Of a DNA stretch of 64,000 bases, positions 1 to 64,000 are shown piece by piece (position 1 is the stretch's first letter; each line of letters starts with the position of its first letter). Made by a program: the position numbers and the translations under genes. The notes below the pieces were generated by a model. It saw nothing but the letters and a program-made list of their open reading frames with translations, was not told where the DNA came from and did not search any database. This DNA comes from Liolophura sinensis. Taxonomy: Eukaryota; Mollusca; Polyplacophora; Chitonida; Chitonidae. Location: contig NC_088303.1 in NCBI RefSeq assembly GCF_032854445.1, positions 10,237,501-10,301,500 of the forward strand, in the 5' to 3' direction.

Positions 1-238
1 CACTGCTGAGGCATCTGACGAGATTTCCTGACTTAATGCCACAGTCTAACATTAGATTCTCACTTAAACACGCAATCTGATCAGCTCAAATAAAACATCT
101 ATTCATAGTATAAGTTGTCCGAAAAGCAATTCACACTATCTGGAAGTAACTCCAGAAACAACTATAGTTTCCGAATTGACACAAAATAGACAGAGTAACC
201 GGAGTAACTCATACTTTGTGAAAGCGTTCTGACCTCAC
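1..238 (-). other. 3' intron of the minus-strand CAT gene, runs off the window
   Basis: Reading the minus strand, the third coding exon ends with TTTAAG followed by the donor GTGAGG at 238-237. The remaining bases to position 1 are therefore intron. No further CAT exon (the LPFVP..LTWIR membrane pair found in the paralogue at 26985) can be recognised here, so the last coding exons lie outside the window. Confidence 0.7.
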
Positions 239-1482
239 CTTAAACACAGACGCAGGCTCGAGCCTTTCACTGGAGGCTATTGCAAATACACAGGCAGCTA
301 TTATGGACACCAACAGGCCCACAACTATTAATGAAATACTGTTCTGCTCAGTAAAGCCGCCTTCTCCCAGCAGAAAAACGACCGACACAAAAGCTGTGCA
401 CGTGAAAATGATCAATATATACAAACGAATTCCGAAACAATTCACTATAGCTCTTAGCTCTGATGTTACGTATGACAACCAGAGAGTGCTTCCAGCTTTG
501 GTATCGATAAAAGGATCCGTTGAGCCACTGCGGCGTGTAGACTTTTCCGGTTGCATGAATTTCATCTCCCCAGCAGAATCTACCCTGAGCTTGTTGTAAC
601 GTGGATCGTACCTCAGAATAAGCACGCCAAAATTGACCAATGAGAAAGGCAGGATTGTGGTGATGACGTTAAAACGAAACAAATTTTCTAGGTCCAAGCA
701 CATAGCCCCGACAGACATTGCCAGCCCACCTGCAATGAGTGGTAGCATGGGGACTTTAGTACGTTTGTGAACTTTTGAACAGGCTTTCCAAAGGAGGCCC
801 TCCTCAGACAAAGAGAAACACAATCGAGAAAACCCATAGGAGTTGAGGAGGAGGATATTGCTGAATCCACACAGGGGTCCTAAGGACACTATGTACTTCA
901 TCCAGGCCGGTCCAGCGTGGTCAAATGCTGCAGACAATGGCGCTCGTTCATTAACCATCCAAAACGGGACCAGCAGAGTAAATGCAATGGCTGTACCTAC
1001 ATACAGTAATGTTGTAATGACGATACTGGACAGGAGTGCTCTGGGCACTGATTTAGAAGGATCTTTGGCCTCTTCAGCCGCAATACAAACTGTCTCAAAC
1101 CCGAAGAAGGCATAGAAACACGCGGAAGTTCCTTGCATTACACCCTTTATCCCGAATGGGAAGAAACCTCCATGCTCTTGACTGTGCCAGTTTTGTACAT
1201 CTCCAAATACAGCGCCCATGAGCATAACCAGTCCAAGCACGGCCACATTGAGGCCAGCTAAAATGCTGTTGACGGCTGTAGAACAGTGGGCTCCCGTGGC
1301 AGCGATAAACAGTACAGAAACCTGTACCCCAAAGGCGACGAAATCTGGATATTCCGAGACAGGGTCACCCACTGACCACTTGCCTATATGTTTCAAGGTG
1401 TAATTTTTTATACCGTTATTTAATAGGGAGTCAACGTATCCGCTCCAGGCCCGTGAGCACAACGACCCAGACGTGATATAAC
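239..1482 (-). CDS. CAT gene (minus) third coding exon
   Basis: The main 1,244-nt exon encodes YITSGSLCSRAWSG through the predicted TM4-TM12 region to EPASVFK. It contains the CAT hallmark CFYAFFGFE and the cytosolic loop between the eighth and ninth transmembrane segments (about YDPRYNKLRVD..STRRSGSTDP). It ends at donor gtgagg in phase 0. Confidence 0.88.
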
Positions 1483-4360
1483 CTATAAGAAAAAAGCACG
1501 GAAAATTACATGACAATCTGCCCTGAATATTGCATGAAATCTGATCATACGTGTTACCATACTCAGCGACGATACTATCACGATATTCTGTACCTAGACG
1601 AAATTAGCAAGTTCACGATGGCTTTGGATTTATGTTATTTTTTTATTTGATTGGCGTTTTACGCCGTACTGAAGAATACTTCACTTACACGATGGCGGCC
1701 AGCATTGTGGTGGGAGGAAATCGGGCAGGACCCGGGAGAAACCACCACTATCCGCAGGTTGCTGACAGAACATACCACCTACGGCCGGAGAGGACCGTGG
1801 CTTTGGAGACGAAGGGTATGAGTATGTGACGTCTGTCAGAAGATGGAGCGGGTTAGCACGCCGGCACGGAGCCTCTCACCAATGCGGTCGTTGTGAGTTC
1901 AAGTCCAGCTCATGCTGGCTTCCTGTCCGACCGTAGGTGGCAAGGCCGCCGTCGTATAAGTGAAGTAAGTGAAGTAGAACACCCATGAAATACATGTAAA
2001 TAAAATAAATAAATCTGTCACAAAATGTGCTAATTTTTCCTGTCTCTTCCCGAATTTTACACAACATACAACCAACATAAAACCATCAATAGCCCTCATA
2101 ACTCAGGGGAATTTAAATGAAACATTTAAAACTTATTTTCTACGTCAGGTGACCTGCCCTAACTGGATACATGCAATATGCATTGTTCTTCATGATAATT
2201 TATAGAAACAGAAACAACGCTGGACTTTTTAGTCCATGCCATTATCTTAGCACATTATTAGGCTAATGCACATGCTGTAAATCACTGATTGTTGTACAAA
2301 TGTTGTATACATTCGCTGCCTGATTATTTTGAGTCTGTGAATGCATTTGGTGCTACGTTTATTATAAAGAAAGATATGGTCGCATATAAACATGTAGATA
2401 TGTGACATTAGGGGACCCTTAGGTCGGCAGTTATCTTGGTTTCTACTTTAACTGGAGATTGACGACTGATTGACGTATGCCATGGTGTTGTCGGAGATGC
2501 GTCGACAGATTGGTTGTGTTTCCATCACATCCCATTACAACCTTACATAGGAGACACACAACGCCCATCCCTGACATAATCAAGACTTCCACGGGACTGA
2601 TTTGCAAGCTGTGGAGAGTTGTGCATGCGCGAAAGGCAGTAGGAAGAACAACTTAATGTCACATGATCGCACTGACTTTTTTTACTATTTCTGTAGTAAG
2701 TTTGCCAACTTCAGCCCCATATTTTCACGTGGTACCATGCCACACCACCAAATGCAGCTTGTGCTTTTCTCTAGAACATATAAAAAATCCACCCAACACG
2801 ACCATTATTTTGTCACCTAGGTAACTTCCAGGGGGTTAACACTAGGCAACAAGTTTTCAAATCTATCCAAATCAGACGTAATCCTGATATATTATAATTA
2901 CGTGCAAATTAGAAGTGCCGAAATTTATGGTATATCAAAAATGCATAATGTCTGTGACAGTATTCTCCGCTCAATGCTTCTTCACAATTCATTTGGTGGC
3001 AAATCTTGGTCCCAATTCCACCAATTGCTCATATCCGGCCTTGAATGAAGATTTTTGCAGAACCTTTTTGCTATGGTTGTCTCCCCTGTTATAGCTATAT
3101 AAGGCATCGATGTATTGTTACACCTCTAATGATGATTAAGGTTTATTTTAATGATTGACTTTAGACCTGAGTGTTGGTTATAGATATAATGTGCATTTAG
3201 TCAGAGATAACGGCACTGAGTTTATCTGTCCTAGTCTACAATACACAACAGATCAGCTGATGCAACAAACACATAGCAGCCACTCGATCCATTGACGCAC
3301 TAGGTAGGAGTCATTTCCTGAACTACAGAAACTCTATGTATGAAGATATCATCCACTCATCATACATTGAGAGTTACAAGCAAAGCATTTAGTGACATAA
3401 CAGTAATAAGAACAGTTTAAACGTTTATAATGAAACCCTAACTTGTATAACGGCTGTCTAACAAATTCACGTCAAATAAAACGAGGAAATAAACTTACTT
3501 ATGATGAATCCCCATCCAATTAGGAAGGCAACAAACTCTCCGTAGACGACATAAATGTACAAATAGGGATTACCAGATTTTGGAATGCGGGAAGCAAATT
3601 CTGCGAAGCAGAATGACGTCATGCAGATGCATATGGCGGCTAGCAGGAACGATATGATGACCGACGGACCTATCGACAAAACATAAAATATCATTATTAT
3701 TGTAAAACTTGTTTAAAAAATGTATAAAAGAAAAAAAATGTCAGCGAACATGAAGGTAAACACAACAGGTACAGTCGAATGCCGATTGACACGGGGCATT
3801 CAGCTTACAGTTAACGTGCGAATGGGGTGAAACATTCTTGAGTGTCGGGTAAAACCCCAATCAAAGTAGAAAGCATACTAACACCCCAATTTCACAGAAA
3901 ACAAAACGAGCTCTGAAAAAGACTTCCCTCCCCACCTCCTCAAAAACAAAAAATCTTGGCAAGAAACACGGCAGAAATCAAAATTAACAAAAAAATTATT
4001 CATTCAATATCATTTATACAGATTGATTATTCGTCCATTGCCAGTCATTTTGTTTATTTTACAACGATCACTTCGTCTCCCCACACCGTCCGTTTTACAG
4101 TAAAATTTAATTCTCGATCATATGAGAGGGAGGACTTCAATATAAAATTCTTTCGTACCTGCTAAGTTTTTGGCGGCTACACCCACCAATACGTAGATGC
4201 CAGCTCCCACCATGGAGCCTATTCCGACAAACGTCAGTCTCTTGGCGCTCAGACATCGGCTCAAGAGAGTGTCCGTGTCACTAGAGTCAATCAACTTTTT
4301 TCGGGTCATGCGATCAAACAGGCGCCGGCAGGTGCCACGTGAAACCAAGCTGGCATCCAT
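239..4360 (-). CDS. Cationic amino acid transporter, SLC7 CAT family, partial (3' end outside window)
   Basis: A plasma-membrane permease of the APC superfamily; CAT-family members carry arginine, lysine and ornithine, but the substrate here is inferred from family only. Coding exons are 4360-4159, 3669-3499 and 1482-239. Junction phases agree: GCAG|gtacg with gatag|GTCC, then ATAA|gtaagt with ttatag|GTTAT. Together they give 539 residues, starting MDASLVSRG. Visible family landmarks are GSMVGAGIYVLVG in TM1, CFAEFASRIPKSG, RAWSG, GGFFPFGIKGV, and CFYAFFGFETVCIAAEEAKD. The protein is more diverged than its paralogue at 25036: family GWN is GWG, GSAY is GNPY, and the residue aligned with Glu of LEHLIG is Ser, as I recall for vertebrate CAT1. 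The exon-3 donor sits at the same position and phase (0) as in the paralogue. The start was chosen because a splice acceptor (cattcag) lies five bases upstream of this ATG; the earlier in-frame ATG at 4387 would be intronic. It is probably functional, with no stops or frameshifts seen. Confidence 0.9.
1635..1797 (-). repeat. tRNA-derived SINE (RUDI-like family), 5'-truncated, minus orientation
   Basis: Reading the plus strand shows the antisense tail TTATTTGATTGGCGTTTTAC, then the GATGGCGGCCAGCATTGTGG core and the TATCCGCAGGTTGCTGACAG box, ending near CTACGGCCGGAGAGGA. The tRNA head is missing. It lies in intron 2 of the minus-strand CAT gene, about 50 bp from an oppositely oriented copy. The family name is from memory; the match to the intact copy at 16021-16291 is read directly. 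Confidence 0.85.
1846..2014 (+). repeat. tRNA-derived SINE, plus orientation, internally deleted
   Basis: The head region GCCTCTCACCAATGCGGTCG, B-box-like GAGTTCAAGTCCAGCTC and CATGCTGGCTTCC are present. The sequence then jumps from CCGTAGGTGG straight to GGCCGCCGTCGTATAAGTGA, losing about 85 bp of the middle. It ends in an AAATAAAATAAATAAAT tail. It forms a tail-to-tail-separated inverted pair with the SINE at 1635-1797. Confidence 0.85.
3499..3669 (-). CDS. CAT gene (minus) second coding exon
   Basis: This 171-nt exon is flanked by acceptor gatag and donor gtaagt. It encodes PSVIISFLLA through CFAEFASRIPKSG to VAFLIGWGFII, that is TM2-TM3 of the CAT fold. Both of its introns are missing in the paralogue at 25036, where the same protein region is one uninterrupted exon. 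Confidence 0.85.
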
Positions 4361-4365
4361 TTTGC
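4159..4365 (-). CDS. CAT gene (minus) first coding exon
   Basis: The exon begins GCAAA then ATG at 4360 after acceptor cattcag. It encodes the cytosolic N-terminus and TM1 (GIGSMVGAGIYVLVGVAAKN) and ends in phase 1 before donor gtacga. The five non-coding bases show that the 5'-UTR is split by an intron whose upstream exon I could not locate. Confidence 0.85.
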
Positions 4366-5496
4366 CTGAATGTAAAAAATGTAGCAAATATCACAAAAAC
4401 TATATACACCTGATATATGAAGATATCTAGAAACAGATTTCCGTGCAGATGCAAGCTTTTGGACACAGGGCATCATTGGTGGAGAATGAAGATAAGACTT
4501 ATACGATAATGCTTAAACCGGTTTATGTCAATCAGCGTTCGCACAGTTTACCCAAAAGCAAATTTAAGAACTTTTCAAGAACTTTCAAGTACTCAAACAA
4601 TGCAAACTGAAGGACCCTTGATCACTCTGGGTAAGCGCCCATTTAACATGGCCACCAGAGGCTGTGCTCACCACCCATGTTGGTATATGACACGACAAGA
4701 ATATAAAACTCGTTTTCTGTCCCTATCATTTTCATAAGCGCTGTTGTACTCAAATGTCGTTGGCAAGCGAGACAATTCTTCCAGTATACCCGCAAGACAT
4801 TCAGGCTCGATAATTTCTAAAGAAAAAAAAATGGCTCGCTTCTGAAAAAGTCAGTGTGTAATGGGTCGAGTTCTCTGAATTTAATTAAAGTACCCTGTAT
4901 CAATTGCTGATTTTGATACTCCGAACTCGATCTTCTCACAGTACTATAGTCCATGTTATGATCTCTAAGCACTTCTCTGTCTAGTTTTTTTCTAATCTGG
5001 CGCTTGTCCCCACCATATATTGTCTGCTAAATAATCGCCATATAGCCTACACATTTTATGCATTCATTTGTCAGAAATGTCCACGATAGGTTAATGCGCA
5101 CATAAAAATATATATTGGACAGTGGACACCCAATGTATGCATCACGAAGTAAGAGACATTGTTAATATCATCAATCAATGATGAAATATCTGGAGACCTC
5201 GAGTGCTTCGTAAAGTGTGGTGTGAGTTTAAACTTGCATGCTTGAATGGCTGCGGGCCCTGTATAAACGTGCGCTGCATTACCAAATTCCCACGTGTTAC
5301 GAACCCCGTTTTTAAACATTCTATTGTATATATTTTTTTATTTTTATTGAGTTTAGTTTCATTGTAAACAGGAGTCTACATTCTGAAAACAGGCATCGGC
5401 TTTGTAAACATGTTTACGATCAAACCATCCAGAAGTTTTTTTTTGACGTTAGTCCATAAATATGAGCGACGGAGTTGTGAAGCACGCAGTCATTCA
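4366..5496. other. Upstream flank of the minus-strand CAT; no gene seen
   Basis: This must contain, or lead to, the non-coding first exon of the minus-strand CAT, but I see no recognisable exon, TATA box or repeat. Short open frames here lack coding character. Confidence 0.5.
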
Positions 5497-5498
5497 TT

Positions 5499-5584
5499 CA
5501 AGTCCACTTGTGGGCAGTTATTTACTCAAGTCCACTTGTGGGCAGTTATTTAATCAAGTCCACTTGAGAGCAGTCATATTTACT
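5499..5584. repeat. 28-bp tandem repeat, three copies
   Basis: The unit CAAGTCCACTTGTGGGCAGT plus TATTTAAT occurs three times in succession; the third copy reads GAGAGCAGTCA. It sits just 5' of a tRNA-derived SINE. Confidence 0.85.
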
Positions 5585-5639
5585 CTCAGTCACTGTGAAG
5601 AATTTTGTTGGGTTTGAAGATATCGGCTTACACGCCATT

Positions 5640-5975
5640 CGACTGGCCCCGATGGCACAGTTGGCAGAGCGTGCGATTCGGGAGCGGTAGATCCAGGGTC
5701 AATCCTGGGTTGGGTCACACCTGAAGCCTTAAAAGAGGAAGCTGTAACTTCCTCGCTTGGCATCCAGCATAAAGGGGATAGTACATTGACTGGTTGACCA
5801 GTATCAGTATAATGGCTAACTTGCCTTCGGTAAGGTGTCTCAGTGCAGCAGAACTAGATAAAAGAGCGGTGGAAATCCGTGCTGCAACAAGGAGGCACAT
5901 TACATGCACTTTAAGGATTCCCTCGTCCTTATATGACTCAATAACCCCAAGACTTTAAACCCCAAGCACTTACTC
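5640..5975 (+). repeat. tRNA-derived SINE of a second family
   Basis: Pol III boxes are visible: A box TGGCACAGTTGG at 5653-5664 and B box GGGTCAATCCT at 5697-5707. A body follows with CTTCCTCGCTTGGCATCCAG, ACTGGTTGACCAGTATCAGT and GCTGCAACAAGGAGGCAC. The end reads ATATGACTCAATAACCCC..AAACCCCAAGCACT. It differs from the other SINEs in head, body and tail. I recall this body (CCTCGCTTGGC) as common in mollusc SINEs but cannot fix the family name. Confidence 0.8.
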
Positions 5976-6724
5976 ACTCACACCATTCGACATTCGTCAT
6001 TTGTGCTCCATTTTCTGTACAGGGCACTTTGTGGGCTTGTGCTTCGCCACTTGCTATTTTTTGGGAGACTTTATTCTGGAGCTTGTATTGCTCATTGTCT
6101 CTGTGCCATTCGGTTCATTTCGTCCCAGTTCTCTGAAAGTGACTTTGTGTATATTTCCGAGGAAACATACATCGACAGCTCGGCATCACGGACGCTACTG
6201 TCAACCCGTCCGCACTGAGAAGTTATACATTCAGAGGCAGTCGGGGAATAAACCACTTATCGGACTGTCATCCGTAGACTGACGAATTCATCTTAACTGT
6301 GGATTCTATATTTACATGGACTGACTCGCCTTTGGAAGCCGGGAATAAGAAAAAATCGTTTTCACTTCATTTTCTTTGCCAGAATATGAACTGTGTAGAG
6401 CTTATGTTCTTGTGTATCACCAATAAGCAAAAGTATTATAACAGCGTTTTTCTTACCGTAGAAGTCCAAAATATAAATCGGTAGAGTTTGTGGTGTTTCG
6501 TGTCACTAACAAAACGCAATTTGGATAGTGAAATAGGATTGATCTGAATATAGGAGACTGGCTAAAAGAAAAAGACTAAAGCATATATGTTACAGAAGCG
6601 CATTGGAACAGCAAAGTCTAGTACATGGAGAACCTCACCGTTGCGCATAAAGGCATCAGAACTGTACGCTTATACCAGCATGATAATACAATTCCGAGTT
6701 TTTTTTCTGACCTGAGATATAGGC
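5976..6724. other. No gene or repeat recognised
   Basis: Open frames at 6001-6282 and 6003-6218 overlap in different frames and have no family likeness; treated as chance. Confidence 0.45.
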
Positions 6725-7010
6725 ACCGCTGATAATATGTTTTTCTACATTAAAAGAAATATTCTGTTACTTTGAACAGAAAGTCTGTTATCTCAGTGAT
6801 GTTAGAATGTGCTCTGTTATCATATCACAATATTGTGCCATATATTCAACATAATATCCTGTTAGTCTAGTTGAACCCTTATGTTGAATCAATAGAACAT
6901 TTGTGTTACATTTAACAGAATAATCTGCTGTAATAACAGAATATATTCTAGTATCACTAAGAAAACGGGCTATCTGTTACACTTTACAGATTATTTTTTG
7001 GAGAGTAGCT
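6725..7010. mobile_element. MITE-like element with long inverted ends, copy 1
   Basis: The left arm at 6762-6806 (CTGTTACTTTGAACAGAAAG .. CAGTGATGTTAGAAT) is an imperfect inverted match to the right arm at 6945-6990 (ATTCTAGTATCACTAAG .. TAACAGAT). The interior is AT-rich without an ORF. It shares arm sequence (AACAGAAAGTCTGTT, AGTGATGTNAGAATGT) with the element at 29918-30180, so these are two copies of one non-autonomous family. The outer ends are approximate. Confidence 0.65.
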
Positions 7011-7086
7011 GTCTGGTAGTGGTTACACGCTATGCCTGACTGACTCTTCTGTCCTGTGTCACGTGACAGCACAGGGGGCTTCATAA

Positions 7087-7088
<2 letters not shown>

Positions 7089-7138
<50 letters not shown>
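7089..7138. repeat. (TA)n microsatellite
   Basis: About 25 uninterrupted TA dinucleotides. An open frame reading through it is an artefact of the repeat. Confidence 0.98.
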
Positions 7139-7142
<4 letters not shown>

Positions 7143-7352
7143 ACATGTTGTCAGCGGATTTTTCTCAAAACTATCGAAGCATTTCCTAACAGCAAGGAAT
7201 ACGTAAGCAGGTTTACTTCAGGAACCCCGCGAGATTTGGTGGTTCCACTGGACTTTGTTCGGCTTCCACCACTTGTTAATCTGACAAAGGTCGTATTATG
7301 AAATATTCTTAAGTACCTGTACAGGTATAAACATCAATGAAATAAACAAATG

Positions 7353-7470
7353 TCGGGTGGTCTTGGGTTTTCCCGGACTCTGTCCGTTTCCTCCCACCAC
7401 GCCCGTATAGGCCTATGTGAAATATTCTTGAGTACGCCGTGACAAACAATAAACAAATGAACAATAAACA
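7353..7470 (+). repeat. SINE 3' fragment
   Basis: GGTTTTCCCGGACTCTGTCC .. TTTCCTCCCACCAC .. GTGAAATATTCTTGAGTACG CCGTGACAAACAATAAACAA matches the 3' half of the family copy at 16021. The GCCGCCGTCGTATAAG core is rearranged. Confidence 0.75.
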
Positions 7471-8737
7471 AATAATCCAGAAATGGTCACTTATTTGTTA
7501 TGGCAACCTGTAACACCCCAGAAACTTTGATGACACATATTGGCCCTACGCCGCTACGGTAGATAACTGATAAGGTGTTGTTGTTGTTGCTGTTGCTTGA
7601 CTTACTCGTCGACGTGGCGGTATTACGTTTAACTATCGACTCGCATCCTTAACAGCCATTCAGTACCACCCTGTAACATTACTTACCAATACTGCCAGTG
7701 ATGCTAGGCCATCGCTGTGAGCTGGGCGAATCTCAGTTCATATGACTGTAACAACTGTACACGTATAGGATGTGTATGACCACTGGAAAAGCGTGTCAGC
7801 AAGATGCCAGTTATCGCTAGGGCAAGGGAGGCAACCATGAATGTATGTTTCTTCACGCAGAGTAGTTCCCCTGGGACGAGATATCAAAAAAGATCTCGCG
7901 CCGTCATAGCAACTTTGAAAACGTTTCAGTTCGACCGTAGATCGTTTAATTCCGATATCTTGATAAGTTTACCACACTGTGGGTACAGGTCAGTTTATAT
8001 GAAATAGGCAGAGAATAAAACAGAACACAGTGCATACATACACCAGGCAAACTGATAACAGATGTATTATCTACATTTAGATCCACTATAATGCAGCTGA
8101 AAGAGTAAACAAAGAATTTCTCAAATATATATTTGTGTTTTTACAGATGCTCTCATTTTTATATCGACTGTAAGTGCTGTGTGGCTGTGTCTATGCAAGG
8201 AAGAGTCTTACACTTGTAAGTGGCTTTTCCATTGTTCTCATACTCCCTTAGAGCAGGGATAATTAACATTGGACAGGCACGCAAAAATAGTAATTTGAAG
8301 AAAAAAAATAAAACAAAACCGAAAAAAAAACAAAAAAACAAAAAACAAAAAACAAATAAAACAACAACTTGATCTACTTTGCAAGTTAATATTGATTGAG
8401 ATACCGAGCGTAGATCTATGTATGTATAGGCTGCAAAACCTATAAACGATTTTCTAATAGGCTTGATTGATTCACAATTGTGTAATTGACAATATAAAGT
8501 GTCAGTTAGGCTACCTTGGGACGCATGGTGTATGATTTTCTCCGGATTTTATCTGTTTTTCTGTTGCGCACAATATTGATTGAATGAAGTAAAAAAAAAA
8601 ATTAAAAAAAAAAACGGCACAAAAAACAATGCGCCAGTAAAATATAGCCTAACAAGAGGTACCACATAAATGATTTATGTGCAAATATAAAACTAGTTTA
8701 TAGTGATAACACTGCAACTTCTGGCCATGCTGACCAT
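7471..8737. other. No gene seen; A-rich tracts
   Basis: A run of A-rich sequence with C interruptions lies at 8298-8362. Open frames at 7804-8007 and 8159-8341 carry no recognisable motif. Confidence 0.45.
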
Positions 8738-8976
8738 GGCCCAGTTGTTCAAAAGTGTATTGGCTAATACTGTTATTAAGTCAAATTTTAAATTCAAAAT
8801 GTTAGCCAAACTCAGCAGCTAATACAGCTGTCCAAAGTCAGTGTATAAGAGCAACTGATTTACTTCATATTTAATATATTGTTACACAATTGTTTTTGCA
8901 CTAAGTACAAAACCGAACAATTGGTTTAAAGTTAAATCTGGTATTAAGTCTTAAAACACGTTTGAACAACTGGGCC
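8738..8976. mobile_element. MITE-like element with perfect 16-bp terminal inverted repeats
   Basis: GGCCCAGTTGTTCAAA at 8738-8753 is exactly complementary to TTTGAACAACTGGGCC at 8961-8976. Weaker symmetry continues inward (GTGTATTGG../..AAAACAC; CTGTTATTAAGTCAAA/TGGTATTAAGTC). The flanks are CAT on both sides, consistent with a 3-bp target duplication. The interior has no ORF. Confidence 0.75.
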
Positions 8977-10893
8977 CATGTGCATAAATCAAATATACAT
9001 GGAAACGGTTTTACATTTAAATGATAACTACCCGTGCCGTATGCTTATTTTTTATGTAAAAAAGGGAGGATAGAGATAACAACAACAACAAAAATGAATT
9101 ACATGCAAATTAATACTGATTATATCATGATTTTGTTTGATATTTTTCTGAAAACACACTGGAACTGAGTATTATAAAACCACCTCATATACATATTACA
9201 AATAGAAACCAGCCTCAATGGTATCATGACAAGCCGTTTAATTCAGCTGAATGGCCTTAACATGTCTCGAGTCCATTTCAGATATCTTGAATTCATTTCA
9301 TATATTAGAAATATTTTTCAGATGAATATCTTGAATCTTGAATCTTGAATATTATTTAAATCCTTTGAATTTATTTTTTTTTCTTTGAAAGTCATTTTCA
9401 GATATCTAGAATAAAGTTTTGTTCTTCACTTAAAACAAAAAGGGTAATTTAAGATATGTAAATATGATTTCAAGACAGCTGAAATAAACGCTAATTTCAC
9501 AAAAAGTGTATAGTAATTCCTTTTATAACATACGTGATCAATATTCATACGACTTCCGGTCAGAGAGCGGTGTCTGCATATGTTTTAATTATCATTCCCA
9601 GGTTTTTCATGATAATCACTTTCTTTTCCTTATGTCTTATGGCTAAAAATGCCCTTTATCTGATATTTGACATATTTAAATGTATACCGGGTAAATCAAA
9701 GGTTTCCTTGAACTATGCTGCTTTAGGTATTTACGATTTGTTGTACATATATCACTTGTATTGCCATCTAAGGGATAATTATACAATGGTTTCTGTCATC
9801 TTTTCACTTTTGTTCATTGTAGAGGCACCCCATTTCATGCATGTACAGGTAACAGTAACCTTCCAGTTATCAACTCTACACGAGAAATAACTCAACACCA
9901 GTGATGGGGCTGTGGAATAATACGTCTGTAGCTGCTCACTCTGAATCAATTTAATATTACAAACTTTCCCACCCTGAGCAAAGAAAATAGATACAGAAAA
10001 ATAGTGCACTATCCTTTTATTTCCTCAATCGCAATAAAAACATAAAATTTATGTCGGAGATAAAATGCCATCTTTCCTCACAAATAATTTCTTGAACCAC
10101 TCGTTTCTTTAAAAAAAATTTTCGCAGCTTCGCCGTTATGATTCTTCACTACACATAAAATGATTAACGAAACGATTACGAGAAATCTGAGTTATGAAGC
10201 TTGTGCATGTTTCCTCAGAGTTACAGATTTAGACACCTAAATAAAGCCGAAAATAGGCTACCACATTTTTTTTTCATTCGATTCAGCTTCATTTTCAGAT
10301 GTGAATCTTTTACCTGAAGGTGTGTTGACCTAGAGATGGCGACTAAAGTAATAGATACGTAATGCCGGTTAAAATTAGTATTTTAAAGAAAAAAGATAAA
10401 ATCCATTGCAAATAGTAATTTTATATCGCTATGAGGAAGCATAGTTAAAAATCTTAATAATGATAGTAATTGTAATAATAATGCCTGTGTGTGCAGGGGC
10501 GAATCTACAGGGTCAGAGGGGTCCTGTCCCCACCACCCTCCTCCTAATTTTACAGTATACAATTTTTTTTGGTACAGTCCCCGTTGTACTTTCCTTGAGT
10601 TTTCACAGTGAACGAGTTTTATGTAATGCACAATTTTAAACGCGGCATTGCATTAAACTGTAGTATTTTTGTCTGCATGAAACAGACAGTTGAGGTAGGA
10701 TTCCCTGTGTTAAAACTCGCATCTTCCAGCCTTAAATGTACCTTACCTAAAATTCAGTTCAGGCAAGGCAGAGCCTTGGAAGGAGGCAGATAGTCATTGA
10801 CTTGCCTTAGTCCGTGGTCCGTAGTTTTCCTGTGGCATCAGGTGCCCGCAATATGCAAATAACCTCCGTCATTCAACTGAAGTGCATCTAGTC
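8977..10893. other. AT-rich spacer, no gene supported
   Basis: It contains a short ATCTTGA triplication near 9329-9350. A 118-codon open frame at 9534-9890 is hydrophobic but has no family motif or splice context and is not called. Confidence 0.45.
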
Positions 10894-10990
10894 CGTTTAT
10901 TTGATTGATTGATTTATTTCTTTGATTGGTGTTTTACGCCGTACTCACTTATACGACGGCGGCCAGCATTATGGCGGGTGGAAACCGTCC
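10894..10990 (-). repeat. SINE 3'-end fragment
   Basis: The antisense tail GATTGATTTATTTC, TTTGATTGGTGTTTTACGCC, CTTATACGACGGCGGCCAGC and ATTATGGCGGGTGGAAACCG match; the element stops there. Confidence 0.85.
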
Positions 10991-11303
10991 TTATAAAAAT
11001 GTCAGTATACTATGTGCACAAGAAATCACAAGCAAACAAGCTTATCACAGTAGAAGAAAGCTCACAGGATTCAACATGAAAATACACTGGCAGACGTACT
11101 GTTATCCACAACGATTTCTCCACAAAGATCTATAACGCCTAATATGTCCCAAGGGAAGCTCTTAGAAGGCAAAAATCATTACCGTACACAAAGCAAATTA
11201 ATTAGGTCTAAACAGCTGAGAACGCATCTCCGGCTATCTAAGATTGTAGAGCTTCCGGGGCCTAGGCGGCCCCTGGACACTCGCCTGATGTGCTGTGATA
11301 GCC

Positions 11304-11376
11304 CCCCCCCCCCACCCATTCTCCTCTAGATATGCGTGTGTGTGATGGGTGTACGTGTGTGCTTGTGCGCGCGCGT
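11304..11376. repeat. Poly-C tract and GT/GC-rich simple repeat
   Basis: A run of C with one A (11302-11316) is followed by alternating TGTG and GCGCGCG sequence (11335-11375). Such alternating purine-pyrimidine DNA may adopt Z-form; that is inference. Confidence 0.7.
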
Positions 11377-11659
11377 GTGGGAGTGGTAATATAACGTTCG
11401 CAGCTTTCCAGTGTTTTTATTAACGGTATTTGGTGGGAATTCCCCTTCACCCCAGTTATCACGGTGCTAGACTTTGGTTAAGGATGTCCGAGTTACTAAC
11501 TTACTACCTCACCTATTCACTATGAACACCTGACGGTATGGGCAGCCTCTTTCCTCCCCAAGGACTTCACGCCAGTAAGGACCTGAGTCAAACAAAGGAA
11601 GTGTTGAAGTGGTCTTTCAAAAATCAGCAGTGCACGGATCTCAGTGGTTTACTTGTTAT

Positions 11660-11970
11660 CGCGCTAGCGTAACTTAATGCCTCAGGAGTCTCTCACGAAT
11701 TTAGCTGTGAGTTCAAGTCCTGCTGATGCTGGCTTACTCTCCGGTCGTAAGTGGGAACTTCTGCCAGCAACCTGTGGATGGCCATGGGTTTCCAGACATG
11801 ACAGCCACACTTCACATAGACACCTTAGCGACCATGCAGTACATGGCCAATCAGCGTATCGGCCAGGGAGTATTTGGATTACTTATATCGACGTTATGAG
11901 AGTGCGTTATGAGATATTCCTGAGTGCGCCGTAAAACACCAATCCAATAAATAAGTAAATAAATAAATTC
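11660..11970 (+). repeat. SINE, diverged, near full length
   Basis: From GCGCTAGCGTAACTTAATGC through GTGAGTTCAAGTCCTGCT, CTCTCCGGTCGTAAGTGGGA, GCCAGCAACCTGTGGATGGC to ATTCCTGAGTGCGCCGTAAA ACACCAATCC and an AATAAATAAG tail. Unrelated sequence (about 11795-11890) replaces part of the middle. Confidence 0.85.
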
Positions 11971-14900
11971 CTAACTCAGGAATATTAGTGGACGACACTT
12001 TATCATGCGCAAACAGTCCTTTGTGCGTCCTTGATCATTTGTTATCACCAATAATTCACGAACAATAACAGCGGACAGTGATGCGTTTCGATCGTTAGGC
12101 ATGCACATGTAAGCCTGCCGGTGCAAACCCAACAGAGTGTGATGATGGGCATGGCTTGTCTTGAGTAGTTATTTCAAGGTATGTTTATTATACTGGAAAA
12201 GAAAAAAGAAAGAAATACATATAATACTGAAAGTTAACCCAAACTTTCTGGCGACTCCATGGTCTGGTGCTTTCGTTCACTCGGACTCGCCACCCAGACA
12301 GAGGTCACGTCTTTACTGGAGCACAACCCTCTAGTACCGGCACTCTTCACTGGACAGCATGCAGCCAACTGTGTCCGAGCAGTGGTGAACGAAAGGCCTT
12401 ATTAACATGTACACCGTATTTACATGTATCGCCACACTTCCTCTTACAACGGAATGCAGTCCCTACAATCGGTGTGAAGTTTGTGGAAGAAGAAGGCTTG
12501 AGCTATCAGGTATAGCCAGTGGGTCAGACACAGCCACGGTAAGCCAGGCACGCCCCATACAGCCCCACTCTGACAGACAGGTGCGGTGTAACATGGAAAA
12601 GCTCTACCGGTAGGCCTGTTGTTGTTGTGCCAAAAATACTTGTCTTATTCGGGGATCGGGGAATTAAGAAGCTGAGGCGGCATTAGTTTGCCCAGTTAAT
12701 ATGTACCAGCTACACCCTGCAGGTGCATTATAATTTGTTAAGGTCTCTGTTGCCTATTAAACGGAGAAAGTGACACACTACACGGTAGGCTATTTTAGCA
12801 TGTAGCTTCTTGGACAGAAACACGGCCATTGGTTCACAGTATACTTCATTTCAAGCTGGAACAGTATTTCCCGGCTAATATTTTAAAACGTGAGGTATAA
12901 CAACGATATCTGGTATCCGTGTAAATACAAGGAGATGATATATATACTGGGTTTTATGTACTTCTGTGGGATTTCGGACTAACGTGTCGTGACAAACGGA
13001 GGACAACCTTATATGACATACCAGTGATCTGTCCTACAATTTGAATAAGCCAGCGCAGAAGCTATAGCAAAATTCTAGGGCTAACTTTTACAGTCTATAA
13101 ATGCTAGCTCTAGAATCTTGCTAACGAGCTAAGGTACTGGCTATTCAAACGTCACTACTCCCTGATACTGACAATAAGGGTAATTTAAATTCAGTTGAAA
13201 AGAATTACTCGCAAGGATTCACTCATCCTCACCCCCCCCACCCCCAAAAAAAGAAAAAAAAAAAAACAAGATCTGTAACGTATGACATCAGAATAACACT
13301 AGAAATTAAAGTAGATCCAAAATAAACTTTGAAATAAAATCCCCAACCATGTCAAAACATAGCTACGGAGTCCTAAAAGCTACAGACAAACGTTTCTCAC
13401 TAATAACTATATATTCTGACTAAGGTCTAACCATGAGATGACAGTGAGGTTTACAATGGGCCTGGCCGTCTACACAGGTCAACTCCAGTATTTTTAAAAC
13501 CACGTCATTCTCATCTGCCACGCTGCAGTACTTGAGAACTGCCTGTAGGTTTGCATGTACGTCTTGGCTTGAGCATAACTAGGTCAGAAACTGAAAAGGA
13601 CAAAAGACTACATGGCTATAGACCGACTTTTATCTAGGAGATAGCTTTTTAATAAACAGAGCTCAAAGAGACATGTAAGGATTAAATGAAAATAAAATAA
13701 AAAATACAGCATGCAGATCCAGTCTTATATAATTGTCTTCTTTTAGGCTCAACTGCAACAGCGAAATGTGAGACATTATTCGAATACCTGTACTTTATCC
13801 AGCCAGGGTAGAACTAAGACGAGCTATATATGAGTTAGGGCTAAAGGCCTTAATTTTGTGTCTCATACAGGTATGAGGACGGCTGAGATCATTTGGAATC
13901 TTATCTAAGATAAGTTTATACATCTATATCCATAAGTGTATTATTTGGTTGAATTTTCAAGGTTATACTTGTTTGAGGTTATACTATAAGTCGACGGAGA
14001 TTGTGTTGGCGTTCCTCGTCGACTAAAAGGACATCTTAGGGCTCTGGAAGTATAATTTGCAAACAACCCCCTACATATAGATGGGATAATAGCATAGCCC
14101 ATAGTATTGCATGTATGACTGGTCAATTAAGTCGGGCCCCGGCTTTGAAACTCGAGGGACCCGGCTTTAAAATTTAGGGTTAAGACAAAAATTTTCTCTG
14201 TTTCTTTTTTCTTTTTCTTTTCTTATTTTTCTTTTTCTCGTCTAAATATTTTTCTTCCAAAATTTTTTTCTCTTCCAATTTTTTTTTCTAGTACAACATT
14301 ATTTTTCAGCATGGCACCTTTACAGTTCCGTACATAGCAGTATGGATGTGCTTATAATCCCCCTAATCAGACGTTTGGCTTGTTACTGACAAACTCCCAC
14401 ACACCTTAGACTACGCAAACGGCGTACTCCTTCGACCGGTTATTGTCACTAAGGCTCCACAGCAGTGATAGCAAGGGATTCTACAAATTCCCTGTCGGCT
14501 GTTGAATCCTCATCTCAAGCGTACTCGCGATTCAAACGTCGGGAATAAACACATCCCGTTTCCGTTGTATGTAATAAGACTGTAAATTGTTAATGTATAA
14601 GGCCATTACAGTGTCATAAATCGATGTGAGTGTGTGTGTCATTTTTAAAGGCTAAAGACTGTCCAGAGAATATGTTTGTTAAGAAAATCAGCGAAGCAGT
14701 TCATCAATTTGCTGCCGCTTTATATTAACTGGGAAAATTGTTAAAATTGTATCTCTCATGAGAAAAGAGCATTTCATTTCTTTTGGATACCAACACTACC
14801 CTGTCTTAATTTTAGACTTTTTACTCTGTATAGTCTATATACAATTTATGTATTCTCCATTTTACAGTCCGGGTTAGTAATTGTTTTGCCATTGCTCAGC

Positions 14901-15092
14901 AAAACCCAGATGTAATTAGACTTAACTCGACAAGCGAGAGACACTGAGTGATAACCTGATTTTCACACATGATATATTCTGTTTACTGATTCACTGAACC
15001 ACTTAAGCGTAGGTTAAATTGTTCAACTGAAGCCACGCCAACAACATACTTAATCAAAATGTATCTTGTGTGTCTTGACATTAAGGTGAAAA
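11971..15092. other. Spacer, no gene supported; C/A and CT-rich low-complexity tracts
   Basis: Low-complexity tracts include CCCCCCCCACCCCC followed by poly-A (13231-13267) and a long CT-rich stretch (14187-14292). One protein-like short frame at 12250-12408 is discussed in the findings. Confidence 0.45.
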
Positions 15093-15099
15093 TAGCTGC

Positions 15100-15552
15100 T
15101 GAAAAAGCACTGGAGGTCTGAACAAGCACTGTAGTACTGAACAAGCACTGAAGTACTGAACAAGCACTGAATTACTGAACAAGCACTGTAGTACTGAACA
15201 ACCACTGAAGTGCTGAACAAGCTCTGTAGTACAGCTCACCAACCATTGCAGTGTTGAACAACCACTGTAGTGATGAACAACCGCTGTAGTACTGAACAAC
15301 CTCTGTAGTGATGAACAACCGCTGTAGTACTGGACAACCACTGCAGTGCGTCACAAACACTGCAGTACTGGACAACCACTGTAGTGCTGAACAAACCACT
15401 GCAGAGAAGGACAAATTGCTCTAAAATCACACTGCAGTGCGGAACAACCATTGTAGCACTGAACAACATCTGTAGTACTGAACAACCACCGCAGGGGGGA
15501 GCAGTCACTGAAGTAGTGAACACCAGCTGTAGTAATGAACAACCAGTGTTAC
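15100..15552. repeat. 21-bp minisatellite, about 21 copies
   Basis: The unit is close to GTAGTACTGAACAACCACTGC with substitutions. Because the unit is a multiple of three and poor in stops, open frames arise in several frames on both strands with a 7-residue period (CSVLQWLF on minus). These frames are repeat artefacts and not genes. Confidence 0.93.
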
Positions 15553-16020
15553 TGAGAATCCTTGTCGTAGAAAACAACTACTGTATTTTGTACTTTGCTC
15601 TAGCAATTGTACATCTTTTTTTTATCATTTGTGACACGAAATAAGAGCAGAGACCCTACATAGGCTTACCTGAGGCTTCATCCTCGTGTTGCTAGTTCAA
15701 TTGCTAAAATCAACAAGTTGAAGTGCACACTACTAATCTGCTACTTCCTCTTGTACGCGGACACCATGTGATAGCATGCGATACTTTGTGACTGTGTGAT
15801 CAGACAATGGTCGAGCTCTCCGAAATTTACACGTGTGTTTGTGGCTGTCGAAAGCAGTTAAATGTAAAAGTATTTATAGTACATTGATGATGTGTAAGGT
15901 CATAAGACATTAACACAGGGATATAACTTATTTCAGTTGATATAATTGATATTTGTATTACTTTCTAAATGCTGCAGTAAATGGTTTAGTGTTCGACTTA
16001 CCACACCTTTATTCGCTGGC

Positions 16021-16291
16021 AGGGGCCTCCGTGGCTCAGTCGGTTAGCGCGCTAGCGCAGCGTAATGACCCAGGAGCCTCTCACCAATGCGGTCGCTGTG
16101 AGTTCAAGTCCAGCTCATGCTAGCTTCCTCTCCGGCCGTAAGTGGGAAGGTCTGCCAGCAACCTGCGGATGGTCGTGGGTTTCCCCCGGGCTGTGCCCGG
16201 TTTCCACCCACCATAATGCTGGCCGCCGTGGTATAAGTGAAATATTCTTGAGTACGGCGTAAAACACCAATCAAATAAATAAATAAATAAA
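16021..16291 (+). repeat. tRNA-derived SINE, intact reference copy
   Basis: The best copy in the window. The A box TGGCTCAGTCGG (16032-16043) and B box GAGTTCAAGTCC (16100-16111) mark a tRNA-like Pol III head. The body follows: AACCTGCGGATGGTCGTGGG, CCATAATGCTGGCCGCCGTG, then AGTGAAATATTCTTGAGTAC and a (AAAT)n tail. The 3' end (AGTACGGCGTAAAACACCAA) is presumably what a partner LINE recognises; that is inference from other SINE/LINE pairs. Confidence 0.93.
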
Positions 16292-19200
16292 TTATTCGCT
16301 GGCTGTTTTCCGGGCATATTTAGGCGTAATAACATCGGTGAAATTGTTAGACACAGTACTTTTCTCATGTGAAGTATAAACAACTGTCGTAAGATACCCG
16401 AAATTAACATGTCTTGCAAAATGTTTCTTTCTGTTTTTGGCGTCATGATGTGATGGATTGCCCTTTTTTGGCTTTATTTCAACAAACTGGTGTGAAATTT
16501 TGCACTCACGCAGGGCATGCATATGTATTAAATAAGAAATGAAGCAATGAATTTGTGGTAGGTTTTCTGGTTGTATGGATATGCAGATACATATATGAGA
16601 CATAATTTTAAACTGATGAACATCAGCAAAATTGGAAAGCATAGTGAGGCTTTTAACTGTTTGTGCCTAAAACTATGCACTGTTTTTCTGTGTCTTTAAG
16701 TTACAGTCATACAAATTTGCGTCGCAATCAGAAATACGCTGATAGGCTCCCATTGGGTTCACCCTAATACGATTCCCTGGGGATGCTGGTTTGTTTATAA
16801 ACCCTACTGTGTCAAACCGTAACGTTTTAAAGATGCATATGGGTTAATTTCGCCGTCGGCTGATGTGACGACCAACACTGTTTTACTCCGTGTACTATCG
16901 GCTTTTTTCGGTCGATTTTTTGGGGCGCTGAAAGTCTGTGCTATCAACACTGTAAGTACTCCTGTTATATTACGCTTCGATGTCTCATTGTAGTATAGAC
17001 TGACTTTAGTGCCCATATACATACACTATATGTATATTGCTGCCTGACCAGAAAGGTGCACCAAAGACACCAGGCCTAACACCCCACCAGCTGGCATTTT
17101 AATTGTGCTGTCTCACTAAAACGGCGGCCAAAGAAAATATATATATGATGCGAAGTCTTAGAATGAATAATTGCTAACTTAAGTGTCCGTGTTTAAAAGG
17201 TACACGCAACGCTTGCTTTTTATTTCGTAATACAGAGTATAGGATGTGGCCCAATATGTAAAAGTACAACAAAGCTTCTCATCTTTCATTTTGAGGCGCA
17301 AAAATGGCTTAAAGCTACATTTTTGTAAGGTGTGAAATGTTCCGCGTTCCCAGTGTGTTCATCGATGACGTCATTTCCGAATATTTCTGATCCTTGACGG
17401 GAAATATGCATAAAATAGAAAGGTTATTAAGCAATATAAAATAAGCCTCAAAAATACAGAAAATTTAATTTATTTATCATATCTTTCTTACTTTTCCTGA
17501 GATAAATTGTACGTTGTACTTGTCTTCTTTAACAGGCTTTAACTTTCTGCTTGAAAGTTGTTTCTTGTTTCAGTGTTGAACCTCATAATTAAGAATATGT
17601 GATTACAGCACTGTTTAAAGAGCAATTGTCTTGTTGGCTGGGAATCTTTAATATGTATGTTTACTGGGAATTTTTAATATTTATTTTTTATTTTAAAAAA
17701 AAATTTAAAAAATGGATTCTGTTTCATTAAATTTGACAATTTTTTTAGAATATGTTTTTAACATTATGACAATGTTCTCAAGAGGAATCGAAATGATAAG
17801 TTACAAAATTCTTTTTTGTGTGTGTGTGAGAGAGAGAGAGCATCGCGGACTGCCATTTCCAATTCAAACCTTTAACTTACTCGTACAACTCATAGCACTT
17901 ACAACTTGTCATAATACCAAAAGGCAGTTTAAATCATACATGAGTGTGAAGCACAAGCGAACGTTCTTGGTATTGTTACAACTCCTGTCATACCAGAAGT
18001 GTACATCGTGGATCGTGTTGAGAAACAAGCGTTCAGAAATTCTCAGTCTACGCGCAATCCAGTGTACATTTCTATTTATATGGTAGATATGGGGAAATTG
18101 GCAATTTTATTACCGTGGTACCTGCGGAACGGCACAACGCATTGCCATCTACTCATGTATGTGTCCACCAAAAATCAAAACTGCACATGCCAAACAACTG
18201 ATGCTGTAGCTCGAGCACGAGGTCATGCCTCGTCATCTGGTTTCCATGGCAACCTGGGAATTAATCCACACTTTGTCACCTCTTACACAATTTGAGCTGC
18301 ACAAACGACACGAATGCAGTTCAAGCGGGTGCGGATGGACGGATATAGCAACAATTGAACAAACCCCGTGGCGTCCCTACATACCGCCCGGGTTTGAACT
18401 CCGAACATTGCACAGAAGTGTCGGACATTACTACTACTACTATATTTTCCGGACTGGCAGTGCCTGCTCCTGCCATAGACGCGTAGTGGTCGAAGACCGC
18501 CTTCTAGACATCAGATCAATATTTCGACCGGGAGAAACGATGCAGCAATAGGTACATCAGCATAATACATCCGCTGGCTAATTCATTTTCATTTAAGTGC
18601 GCATGCGTGTACAGCCAGCTAACAAATCGATGTGACGAAGCTGAGTTTGCCATGGACCTGCATCTGTAGGTGACGTACTCTTGCATGATTGTATGCCGGT
18701 ACCACCTGATGGCGGATAGTGGTGATGGAAAAAGGATTGAACTAGAGCTGATGCGTTAACGGTGTTGGGGTGATTAAGGGAAGCTATCGGTGAGTGTTCT
18801 CCGCATTTGTGCGTTCTAATGTATCCGTTCAACCCCTCTTTGCTTAAATCCTACCCATAGAGGTTGGTGAAAGCCAGGGTCGATTTGACATATCACCATA
18901 TGGTAGCTAACCACCCCCGTCTTCCTTAATAAGGCCTAATCACGTGTTATTACAGCGGTGTGGTTATCGTGTGCTTTTAGATTTGGGTTTGTCAACTACC
19001 AAATGACCGGACATCTCTGGCTATGTGGATTTGGAATCAGAATTTGCTAGATGAGGCTGTATATTATCCGTGTTCGTACACAAGTGTTATCCTGTGACAC
19101 ATCAATGATATACCAGGTACTCGCTATGAGAAGAACCTGTATGATCTGCGTTGTATGCCCCTATGCTTACAACCGCCAGACATGTGTATCATCAGACCAG

Positions 19201-20129
19201 GAAAAAACGTCCTATGTAATACAATGTACCTAGTCTCATGCTGGACGAACTAGTAACCTTTTAGATTGTATCTAATTATCCTCTACTAGGGCTGCACGAT
19301 AATTGCAACGCTACTTCTAATATCATGCTATGCGCAATCTCTTTTTCATTGTGGCATATTTCTTGCCCCCGTGATACTTCCATATGATGAGCTTCGATAT
19401 GTCTGTTTTCCTGAGAAAACAATACATGTACCCAGGTTGTCTCTGGCGCAGTGAGCGGTAAGTTCGAAATCGTTTTAAACTTTTCAAGACTGGATCCAAT
19501 TATATGTTTGTTCTGAACTGATTTTTCAACTCCTATAACTGATGTTAAAAAGTGATCTTCAGTTCTAAAGTTGGCACAAAGATATGTTTGGCATTGCGAT
19601 TTACTGACTTTATGTAATCTATTGCAGATGCATTATCCTCAACATGGATTTATCGACAGTGCATGAATGCAGTTAACATTCCAACCCTATTGCTGTATAT
19701 CTCTTTTAACGATGTATGTGGGATATTTCCTCAGAATTCTGTGTTGCTTATTTGAGTTCATAACTGCAGTGTTCAGTATTGCGGGAGATGACTTGCATCT
19801 ACTTTCAAGACATTTACAGATAGCAAAACGCTACACATAATCCTGAGTGGTAAAGTATACATTAACTAATTAATTAATTAATGGACGAGATTATATACTG
19901 AAAATGAACATGTGTTATATGTACGTATATTTGAAAAAAATACCACGTTCATGACATCTGTTCCATCTATCTATGATTACACCTCCTCAAGCCAGATAAC
20001 AACGGCTGCATTATTACGCTTCAAGCAAATATTGTTATACACATAGCTCATTTGAGAAGGGGTTTGTACAGTACTCATGTGATTGTTTCACTCGTATGAA
20101 GGCGGTCACATTAGCAGAGTTTACAAAAA
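16292..20129. other. Spacer, no gene supported
   Basis: A short (TG)n(AG)n tract lies at 17818-17841. Open frames such as 16292-16642 minus, 17712-18086 plus and 18225-18551 plus have no family motif, repeated start logic or splice partners. Confidence 0.45.
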
Positions 20130-20205
20130 GTGGTTTATTTATTTCTGGTTTATTTATTTATATAATTGGTGTTCAACGCTGTACTAAAAATATTCACACC
20201 CTCTT
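20130..20205 (-). repeat. SINE 3'-end fragment, diverged
   Basis: TTTATTTATTTATATAATTGGTG TTCAACGCTGTACTAAAAATATTCAC matches the antisense 3' end with several substitutions; the core is not recognisable. Confidence 0.6.
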
Positions 20206-22626
20206 CCACAGTCAGCTTAAAATAAACTAGCGCCTCCCACCAGGTACAATGTACCTGACAACCATATTGACTTAACGCCATGGCCCAACGAATGAGGATT
20301 CTAGTCAGTGATCTCACTCGATAGTAGCCAATTGGTTACAAAGCCAGTGCCTTTTCCTGGGCGACTATGGCGGTCTTTACAAAAAAGATCCAAACCACAG
20401 GGAAACATATCGCTTTTTGCTGTAACGCTGCCGTGTGTGTGCACTGCCTAACTGTTAAATAAGTACACATACATACAAACACTGAAGTGAGTCGAATAGG
20501 ATCACACAGAATTAGCGCCCTTGAGGTCACTCTCCCACTTAAAAGATGTTTTTATAGGGGATAGCTGTGGCGAGGTGGGACCTCCAAGGCAACTGCTAAT
20601 GGCAAGTTTCCGATCAAACATGACATAACTAGTTGAAAACCGAACTTTAAGACAGATTGTAATTTTGTAAACTTATTCGGCGAGCCAGGATAAACGTTAT
20701 GTATATTTAATATGCATTTGGAGGTAGGTCTAATTTAAAAATTATGGTCAAAATACAACAAACAGCGTCGGCGATTCCATAAAATATGTACAAGGCTTAC
20801 TGAAAAACATAGATTGCATGTAAGATCTGTCGACATTTCTACGACTCCCAAAGTCTGATATCACGTGTTTTTACATTCTGTCGCCTAGAAAATATTTGTT
20901 ACTGTCATGACACCACCTATATACTGCCTGCTTAGACAGGCGAGGCCCCACTTCTTATCACCGTGTTAATGGGACAGTTCAGGCTGTGTACCGGTATAGA
21001 GAAGAGCTTGTCATTTACATAGAGACAGCAAATGTTCAGAACGATTCAGGTGTTTTCTTATGTTATATTGTTCTGCTGAATATACTCTGATTTTGATGGA
21101 AATATCGCATGTCTGCCATTGTTCCCACTGTTTGACACGCCAATACAGCAGAGCGTTCTATAACCAAGTCTTACACCTCGATCACACATTTGACTGGGAA
21201 GACAACCAGAAAACATCTATCTGCAGCTGTAATGATTGTGTGTCTCGCGTTCATGATGTACTGACAAATATTTGTTGAGGTAAAGTCGATTGTCCAGTAT
21301 ACAGACAGGTGCAGTATCAGAGTTTCTGACATATGCTGTCTGTACTACATGGAGGGTGATTCTTCACATTGCTGCTGTTCCGCTTAACGAGGTGTCATTT
21401 TTAGTTGTGTGAGTTGTCCAAGTCCGTCTCGTCATAACAATTAACACAATTGAGTCAGTGAGTTAAAAATTACAAAATTTATATCTGCATGTTTCAAGTA
21501 TGTCCCAAACTAATTATAGCATTTTAAATTATATCGGATTACCTCATCACTTATTAGCTTACGTCACTTTTTGGTTTCCGAACGAAAATATCTTTAATAA
21601 GAAAATTTCGTATAACGTCAGGAGGTGAAGTAACTGACGCTTTGCTCTCTGTCTCTCTCTCAATGGATGACATGGCGCGTGCTGCTGAATTACCTCCGTG
21701 GGTTTGTCTCTGAAATGGGAACGGACGTATTTCACGCATGTCTACGTATATATACAAAATATACGTATTAAACCCAGATTGTACATGTAGACTAACGATG
21801 GTACAGTTCAGAGTCCACAAAACAAGCTCACATATATACTCGAGAAATCATATGTACCGACCTGTCGAATTTACGATTTCCAAGGATGAAATAGGTTGCC
21901 ATGTCTCTGATAGGCCTGTGCATTTTTCTGGATGCTATAGCTCTCCGCACTTACGTTTCACATTTGCTTCTTCTCTAATGTAAAATAGTCTACTCAGAAA
22001 GATAAGGAAAGTACCTTGGGACCTCAGATAAACCAGGTGTGGTGACCCGTGTGGTCTAAAAACCCCACTGTAAAATTCAGACATTCGAATGTATTTTAGT
22101 TTTGTTAGTTTATGTAGTTTACTTTACACACGGAAATTTATTCCACTTTCCACATTGTTTCAAATTTTGCGTGATATGAATTGAGAAAATCTGCATTTAA
22201 ATGTCTTTTCTAAGTAAATTTGAAAACTATTTGCCCATTTTTGTCGAGAGTTTTACCACCCTGGATTGGCCAGGTAATTTCACTGTTACTGTACAATACA
22301 CCAGACTAATTAATACACCACTAAATGAATGTGGCTACTGCCTCATGTAATTCATGACTGGCAAGTTTTCATCGATTGCCTGCACGAGAACAATCCATGC
22401 ATCACGAGAGGAAAGTGTAGGCCATTCTGTGCGTGAAGTTAACCTTGATGCTGCTGGACTGCCCTTGAGAAAACGCCAAAGGGCGCTTCCACCCTGAGAT
22501 GGGTTGTTTTGTTACAAACCTGATGTTACCTTTGTACATATATATTTACTGGGTATAATACGGGTTAGTGCTTGTTGCTAGACATTTAAGGGCGTGTACG
22601 TGCATAGGGTCTACCCGTAGATCGGA
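20206..22626. other. Spacer, no gene supported
   Basis: Nothing recognisable beyond scattered short open frames. Confidence 0.45.
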
Positions 22627-22745
22627 AGCGACAATGGCCTAGTGATTAGCGTGCTATAGGTCAGCACAAGATAACCCAGGTGCCTCTCACCAATGCGGTC
22701 CATGTGAGTCCAGTTCATTCTGGCTTCTTCTCCTGTTGTACTCTC
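22627..22745 (+). repeat. SINE 5' (tRNA-like head) fragment
   Basis: CAATGGCCTAGTGATTAGCG through AACCCAGGTGCCTCTCACCA ATGCGGTCCATGTGAG to TTCTGGCTTCTTCTCC matches the head; the body and tail are absent. Confidence 0.8.
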
Positions 22746-25030
22746 AACACATATTAATTTACAAATTGGCAAGGACAAGTTGTGAGGTATACGCCAACCT
22801 CATCTGATATTACGTCAAACAACGTTTCGTAAGGACTACTTACACATCTATAAATTTCACGTCTATCTTTAATTCAGGTGAAAGATATGGCCAGTTCAAG
22901 GCCAAAAGAAGATTGTTGGATAGTCATAAAGTCGATGTCATTCGTTGCACCATTTGTTTGGTTGGTATAGAACTAGATTGCGTTAATCATTTAGCCATAA
23001 CAGGAGTTTTAAAATGGAAACCTTGTAATATGTATTCGTTAAGTAGCATGTATCAGGTGATGATCCTGTCATCCTCAAGGTCTTGCCATTCGTTAAGTAG
23101 CACGTGGTCAGGTAATGACTCTGTCATCCTCAAGGCCTCACTGGCTAGACGGCTCCCTGGATCATCAGTCTACACACCTGGGTACAAGTAACGGTGCTCA
23201 CCTGGGTACAAGTGAGGCTGCGATTGGGTAGAGATAACGGCTACATGTAGCATATCTGGTTACCTGCTCCATGTTTCAGTGTGGGAACTGATGACGGGTT
23301 CCACATACATGTATGCTTGGCTACTAGCTGTATGTGTAAGTGTAGGAAATGGTAACGGTTCCATATAGCATTAGCCACGTGCTACATATCTCCATGTGTG
23401 AATGGTATGCAAGGTTCCATCAGAAACTTCGATTTACCGAAGTCGAACGTTTGTAATCCTGCCGCAACCCAAGCTTATGCTCTTATTTCTGTGTTTGTCA
23501 GTTGACAATAAAACGAATTCCGTTTCATTTTCAATGTAATCGATGTGCCCTTTTCTTTCTAAATCACGAATGTCAAGATCTTTGATTTAATACTATGCTT
23601 AATGAAAGCAATTAAAATTGTTTGAAATTGAAACTATATGTATGGACAGTTTTTGTTCATGCAGTGAAGATAATGTCTGCATGCTGAAAAATGCATGCGC
23701 TAAGACTGATGACACACCTGCTGCAGCAAACCCTTTTGGAAGCCATTATGACATTTTGTTATCGCCGATGGAGCTTACTTATACTGAATGGGGGATGGGA
23801 AATATGCGGCTTACCTCATCAAATCGGGAAACAGGTGACGATTGTTGAGTAGTCAGAAAAAAGAGGCGCTATATAATATAATGACATTTGTAATGCCAAT
23901 GTAATATTACAAATATCCATCAGAAAAAATGCATTGTGGGTAGGTACACGTGTATGTGAAATTTATACCAGTTCGCTCCCAATATACCATATACGAGCAT
24001 GATGTGGGGAATACTGAAGCTAATGGGAAACGGGGCAAACGCAATCTAATGCTACATGCAGTTGTCGTATGCTTCTAGACAATACAATTATGATGTTTTA
24101 AACAAGGTGGATGGTAGTCGCCCAGACCAAAGCTCAGGTTATCAGTTAACCTGTAGGGATAGAAGAGCAAGTAGTTTCCTCCAATCCTTTATTTCCACTG
24201 TACACATCGACTGTTTGTTATACAGTGGTTAGTATTCACACAACTGTGCAGTCAGGAATAAGATAACGCGACTGACAAACCTTCTGGTATAAGGAATGTG
24301 TTATCGTTTGCGATGTCATTGGTCAGTGTCAGTGACACCTTCAGTGGTTCGGTCAACTAGATTTAGGAAGGCACAGACGCAGAAACTTATAAATGAATAA
24401 ATCAAATTATATTTCTATTTCAGAGTGCAGAAAACAAAAACATCGGTTTTAGATTCTAAGTGGATTACCTGACCTGCGTCGTAATAAAACAGGTGAGATA
24501 GATTCCTACATCCTGCAACTTCATTACCTCCAAGACTGTCACTCAAACTGTAAATTCTCAGGTAAGGACCAGATAAACGTCCTCTGTGCGAGACATTTCT
24601 AACCTATGGGCGGGAATATCCTTCCTAAGATAAACACCCTGCAAAGAAAAACGCATTACAACAGATAGACAAAGAGTTAAATCAAATGGCTCGACAGTTT
24701 CGACATCACACTTCTTCCACTGTTACGTGACATTATCTAGGGTAGCGTAGAACCAGTCTTTAGAGTCAAATACAAACGTGCTCCTTTTATATTATTATAA
24801 TATTAGATCATTGCAAAAAGTGACCTATTTAAGATAATCTCTGCTCTAGTGTGATTTTAAGATCATATCCCCAACGAAGAAAAAGTGTACGTTGCTGAGA
24901 CAGTGATTTGTTTTGGACTATTTCAGGGGTTAAACTATATACTGGACAACGTTATTCTTTGGCTTATCCGTTCTGTGTTTTGTGTTGTAGTCGTATCTTT
25001 AAATGAAGTTTTTTATAGTTTAATTTTCAG
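22746..25030. other. Upstream flank of the plus-strand CAT; short local duplications only
   Basis: CGTTAAGTAGCA..TGTCATCCTCAAGG is duplicated (23037-23082 and 23091-23136), and CACCTGGGTACAAGT occurs twice (23175 and 23199). The non-coding first exon of the CAT at 25036 should lie in or beyond this stretch but was not located. Confidence 0.45.
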
Positions 25031-25035
25031 ACATC

Positions 25036-26643
25036 ATGGAGACCGTGTCTAGGTTCTGGGGTGTGATAAACCGGAAGAAAACCTTGTCTTCTGACGTCAT
25101 GGACACCCCCTTAAGCCGATGTCTGAACACTTTTGACATGACACTTTTGGGCATCGGACATATGATTGGTGCGGGAATTTATGTGATCACGGGGACCGTC
25201 GTTAAGACGATGGCAGGTCCGGCGGCCATGTTGTCTTACGCCATCGCTGGGGTGGCTGCTATTTTAGCGTCTCTTTGCTACGCCGAATTCGGTGCCCGGA
25301 TTCCTAAAGCGGGCTCAGCTTATTCTTATACCTATGTGACAATTGGGGAGTTTTGGGCATTTGTGATTGGCTGGAACGTCGTACTGGAGCATTTGATTGG
25401 CGTTGCATCTGTAGCTCGTGCATGGAGTGGAAGTGTAAACGCCATATTTAATGACGCTATCAAAAACGGTACAATAGAACATATAGGGAGATTGAGTCAC
25501 GATTCCCCCTGGTTGTCAGAGTACCCAGACTTCGTGGCTGTCCTTGTGATAGTAATCATTTCAGCATTCATAATAACTGGAGCGAAGATCTCTACCGGCG
25601 TCAACAACGTCTTCACCATTCTCAACGCCATTGTCATGGTCTTCATCATCGTCGGTGGATTTTACTTGGCGGATTTGGATAACTGGAAGAATGATTACAG
25701 CGGCGGATTTTTCCCAATGGGCTTCCAGGGAGTGTTTGGTGGTGCAGCTGCTTGTTTCTATGCTTACATTGGCTTTGAAGGTATTGCCATAGCGGGTGAA
25801 GAGGCGCGAGACCCTGAAAGGTCCATCCCACGGGCCACACTTACTGCCATGGTCGCTGTGACCATTATATATGTGGTTATCACTAGCGCCCTGACACTGA
25901 TGGTACCATATTACGCCGTCATTCCGGCTGCGGCTTACCCAGCGGCATTTGCACTGCGAGGACTAGAGTGGATGAAGTACGTCGTTGCTTTTGGATCGTT
26001 GTTCGGTATCACCACATCTCTGGTGGGTGGTTTGTTTTCTCTGCCCCGGTCCGTCTATGCCATGGCCAGCGACGGGGTTTTCTTTAAATTCTTCGCCCGA
26101 GTGTACTCCAGGACACAGACCCCTGTCTATGCCATAGCCGTGTTCAGCTGTCTGGCAGCCATCATGGCCTTCTTGCTGGAAATCGAAGCCTTGGTTGAGT
26201 TCATGTCCATCGGCACCCTCATGGCTTACACTATTGTGGCTGCCAGTGTGATTATCATGCGATATCTGCCTGTCACAAAATGCCAGTTCAAACTTAAACC
26301 CGACGTATCGGCAGCAAACGCCGATGATACCGAATCAGTGTCGGAGAAAAGCGACATTCTTAAGAAATCCAAAAGCCACGACGACTTCGGCAGGTTAAAG
26401 CAAACTTTCAAGAAATTTCCTATTCTGAAGTCCGTGGAACCCGGAAACGCCGCCATATTGGCTGTTGTCCTTATGCTGGTGTTTATGACATCGTTCAGCA
26501 GCCTTCTCCTGTTTGGTATAGAACACATCCAGGCCGGGGCGTGGTGGAGCATCATCCTCTTACTGATCTTAGCTGTCTGTATCGTCGCCTGTTTTCTGAT
26601 CATAGTTGCACATGAGCAGAATGATGCTTTTCTGACTTTCCAG
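25036..26643 (+). CDS. CAT gene (plus) first coding exon
   Basis: A 536-codon exon carrying TM1 to TM12 and the large cytosolic loop after MRYLPVTK (about residues 415-465, rich in Asp, Ser and Lys). The open frame continues past the donor CAG|GTAAGT to a stop at 26691, but those extra residues (VSCTCHNH..) are intronic, since the CAT C-terminus resumes at 26985. Confidence 0.95.
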
Positions 26644-27532
26644 GTAAGTTGTACCTGCCATAACCATTCCTTTGTACATTTCTTTCTCTGAGCGCACCAC
26701 ACAAGACTCAGCATGTTTAGCTGGGCGTTCATGGCGTTCATGTTAGAATACGCGAATAACCCACTAATCAGCAAAAGTATGCACCGTGATACGTACATTC
26801 AAATTTGCTATCTTCCTGAATCATTTTTTAACCAGTTATTGGCCATTTCCCTCGGTCATTTCTCTATCTGTGCCCAACACTAAAAACCCATGAATCAAAC
26901 AAGACATTAACTGACTGATTACCTCGCCATTTCTAATTTAACACCCTTCTGAATGAAGTTTCATGCTTTTATATTCTTTCTAAGCTGCCATTTGTCCCGC
27001 TGGTGCCAGCAGTCAGCATGTTCTGTAACGTGACTCTCATGTTGAAGCTTTCCTATCTAACCTGGATACGGTTACTTATTTGGCTGGCCGTAGGTAAGTT
27101 ATGAAATGCTGGGATTTAATTTCAACATTATAAGATTCCGATGTCTTATTATTGACGGCCGTCATGTAAGTGAAATATTCGTTACAACTTCCAAAGCAAA
27201 TATATACATTTTAAGAAAGTGGTGAATATCAAAATATTGTACCTACAGCTCATTATTCTATGTACTGAATAGTTATTAATTTTTATATTCTCACAGGTTT
27301 GGTGATTTACTTTGGCTACGGTATCCGCCATAGCCTTGAGAACAAACCAATGGCGGCCTATAACCACCTAGTGTCCTATGTCGGGGACGCCGATATGGGT
27401 TCACGATCTCTCACGAACTTTGCCGAAGACGTTCATCTACAGCAACCAATCGTAAAGGAGAATTCCGAGTTTGGGCACCCGTCACAAGGAATGGAAGACC
27501 ATGAGATGGACACGGACTACCAGAGGCGGTAA
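25036..27532 (+). CDS. Cationic amino acid transporter, SLC7 CAT family, complete
   Basis: A predicted 650-residue plasma-membrane permease (14 transmembrane segments in this family) for cationic amino acids; substrate is inferred from family. Coding exons are 25036-26643, 26985-27093 and 27297-27532, with matching phases: CAG|gtaagt and ttctaag|CTG in phase 0, then GTAG|gtaag and cacag|GT in phase 1. Landmarks: GHMIGAGIYVITG in TM1, CYAEFGARIPKAGSAYSY, GWNVVLEHLIG, SVARAWSG, GGFFPMGFQGV, CFYAYIGFEGIAIAGEEARD, and the C-terminal pair YLTWIRLLIWLAVG / YFGYGIRHSLE, all typical of CATs. The acidic C-terminal tail is 77 codons in exon 3. The ATG lies five bases after a splice acceptor (ttttcag), the same arrangement as in the paralogue at 4360. 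Its first 536 codons are one exon, while the paralogue has two introns in that span. An AATAAA at 27745 could end the transcript. Confidence 0.95.
26985..27093 (+). CDS. CAT gene (plus) second coding exon
   Basis: A 109-nt exon, too short to stand out by length. It encodes LPFVPLVPAVSM .. LMLKLSYLTWIRLLIWLAV, the penultimate transmembrane hairpin of CATs, between acceptor ttctaag and donor gtaagt. Confidence 0.93.
27153..27182 (+). repeat. SINE relic in CAT intron
   Basis: GACGGCCGTCATGTAAGTGAAATATTCG matches the 3' core of the SINE family; the rest is lost. It lies in the last intron of the plus-strand CAT. Confidence 0.55.
27297..27532 (+). CDS. CAT gene (plus) last coding exon
   Basis: It starts with GT after cacag, completing a Gly codon, and reads LVIYFGYGIRHSLENKP followed by a polar cytosolic tail ending YQRR and TAA at 27530. 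Confidence 0.95.
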
Positions 27533-27724
27533 ATGTGACAGGCTTCGGCTCCCTTCGGCACACTCCGACAAAGCCAACGGTTCAGACGGCAAGCCAGCTG
27601 TTGAAAACACAGGCTTCCCGAGTAAACTAGCGACTAGATATTGCCTACGGCAATTTTCCATTAATGTTGACTAGGTTTAATTGTAGACAGTCCTTCACTT
27701 CATAGACTGTGTCATGTGCCGTAA

Positions 27725-28030
27725 ACGTGTACAGTAGCTTGTGCAATAAATGTACAGTATCTTGTACAGTAACATGTGCAGTGACGTGTACATTTACGGT
27801 ATCATGCACGGTAACATGTACTGTAACGGGTACAGGAACGTGTGCATGAACGTGAACAGGCACACCCACGGTAACGTGTACAGTCACATGTACATTTATG
27901 GTATCAAGCCCAGAATCATATGTGGTAACAGGTACAGGGACGTGTACAGTAACAGGTAGAGTAACATATGCGTTAACATGATCAGTGACATGTGCAATAA
28001 CATGTAAAGTAGCGTGTGCAGTAACATTTG
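27725..28030. repeat. Degenerate 12-bp tandem repeat
   Basis: Variants of GTAACRTGTACA follow one another for about 300 bp. Open frames over it show a 4-residue period (GNMY-like) and are artefacts. It starts within the 3'-UTR or just downstream of the CAT gene. Confidence 0.85.
27745..27750 (+). terminator. Candidate polyadenylation signal AATAAA for the plus-strand CAT
   Basis: Canonical hexamer 213 bases after the stop codon. It sits at the start of the 12-bp repeat array, so the transcript end may fall inside the array. Confidence 0.5.
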
Positions 28031-28169
28031 TGTCTTATCACAAGCACATGGCTTGACGTCGCAAGCTAATGTGTCGAAGCGGAAGAGCTCATATCGAAGC
28101 TTTATGTCAGGAACTTAAAAAGACCTTCAGGATTAGGTGAGGTGGTTCGTGGGGGTTCTTCTTCAGCTG

Positions 28170-28500
28170 CCAAGATGAGGCCGCCAGGTAAACGAAAACA
28201 TTCCTAAATACGGCGTAAAACAAAAATGATCAAAATGTGAAGTTTGTGTAAAATATCAAAATGTTATTCAGGGAAAGCAAGTAGTGGTGCGAATCTCTGT
28301 TCTTGTTCACCCTTACCCTTAAGCCGTATCAGCATATAAGTATTACATAATTTGAAGTAATTTAAAATTGATTGCATTTTGTAATACGAGCCATATATAT
28401 TTTTTTTGGTCGTAAGCTATAATGTTAACCTCCGGGATTTTCCGATTTTCTCCAACCAAAAAGCTAACCACCGTGGTATAAGTGAAAAATAAAAAAAATT
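28170..28500 (+). repeat. Two SINE 3' relics
   Basis: AGGCCGCCAGGTAAACG.. ATTCCTAAATACGGCGTAAAAC (28180-28235) and TCCGATTTTCTCCAACC.. AACCACCGTGGTATAAGTGA (28440-28485) each resemble the SINE 3' half. Both are strongly decayed. Confidence 0.5.
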
Positions 28501-28850
28501 AACTGATGGCATGTACCATACGCCAAAGTCACACCCCGTGTTCTCCGTGAAAACCCCACATGTCTAAGTTTATACCCACCTATTGGTTGATGACAGTTAG
28601 CAGGACGATGACCAAGGTCAAACAAAGGCTGCTCTTGAGAAAATCTGACTTCGACACGTTTTCTGTATAGTATTTTCTTGACTGGCTAGGCTTCCATACG
28701 GACAAGACGCTAGATATATTTAGATAGGTGACTTCACTTAACATTCTAAGCTGAAAGGCCTAGTCTCTAGGTTTACTTAGATCTACGTATTTTAAGCCAT
28801 CATCATGTTATTCGGACGCCATGTAGACTGTTGTGACTACTGTAGATTTT

Positions 28851-28995
28851 CAACCTTTTCAACCTCTAAAGCACTTTTTTCAGTGGAATTTATGTTTACA
28901 ATTATTATAAAAATGACACCAAAAATGAATGAAAAATTAATCTACACCCCACAAATCTCTCGTAATATTGGCCGTAGTGCTGGTTGAAAAGGTTG
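28851..28995. repeat. Perfect 14-bp inverted repeat, possible MITE remnant
   Basis: CAACCTTTTCAACC at 28851-28864 is the exact complement of GGTTGAAAAGGTTG at 28982-28995. The 117-bp spacer is AT-rich with no coding signal. Confidence 0.55.
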
Positions 28996-29917
28996 AAGAA
29001 ATAGGCTAGAACAGAACTTTAATATGTACTTTGAAACTGCAAGAGCTTCTTAAATCTCTTCATTCTAGAACATTTTTGATGGTACAAACATATTAGTAAT
29101 TTTGAATCAAATGTTTACGTGTATAATGTGGATAGATGGATGTGTTGGTATTTATTGGTGAAAATGTTGTGTTTATGGCTATCCGTATTGTTTTAATGCG
29201 TGGATAGTTGTAGACTTATATGAACATGTGTATGGTGTTACCGTACGTCTTTCCGTGTCAATACTAAATATAATTTTCTACAAAATATAAGAAATTATTT
29301 ATCAGATGAAAATAATTACATGAATATGTGGTACACGTATTATGTTCATCACCCGATGCATAAATGACATATTTTCCAAGATTGTGAAGTATAAACTTCT
29401 TTCTTGGGCTAAGTTTGAAAAGCCAAAAATATTTAAGTAGTCGTTTGTTTTGACGATGACTACAGCCCACATACATACACAACAGAATTCTAAACATAAT
29501 GTAGGCATATATAAAATTAAGCGTATATAAAATTTATATTTTTGTCGAAGGAAAAAAGAAAACGTATTAAATACAGTCGAATGCAGACAGCACATTTATA
29601 TATGCTTTATTGCCAATGTTTGCCTAGCAGTAATTTTTAAATTGTTTCTGATGCGATTATATTTAGAGGAACGCATATTGTACCCAGGACTGCAGGGTTC
29701 CAAGGGAGGTAATTCTGAAAATAGACGGACCCAGGCGCTATGACGGTCAGACTCATCTAGGTGCACAGATCTGCGTTTTCCCACATACATTGTGTTTCTG
29801 CCGTAATCAGTTCAATTCTACAAAATTTGTCCATCGCGCATTTTATTAGCTACTTTTTATTTAAAGAAGATTTTGCATGTTGTTTCTCTAGGGAGGTGTC
29901 CAGTTTCACGTAGAAAT

Positions 29918-30180
29918 CTACACACAGAAAATTAGTGAGTTAATTTTAACAGAAAGTCTGTTGACTGAGTGATGTCAGAATGTATTATGTTATTACAACG
30001 GATTATTGTCTTAAATATAACGCACATAGTGTATTCATTCAATATAACGATTCTATTAGATGAACAAAATATTGTGTTGAATATGACAAAATATTGTGTT
30101 ATAATATCAGAAAAGACTCTAGCATCACTCAGACAACAGACTTTCTGTTAAAATGAACAGATTAAGTTTTTGAGTGTACA
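29918..30180. mobile_element. MITE-like element with 32-bp inverted arms, copy 2
   Basis: ATTTTAACAGAAAGTCTGTT plus GACTGAGTGATG at 29943-29974 is the complement, with one mismatch, of 30123-30154. Symmetry continues outward more weakly (ACACAGAAAATT../..TTTTTGAGTGT). Arm sequence is shared with the element at 6725-7010. Confidence 0.75.
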
Positions 30181-31284
30181 AGCCTGAGGGCATCTGCGTC
30201 TTTAATTTGCACATTGTCATTAATTGCTGTCAAAATATTTTCCATTTCTTTTTCTTCCTGTTATTTTGGCTATGCTCTGCTTCGCTTTCTGTCGTTTAGG
30301 GATTATTATTCGCATAGAAATCGATTAGTTTTACTGTTCCAAAGCGCTGCTCATTTAACGTGTTCATACCTTTATACTATTACAAAGCAATATAGGCCAC
30401 GTGGTAAACTTATCCACTGGTTATTACATTATAATTTTTATTGTGCCCCGGTTGTGGATATGGAGTATTCCAAGTGCCTCTTTTTTTTGAGTCAGTGCGA
30501 GTGAGTTTTTTTTTATTTCATTTACAGTGACCTTGTTTTCCTGGCACGTAATATAAGCTACAGAGCTCAAGGTACTCACTGTTAAAGTGAAAACTATTTG
30601 CTTGCATACCTACTTATGGATCTGAAATAATGCCAGCCTAACACCCGTTCGCTACAGCAACCAAATTTCTCATATGCCGTTGTTCGCAAAGGGAAGCTGT
30701 CTTTGGTGTATTGATATTCTGATTATATCAAGGTTTGATCTGCCCTAAGACAAAGTAATGGATGATTTGAAGATGATAATTTGTCAGATCTCCAGGCCTT
30801 ACAGTAAGTGAGCATGCAGGAATGTGAGTGACTGGTCGGTCGATCTGGCTTTATAGTGCGACTGTGTGTAACACCGACAATTTTACTCATGTGTGATAAG
30901 AATTTTATGCTTCCGCATTTCTTCCCAAGCCTTGATGTTTTACACCCTCCTTTGGAGTCATTTTTTTTTTGAAAAAAAGGTTATAGCAACAAAGGCTTGA
31001 TCAAATATACAGTACACATTTTGATCCTTAATGAGTTTACTTCACCCAACAATTTTGCAATTGGAGAAATAAGAATTGGTCACTCTCAGAAGATTGTTTT
31101 GAAACCTAACAGAATGTAAAAAGTTCAATCCTTGTCCATGATATACAAAGTTAAAACTATTGAAACGTTCATACGTCAGATGCATATAATAAAATTAAGT
31201 GGTGTTAATGTTTGATCTTAGTGTGTTTCTTGAAATCTGATGCAGACTGAGACGAGTAGGTACCGTCCGCAACCTGGTGAATTT
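30181..31284. other. Spacer, no gene supported
   Basis: Nothing recognisable; open frames are short and AT-driven. Confidence 0.45.
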
Positions 31285-31367
31285 TTGTTTATTTATTTAG
31301 TTCGTGTTTTAAACCGTACTGAAGAATATTTCTCTTATACGACGACGGCCAGTATTGTACGTGCATT
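31285..31367 (-). repeat. SINE 3'-end fragment
   Basis: TTTGTTTATTTATTTAGTTC.. GTTTTAAACCGTACTGAAGA ATATTTCTCTTATACGACGA CGGCCAGTATTG is the antisense 3' end; it stops before the GGAAACCGGGC box. Confidence 0.8.
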
Positions 31368-31594
31368 GTACTGATGCTGAATCAGTGTAGATCTATACGT
31401 ATTTACATGCCAGATCAATCTATGTCTGCACCGCCATTCAGCAGCTACTCCACGCCCCCGCCCCCCATCATTTTCCCTACGTAACTTTAACGTGTTATAT
31501 CGGCCTTTACAAACAGAAGTTGCAATTAATCAATTAAATCAACTGATCCATCAATTAACCAATCAAAATTTATAACTTTGTCAGTAATACTTTC

Positions 31595-32040
31595 TCTCAG
31601 TCTGAACCTGTAGAACATGGTGTTCCTCAAGGCTCTTTTCTCGGTCCCATTCTTTTCTTTCTTTACGTTAATGACATCTCTTATTGTGAGTGGTATTCTC
31701 CATTTCATTTTATTTGAACATGACACTAGTACTATATGTTCTTCTAATGATACCATTGCAACTATTAATACAATGTCAAGAGGAGATAAGAGATAAACTC
31801 CACACTTGGTTTTGTTTAAAGTCATTATCTCAGATAATACATTTTCCGCCCATTTTAAACTCCTACAACTTGCCAAGAAGAGGGCCATTCGTGCCGTCTC
31901 ACTTTCTAATCGCCTTGACTACACCTCTCCTTTGTTTTGTGATGTGTGAATTCTCCCTCTTTTAGGTCTAAATGTATTATCTGTCTTATTACGGACGCAC
32001 AGATTCTTCTATCACCCAGAAAAAATCCCCATAAGTTTCA
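31595..32040 (+). pseudogene. Decayed non-LTR retrotransposon (LINE) reverse transcriptase fragment
   Basis: The frame from 31601 reads SEPVEHGVPQGSFLGPILF.. LYVNDI, the conserved RT block that precedes the catalytic aspartates. The next block reads FEHDTSTICSSND, where LINEs have FADDT, so the catalytic YADD-type site is destroyed (Ala-Asp to Glu-His). After frameshifts and a deletion come KLHTWF, then LQLAKKRAIRAVSLSNRLDY, TSPLFC and LPLLGLNVLS, which are the usual C-terminal end of CR1/Jockey-type RTs. Multiple frame changes show a dead copy. The clade assignment is from general likeness only. It might descend from the partner of the local SINEs, but the sequence does not show this. Confidence 0.8.
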
Positions 32041-33208
32041 CTAATTATACGTGTAAAAAGTCTACAGTTCACAATTATGTAGCATGATGACATACTTTCA
32101 GCCTTAATAAACAATTGAATAATAGTCAGTGATGTACAGTGATGTACTTGGACAATTTTCATAACACACGATTTTTTGTTATTTCTCTTATTATCTTGCT
32201 TGAGTGGCCACGCTATACATAATTTGTTTATTGACATCACCGCCTTACCAAAAGCCCTTGTAAAAATCGGCCATTGCGCGGTTTTACATTTCCTCAATCA
32301 GGATAGAACAACCTGTCTTCAGCTTTTATCCCGCCTATGCCCTACACGTAACTCCTTCGTGTATATAACATTTATGAATATGCGTTCTTTTTTCTTTTGT
32401 ACTACACTGGTGTATAAACAAATCAAATCAAAATATTAGCACGTTTAGTCTTAGGCGTTAATATCTATGGACCTCACTGACACCGTTTATGGAGTTTTGA
32501 ACGTTTACCTTTCACAGTTATAGAGCAGAGTGCTATTGGTCTAATTTTTGAAAACAATAAAATCAACATAAAGTAGAAAAATACAAAATTGTAAGTTGAA
32601 AAAAGAAGTGAAAAAAGGGAGTGAAACAAGGTGCACGTCCTGAATATGTACGGAGACCTGTGCAGTCGCAGATTTAATTTGTAGCATGAAAGCGTTTACC
32701 TATATACCCAGAAATCATCAGTCTCAGGCCCCAGGGTCACGAAGCTGTTTTAAACTTAAGTCTTAGTTTCCAGTATTAATAGTGGCATATTCTTGGACTT
32801 AAATGCTAAACTTTAATTTGATTATCAAAGCTTTATACAATTCTTAACATACAATTCATGTATATTAATAAAACGTGATAGATAAGATATGTCATCCCTA
32901 AGATCAGTTATAATTTTAGCGTGGTAATTTAGACAAGGTCTGAGACAGCTTCGAAATCTTGAGGACTGACTGTTATCCAATATACTTACTGTCAATCAAA
33001 TGCCTAGTAAAAGCGGCCAGACTTTGCCATTAGGGGGGATAACTCAAGAGAGAGAAAACAGCATAGTCATACAAACTTTACTACATATATGTAACGTGTG
33101 GAAAGACGTCAATCCCGCAAACCGATGAGAAATAATATTTGACATAAATGTAATGGCAACCAGAGCCGCTCCAGAAGAGGGGAAAACAGTACTTAGCAGG
33201 GATTATAT
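32041..33208. other. Spacer; possible MITE remnant with weak inverted ends
   Basis: TCACGAAGCTGTTTTAAACT near 32736 resembles the complement of GACAGCTTCGAAATCTTGAG near 32944. It is too diverged to be certain. No coding signal. Confidence 0.35.
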
Positions 33209-33213
33209 CTGCT

Positions 33214-33282
33214 GTAGCCTTGGTGGGAACTATCTACTGGAGCCTTGGTGGGAACTATCTGTTGGAGGCTTGGTGGGAACAG
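33214..33282. repeat. About 26-bp repeat, three copies
   Basis: GAGCCTTGGTGGGAACTATC and variants occur three times in a row. Confidence 0.8.
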
Positions 33283-33609
33283 GCGGTCCACGAAGCTCGT
33301 ATAGCCAAAAGTATAGCCTAACCTTCGTTGAAGACCACATATTTTTCACCAATATTGTGTGTGAGAAGAAACGTAAATTCCTCGTTATTGTTTCCCTTGA
33401 GTTTTAAATAATTAGGTCGTGCAAGTTTGTAGAGACTTGTCATATGAAACGCTGACAGTTTGTCAGGTGTATCCTTTTGCTTTTTTGTTCAATGTTGTTT
33501 CCAACATTTCATTCAAAATCCCAAAACATTACTTTGTACCATACGATAGTCAGTGCTGACACATTTGTAAGCATTTGGAATGCTATGTCGACGAATGAAA
33601 TTACAACAC

Positions 33610-34645
33610 AGTATACCAGGACTGGAATATCATGCAGAAGACACCAAACATGACACTCCACCTAGTCACAGTATATCGACACGGGGTCGGACATTGGCAT
33701 ATCATGCTAAAGATACCAATCATTACATTCCACCTGGCCACAGTACGCTGACAATGGGCCGGACACTGGAATATCATGCTGAAGACACCAATCATAACAC
33801 TCAGTCTCGTCACAGTTTACTGGCACCGGGCCAGACACCCAAATACCATGGTGAAGGCACCAATCATATCAACCCACCTAGTCCCAGTATACTGGCACCA
33901 GGCCAGACACCCAAATACTATGGTGAAGGCACCAATCATGTCAACCCACCTTGTCACAGTATACTGGCACCAGGCCAGACACCCATATACCATGGTGAAG
34001 GCACCAATCATATCAACCCAACTAGTCACAGTATACTGGCACCAGGCCAGACACCCATATACCATGGTGAAGGCACCAATCATGTCAACCCACCTTGTCA
34101 CAGTATACTGGCACCAGGCCAGACACCCATATACCATGGTGAAGGCACCAATCATATCAACCCACCTAGTCACAGTATACTGGCACCTGGCCAGACACCC
34201 AAATACCATGGTGAGGGCACCAATCATATCAACCCACCTAGTCACAGTGCACTAACACCAGGCCAGGTACGGGAATATCATGCTGAAGACACCGAGCATA
34301 ACACCCAATTTAGTCACAGTATACTGATACCAGACCAGACCATACACTGGAATGCCATGCAGTCATAATAACCCACCTAGTCACTGTATATTGTCACCAG
34401 GCAACAAAAAATTCTGACACCAATCCTAGACATAGTATATTCACATCGGGTCGGACACTGGAATACAATGTTGTAGAGAGCAAGCATAACATCTCATCTA
34501 ATCACAGTATACCGACACCAGGCATGACACCGGGATGTAATAGTGATGACACCAATCATGACACCCCACCTAGTCACAGTATACTGACACCAGACCGGAC
34601 ACTGGAGTGTCATGCTGAAGGCATGACAATCCATTAGTCACCGTC
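33610..34645. repeat. 72-bp minisatellite, about 14 copies
   Basis: The unit carries CAGTATACTGGCACCAGGCC, AGACACCCATATACCATGG and TGAAGGCACCAATCAT. Central copies (33820-34260) are nearly identical and alternate between two versions (CATGTCAACCCACCTTGTCA / CATATCAACCCAACTAGTCA), suggesting a 144-bp higher-order unit. The edges are degenerate. The unit length is a multiple of three, giving a 262-codon open frame on plus (24-residue period HSILAPGQTP..YHGEGTNH) plus two other long frames. I do not call a gene: three frames are open at once, there is no conserved start context, and diverged copies break the frame. Confidence 0.92.
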
Positions 34646-36123
34646 TACCGATACCAATTATGACGACGTTTTAGCTAGTTACATACACCAGACCGATCAG
34701 TAATTCTGCTGTTTTTGAATGGTGAGTCTTGTTAGTACCGCTTCCAAGAATGGCGAAGATCTTAAAGCTCTCATGCTTTACTGCATTTCGTGTTGTCTCT
34801 ATTTACAGGTTGTGGTATATTTATTTTTTCTTTCGGTTATGTCTAGCAGCATGCCTTCTCATGCGCGCTCATTTTTCTTTGTGAATGCTCACTGAACAAG
34901 GAAGAGTGTAACAAAGCGACGAGGTCGTTGGGTTTTCCGGGAGGAGCCATAGAGAGGCAGGTCGTTTGGATCTTAAGGGACAATACAGAACCTGGCTAAA
35001 ACATTTCAATCGAACGCAGGATGCCCACACTTTCTAAAAAGTAACATACTTTATTATTTTATTGAGATTTCATCGGATAACACGTATAGCGAAATGACAG
35101 TACTGCACAAATGGCTGGTGTGAGTCAAGGCACAGTTTCAAAACAACTAATGTCAGAGTCAGTGCTAAATTCATTAGGGATGCCGAAGGTTTATGGGAAT
35201 GAGAAGACATTGAAATTAATTAAATCTTATGATATCAATTTTTTTTATCAACTGAAGAATTTAAATTTTGCTCCTTCCACATTCTGGCGTACAAGGGGTG
35301 ATTTTTTTGTCTTCTTTTATAGAATACAGTAAACTTCTATAAACGCCGTGTTCAAGACACCCGCGATAACTAGGTCAGCACTACTTTTTTCTCAGAAGCC
35401 ACAGCTACAAAACTGAAGAATCCAGCGACAGTTGAATGGCATTAGTGATGCTTAAATTTTTTGCCAATTGTTTCAGAATTGAGCATGAATCTAGTTGTAC
35501 ATCAATGCTATCGTAAGTCTTTAAACATTTAATATTGGTCAAAATCATCAGCGTAACCCCTCCGGAGACTACAACTTGAACCAGGAAAACCACGGCCGTG
35601 CATATGCAGCGAGCCTATTTAAACAGGGTCGCTGGAGTTTCTTGTAAATGATATAGTACGCATACCCTTCAAGCATCCAGTATGTCTACTTGTAAACCTG
35701 AAATGCTAAGCCACACAGCTGTAACGTCGTAGGTCGGCGGTGAACCCCCTCATAAAAATACCCATGCCTTCAGTTTCGGAGTGAAGGAATATGTTATATT
35801 TTACACAAAATGTACATTAATCCTAACCGTCCTGTAAAGGCTTTGGGTGTAAATCCTAGCATGAATGTCATTGGGCCAGGGGTGTAACTATAACTGTGAA
35901 CACAACCAGCGTACATCAACTTGTATGCGTTTGATGAATACAAAAATGAAACTCATCATCAGTGATATTACTCACAATTATTATTAATTTATCTGAATGT
36001 CATTGGAAATAATCCCACCAACACTGCTTTATGGTGATAAAACTTGCTATCTTACGTAAAAAATTTAAACGGAATGTTTTGATGCAGTATTAAGAAAAGG
36101 AAATTAACTTAGGAACTACCCTA
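34646..36123. other. Spacer, no gene supported
   Basis: A 73-codon frame at 35111-35332 has no recognisable motif. Confidence 0.45.
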
Positions 36124-36815
36124 CTGTTATACCGGCCCTCAGCACTTAACCGGTTCTCAGCACTTAGCCGGTTCTCAGTACTTCACCGGTTCTCAGTAGT
36201 TCACCGGTTCTCAGCACTTAACCGGTTCTCAGTACTTCACCGGTTCTCAGTACTTCACCGGTTCTCAGCACTTAACCGGTTCTCAGTACTTCACCGGTTC
36301 TCAGCACTTAACCGGTTCTCAGTACTTCACCGGTTCTCAGCACTTAACCGGTTCTCAGTACTTCACCGGTTCTCAGCACTTAACCGGTTCTCAGTAGTTC
36401 ACCGGTTCTCAGTACTTCACCGGTTCTCAGTAGTTCACCGGTTCTCAGCACTTAACCGGTTCTCAGTACTTCACCGGTTCTCAGTACTTCACCGGTTCTC
36501 AGCACTTAACCGGTTCTCAGTACTTCACCGGTTCTCAGTAGTTCACCGGTTCTCAGCACTTAACCGGTTCTCAGTACTTCACCGGTTCTCAGTACTTCAC
36601 CGGTTCTCAGCACTTCACCGGTCCTCAGCACAACCAGTTCTCAGTACTTCACCGGTCCTCAGCACTTAACCGGTTCTCAGTACTTCACCGGTCCTCAGCA
36701 CTTAACCGGTTCTCAGTACTTCACCGGTTCTCAGTACTTCACCGATTGTCAGCACTTTACCGGTTCTCATCACTTAACCGGTTCTCAGTACTTCACCGGT
36801 TCTCAGCACTTAATC
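36124..36815. repeat. 18-bp satellite, about 38 copies
   Basis: The unit is CGGTTCTCAGTACTTCAC with three main versions (CAGCACTTAAC, CAGTACTTCAC, CAGTAGTTCAC) in an irregular order. Most junctions create the palindrome ACCGGT. There is no open frame of note. Confidence 0.96.
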
Positions 36816-36839
36816 AACAGCATAAATTAGCATGATGAA

Positions 36840-37462
36840 CGCCAAAATAATTAACAAGTTACACAGACAAAGTTTAAACCAGACAAAATGACAAGTTACA
36901 CAGACAAAGTTTAAACCAGACGAAATGACAAGTTAGACAAAAAGAAAGTATACGCCACAAGAAATGACAAGTTAGACAAAAAGAAAGTATACGCCACAAG
37001 AAATGACAAGTTAGACAAAGACAAAGAAAGTATACGCCACAAGAAATGACAAGTTAGACAAAAAAGTATACGCCACAAGAAATGACAAGTTAGACAAAGA
37101 AAGTATGCGCCACAAGAAATGACAAGTTAGACAAAAAACGTATACGCCACAAGAAATGACAAGTTAGACAAAAAAGTATACGCCACAAGAAATGACAAGT
37201 TAGACAAAGAAAGTATACGCCACAAGAAATGACAAGTTAGACAAAAAAGTATACGCCACAAGAAATGACAAGTTAGACAAAGAAAGTATACGCAACAAGA
37301 AATGACAAGTTAGACAAAAAAGTATACGCCACAAGAAATGACAAGTTAGACAAAGAAAGTATGCGCCACAAGAAATGACAAGTTAGACAAAAAAAGTATA
37401 CGCCACAAGAAATGACAAGTTAGACAAAAAAGTATACGCCACAAGAAATGACAAGTTGCACA
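36840..37462. repeat. 36-bp satellite, about 17 copies
   Basis: The unit is AAATGACAAGTTAGACAAAA followed by AAGTATACGCCACAAG. Length variants have AAAGAAAG. The first copies carry TTACACAGACAAAGTTTAAA instead. It begins about 25 bp after the 18-bp satellite. Confidence 0.95.
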
Positions 37463-37704
37463 GGCAAAGTGCACCAGAAGTATTTAGACCGACTAAGAAG
37501 GCAGCAAGAAAGAAGAAGTTAGAGGGTTAGAAAGACGTAGATTTACGTCATTTCCACAAAGCACAAAATAAACAAGTACTTAAATCCTTCAGCATTTGAA
37601 CATATTGATGTTTGTCTTTCTCTATAAAACCTGCTGATCGACTACTAAAGCCATTGTGCCGGATCTTTTCTTCAGTAACCGTTCGATCTTTGGCATATCT
37701 TTTG

Positions 37705-37875
37705 TGGTATGTTTGTTTGGTTAATGTTTTATGCCGTACTCAAGAATATTGAAATTATACGACGGCGGCCAGCTTTATGGTGGGCGGAAACCGGGCTGAG
37801 CTCGTAGGAACCTACGACGGCGCGCAGGCTGCTGTCAGAACATCCCACGAACGGCTGGAGAAGAGGCCCATCTTG
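37705..37875 (-). repeat. SINE, 5'-truncated
   Basis: GGTTAATGTTTTATGCCGTA CTCAAGAATATT.. TACGACGGCGGCCAGCTTTA TGGTGGGCGGAAACCGGGC .. CGCAGGCTGCTGTCAGAAC matches the antisense 3' two thirds; the tRNA head is missing. Confidence 0.85.
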
Positions 37876-40853
37876 TGGTGTACACAATACACGACCAAGT
37901 CTGATCCAATCCCACAATCGTCAGTATGATAAAACAAACAGCTTGGTGGAAACACTCTGTGACAACTGACTACCCATTTATTTTAAAACACCTGATGGTG
38001 CAGTTAGTATCAGTTTTGGAAAATTGATTTAATTTAGTAGTGTGACTTCAGAAAATTACATATAGTTTAATGACTGTTGCTAATCCTTTCACATTTCATT
38101 CCTTCTTTGTTGCAGATTATGGTGAATAGCCATTGACATTTTATTCTTTTTAGAGAATTTTACAAATGCGTTTCCTAAAGCTAGTACTAGCACAAAATAC
38201 ACTGCGTTCTTGCATCCTGAGTTGTCAAGATACATGCATAAAACGTAAATATATGTTACCTCGTGTTGCCTGTATTCTATATATAGTGCTTCCTAGATCA
38301 TGGAAATGTGACAAAGACTCGCGTGTGTAGAATCAGTGAATCAGTAAACGTTTACGAGCTCAGGAGGAGATGCACATGTGTGTTTCAAAAATGAAAACAT
38401 AATATACAGTGAGTAAGTGCTTCAGCGTCGTACTTAACAATTTTTCAGTCACATGATCACAAAAAGTATAGAATAACTGTCACAGTTTGTGGGTTCCACC
38501 AATCTGTGCTTATGCATTCTACATGTAGCTCTAAAAAGCCCTAGAATGTAGGGCCTAATATTAGCGGGTGGGATTGTATGTTACGTGCCGGGAGTGTATT
38601 TCTGTCAGACCTTTTAAATGCTGTGCATTTGCTTGCATAGGTAACAATCCTTTATGGTCTAGCTCATTCTGTCCTAGCCACAACGGATTAATTAATTTTG
38701 TTTCTTATCCGCAATTCAGTATGCAGAACTGATGTAGAAACCAATACATGTACAGACTTCTGATGTAGAAACCAACAAACGTACAGATTTCTGTAAATGA
38801 AGTAAAATTATTTTAAGGCCTTTAAAGAACTATCGAAGCTGTAGCCACCAACATCAAATCTCTATATGGAAACAGTAAAATGTTCTGAAGAAACTCGTAT
38901 TACCGTCAGATATCAGTGAAGTAAAACAAATTTGAAACTAGTTCATATATTTCAGTTAAAAATCATACTAGAATTGAAAAACATGGCTGTGAACAACACA
39001 ACGTCTGTGCAATTAGAAAAAAACATTTTTGTCGATGCATATAGTTGTATATATGGTAAAAGTCACCAGCACTGAATAACAAGAAGCCAGCATATAGTTT
39101 TTACTATTTCTCACTCTACAACGCCAATATTTCCCCTCTCGGATACACCATTCTTGTCAGAACCAAGTCGTGAAATTATTGTATTTGGCTTCAACTAGCC
39201 AATCAAGTCAAAGTTTTCAGAGTGGCGTAGTAATATTTAAACTCGCATGTAGTTAATACCCCTGATACCGTGAATTAGTGTTAACTGGTCAACATTATAA
39301 AGAATTGAGTAATAACATTCCTTTTTATAAATGGAGACTATTCTTATGTAAAATAGCAGTCCATAACCTATCCAATCCTGTAGCCATGACCCTGGCAATT
39401 CTTTCCATGATAATGGTTCCACGTGCTGGATTCCTCATATGGCAACGAGCACTAGGCTTTCTCGTAAAACACTGTTTGCCTCATGTGTTTTCCACACTGA
39501 TTTTGAGTACTCCGAACATTACATTATCTGAAATTGTGGGTTATAAAAGGAGACGTGTGATATTCCGAGGCAAATCAGACAGACAGCAGAGGTCAGAGTA
39601 AGAAACTGCTAACGGTGACTGCTGACTGATAATCACCACATTTCTAAATCTCACTGAAGAAAACCCAAACAGTTAGACAGTACACACAGACGACTACCGA
39701 CTATTTGGCTAATATCAGATATGACATTGTGTGAAACCATTTACAACGCATAAAGAAAGAAACTTACAGAAACACCCGTCGAAATGGGGATTTTTCTTTC
39801 ATAAAAAATGCGTTAGGTTTGTATTGGTGGTCATGTTTCATTAGATATAACTCTGGTGTTGCAAGTTTAGTCTTTGGAAGTGTCAGTATGTGAGAAGTGA
39901 AATCACGGTAAATTTATAGAACTATTAAACCTCAGAATTCGTCATTGGTTATAGACAAACTTAACACCTTTTCCATCTCTACATCGATAAAAGTAACTGT
40001 AATTGAAGTGAAAAAGCTGTTATATTTTCATTAAAAAGGCAGAATTCATGGCAAAAATATGAGAATCTAAATATTTAGTATTTTGAAAAAAAGAAAGAAA
40101 AAAAGCTGTGTTTTTAGAATTATTAAAGTTGTTCCAAATAAAGTTGTGATGGTGATAACACGGCGATTTAGTGTTTCTCATCAGGTGGCAACTTCAATTC
40201 CAGTGAGATTTGCGTTATGAATGTGATACATTGTTTAATGTCACTATTTCAATCTAAACATTTACAGTCAGACATTCCTTTAGTTGTTGTTAATTGGAAT
40301 TAATCGTGCCGTTTAATGAGTATAAACTTTTTAGCTTGTAAATGTTTTTCAATTTCAGTCTTAACCATTGGTCACTTTTATTGCTATTGTGTAAAACTAA
40401 TGATATGCACTTGACTTCCTTCATTGGCTCCAGCTTATAGGCTGCTGGCTTGTCCCCGTGCAAGCTGGGTCATCGGGTGCAAATGTTCACTACTTGGAAC
40501 TGCGAGGATAATCTAAGAAAGTAAAAATCTACTTTTGAAGATATCGTTTAAAGGTGTAAATAATAAGTTTTGTAAGAAAACGGCAGATTTCATTTACCTG
40601 TCACCTACTGTATAAGCATTAGTCGTAAGCTTGTTCTGTGTGACTTAACTTGTGTGTGAAAAGCCCAACGAAATTCGTTTCTGAATAATCCGGATGTGCT
40701 TTGTGAAAATGCTTTGTAGTGTGAGCAAAATATTATACAACTCGAATCCCTGTTTTATGATTAATGTCAATTCGTCTGTTAATTTTTAGAATCGCGATCC
40801 TCTAATAGGCTTAAGTGGTATGCATCTTAACACAAGGTCTGTCGTTCTATAGT
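37876..40853. other. Spacer, no gene supported
   Basis: A 107-codon frame at 39278-39601 has no motif, and its composition resembles its surroundings. Confidence 0.45.
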
Positions 40854-41018
40854 CTCTATGTATCAGTGACATTGCAAAGCCGATGGGCCCTCGCTGATTC
40901 GGCTGAGGCTTGCTCTATGTACCAGTAACATCGTCACGCCGATGGGCCCTCGTTGATTCGGCTGAGGCTTGCTCCATGTACGAGTAACATCGTCACGCCG
41001 ATGGGCCCTCGATTGACT
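40854..41018. repeat. 59-bp tandem repeat, nearly three copies
   Basis: The unit runs TCTATGTACCAGTAACATCG TCACGCCGATGGGCCCTCGT TGATTCGGCTGAGGCTTGC. Copy 3 is cut after GGGCCCTCGATTG. Confidence 0.92.
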
Positions 41019-41248
41019 GTTTGACTGCACGCAAACCAGTCATTACCAGCGTTACTCGATCTAACAGCCGCATTCCTCCCTCATTCCACTCTCACACGCA
41101 AGACAATTCTCTGTCTATAAACGATACCCTGCCATTAGGACAGCAAGTTAGTTTAAAAGTCATTTTGTGTCTGTGTCGGTATATTACAAACGTTAAACAT
41201 GAAACTCGACGACATAAAGCGGACAGAATCTGCGTCGGTAGTACATAC

Positions 41249-41760
41249 GAGGTGATTAGCGTACCAGCGCGGCTCAATGACCCATAAGCCTCTCAAATCC
41301 AATTCATGCTAGCTTCCTCTGCGACCGTACGTGAGATTTTTTTTTTGATTGTTGTTTTACGCCGTACTCAAGAATATTTCACTTATACGAGCATTATGCG
41401 AGCATTCACAAGCATTATGGTGGGTGGAAACCGGGCAGAACCCGGGGGAAACCCACAACCATCCGCAGGTTGCTGAGAGACCTTCCCACGTACGGCCGAA
41501 GAGGAAGCCAGCATGAGCTGGTCTTGAACTCACAGCGACCGCATTGGTGAGAGGCTTCTGGGTCATTACGCTGCGCTAGCGCGCTAACCAACTGAGCCAC
41601 GGAGGCCCCCCGTACGTGAGAACATTCGTTACTAGCCTGCAGATGGTCGTGGGTTTCCCCCGGACTCTGCCCCGTTTCGTTCCTTGATAATCCTGGCCGC
41701 CGTCGTATAAGTGAAATATTCTTAAGTACGACATAAAACACTAATCAAATAAATAAATAA
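41249..41760 (+). repeat. SINE (plus) split by a nested SINE
   Basis: The host copy begins GTGATTAGCGTACCAGCG and runs to CTCTGCGACCGTACGTGAGA (41336). It resumes at 41610 with the same CCGTACGTGAGA, then CTGCAGATGGTCGTGGGTTT, GGCCGCCGTCGTATAAGTGA and an (AAAT)n tail ending at 41760. Confidence 0.92.
41337..41609 (-). mobile_element. Full-length SINE inserted into another SINE, with target-site duplication
   Basis: In antisense it runs from a poly-T tail and TTGTTTTACGCCGTACTCAA through GGTGGGTGGAAACCGGGCAG and the complete tRNA-like head (AACTGAGCCACGGAGGCCCC). It is bounded by the 12-bp direct repeat CCGTACGTGAGA at 41325-41336 and 41610-41621, the duplication made on insertion. A small local expansion (GAGCATTATGCGAGCATTCA) interrupts its core. 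Confidence 0.93.
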
Positions 41761-41775
41761 AATGGACATTTACCT

Positions 41776-42508
41776 TTCTACTAGCTCTGCAGGGCTGAGA
41801 TTACGTAGACTATCACAGCCATGTGTTGTTCCATAAGCTTACCTTGAACACCTCAGTACTTCCCTTGCTGGCTTTAGTATACTACTGCTGGTCACCAAAT
41901 AATTTGTCCGTCCGTGGTCATAGTCATGTCAGCTATCAATTTCAGGTAGGTGTTGCCATGTGTCATCACTTGTAAATTCAAACAAGCATGAAACTAATGG
42001 AAAGTGGATAAGATCCCAACTCCAACCGCCATGTTTGAATACATACTGCTCACATCTCATACAAGGGAGATAACTACTGACATTAATGGCAATTATCATA
42101 TTTGAATGTCTTATTTAATCTTTTCTTCATTTGTTTGAGGATTTGTTTATTGATCAATGCTGATTATGGGTTCCTCAAGGTCATTTCTGGCGAGTCTGAT
42201 CCAAGACAAGTAGCCAGTATGCCTGTCAAAAAATCTGATAGTGGCAGTGATAATTGTATACGTGGCGGTTGGAGTTGGAATTTATCCACTTTCCACTAAT
42301 TTCATGCTCGTGTGGATTTACTAATGATGACACATGGGAACACTTACATGGAATTGATAGCTGAGATGACTAAGACTACGACCAGACAAATTACTTAGTG
42401 CCCAGAAGTAGTGTACTAAAGCCAGCAAGGGCAGTGCAGAGGTGTTCAAAGCAAGCTTATGGAACAGGACAAGGCTGTGATAGTATACGCCCTACAGAGC
42501 TACATTTT
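41776..42508. mobile_element. Fold-back element with inverted arms of about 250 bp
   Basis: The left arm (about 41776-42042) and right arm (about 42243-42508) are inverted, imperfect copies. TATCACAGCC .. GTTCCATAAGCTTACCTTGA pairs with GCAAGCTTATGGAAC .. GGCTGTGATA. CTTGCTGGCTTTAGTATACT pairs with AGTGTACTAAAGCCAGCAAG. AGTGGATAAGATCCCAACTC CAACCGCCA pairs with TGGCGGTTGGAGTTGGAATT. A loop of about 200 bp lies between and has no transposase. It is either a non-autonomous fold-back transposon or an inverted duplication. Confidence 0.85.
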
Positions 42509-43180
42509 AAAAAGCTGGAGTTGACATGTGAAACATTTCACATGTGGCTAATAGACCAATTCGGTTTCTGGCAATAATCTGTGTTGTAAGTCAGTCAGTT
42601 TCAGCACTTTTATTTGCTCCTCATGTTGGTCAGTCAGGCTATTATATATAGTATATAGATGTATGCATATTTTGCCAGCATATTTAAACGGGTAGTATTT
42701 GGCACCAATGGATAGCGAGTAACACGTCTGAGTATCATCGTTTCTATTATCTATATGTACCAAGACTATACCGCCCTTCAATATACTGTCACTCATAGAA
42801 CACAGCGAAGATTGACAGGAAGTTCATTCAGATATTTCCTACAAATGAAATTACTTACATATCGATAATGTCGTTGGTCACCTAACTGTTTTTTTTAATC
42901 ACACTAAAGCTGTTTTACATAGCTTCCTCATTGCGCGCACCATTAAAAGCCTTTGAGAATCTACTCATTGTCAGAGAAAAGAAGCCCTGTCAAACACTTT
43001 ATTCTACATATTTAGATGAAAACATTTTTATTACATGTTCATTATAATAGTTTCTTTCCCTACTAGCTAAAATGCAGGACATGCTGTAAATAATTTGCCG
43101 GACAGTGTGGCGACAGCTTTAATGAATGAGTAACAACGAACAGCCATTTCGATGAAAAAAGTGTCAGTAACATTAGATTA
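42509..43180. other. Spacer, nothing recognised
   Basis: No coding or repeat signal. Confidence 0.45.
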
Positions 43181-43229
43181 ATTGATTGATGTTTTACGCT
43201 ACACTCAAGAATATTTCACTTATACGTAT
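43180..43229 (-). repeat. SINE 3'-end fragment
   Basis: ATTGATTGATGTTTTACGCT ACACTCAAGAATATTTCACT TATACG is the antisense tail end only. Confidence 0.75.
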
Positions 43230-43612
43230 TTGATATGCAGGTGTAACTTACATGTGTATAAACTGACCGATAGAAAAGAAGCCTTGGTTATTTTTAAATA
43301 ATGACTAACAAGGAAGGAGACATATAGTCATGAGAGAACTTTAGACAAACACGTATCCTGGACCAATTTACGCAATACAGGTGATTGTTGTCGACTTGGA
43401 GGAAGTTTTTGTATTGCATTTGATGATATTTATATCATGTATGTATTACACATGGTACGTCATCATCTTTCTTTGCTGCCTGAATAGACCTACTGGGCCT
43501 CCTACGTGAGTGAATGGACTGTGAGTATGCAAATAGCGTGGAATACGGAGCAATTTGACAGGCAGATCAAATCTCTTTTGATATTACGTGATTTTATACT
43601 TCAGATCAGGGC

Positions 43613-43619
43613 TATAAAA
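43613..43619 (+). promoter_or_regulatory. TATA box of the peroxidase gene
   Basis: GGCTATAAAACG lies 113 bases before the start codon in the ATG-bearing exon. A start of transcription about 30 bases on would give a 5'-UTR near 80 bases. No other promoter element was identified. Confidence 0.6.
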
Positions 43620-43725
43620 CGTCAGTGGCTTTTGAGCAGTTGACATCTTCGGAAGCGCCATCCACTCAACACTGCGTCCTGCTCTGTTATATTTCACCTC
43701 ACTTTGTTAAAGGATCGAACTCAGC

Positions 43726-43730
43726 ATGAG
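43726..43730 (+). CDS. Peroxidase first coding exon, only ATGAG
   Basis: Five coding bases before donor gtaggt. Joined to 48138 they give M-R-C-L-W, the start of a good signal peptide, across a 4.4-kb intron. The following in-frame ATG inside exon 2 would truncate the signal peptide. Confidence 0.75.
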
Positions 43731-46700
43731 GTAGGTTTCTACTATATTTTGAAGAACTTGGCTTATGTTATTTTTTTTATTTATTTGATTGGGGTTTTGC
43801 GCCGTACTCAAGAATAGTCCACTTACACGAGGGTGGTCAGCGTTATGATGGAAGTAAACCGGGCAGGAGACCGGAGGAAAGCCGCGACCGTCTGTAGACC
43901 ACAGTCAGACCTTCTCATGTCCAACTGAAGAGCTTGGCTTGTGTTTCTTGTATTTATTTTATCATTCGTACAGAAGACAGGACACCGTTGTATCTCCAGA
44001 GCTTTGCTAACATACTTGAATGCTTATCAATAATTTAAATATCAAATTAAGATATTCAAATGTACCTGTGGCAGCAAGCTATAATTTACCGGAACTTCAG
44101 AAATGCAGGTAAGGCGCCAAAATAACGCATTTTTGAGTCATAATAATGAAGTAAACCATCTATTTGTCTTTTCATCGGATACTTTAAGCTCATGGAAATA
44201 ATATGTTAAGTACATGTAGGTATGTCAGGTAAAAACTACAGCCCGTTATACCCGAGTGGAGAGCATGGAACACCGGCGCCGAGTTGGTCCTACAGGTACA
44301 CATATAAAATGTGACACGCGTTTCATTAGGTCTTATTGTTAAATTTTACTGAACAGATATTATACCTCAAGCTCAAAGGCTGTCACTGTAAATGATTAAT
44401 AAGAGCGAAAAAGTTGATACATGTGTGTCAAAGCGAGATAATACCGAGCGAATCCTGAGTAACTCTTTTTACATTGCACCAGTGCCCACTCCTCTCGTGT
44501 ACAAATCACGTGGTCAAGACGGTAATTGTAAACACGTTATTAATGGTGTTTGAAAGTAAAATCATGCTGAGGATACAAAGCAGACTGAAGGGACGCACAT
44601 GTATAGACATCGTGTTTGAATGACTGCATGTATGAGTTAAACATTGTAATATTTGTGCGTATAAACAGTGAATGAACTCACTGTGCACATAATGGGACAA
44701 ACTGTGGGAAGGTAAATAACAAATAAAGAGTGAGATAATCAGGAGATGTACATGTAGAGAGATGGCTATGGTCTATGTTTGTCCTAACAAATGCTGAGAG
44801 AAAAGTGAAGAAGTGTAGCCCCACATGTGACACTAGAGTACAGTACTGCTTTCCGGTATACCCATGAAGTATAAATCGTGAATATTCCCATCTGCTGTTC
44901 AACTCTAATTGGTATTTATGATATGAAAGGGACGACAACATATTCTTACGTATGAAGGTGTATGGTCAGGTGTGTAGATTTGGCTCTGTTTTGTAACTTT
45001 TATTTCATCTGTCGGTTCACGAGATTGTTGTGTCATTCGTTGTTTCAAGTATACATTGTGGCTATGAGAGTTGTCAACAGTCAGGCTTCTCCTAACTGAT
45101 TTTCCAGGTAACAAGCTACATACCGGTACAGGTAACAGCTACTGGTATGCCATATGCATTTTACGACGTCCATCAATCTCCATTATCTTGAGTTTCGCTC
45201 GAACAACTCCAGTATTTTAACTGAGAACATAGAAATTCAATACTTCCCTAATTTTATCAACCTATCCCCATCTGACTGGCAGATAAATCTTCCCTCTCTG
45301 CGCCTTCGTAAATCACACTCTTCTTACTGCACCACTGAAACCAAGACAACGGTAGTTAACCCTACCATTAAAACACATTCAATACACTAAAATAAGAATC
45401 ACGAAACACGAATGTGATGCGCGGTGATGGTGTTGGAATGAAGAAGTGATGTTTATAACTTAATCGATCTCTACCTCGGAATTGTGCCACGGATTTGTGC
45501 TCAGGATTTTAAACTAGCTCATACAAAATAGGCCATTGTATGCATACGGCATGAGTCCATAGTGTTACATGTGTCATGTTCTGCCCCTACGGAAAGCGTA
45601 AAAAAAAAGTTGAAAGCACAACACATTAGGCTGGCACAAATTTGACAATTTAGACCGATTACGCTGGGTTCATCGTAAGGTGTATGTAGTACTGTGTAGT
45701 AGAATTGCAAATGTTTCATGGTTGTGTGGGTTTTGGATTTTACTTTTGAACTGGAGAAGTGAATAATAGTTGTTTCTCCAGATTATGAAAAATGAATGCT
45801 CATTAGAACAGACTACAACTAGCAGGGCTGTTGAGGTTATAACGATTTCCTAGGCCTCAGAATCTTCAAACTCTCTTACTCTTCTGTCAGACTTAATACT
45901 ACCTCTTAAAGTCTTACACTTGAATTTGAATACGGACTTAAAGCTAATTGTCGATGTTGTAATTGAATTTAAAGACAGTTCTAAGATTTAAAACATAAAC
46001 CTATAACGTATATCTCAATTTTAGCGTAGCCATCTTTTCTCAAGCTAAAACTATGTGTGACTTCTATTGATGTAGAGGGAAGTGAGCGTTGTTTTGGCGT
46101 TGGTGAAGAAAAAAAACACTTGAAGTGTGGGTAACTGCACTTGCCAGTTATACATGTAGGTGATAATAAATGATTTTTTAAAATCTATTTTGTTGTTTTT
46201 GAAAGAGCTGGGGCCACTACCTCATGAGTCAAAGTGTTGGTTCTTTGGGAACATCGGCCTCTTGATCAAAGAAAATCAAAGATCAAAGAACTTTTCGTCG
46301 CGTGACAAGCAGATAGGTGTATGTACACTTTGGTGGAAGACAGTTCCGGAATGTGAAAACCTCTTTCACATGTCTGTATATCAGTTTTCTTAACAGCTGA
46401 CATCCGGTTGATCAATTCTGATTTTGGAATACTGTAGCTGTCACAGTTTTATTTGTACAACATTTCTTGTGTCAGGTAATTCTGAAAAAGACTGAAAAAT
46501 GAACAAAAAAAGTTTCAGGTGAATCACTCGAGTCTATCTGACCTCGAGTCATTTAATCTTTTGTGGAGAGCGTCTATTGTAACTGACAAGTCCTTTCGAA
46601 CACATTTAATAATGAGGCATGACCCTGTGACAGCCTGCCTACATTTGTCACGTACCAGACATGGACGAGTCAATGCACGTTCTAGTGCTAGTGTGGTGAG

Positions 46701-49700
46701 GGTTACCACCAAAATGTAACCCACGCCACAAATATTAAAGGCTGAATAGCCTGGCTTTCAGTTCCACACACGTTACCCCATATACGTTCAAAACATATGA
46801 CAGAATATATATTATTATTTTCTGACTTAATGAAAAGGGAGATAACAAGCTGTCCTCAGTTTAGGCACGGGTTGAAGCTGTCATCTGAATAAAGGCTGAA
46901 TTATCAAAGTTTGAAGGCTTTTAAAGAAAACATTTGATAAAAGTGATAACGAAACTTCCCCAGAGTTGTCACTGTTTACACAAGAGATGACAGTTGTTCA
47001 AAAATAATTAACTCCGGCGATTTGCTTCAGGGTTGTTTCTTTATTCCTTTTCACCCGGTTTTAGGGGTTTATCGCCATGTTGGACATGTGAACAATTGCA
47101 ATGATGGTGCAGCTGACATACATATTTCTTATTAATGACAACTTATGAACTAGCATGATACACGATTTGGATACTGATTTCATTTATTTGCCTAAACATT
47201 CCTTGCCTCTTCCCGTGAACAGTGAAAACTGTTGCAACTATGGTTATATCTTACCTCTAAGTGATCTTGATTGTGTTTGTTTTTCCCATTAAGATCTTCC
47301 CTATGAGTGGTTGTTTTAAGCATTTAGATCTTCCCTGTGAGTGGTTGTTTTAAGCATTTAGATCTTCCCTGTGAGTGGTTGTTTTTAGCATTTAGATCTT
47401 CCCTGTGAGTGGTTGTTTTAAGCATTTAGATTTTCCCTGTGAGTGGTTGTTTTAAGCATTTAGATCTTCCCTGTGAGTGGTTGTTTTAAGCATTTAGATC
47501 TTTCCTATGAGTGGTTGTATTAAGCATTTAGATCTTCTCTGTGAGTGGTTGTTTTAAGCATTTAGATCTTCCATCTCATTTAGAGACCGACATCGATATC
47601 TTTCTCACGCTCTACCTGTGTATTTATTATACTATTACATATTATACATTTAATCAGTAACCAATATATCGTGCATTTAATCAACTGTTTTGAAAAATCA
47701 AGGGAATATTAAAAAAAATGAATATCACTCAGAAAATATTTAATTGCATTGCCTTTAAGATTTGTTATTGGAACGTCAACATGTTTCACCCTCTTTCTTT
47801 CTATTCCGGTCGTCTTTTACCAAGAATAACTGTTGAGTTTCAATTCAATGTGCCATGTACATGTACCAGTACAAATAATGTCCGGACATACTTTGGCTTG
47901 TTTGTATAGTAAATCTTTTGAGCAAGAGGCACCATTATTGGCGAATAATAGTTCCTGGCTAGGTCGACTTGTTGATGGAAGTGATTTAGACACAGTTCAA
48001 ACAATTTAAGAGCTGTCTCTTTTTATAAGCTAATTGGTTCACCTCCTTAGCTATATAGCTGTTTAGAACCAGGTGTATCGCGCGAAAAGTCACGGGCGTC
48101 TGCGACGAGCTACATGTATATAATCTTTCATTTTCAGGTGCCTCTGGGTCGTTGGAGTGCTCATGTCAGTGCTCATAGCCGTAAGTTAATTTCTTTTTTA
48201 TTAAAATTCATTCTTTTTTCAATTAATGTTAAACTGTTGTCATTTTTAGCAACATTATGAACTGAGAAGTTGAACTGAAACAATCAGTAACAAATTGTGA
48301 TACGAATTCAAGCAGTGTATTATCCAGTCTAAAGTCACACGTACAAGGCGGACACTCTAAACCAACGCCTGTCGCTTACATGGTGGGCACTCTATACATA
48401 CGTCTGTCATTTACAAGATAGACACTCTATACCGAGGTCTGCCATTTACAAGATGGGCACTCTAATCAGGCGCTAGTCGCTTACATGTTGGGAACTAACC
48501 CGATTGGGTATTCTAAATTTACGCTTGACGTGTACAAAGCGAACACTCTTAACACACGCATGACACGTTCAAGGCGGGCACCATATACCGCCTGTCGTGT
48601 AAAATTAAGGAGGACCTTCCAAACCTTTGTCCTTCAAAGCGTGGTATCCTAAATTGAGAATAACATGGTTTTAAATGGACTGCTTCGTGCAAACCTTGGT
48701 GTGTATATGAGCCGGTGTGCAAAAGTGTATAAAAATTAAACCAACATTAAGTATTACTCCCAATCCTATTGCAAAACTTCAAAACTAATAAAACCTATCT
48801 TTCCTATGCACTTTTTGTACCAGTCGTTTCAAGATATTCGCACTGCTGTTCATTTTGTGTGGAAGTTACACGGTGTGGGAAGAAAATTTGGATAGTAAAT
48901 GTTCAGACATAGGTTTTAACTCACCAAGGCCCAATTTTTACAAGCGCTTTCCATTTCCAGATTTCTGACTGTAAACCTAACGTTAACATAAAGAATCTGA
49001 CGAAGCAGGCCGAAGACAATGTGAACAACGAGGACAAACTGTACCAGGAAAGATTTGAAGCTAGTAAGTTTCTTTAAAAATTATATTTTATTTATTTCTT
49101 TATTTATTCATATATGTATTATTTATTTGATTGGTGTTTCACGTCATACTCAAGGACATTCACTTATACGGCGGCGGCAAGCATTATGGTGGGAGGAAAC
49201 CGGGGAGTACCAGGGCGAAACCACGACCATCCGCAGGTTGCTGCAAGACCTTGCCATGTACGGCCGGAGAGTAAGCCAGCATGAGCTAGACTTGAACTCA
49301 CGGTTACTGCATTGGTGTAAGAATTATAAAGCGTCGTATTATATTGGGTTTGAAATCACAAAGGTATGAAATAAAGTCCAAACCCAGGTACACCATAGTG
49401 TACATGTAATTTATCTGAGTTGTATTTGTCAGATAGGTCAAACAGTGTATGTAACTTTTCCCCACTCCCTTTAGACGTTGGTAGCCTTTTGGTTACAGTC
49501 AATCAGATGATTCAACAGTGGAGCTAAGTCAACCACGAATCGGTTCACTTGTTCTGAAGTACATGTATAATTGCAAAAGATCCGGTGATAATGGCGCTTG
49601 TAAGTTCCAAAACCTCTTGAGACAGTGTATCAGTGGTAAATTTTATTATTTTCCTATTAAAAAACCCTATTGTACTAATCTTCAGTAATTGGTAGATTTA

Positions 49701-52700
49701 AACCACAAGTCTAGCTGGTCGTGTTGTTTTCGGTCGTACTGGTGTATCTGATTATCTGTAGGGGTAAACGTAAAGTGTAACCGATTGTGCTGTAGTCGGT
49801 CATATTTGTGTATCTGACTATCAGTGGTGACAAATTTGAAGTGTAGCTGATCGTACTGTATTCGGTTGTACTATTGTATCTGATTATCAGTGGTGGTAAA
49901 TTTGAAATGTAGCTGGTCGTGCAGTATTCGGTTGAACTGGTGTATCTGACTATCAGTGGTGGTAAATATGAAGTGTAGCTGGTCGTGCTGTTTTCTGTCG
50001 AACTGGTGTATCTGGTTATCTGTAGGGGTAAATCTGAAGTGTAACCGGTCGTGCTGTATTCGGTTGTACTGGTGTATCTGACCATCAGTGGTGGTAAATT
50101 TGAAGTGTAGCCGGTCGTGCTGTTTTCGGTCGTACTGGTTTATCTGGTTATCTGTAGGGGTAAATCTAAAGTGTAACCGGTCGTGCTGTATTCGGTCGTA
50201 CTGGTGTATCTGGTTATCTGTAGGGGTAAATCTGAAGTGTAACCGGTCGTGCTGTATTCGGCCGTACTGGTGTATCTGACCATCAGTGATGACAAATTTA
50301 AAGTGTAGCTGGTCGTGCTGTATTCGGTCGTTCTGGTGTAACTGACCATCAGTGGTGACAAATTTGAAGTGTAGCTGGTCGTGGTGTATTCGGTCGTACT
50401 GGAATATCTGACCATCACTGGTGACAAATTTGAAGTGTAGCTGGTTGTGCTGTATTCGGTCGTACTGGTGTATCTGACCATCAGTGATGACAAATTTGAA
50501 GTGTAGCTGGTCGTGCTGTATTCGGTCATACTGGTGTATCTGATTATCTGTAGGGGTAAATCTGAAGTGTAACCGGTCGTACTGTATTCGGTCGAACTGG
50601 TGTATCTGGTTATCTGTAGGGGTAAATCTGAACTGTAACCGGTTGTGCTGTATTCTGTCGTACTGGTGTCTGATTATCAGTGGTTGTAAATCTGAAGTGT
50701 GTATTTGGTCATACTGGTCTATCTTTATTATCAGTGAATGTAAATTTTATCGTTAGGTAATCATTTCAGTAATCTTGATGAATTGGTTAATAGTGAAGCT
50801 TTTAATGCTCCTTTCATCTCCCTTTGCAGAAATCGACATATTGCCTGAGGATCTTACTACTGTAACAGCTGCTCTGTTTGAAGAAACGCCTGACAGAGCA
50901 GCGGAAATTGAGAAGCAAAGCAGATTGGTTAATTGGCTGTCTTACCTTCTCAGGTAGGACAACCATTTGTTTTTCTTTTACCTCCTGAATCTGCATTAAT
51001 ACATTGTATTGTTGAAATAAGACTATTATAAGAAATAAGACTTATTATCCTGAGTCTTACTCATCAAAGACTACATGTGAAGGCAACTGTTTTCCATTGG
51101 TCATGAGGTGATATGCATACTGACATGTTTAGCAATATTCTCTAAGTTTTTTTTTTGGCTTTTTATCCTTTTAACTTTGGGGTACAGAAAAAGTGGAGGG
51201 AGCGTATCTTTGTCTGAAGCTTTGGCACTGACTGGTATAGAGTGTCCATTCAAGCCTCCTGAATCCTGTCCATCAAGCAAATACAGATCTCTTGACGGTG
51301 TGTGCAATAACAAGGCTCATCCGCTACGCGGCGCTGCTTTCACCCCTTTCGCAAGAGAAATACCTCCAGCTTACGAGCAAGGTTTGTGACCCGCATTTGT
51401 ACTCTAGCGAATAACCATTAACGTTATGATAGAGTCCAAAAGCTTCCAATGAAGCTTGTGGTAGGAGACAAAATAGCTCTGTGGCCACGTCAATCTATAG
51501 GGCATTATTGCTCGTCAGAAAGATAAACAGTATCTTCTCTGTAAAAACTGGAGAGATCAAAATGGAGCATTTGTGAGAACAATCTAGCCTATTAACCTAA
51601 TGAACTGACGCTGAGCGGACGGGCCCAATTTTCCAAGAATGTCGACATAAGGGTGAACCTTAGCAGACATAAATTTGCCACCATGTCGATTTCCCTAATA
51701 GTTGGTGATGGGGACAAGGTGGAGATTAGTTTCTCATTGTCCGGTTACTGATTGTGTTAAACATTGTTGATTTAAATAATGCAGACACAAGTGGACTCAT
51801 TAGTTACATGTCCACGCCCTGGGGCTGAAATATACTTGTGTTTTACCACTAACGTCTCGTTTTAAAAATCAACTTTTGCTACTTTATTTGTGATAATCTT
51901 GCTTTCAGAAATACAGGCATAATTTATGAAGTAGTTGGCATGTATCAGTAGTCTGCTTCAGTCTATACACCAGTTTTCCATGTGCGAAAAAAAATAAAAT
52001 CAATGAAAAAATAGAAATAATGGAAAACAAATAAAGAATGCTTGTATATTTTGGGGTGCTAATCGTGGAAGTGTGTGCCACTTTTCAGACCCAAGCCCGG
52101 AAGGTTTGGATGATTTCCCAAGATGCACTGCCAAGAGCGGCCAATTGCTACCCAGTGCACGTGAGATCAGCCGAAAAGTTCATCAACAGGGACCATCTTC
52201 CTCAAACGCTGAGACAAAAAGTTTTTTCTTCGTAGCTTGGGGTCAGTTTGTGGCTCACCTGATCACAGATCGTGCCCCAGCCTCAGGTAATTGTCAACAA
52301 GGGCGATCTTTAACTGAACTGCTCAATGGTCGTCTATCAAAATTACAAATTATCACTTGATAGTTAACTTATAATTGAGTGGAAACGAAACATTTGACGC
52401 TTACGGTATGTGCATACTATTGTACACCGCTTTTCATCATGTACGGAAATGACTTAAATAAATAACAATCCTATAAACAATTTAGGAACAGCTATATCTT
52501 GGTGCATACATTTAACATTAACGTACATGTTAAATGGTTTCAAGACATTTAAGTATGGACTTATCATCCCCGTGTCTTTCTTCACAGCTGCCTTTCCATT
52601 AAATGTACCTAACTCCCTCTCTATAGCCAATATGTGTACGCGTCTCTTTATAGTAAAAATATGTACCTGTGTCGCCATTATTTTTGCAGGCTTTAAATCA

Positions 52701-55700
52701 GCGAGAGTAGACTGTTGCAACTTATCGAAGAAGGCGTGAGTACCCAGAACCAGAATTACAAACCAGTGATTCGTAGCTTGGTCACATGATATTAGATGGC
52801 TGTTGTAGTTATTGCTACTGATTATTCTGATTTTTTTTTCGTGTTTCATCACCACTGTGTTTGCAGTGTGAATGACCATGTCGGTCGAAGTTTACGCTGT
52901 CCGTGCTTGCAATGCCTTCTTTGTTTGCGAATCCAAAAACGTTAACGTCTTTTCATGATAAACGTGTTTTCATAAAAAAAAAACACATCAAAATGCTATA
53001 TGGCTGCACTCAGTAGAAATCCTTCCTTTTTCGTGTGAGAATCGGGGCGGTTTAGACTTTTAACCAGTCCAAACTTAAATGAAACGTAAAACTATAGGTC
53101 TTTAATTATACCGAATTTATTCAGTTGTCGATTAGCAAAGAAAGATGTGAATGAATCAGTGACTGGTTATGATTTTAAACCACACTGGACAGAGAAAGTT
53201 CCCTAATATAGTTTTGGATTACAAGAAATTACCAGAAATTCTGCACGCTGTTAACAAATGGTTTTGTTACACACTCACGTTCAAACGTTTCAATATTACG
53301 ATAAAAACATACGCCCATCCGAATGTCTCAGTGTTACACCAACAAATTGTCTTGTTACAGACCCCCGTTCTGGTGTTTCAATATTACACTAAAAATTTTC
53401 TTTTTACAAACTGTCATCCGAAAGTCTCAGTATTACACCAACAAACTATCTTGTTACAGACCCCCGTCCGAATGTTTCAACATAGACCTGGCTGACGACG
53501 ACCCTTATCGCTCTGTGGGAAGAAGCTGCCTAGGCTTCCTAAGGTCTCTGGAGGCAACAGATATCGACTGCAAAACTGGTATGACTTTTTTGTGATCACA
53601 CGAAATGTGTGTTCACAAAAAATATTTCTCGCCAGGTTAACGCAAACAGAATTGTTGTCGTCTTACGAACTGAGATTTTCCTGGGTCATAAGAGCGGGAA
53701 ACCAGCGCGAACAATTTCCTGGTACCTGACAAGCCTCCTCACGTATGAGCAGAATCGATCCAGCGAAGGCTGCGGCCTCGCTGGTCAGCGGCCGATTATT
53801 GAAGGTTAGAATAACGCTTTAAAACGATGATCCAGGGAGGCCCTTTGACCGCACAGACATCTCTCTAGGTCCTAGGGTTTGTCTTAGAACGCCTCGGTGT
53901 GCTTAAAACAGTTCGCTTGTCTGAGTTCTGAAACTAACTAAGCTTTACGGTACCATTCGACCATGTATCTAAAACATAATTCATGTTGATGTACAGTGCA
54001 AAATTAATTCAGTCTTGGCTTAGTTACGAGCCTTTCGATATTTCGAATAGGCCTATACTAATCTGAATCCCGTGGGACAACATTCGGACCAGTCAGAGGT
54101 GCCGTGGTAATAAAAGCCTATGAGTAACTTGCCACATTAACAACACACACAAAGAATTTGACTCATAGTTATGAGCTATTAGCGGTATATGTGCAATGCT
54201 GGAAACCGTTTCCACATGTGAATAGAAAATGCAGTGCTAAAATTAGGTGCAATGCAGTGGCTTATTAGTTCTACAAGGACACGTTTTATTTCATTTCAAT
54301 CATTTTCCCCGCGGTTTGAACTCACTCGATTGTTTGAATTATCTCCCTTGATCCCCCTGTGTTGCTTTTGCAGGGCGTCGTGAACAGTTGAACTCGGCAA
54401 CCTCCTTTATTGATGGAAGCGCTGTGTATGGTGTCACTGAGGAAAACGCTAAGTCTTTGCGAACATTTTCAGGAGGTAAAAATATAACATAGTAGTTCCA
54501 TTTTCGGAAGTATTTTAACCATGTATATGTTACACTTACCAATACTTGTAGACATTTCTGAGGGTAGGTCATGCAATTCATCATTGTGAAGCAAAATGAG
54601 ATGAGAACAAAATAAATAACGGTGTACATGGCTTATGAGTCTATCAAAGAGTTGTAGGATGTCAAAATCGCAACAAAATTGGTCTTGGAATGTAATGGTT
54701 AAATTAGCAAGTGCAAAATACAAGTAAGTAATGCAGTATTTTACACATCAGTTATTTGCCAAATTTATAAGTAGTCATTGCCATGTGAAGAACTTTATAA
54801 TTACAGGCAAGCTTGTGGTATCAGAGCCCAATCAGCTACCATACAATTGTAATAACCACCCACTGGCCGCGAAGCGGGGATTCAATTTGTTTAGTGCAGG
54901 TAAGTTTCCATGTCACTTAACACATCCTTTCTGGATTCCACTGTTCTCTTATTAGATGCCCATGACCACATCTACTTACTGGGCTTACTGTAGGTCTAAA
55001 ATTTATACATATATACCGTTCCTAGGTTGTCATGCGTTATTATACCCTTTTGCTAAGTTTCCACCATTGGTTCTCATGCCCAAGTGCACCTCTGTTATGT
55101 TCTCATATTTTATCATATGTCGTATTTGTTAGACTGACATGCCACACCGTACCCTTCAGCTATAACTATCAAGCTGTTTTTTCACAAATGTTTTTATCAC
55201 AGGCGATCCTCGAGTTAACGAAGTGTCTCATCTGATAGGCGTACACACGGTATGGGTCCGAGAGCACAACAGAATAGCCACAAAACTAGCTTCTTTGAAC
55301 CCCTCGTGGAAGGACGAGACTCTCTACCAGGAAACTAGACGGATTGTTTCTGCTCTAATCCAGCATATCTCCTATAAGGAGTGGCTTCCAATCGTGCTTG
55401 GCAATGACATCATGACTAAATACAATCTGAGCGTTCTTTCCAGTGGTTTCTATGACCAGTACGATGAGAACGTGAACCCGGCTACCACAAGCGTCACAGC
55501 GTCAGTTGCTATGCGTTTCGGTCACACACTGGTCTCCCCTCTTTTCCGTGTTCTCCCTAGGGACTACTCACAGGGAAGCACGCCAGCGTTGACACTAGGA
55601 AGCCTTTTTTTTCGTCCAAACTTATACGTGATGCACGAACAAGGACTCATGAGGGGCCTACTGGCGGACCCCAGCCAGAACATGGACCCCTTCGTCGAAT

Positions 55701-57984
55701 TTGATCTGACCAATCGCCTCTTCGAGACGGCTCGCGGTAACGGCATGGATTTGGCGGCGTTCAATATTCAGCGTGGCCGCGATAATGGGATACCTTCCTA
55801 TAACGAATGGAGGCGAAAGTTCAATCTGCCAGTTGGTACTTCTTTCTCGGCTGGCCTGCCCGGTATCCCGGACAATTTAACCAAAACGCTGGAAAGCGTG
55901 TATGGGTGAGTGTGAGGAAAAAAAAGAGGCCATTATACCTCAGACGTAGCCTATGTCAGTTTGTTCAGATTGAACACCAAATTTTCTCTTATCCCAGTCA
56001 TTCCGCCAAAGTTCATGTACTTCCAAATCTATCCTGGCGATCGAGGTCAGAAGTGAAATCGCCTCTCTTCTCCTGTGTCTTAGTTCCACCATTGAACAGA
56101 GACTTTTCATGTTCTCTAAAACCAAGACATGCCAATCAGTCATTCACCAATTCAGCACAACTCTGCTTAGCCAAAGTATAGTTAAGGTTTGACAGAAAAT
56201 CACACCTACATGTATACATGTCCCAATATAGCAACATTTATAGAAATGACTGATTAGTAAGCTTACTTCCTGTCTGATTAACAGCTGGTAAATTAACGAC
56301 TCTATAGCATTAAAAGTACCTTGTTTTGGATTTCAAAAAAGGAGAGATGATGGTCGTGGAATACATGTCATTTAGACCTGCAACAATCAGTATATCCTAC
56401 ACTGGATTTTTTTTATTACGGGCGTATTTTCATTTTGGACATTTTTAAAAATATTTTTATATTATTACTATATTTGGTACTTGTATATCAATGTATGGGA
56501 GAACGCAATATAACCCCGTCCAAGTGGTATTTGTTACATCCATGATATTGAGTGAAAATGTTCAACATACATCTTTACTCTAGTGAATTGCTAGCTAAAA
56601 TTTATGCTTCAATGATACTCTATCAAATGATTTGCTGTCGGTTTCTTACAATGAATTCTTACAACGAGCAACCAAAATCCAGGTGAGTTTTAACGATATT
56701 TTGAAGCACTTCAAGCAGCGACTGCATGAGCCGTTATTGTTATCGGTCAGTGATCGGTGAATCATTATTCTTATCGGTCAATCATCAGTGAAAATTATTT
56801 TCGTCTGTCGGTCAGAATACCTTTCTTATACCCACGCAAATCAGGCTCTGTCAGCAACTGGAAATTCATTTCTAATTCAGCGACCCTGAAGACATCGACC
56901 TTTACTCGGGGGCCCTGTGCGAGACCCGTGAAGGCGGTGCTGCTGTGGGGCCTTTGTTCGCCGAAATCTTAGGACAGCAGTTTAGTAATTTCCGAAAGGG
57001 CGACAGGTTTTGGTACGAGACGAATGAGTCACCACAGGCTTTTACAGCTGGTAAGCGTGCCCATAGATTTCCACCATTCCATTCTATTAATAACATTGTA
57101 GAGAATGGACTTTGGCTTAGATGTAAAATAAAGAATAAAAAAGAATAAAGAAAAAATAAAACAAAATAGAAAAGTAAAGGCCTTTGAATACCGAAATATA
57201 ATGCTAACATTCTGATGGACATACTTTACTTGTGCAGTAAAATCTAACGCTTGATTTTAGGAATTTCAGACAGATGAAAAAGACTTTACGGCAGGCTGCT
57301 TGAAAGTTGATGATAACTACACAAACATTGTTCATTTTTCAGCCCAGCTGACTCAGATTCGAGGGGTGACTCTAGCAGAAGTCCTCTGTAACAACCTTGA
57401 CCTTGACACCATACAGCCTGCTGCTTTCCTTTTGCCTGCTCCTCAAACGTAAGTCCAAACAATAAACTGGTTTATTTCAGGGAAATTTCGTTGGGCATAT
57501 TTTCCCTTCCTCCATGCTAGCATGCTCAAATACAGGTCATTTATTACTATATACGGTGATAGTGTGACAGATCTGTGTCAGGATGACGTAGAGGTAAATG
57601 TCGTTACAGTGTATCTAAGTCTGGTTAACACGGTCATGGTATTTAAGTCTGTAAATTTTACTAACAAATGTCATTACACTGTGCAGTGTATCTAAATTTG
57701 GGTAATACAGAGCCATACACGTCTTAGTATTACCGTTGTGTGACCATTAAAATTTAACACTGAGGTCACTTATCTTAGTGGGGAAAAATACTACAAACAA
57801 ACACAAACGTTTTAGCATCGCCACTTATATTCTATGTACCGCCAATTGGCTTAAATATATATTACTCTTGTGTGATCATATTCCTTTAAACGTTTCTCCT
57901 GTGCTTTGTATACTTCACAGGAACGCGCGAGTGGCTTGTTCGACGATTCAGCAGTTTGATTTAACCCCTTGGAGATCCCATTAG
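43726..57984 (+). CDS. Secreted animal haem peroxidase (cyclooxygenase/peroxidase superfamily), 14 coding exons
   Basis: Coding exons: 43726-43730, 48138-48180, 48961-49063, 50830-50953, 51188-51381, 52089-52286, 52690-52735, 53460-53578, 54374-54475, 54807-54899, 55203-55905, 56881-57050, 57343-57448, 57921-57984. All junctions are gt..ag and all phases agree; the sum, 2,070 nt, gives 689 residues. A signal peptide ([16 protein letters not shown]) is followed by a polar stretch, then the peroxidase domain from about [10 protein letters not shown] (residue 135 on). By comparison with myeloperoxidase: Gln91=Q209, distal His95=H213, catalytic Arg239=R346, Glu242=E349, proximal His336=H450 (MRFGHTLV), Asn421=N530 ([10 protein letters not shown]). 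The calcium loop T-F-D-S is intact (T287, F289, D291, S293). Unusually, Asp94 is Ala212 and Asp96 is Leu214 (WGQFVAHL). There are no Ig, LRR or transmembrane parts, so it is not a peroxidasin or dual oxidase; chorion-peroxidase-like or peroxinectin-like is nearest. Such enzymes oxidise phenols or halides with H2O2 outside the cell, in cross-linking or immunity; the role here is unknown. Confidence 0.93.
43770..43925 (-). repeat. SINE in peroxidase intron 1, 5'-truncated
   Basis: TTTATTTATTTGATTGGGGT TTTGCGCCGTACTCAAGAAT .. GGGTGGTCAGCGTTATGATG .. GTAAACCGGGCAGGAGACCG matches the antisense 3' part. Confidence 0.85.
43926..47290. other. Peroxidase intron 1, body
   Basis: Only short chance open frames on either strand; no exon or repeat recognised. 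Confidence 0.5.
47291..47577. repeat. 34-bp tandem repeat in peroxidase intron 1, about 8 copies
   Basis: The unit is AGATCTTCCCTGTGAGTGGT TGTTTTAAGCATTT with few changes between copies. Each unit contains TGTGAGTGG, which resembles a 5' splice donor. Confidence 0.95.
48340..48605. repeat. 35-bp degenerate tandem repeat in peroxidase intron 2, about 7 copies
   Basis: ACAAGGCGGACACTCTAAAC CAACGCCTGTCGCTT and variants (ACATGGTGGGCACTCTATAC..) recur at about 35 bp. One copy has an extra 16 bp. Confidence 0.8.
49085..49320 (-). repeat. SINE in peroxidase intron 3
   Basis: TTATTTGATTGGTGTTTCAC, TATACGGCGGCGGCAAGCAT TATGGTGGGAGGAAACCGG, CCATCCGCAGGTTGCTGCAA and GCATGAGCTAGACTTGAACT CACGG are present in antisense. 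It ends within the head. Confidence 0.9.
49720..50730. repeat. 66-bp minisatellite in peroxidase intron 3, about 15 copies
   Basis: The unit is GGTCGTGCTGTATTCGGTCG TACTGGTGTATCTG followed by one of two second halves: GTTATCTGTAGGGGTAAATC TGAAGTGTAACC, or ACCATCAGTGGTGGTAAATT TGAAGTGTAGCT. The unit is a multiple of three, so minus-strand frames of 124 and 129 codons (Ser/Thr/Tyr-rich, 22-residue period) arise; they are artefacts of intronic repeat. Confidence 0.95.
52089..52286 (+). CDS. Peroxidase exon with the distal histidine
   Basis: It encodes residues 157-222, including [12 protein letters not shown] and [19 protein letters not shown]. Most animal peroxidases read QWGQ..DHD here. This one has His but Ala before it and Leu after it. 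The bases (GTGGCTCACCTGATC) are unambiguous in the given sequence. Confidence 0.9.
53225..53484 (+). repeat. 99-bp repeat spanning the intron 7 / exon 8 boundary
   Basis: GTCTCAGTGTTACACCAACA.. TTGTTACAGACCCCCGTTCT begins at 53325, and GTCTCAGTATTACACCAACA.. TTGTTACAGACCCCCGTCCG begins at 53424. A third, more diverged copy (GGTTTTGTTACACACTCACG TTCAAACG..) precedes them. Confidence 0.88.
53460..53578 (+). CDS. Peroxidase exon 8, its start lying in a 99-bp tandem repeat
   Basis: It encodes [20 protein letters not shown] to DCKTG. The acceptor ttgttacag and the first exon bases are copied 99 bp upstream (see findings). Confidence 0.88.
55203..55905 (+). CDS. Peroxidase main catalytic exon
   Basis: A 703-nt exon encoding residues 343-576: [11 protein letters not shown] (catalytic Arg and haem-linking Glu), [26 protein letters not shown] (proximal His), and [18 protein letters not shown]. 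It ends GTVYG-like (ESVYG) at donor gtgagt. Confidence 0.95.
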
Positions 57985-58916
57985 GCGCCTCCATCTGAAT
58001 ATTTTATTGACGTCGATGTCCGAAATTCTCTGCGCCGTGCCTGTCTCATGAATAACCCGTTGGGGTGAATAGTCGAATTTACATATGCCGCTCTGATTTG
58101 CCAAAAATTGTTAAATTAAATCGTTAATAATTCTTTTAATTGTAAGTGTGTTGTACTCAGAAAACGTCGTCTGCTATCAAATGACCATAAGGCCTCTTTC
58201 AGAATTTATCAAAGTAAATTGAATCACGTCTTTGTGAAATTTATTTTTAGGTTTGGTATTATAAATTGATGATAACAGAGCTTTTTCATTATTTCAAGAC
58301 CATTAACGTCTAATAAATTGGTTTAAATATCACTGCATTTTACATAATTATGCTGAAGCTGTTATGCTAGTGGGAGTACAATTTGCCATGATTCAAGCAT
58401 ATTCACGCGATGTAAACAAGATGAGCATCACAGATAAACATTAAATATATTGGTAAATAAAGATGACACATGCAACATACACATTGATTTTTCTGTGTAA
58501 ATTTGTTAAAATTAATGTGTGCCTGTGGTACACATCTTGTGTATTTTTTTGTACACATTGGATTTTAGAGAGCACATGAACAGTTAGAACACAATCTCTG
58601 ACCATTTGCTACATATCACACTGTCCACAGTCTTCGCTGGTGTGATTTTATTCTCTATGACAGAACATTAGTGTACAAACTAACCTGTGAGGATGTTCAT
58701 TCTAGTGTCACTGTTTTATATCGTCATATGTTCAGTTCTCCAGGGGAACACTGAATATGTACAAAGTAGGTTATATATGCCAAACTTTTCATATAAATTA
58801 AGGCATAAGGTATAAGCTGCAAGTGAAAGAGCAATGAAATAAAAACGAATTCTGAGCAATTAATCCAGATTGTATAATGACGTCATCAGAAAAGCATTGG
58901 ACTATTTCAGTTCACT
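57985..58916. other. 3' flank of the peroxidase gene
   Basis: AT-rich 3'-UTR and spacer. ACACATCTTGTGTA-type short palindromes near 58542 may belong to another decayed MITE. No coding signal. Confidence 0.4.
58312..58317 (+). terminator. Candidate polyadenylation signal AATAAA for the peroxidase gene
   Basis: It lies 328 bases after the TAG at 57982; another AATAAA occurs at about 58456. Confidence 0.4.
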
Positions 58917-59162
58917 AATTTATTTACTTGTTTGTCTTGATTGATGTTTCACGCCGTACTCGAGAATATTTCACGTATACAACGGTGACCAGCATTATCC
59001 TGTGAGGAAACCGGGCAGAGCAGTGGGGAACCCACGACTATTCAGAAGTTCCTGGCAGACCACCTAGCCATCACGAGCTAGACTTGAGGGAAAGCATTGG
59101 TGAGAACCGCCTGGGTCATTTCGCCGCTCTGACACACTGACCGCATCGGTTACGGAGGATTC
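58917..59162 (-). repeat. SINE, nearly full length, diverged
   Basis: TTTATTTACTTGTTTGTCTT GATTGATGTTTCACGCCGTA CTCGAGAATATTTCACG to GACCGCATCGGTTACGGAGG; the core reads AACGGTGACCAGCATTATCC. It includes the tRNA head in antisense. Confidence 0.88.
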
Positions 59163-60150
59163 ATACACGGTTTTATTATACTTCCAATCCTAAGACAGTA
59201 AAATGTAATTGACAGTTTCTAGAAAAGAAATAGTAACGGTTGTCACAGTTAACAACAAATCCGGACTTCATCGCCAGCTAAAAGCACCAGGCATCCAGCA
59301 TGGTTGTGATCGCCCAGCAGAAATATTGTACTTAAATGTGGTAGTCACAGCTTTTGGTGCCTTCAACCTGGCCGCTGTACCTTCAGCACACAGGGTACCA
59401 ACGATTTTGATCGAATGGTAATTGATCTCCCTGCATGTACTTGGATCCAATTTTCGATGTAATGAAATAAACAGATACTTCTGATTCTGAAAACCGGAGC
59501 CCCTATCCAGCCAAGCTCATAGTACTGAAGAATTGTTCACGAATATAAAGGCGGTACGATTTATGGGTTAAAGAGATGGGAAAGAGTCCATGGAGAAACC
59601 ATAGCAACTCCCTGAGCATTAGACACACCTCATGATTAGGCTGCAACCAAGGCTTGATTTATACCTGCGACATTATTGGCCAAGAGAAGTTTCCACCAGG
59701 GCCTCTTAATCAGCACTCCAACAGTACAGAAAAACACATAAATCATCATGGTGATAGACACAAAGGCTTTATTGATATAGATAAGTAAAATCAAGATAAA
59801 AACTGATTCTATCATATACATACAAATGACTGGTGACGAAAACATTCTTCACAGACTACGGCGATAGGAGAACTACTCAAAAATATCTCTGAAACCTAAT
59901 ATACCGGTATATAAACAACTTACTGATTCAGAACCATTCCGCTGCTGGAGTGTCATGTCAAATGAACCGCTGCCTGTGAGGACATGGGGCTACATTTCAA
60001 ACAATTTCACACCAAAGGTCACACCAATCATGCTCAATCTTTAAATCCACAAATGCGTGTATAAAATGAAGTACAGTCTTCACGTCAAAAAATAGTGAAG
60101 CAAACATTATATTGAAAGATTCTGCGGGTACATCACGTTTCCTCAGATTG
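59163..60150. other. Spacer, no gene supported
   Basis: Open frames at 59209-59421 and its minus-strand shadow show no family likeness. Confidence 0.45.
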
Positions 60151-60297
60151 AGAAGTACGTGGGAAGGTCTTCCAGCAGCCTGTGGATGGTCGTGGGTTTC
60201 TCCCGTTCTCGGCCCGGTTTCCTCCCACCATAATGCTGGCCAGCGTCGTGTAAGTGAAATATTCTTGAGTACAGCGTAAAATAAAAAAATAAATCAG
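60150..60297 (+). repeat. SINE 3' half
   Basis: ACGTGGGAAGGTCTTCCAGC AGCCTGTGGATGGTCGTGGG through GTTTCCTCCCACCATAATGC TGGCCAGCGTCGTGTAAGTG to ACAGCGTAAAATAAAAAAAT. The tRNA head is missing. Confidence 0.9.
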
Positions 60298-61051
60298 ATC
60301 GAGAAGTTCTGAAGTCGGTTAAAGGAGCGAAAATTGGATGTCACTTAATTTTATGAGTACGTAAAAGTGTGAAATGGCTACCAGGACGTATGACCCTGGA
60401 GGGTTTGGTCAGGCTTATCGCCTTTAATTAGAGTCAAACTTATACAGTTTTAGGATGAAGTCAACCGACTCGAACAGATAATTCAACACAACATGCTGAT
60501 GGACAGGGTCCATTATTTGTCTACAAAGTGAACGTAAGGTGAATGCAGAGTGAATCTAATTAGCCAATACACACACTGCTATGGAATACAGCTAACGAGA
60601 GCGGAGGTCATCATGTTCATCCAATATACAGATATATGTAAAGAGTACCAAATATATAGTGTGTGTCTTTACATATAAAGGGTGTACAATAGTAGCCAAA
60701 AAACACATACATGTACTTCTGCAATAACAAATTAAAACCCATGGTCATGTGTTCATGAGTCCGGATGTATATCCAAACTTTTTCTAGTATACGCATACGA
60801 AGAGAGTTCAGTCCCTGAGCGGTAATTCACCCAATAGTTGGATTTGCATGAAAGTAATGACTGATGATATATATCTCTATATAACTCATTATTTAATGAA
60901 TTCAATTATAAGGGTCTCCATAGCTGGAATCAACGCAGACACATAATAACTCTGTCTGGATTGAAGTGGTTCATGTAACCCTACATCGGAATCTCCGTGA
61001 AGTATCCACCAAGAGCATGACATAAACCGGAATGGCGTATTTGCGATTATC
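60298..61051. other. 3' flank / 3'-UTR of the minus-strand copine-type gene
   Basis: In antisense, an ATTAAA (plus-strand TTTAAT at 60892-60897) lies about 155 bases past the stop and could be a variant polyadenylation signal. No coding signal apart from overlapping shadows. Confidence 0.35.
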
Positions 61052-61360
61052 TCAGAAACTGAGCAAACCAAGCTTGTGTATTTGCTTGTACTGGTCGGGA
61101 ATTTCCATGAGAGCGTGAAGAGCAAAGGATGCTTCTGGGTTGCGGGCATTTCGGGTGACTTTGTTAAAATCAACAAACTGGAAGTTATCAAATTTTCTTT
61201 CGGGCAAACCGTCGTCAAATTCTGCCATCGTGTCCCAAGGTCCGTCACCCACACCAATGACGATGATGGAAAGCGGCCATTTTGAGGCCTCAACAATGGC
61301 GGTTTGGGTGTCTCTCTCACGTGTCACCTGACCGTCAGCGACGATCACCAAGATGTGGTA
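61052..61360 (-). CDS. Copine/RGLG-type gene, last exon
   Basis: 309 nt, 102 codons plus TGA at 61054-61052. The open frame extends upstream of the acceptor to 61423, but those residues ([11 protein letters not shown]) are intronic poly-pyrimidine read-through. Confidence 0.9.
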
Positions 61361-64000
61361 CTGAAACAACAACAACAGCAGAAATTGGCGGTTAAACTTG
61401 CTCGCACAGGTTCCTGCACTCATTCCATGTCATTGCCTGCACCACAATCGGCAAACGAACAGAAGTCCTAAACAACGCTAGGCTAAGGAGATAAGTCTGA
61501 AATATTAATAATACGCTTTCCCTCTTTCTGTAGATTGAAAGGCAGTATCTTTGTAAAGAAATGTTGAATCATTTTTAAGCAGTTGTGGAGTAAAATGTTC
61601 TGCCAATTTAGCACGCAAGTGTGACACACACAGGTCACGTGTGTTTAATTGTATTGCAGTCTAGAGCCGACTGCACGACATTATGTATCCTGTACGTCAC
61701 CGAGCCGTGAACCATTATTCTAGCCATTCTTCCAGCACGTATAGGTGCCCAGGTTCACATAGTGAAGATGTAAACTAGTCCTCCACATATAAAGGTTAAA
61801 GATGACTTGCTTTGTTCAAGGTTCTTCAGTTTAGATACTCAGTTTGCTGAGCTTAGTCTGAACTTGTAGCCCATACATGCACCATGCTGTTTTACAAGGT
61901 CCCTTTGGGCTGCTGTTGGTGTCCACACAACTGCAGACATGTATTCCATTTACTGTAGTGGGTATGAATCTTACCCGTCACAAATACATACAACAAGACA
62001 GTGGGACGACCATCTCCAGAACATTTCCTCACTCAAACCCCAGAGCCCTCTAATATGCTGCCTTTAACCACATCTATTTTATTGTTCACATGCTCCACTA
62101 AGGTTAAAACCCAAACGGGCATGATGAAACCCCACGAGACAAATCAATCCTGATTTTATTTAAAAGAAATATCATAATCAATCAGGGCCTCCAGAGAACA
62201 TCGGTAGCTCGCCTGATTGAGCAGTTCGGCAAGCTGCATAATGTTTAAGTGGGATGGTATGTTCCACCACTGACCTCTAATGCAAACTAAAGTAGAATGA
62301 CATCGTTATACACAGATATTATTCTTTAATTCGATAGTGCTAAGATCTTGCCATTAGACCTACAAGACAGGCTGAAATAATTAAACTGTCACAAATATGA
62401 CAGTTTACCGTATAGGCAGAGATTGCATAGCAGTGAATCTTTGTGGTGCTAAGAGACGTCATTGTGGGGAGTTCGTGCACAAACTTGCCGCAGTGGTCTT
62501 GGATATGCAAATCGAGAACTGTACTTGGCAATCCGTCAACTATGGGTGGCAACTGCAACACTGCGAATGGTTGAACAAATCCTGAGCTGCTGTTACAAAA
62601 CTTCCTTGTGGGGACTTCGAGCACCAACTTGTTGGAGTGGTCTTTGATATGCAAATCGATACTCACAATTGGCTATCGGTGTACACTGGGCGGGCACTAC
62701 TACCCTATTATCGGCTGAACAAATACTCTGCTATCGAGAGTCATTGACTATGTGGATGGTTTAAACACTCTGTCGCAGTATAAGGGGCACACACGCCGTC
62801 CAATTTAATAGGCTCATAATACTAATATAGATGTGGAGAGTTTTCTACAGATAATGTGTATACCAGCTAAAATTGAGCCAAAAAATCCAAAAACTTTGAC
62901 ACGCCATGAATCTGGTAAAGCAGAGGAATCTGGTTATCAATACCCTTCTTATTCTCCTACATGTACATGTATGTTGTCCTGTGCATAAAGAAGGAACACT
63001 ACATGAAAGTTTTCTTGATTGCAAGAAATAGGTAAATTTGGCAATGTCCCAAAATCTGTAAAAAAAAAAGTCAGAAAAACCCTGTGTACAAAAACTGTAG
63101 CCCTGCATGGAGGCTTCTAAAGAGAATATGCTTACTACAGCAAACTAAGTGAAGTTTATACAGCTGGTAAATGTTTACACTGAAAGCCTACCAATCAAAA
63201 TGACTAAAAAAACATTCTTTTCAAAAAAGATCCACTATCCATCAGTGGGCACTTTGTAGATGTACACATCATCTATGATAGAGTATTTTAACCATGACAG
63301 AGTAAAAATATTAAAAAAAACCATAACTTTCTATTGAAGTATGTTAGACCTAAAAGAAAAAAAAATGTTAGAGCTAAAAAAAGCTTAACGTTCGATCTGA
63401 GTGTGGACTTTATACAGGAGGTAAAAAAAACTTAACATTAAATCTAAGTATGTATATTTACACACCATAGATTAGACCAGCGAGTTTAAGAGAACAACTT
63501 AGCCTTCCATACGAGTATGCATGTTTTCACATCATATTTTTAGGGAGTTAAACAAATCTTAGCCTTTAAATCCATGTAGGGGAGCCCAATACACAGGAGT
63601 TTATTCTTTAATTCTAGTGTGTACACAGACACACCCTACCTGTGATTAGGATGCTAAAAAAAGCTTAACATTCAATCCACGTATAACAGCCCACAATACA
63701 GGAGGTAAAGAGAACAAGTGCAACCAGACACCAACACTGATATGGACACCCCTCTCCACTTCTCACAATATCTCAACTTACTTCCTACAGGTGAGCTAAA
63801 TAGAATATCACTATTTTGTACTCAAGATTATTCCCATAAAAAAGAAACAATATCTACATAGACAAATTCTGGTACGTTGTTTTGACCACTCCAATCTTGA
63901 CAATGAGTTATGTTAATTCCAAATATCAAATAGACTTCATCAAGCTCTGACCACAATCTTACCGATTTTGTCATTTTGACGATCTCTATAGCCCGGTTAA
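61052..64000 (-). CDS. Copine/RGLG-type vWA-domain protein, 3' end (5' part outside window)
   Basis: Two exons are visible: 64000-63963 (partial) and 61360-61052. The first reads [12 protein letters not shown] and ends at donor gtaaga in phase 0. The last starts after tttcag with [18 protein letters not shown] and runs [33 protein letters not shown], then [18 protein letters not shown] and stops after SF. This is the C-terminal half of the copine (vWA-like) domain, and it is strikingly like plant RGLG proteins (ASK.PLSI..VGVGDGPW, FDNFQFV, ALMEIP.QYK). Plant RGLGs carry a RING finger after it; here the protein stops about six residues after the domain, so no C-terminal RING is present. Copine domains bind partner proteins at membranes, often with calcium; the N-terminal half, which would hold the metal-binding DxSxS motif, is outside the window. 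Function cannot be stated more closely. Confidence 0.85.
61361..62436. other. Copine-type intron, first part
   Basis: Intronic on the minus strand; no exon or repeat recognised. Confidence 0.5.
62437..62735. repeat. 144-bp tandem duplication in the copine-type intron
   Basis: GTGGTCTTGGATATGCAAAT CG (about 62493) recurs as GTGGTCTTTGATATGCAAAT CG (about 62637). Flanking TGGGGAGTTCGTGCACAAAC TTG matches TGGGGACTTCGAGCACCAAC TTG. A third, decayed part follows. A minus-strand frame with repeated LHIxDHxxK is a by-product of the repeat. Confidence 0.8.
63330..63715. repeat. Degenerate short repeat in the copine-type intron
   Basis: GCTAAAAAAAGCTTAACGTT CGATCT-like segments recur irregularly (63374, 63420, 63548, 63652), with GTATATTTACACACC / ACACAGACACACC between, at spacings of about 46 to 130 bp. 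Confidence 0.55.
63963..64000 (-). CDS. Copine/RGLG-type gene, partial penultimate exon
   Basis: 38 nt at the window edge. In antisense it ends ATGACAAAATCG before gtaagattgt. The phase fits the last exon, and [18 protein letters not shown] matches the usual copine sequence before the central strand. Confidence 0.7.

What the first reader, a model, noticed from the sequence alone, without database searches (positions are those of the whole stretch)
52089..52286. Haem peroxidase lacking the haem-linking aspartate and one calcium ligand
The exon reads WGQFVAHL where myeloperoxidase-type enzymes read WGQLLDHD. The distal His (H213) and Gln (Q209) stay, as do the Arg (R346), Glu (E349), proximal His (H450), Asn (N530) and the T-F-D-S calcium loop (T287, F289, D291, S293). 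Only the Asp that forms the 1-methyl ester to haem and the Asp that completes the calcium site are changed, to Ala212 and Leu214. This predicts one ester bond through Glu349, altered redox properties, and a weak or absent calcium site. It may be a specialised secreted enzyme or one drifting to a non-catalytic role such as a matrix protein. I see no other sign of decay.
Basis: partly seen in the sequence, partly recalled or inferred. Interest (0 to 1): 0.75.

Follow-up and report, generated by a model that had tools for sequence, protein, structure and literature searches.

The report
Chiton peroxidase with altered haem site
This is an apparently intact gene for a haem peroxidase in a chiton; its missing haem-linking aspartate is also missing in most of its sister genes, while the loss of a calcium-binding aspartate was seen only in this copy, so it looks like a modest variant of a known enzyme rather than a decaying gene.

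Summary
Window 52089-52286 is an exon of an open gene (13 exons found; first coding exon not identified) encoding an animal haem peroxidase (PF03098, 570 bits). It reads WGQFVAHL where myeloperoxidase reads WGQLLDHD; the other named residues stay.

The interpretation must be cut down. The assembly matches the chiton Liolophura japonica. In 23 readable sister loci the haem-linking Asp is Ala in 9, Ser in 11, Thr in 1 and Asp in 2: its loss is the family norm. The calcium Asp is kept in 23 of 23; Leu212 is the private change. It is this gene's only deviation in 42 columns invariant across 19 other rows; its tree branch is of ordinary length.

Dictyostelium PoxA, with Ile and Asn at these two sites, is an active enzyme with one ester bond and bound calcium (PMC5787809 passages). 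Best explanation: an active single-ester peroxidase (Glu347) with a weakened calcium site. Against it: lactoperoxidase is said to lose function without calcium (PMC12154331 passage). More interesting is the family: 8 of 21 aligned genes lack both ester-forming residues.

The parts
48138..48180 (+). first exon found (not the first coding exon); reads [14 protein letters not shown], hydrophobic, likely part of a signal peptide
   Evidence: for frame and splice borders; signal peptide is my reading, no predictor was run; 11 candidate start exons upstream, none convincing
48961..49063 (+). exon, N-terminal region ahead of the peroxidase domain
50830..50953 (+). exon, N-terminal region
51188..51381 (+). 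exon; the peroxidase domain begins here (residue 122 of the model)
52089..52286 (+). exon of the finding, with the distal-His motif
   Evidence: phmmer alignment
52238..52261 (+). codons of WGQFVAHL: Ala210 at 52253-52255 (haem-linking Asp site), His211 at 52256-52258, Leu212 at 52259-52261 (calcium Asp site)
52690..52735 (+). exon
53460..53578 (+). exon
54374..54475 (+). exon with the calcium loop TSFIDGS (Thr285, Phe287, Asp289, Ser291)
54807..54899 (+). exon
55203..55905 (+). long exon with Arg344, Glu347, Val348 (site of the myeloperoxidase sulfonium Met), proximal His448 and Asn528
56881..57050 (+). exon
57343..57448 (+). exon
57921..57984 (+). last exon, with the TAG stop

Best explanation
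The gene encodes a catalytically competent haem peroxidase, probably secreted, of a chiton gene family. H2O2 would be split by His211, Gln207 and Arg344 over a haem held by His448-Asn528 (inferred from retained residues). The haem would be linked by one ester, Glu347 to the 1-methyl, instead of two, because Asp94 is Ala in this gene as it is Ala or Ser in most sister genes. This should give a more negative Fe(III)/Fe(II) potential than in two-ester enzymes and favour iodide, thiocyanate or phenol substrates over chloride (by analogy with Dictyostelium PoxA). Leu212 removes the carboxylate of Asp96 from the calcium site; calcium would be held more weakly, by main-chain oxygens and the intact loop T-F-D-S, or not at all. 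Shown here: the sequence, residues, family pattern, and lack of decay. Inferred: secretion, ester, potential, substrates, calcium affinity.
For: Intact frame and splice sites. Full-length domain match and best solved relative myeloperoxidase, E 6.2e-91. Catalytic residues kept. In 42 columns invariant over 19 other rows the window gene deviates once, at Leu212; other genes in the same test deviate 0 to 4 times. End branch 0.58 against a median of 0.56. pN 0.317 against pS 0.815 with the nearest relative L007 over 355 codons, with pS saturated. Precedent: Dictyostelium PoxA has Ile-100 and Asn-102 at the two sites, one ester through Glu-236, bound calcium, fast iodide and thiocyanate oxidation (PMC5787809 passages and part of abstract).
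Against: Lactoperoxidase is said to lose its function entirely if it cannot bind calcium, the ion being linked to Asp227 (PMC12154331 passage); Leu, unlike the Asn of PoxA, offers no side-chain oxygen. The site is Asp in 23 of 23 sister loci, so it matters to them. No expression, protein or activity data were available; no structure model was made. The Glu ester is autocatalytic and cannot be read from sequence.
Confidence: 0.6

Rival explanations
1. Haem-binding but non-covalent peroxidase: without the Asp and with a loosened calcium site, the Glu347 ester does not form well, and the enzyme works with free haem b.
For: 8 of 21 aligned genes have lost both ester-forming residues and still keep the distal and proximal His, so the family seems to tolerate non-covalent haem.
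Against: Glu347 is kept in this gene; Dictyostelium PoxA forms the Glu ester without the Asp (PMC5787809 passages).
Confidence: 0.2
2. Non-catalytic protein, for example a matrix or adhesion protein that has lost stable calcium and activity.
For: Calcium loss is said to abolish lactoperoxidase function (PMC12154331 passage). Peroxidases are found in mollusc shell matrix (PMC5379566 passages) and peroxidasin-like proteins in chiton tooth cusps (PMC6351634 passages). Peroxidasin group Pxd2 lacks Asp94 (PMC3533774 passages).
Against: All catalytic residues kept, only one private deviation in 42 invariant columns, ordinary branch length.
Confidence: 0.13
3. Artefact: sequencing or assembly error, or an alternative exon that supplies DHD.
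For: Long-read coverage of the published assembly is only 14X (PMC11068029 passages). No transcript data were available.
Against: CTG differs from GAC and GAT at all three bases; the exon is in frame with good borders; no other exon of this type in the window by pattern; the Ala matches the family.
Confidence: 0.03

Closest known systems
Dictyostelium discoideum peroxidase A (PoxA, PDB 6erc)
   Same: Both distal aspartates replaced (Ile-100, Asn-102), Glu kept, catalytic triads kept, one ester, active (PMC5787809 passages); found by sequence at E 2.1e-65
   Different: Ala and Leu instead of Ile and Asn; the Asn is a calcium ligand there, the Leu side chain cannot be
Myeloperoxidase and lactoperoxidase (chordate peroxidases)
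   Same: Closest solved sequences; distal and proximal residues and calcium loop
   Different: They have both aspartates and two ester bonds; myeloperoxidase also has a Met link where this gene has Val348
Sister genes in the same genome (L003-L006, L008, L010, L011, L013, L017, L018, L023 and others)
   Same: Ala or Ser at the haem-linking Asp site; 13-row clade with the window gene, support 100/100
   Different: All that could be read keep the calcium Asp; five of them (L003-L006, L011) have Gly at the Ser291 site
Peroxidasin group Pxd2 and short peroxidasins
   Same: Lack Asp94 (PMC3533774 passages)
   Different: Pxd2 also lacks the distal Gln, which is kept here; this gene has no other Pfam domain

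Membership tests
Animal haem peroxidase domain (PF03098) | Profile match above the curated cut-off over the domain | tested here: met
   570 bits against a cut-off of 25; profile 1-530 of 530
Peroxidase-cyclooxygenase superfamily, typical motif outside families 4 and 7 (PMC4420034 passages) | X-G-Q-X-X-D-H-D-X | tested here: not met
   WGQFVAHL: both Asp replaced; G, Q and H met
Peroxidase-cyclooxygenase superfamily, typical motif outside families 4 and 7 (PMC4420034 passages) | X-R-X-X-E-X with distal Arg and ester Glu | tested here: met
   Arg344, Glu347
Families 1-3, calcium motif (PMC4420034 and PMC3533774 passages) | Loop Thr-x-Phe-x-Asp-x-Ser | tested here: met
   TSFIDGS, Thr285 to Ser291
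Families 1-3, calcium motif (PMC4420034 and PMC3533774 passages) | Asp96 as calcium ligand | tested here: not met
   Leu212
Single-ester peroxidase of the PoxA type | Asp94 site not Asp, Glu kept | tested here: met
   Ala210, Glu347
Single-ester peroxidase of the PoxA type | One covalent haem ester in the protein | not testable with these tools
   needs mass spectrometry
Peroxidasin | Extracellular matrix domains beside the peroxidase domain | tested here: not met
   Only PF03098 found in the 687-residue model; first coding exon missing from the model
Cyclooxygenase | Closest relation to prostaglandin synthases | tested here: not met
   Best prostaglandin synthase match E 5.1e-12 against 6.2e-91 for myeloperoxidase
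Dual oxidase | Closest relation to dual oxidases, with an NADPH oxidase part | tested here: not met
   Dual oxidase 1 only E 7.8e-32; no further Pfam domain

The most novel reading that the evidence does not exclude
The chiton gene family is a natural graded series of the myeloperoxidase-type haem site inside one genome, with two, one or no ester-forming residues (2, 10 and 8 of the 20 aligned genes that could be read at both sites), and the window gene adds a calcium site without its carboxylate: a peroxidase made to work with weak or no bound calcium, for example where free calcium is drawn down by mineralisation.
Probability: 0.12. Interest if true: 0.6.

Novelty: new variant of a known kind. 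Interest (0 to 1): 0.35.

Why it matters
The two ester bonds and the calcium site are used as defining marks of myeloperoxidase-type enzymes. A mollusc genome in which most such genes have dropped one or both ester residues, and one has dropped the calcium Asp too, shows that these marks are evolvable. It offers ready-made proteins for testing what each bond does to redox potential and substrate choice. For the window gene alone the message is modest: it is an ordinary member of its family with one unusual change.

Tried and rejected
Non-synonymous to synonymous rates: computed for eight pairs with the window gene. pS was 0.79 to 0.85 in all eight, saturated, so no ratio is given; pN was 0.32 to 0.42. 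It shows constraint in general, nothing about the recent window branch.

Matching the window gene with its nearest relative at the motif: L007 (53% identity over 355 columns, support 88/91) reads N over bases 1-4501 of 9001, where the exon should lie. So it is not known whether Leu is shared with L007. I did not pursue the N stretch.

First coding exon: 11 candidate start exons upstream, none better than chance in my judgement.

Other exons of the motif type in the genome: the exon-5 protein search gave 18 matches at E up to 10; two outside the fetched stretches proved to read YGQFLAHD (L031, L032), and one (L033, E 0.255) showed no peroxidase motif. I assign L031 to the L022 gene (they overlap) and L032 to the L021 gene by position, 7.7 kb upstream.

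Rows dropped before the 42-column count: L007 (motif unread), and L019, L021, L022, L024-L028, not aligned because broken, cut, or of other subfamilies. L024 is closest to dual oxidase 1 and L026 to prostaglandin synthase; L025 and L028 I class as dual-oxidase-like by resemblance only. L018 and L023 were kept although L018 holds one in-frame stop and L023 reads Glu at the proximal-His column, probably a modelling fault.

Literature: no paper on loss of ester residues in mollusc peroxidases appeared in searches (listings only; one search gave 2 papers). The library is partial. One search (myeloperoxidase D94V) gave none. NCBIfam gave no family.

Full report
WHAT IS THERE. The exon at 52089-52286 belongs to a plus-strand gene. 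Thirteen exons with AG/GT borders from 48138 to 57984 join to an open frame of 687 residues ending in TAG. The first coding exon was not identified; 11 candidates exist. The model matches the animal haem peroxidase domain over its whole profile, 570 bits. The nearest solved sequences are myeloperoxidases, best E 6.2e-91 (70 distinct sequences matched, 60 shown). The motif WGQFVAHL lies at 52238-52261 and aligns without a gap to WGQLLDHD.

WHAT IS KEPT. Gln207, His211, Arg344, Glu347, His448, Asn528 and the loop Thr285-Phe287-Asp289-Ser291 are all present. Val348 stands where myeloperoxidase has the Met of its third haem link (site name recalled). According to PMC3533774 (passages) Asp94 is esterified at C5 of pyrrole ring C and Asp96 binds calcium; PMC5787809 (passages) gives the Glu ester to the 1-methyl.

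WHOSE GENOME. The assembly has 632 contigs and 609,464,459 bases, with C1 of 96,433,062 and C9, which holds the window, of 37,343,639. The published Liolophura japonica assembly has 632 scaffolds, longest 96,433,062, N50 37,343,639 and total 609,495,693 (PMC11068029 passages); the totals differ by 31,234 bases. A molluscan haemocyanin domain is present in eight neighbouring copies. So the host is a chiton.

THE FAMILY. PF03098 gave 82 exon matches in this genome, a lower bound (170 candidates, 81 scored). I grouped them by eye into 28 places beside the window and fetched a stretch of each. Twenty-four look like myeloperoxidase-type genes; three look like dual oxidases (one tested) and one like a cyclooxygenase. 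The distal motif could be read in 23 of the 24. At the haem-linking site: Asp in 2 (L001, L002), Ala in 9, Ser in 11, Thr in 1. At the calcium site: Asp in 23 of 23. The unread one, L007, is N there. Some of the 23 are broken or poorly modelled (L018, L019, L021, L027). So the Ala is ordinary in this genome and the Leu is not.

AT THE GLU SITE, in the 21-row alignment: Glu in 13 including the window gene and L007, Gln in 6, Val in 2. Of the 20 rows readable at both sites, 2 have both ester residues, 10 have only the Glu, 8 have neither.

DECAY OR NOT. Among the 20 rows readable at the motif, the window gene has one private deviation in 42 columns invariant over the 19 others, and it is Leu212; the other rows have 0 to 4. 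Its end branch is 0.58 against a median of 0.56, and 0.58 for L007. Synonymous change is saturated. The codon CTG is three changes from GAC or GAT. I see no decay and no simple sequencing error.

THE TREE. IQ-TREE, 21 rows, 558 columns. Thirteen rows with Ala or Ser at the site (L007 unread) group together, 100/100, and contain the window gene; L007 is its nearest, 88/91. The six Ser/Gln rows group at 100/99 on the other side with L001 and L002. The root is a midpoint only. If Asp is the old state, as the family motif of PMC4420034 suggests (passages), it was lost at least twice; a different root or a regain would change that.

HOW IT PROBABLY WORKS. Dictyostelium PoxA has Ile-100 and Asn-102 where this gene has Ala and Leu. 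It forms one ester through Glu-236, binds calcium, has a potential of -0.276 V against -0.128 to -0.183 V for the two-ester enzymes listed, oxidises iodide and thiocyanate fast, bromide poorly and chloride not (PMC5787809, passages and part of the abstract). The simplest reading is that the window protein works the same way. The doubt is calcium: PoxA keeps a ligand (Asn) at that place and Leu is none, and lactoperoxidase is said to lose all function without calcium (PMC12154331 passage). Secretion is inferred from a hydrophobic N-terminal stretch, without a predictor.

BIOLOGY. Oyster has 26 peroxidase genes by one BLAST survey, nine high in mantle, and peroxidases occur in shell matrix (PMC5379566 passages). 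Three peroxidasin-like proteins are among 22 cusp-specific proteins of a chiton's magnetite teeth (PMC6351634 passages). Either setting would suit a secreted cross-linking peroxidase; nothing here says where the window gene is expressed.

VERDICT. The sequence observation is right. Half of its meaning, the missing haem-linking Asp, is ordinary in this family and has an active precedent. The other half, Leu at the calcium site, is real and private among what could be read. The family-wide loss of ester residues is the better story.

Noticed in passing
L009, L012, L014, L015, L016, L020 (also L019); L008, L013: Sister peroxidase genes with neither ester-forming residue: Ser with Gln, or Ala/Ser with Val. 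Predicted non-covalent haem.
   Followed up: partly
L010, L018, L023: Lys in place of the catalytic distal Arg; L018 also holds an in-frame stop in its model.
   Followed up: no
L007, bases 1-4501: The nearest relative of the window gene reads N where its distal-His exon should be, so sharing of Leu cannot be judged.
   Followed up: no
window 49707-50700: Minisatellite of about 15 copies of a 66-base unit inside the second found intron of the peroxidase gene.
   Followed up: no
window 33621-34340, 36138-36811, 36839-37470, 47273-47572: Further tandem arrays with units of 72, 18, 37 and 34 bases.
   Followed up: no
window 25024-26691 (+) and 209-1603 (-): Two amino acid permease reading frames (PF00324, PF13520).
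   Followed up: partly
window 61052-61429 (-): Copine exon (PF07002).
   Followed up: no
G000 contigs C99 and C632: Mitochondrial COX1 appears seven times at roughly 15.5 kb steps in C99 and once in C632, probably a concatenated mitochondrial genome in the assembly.
   Followed up: no
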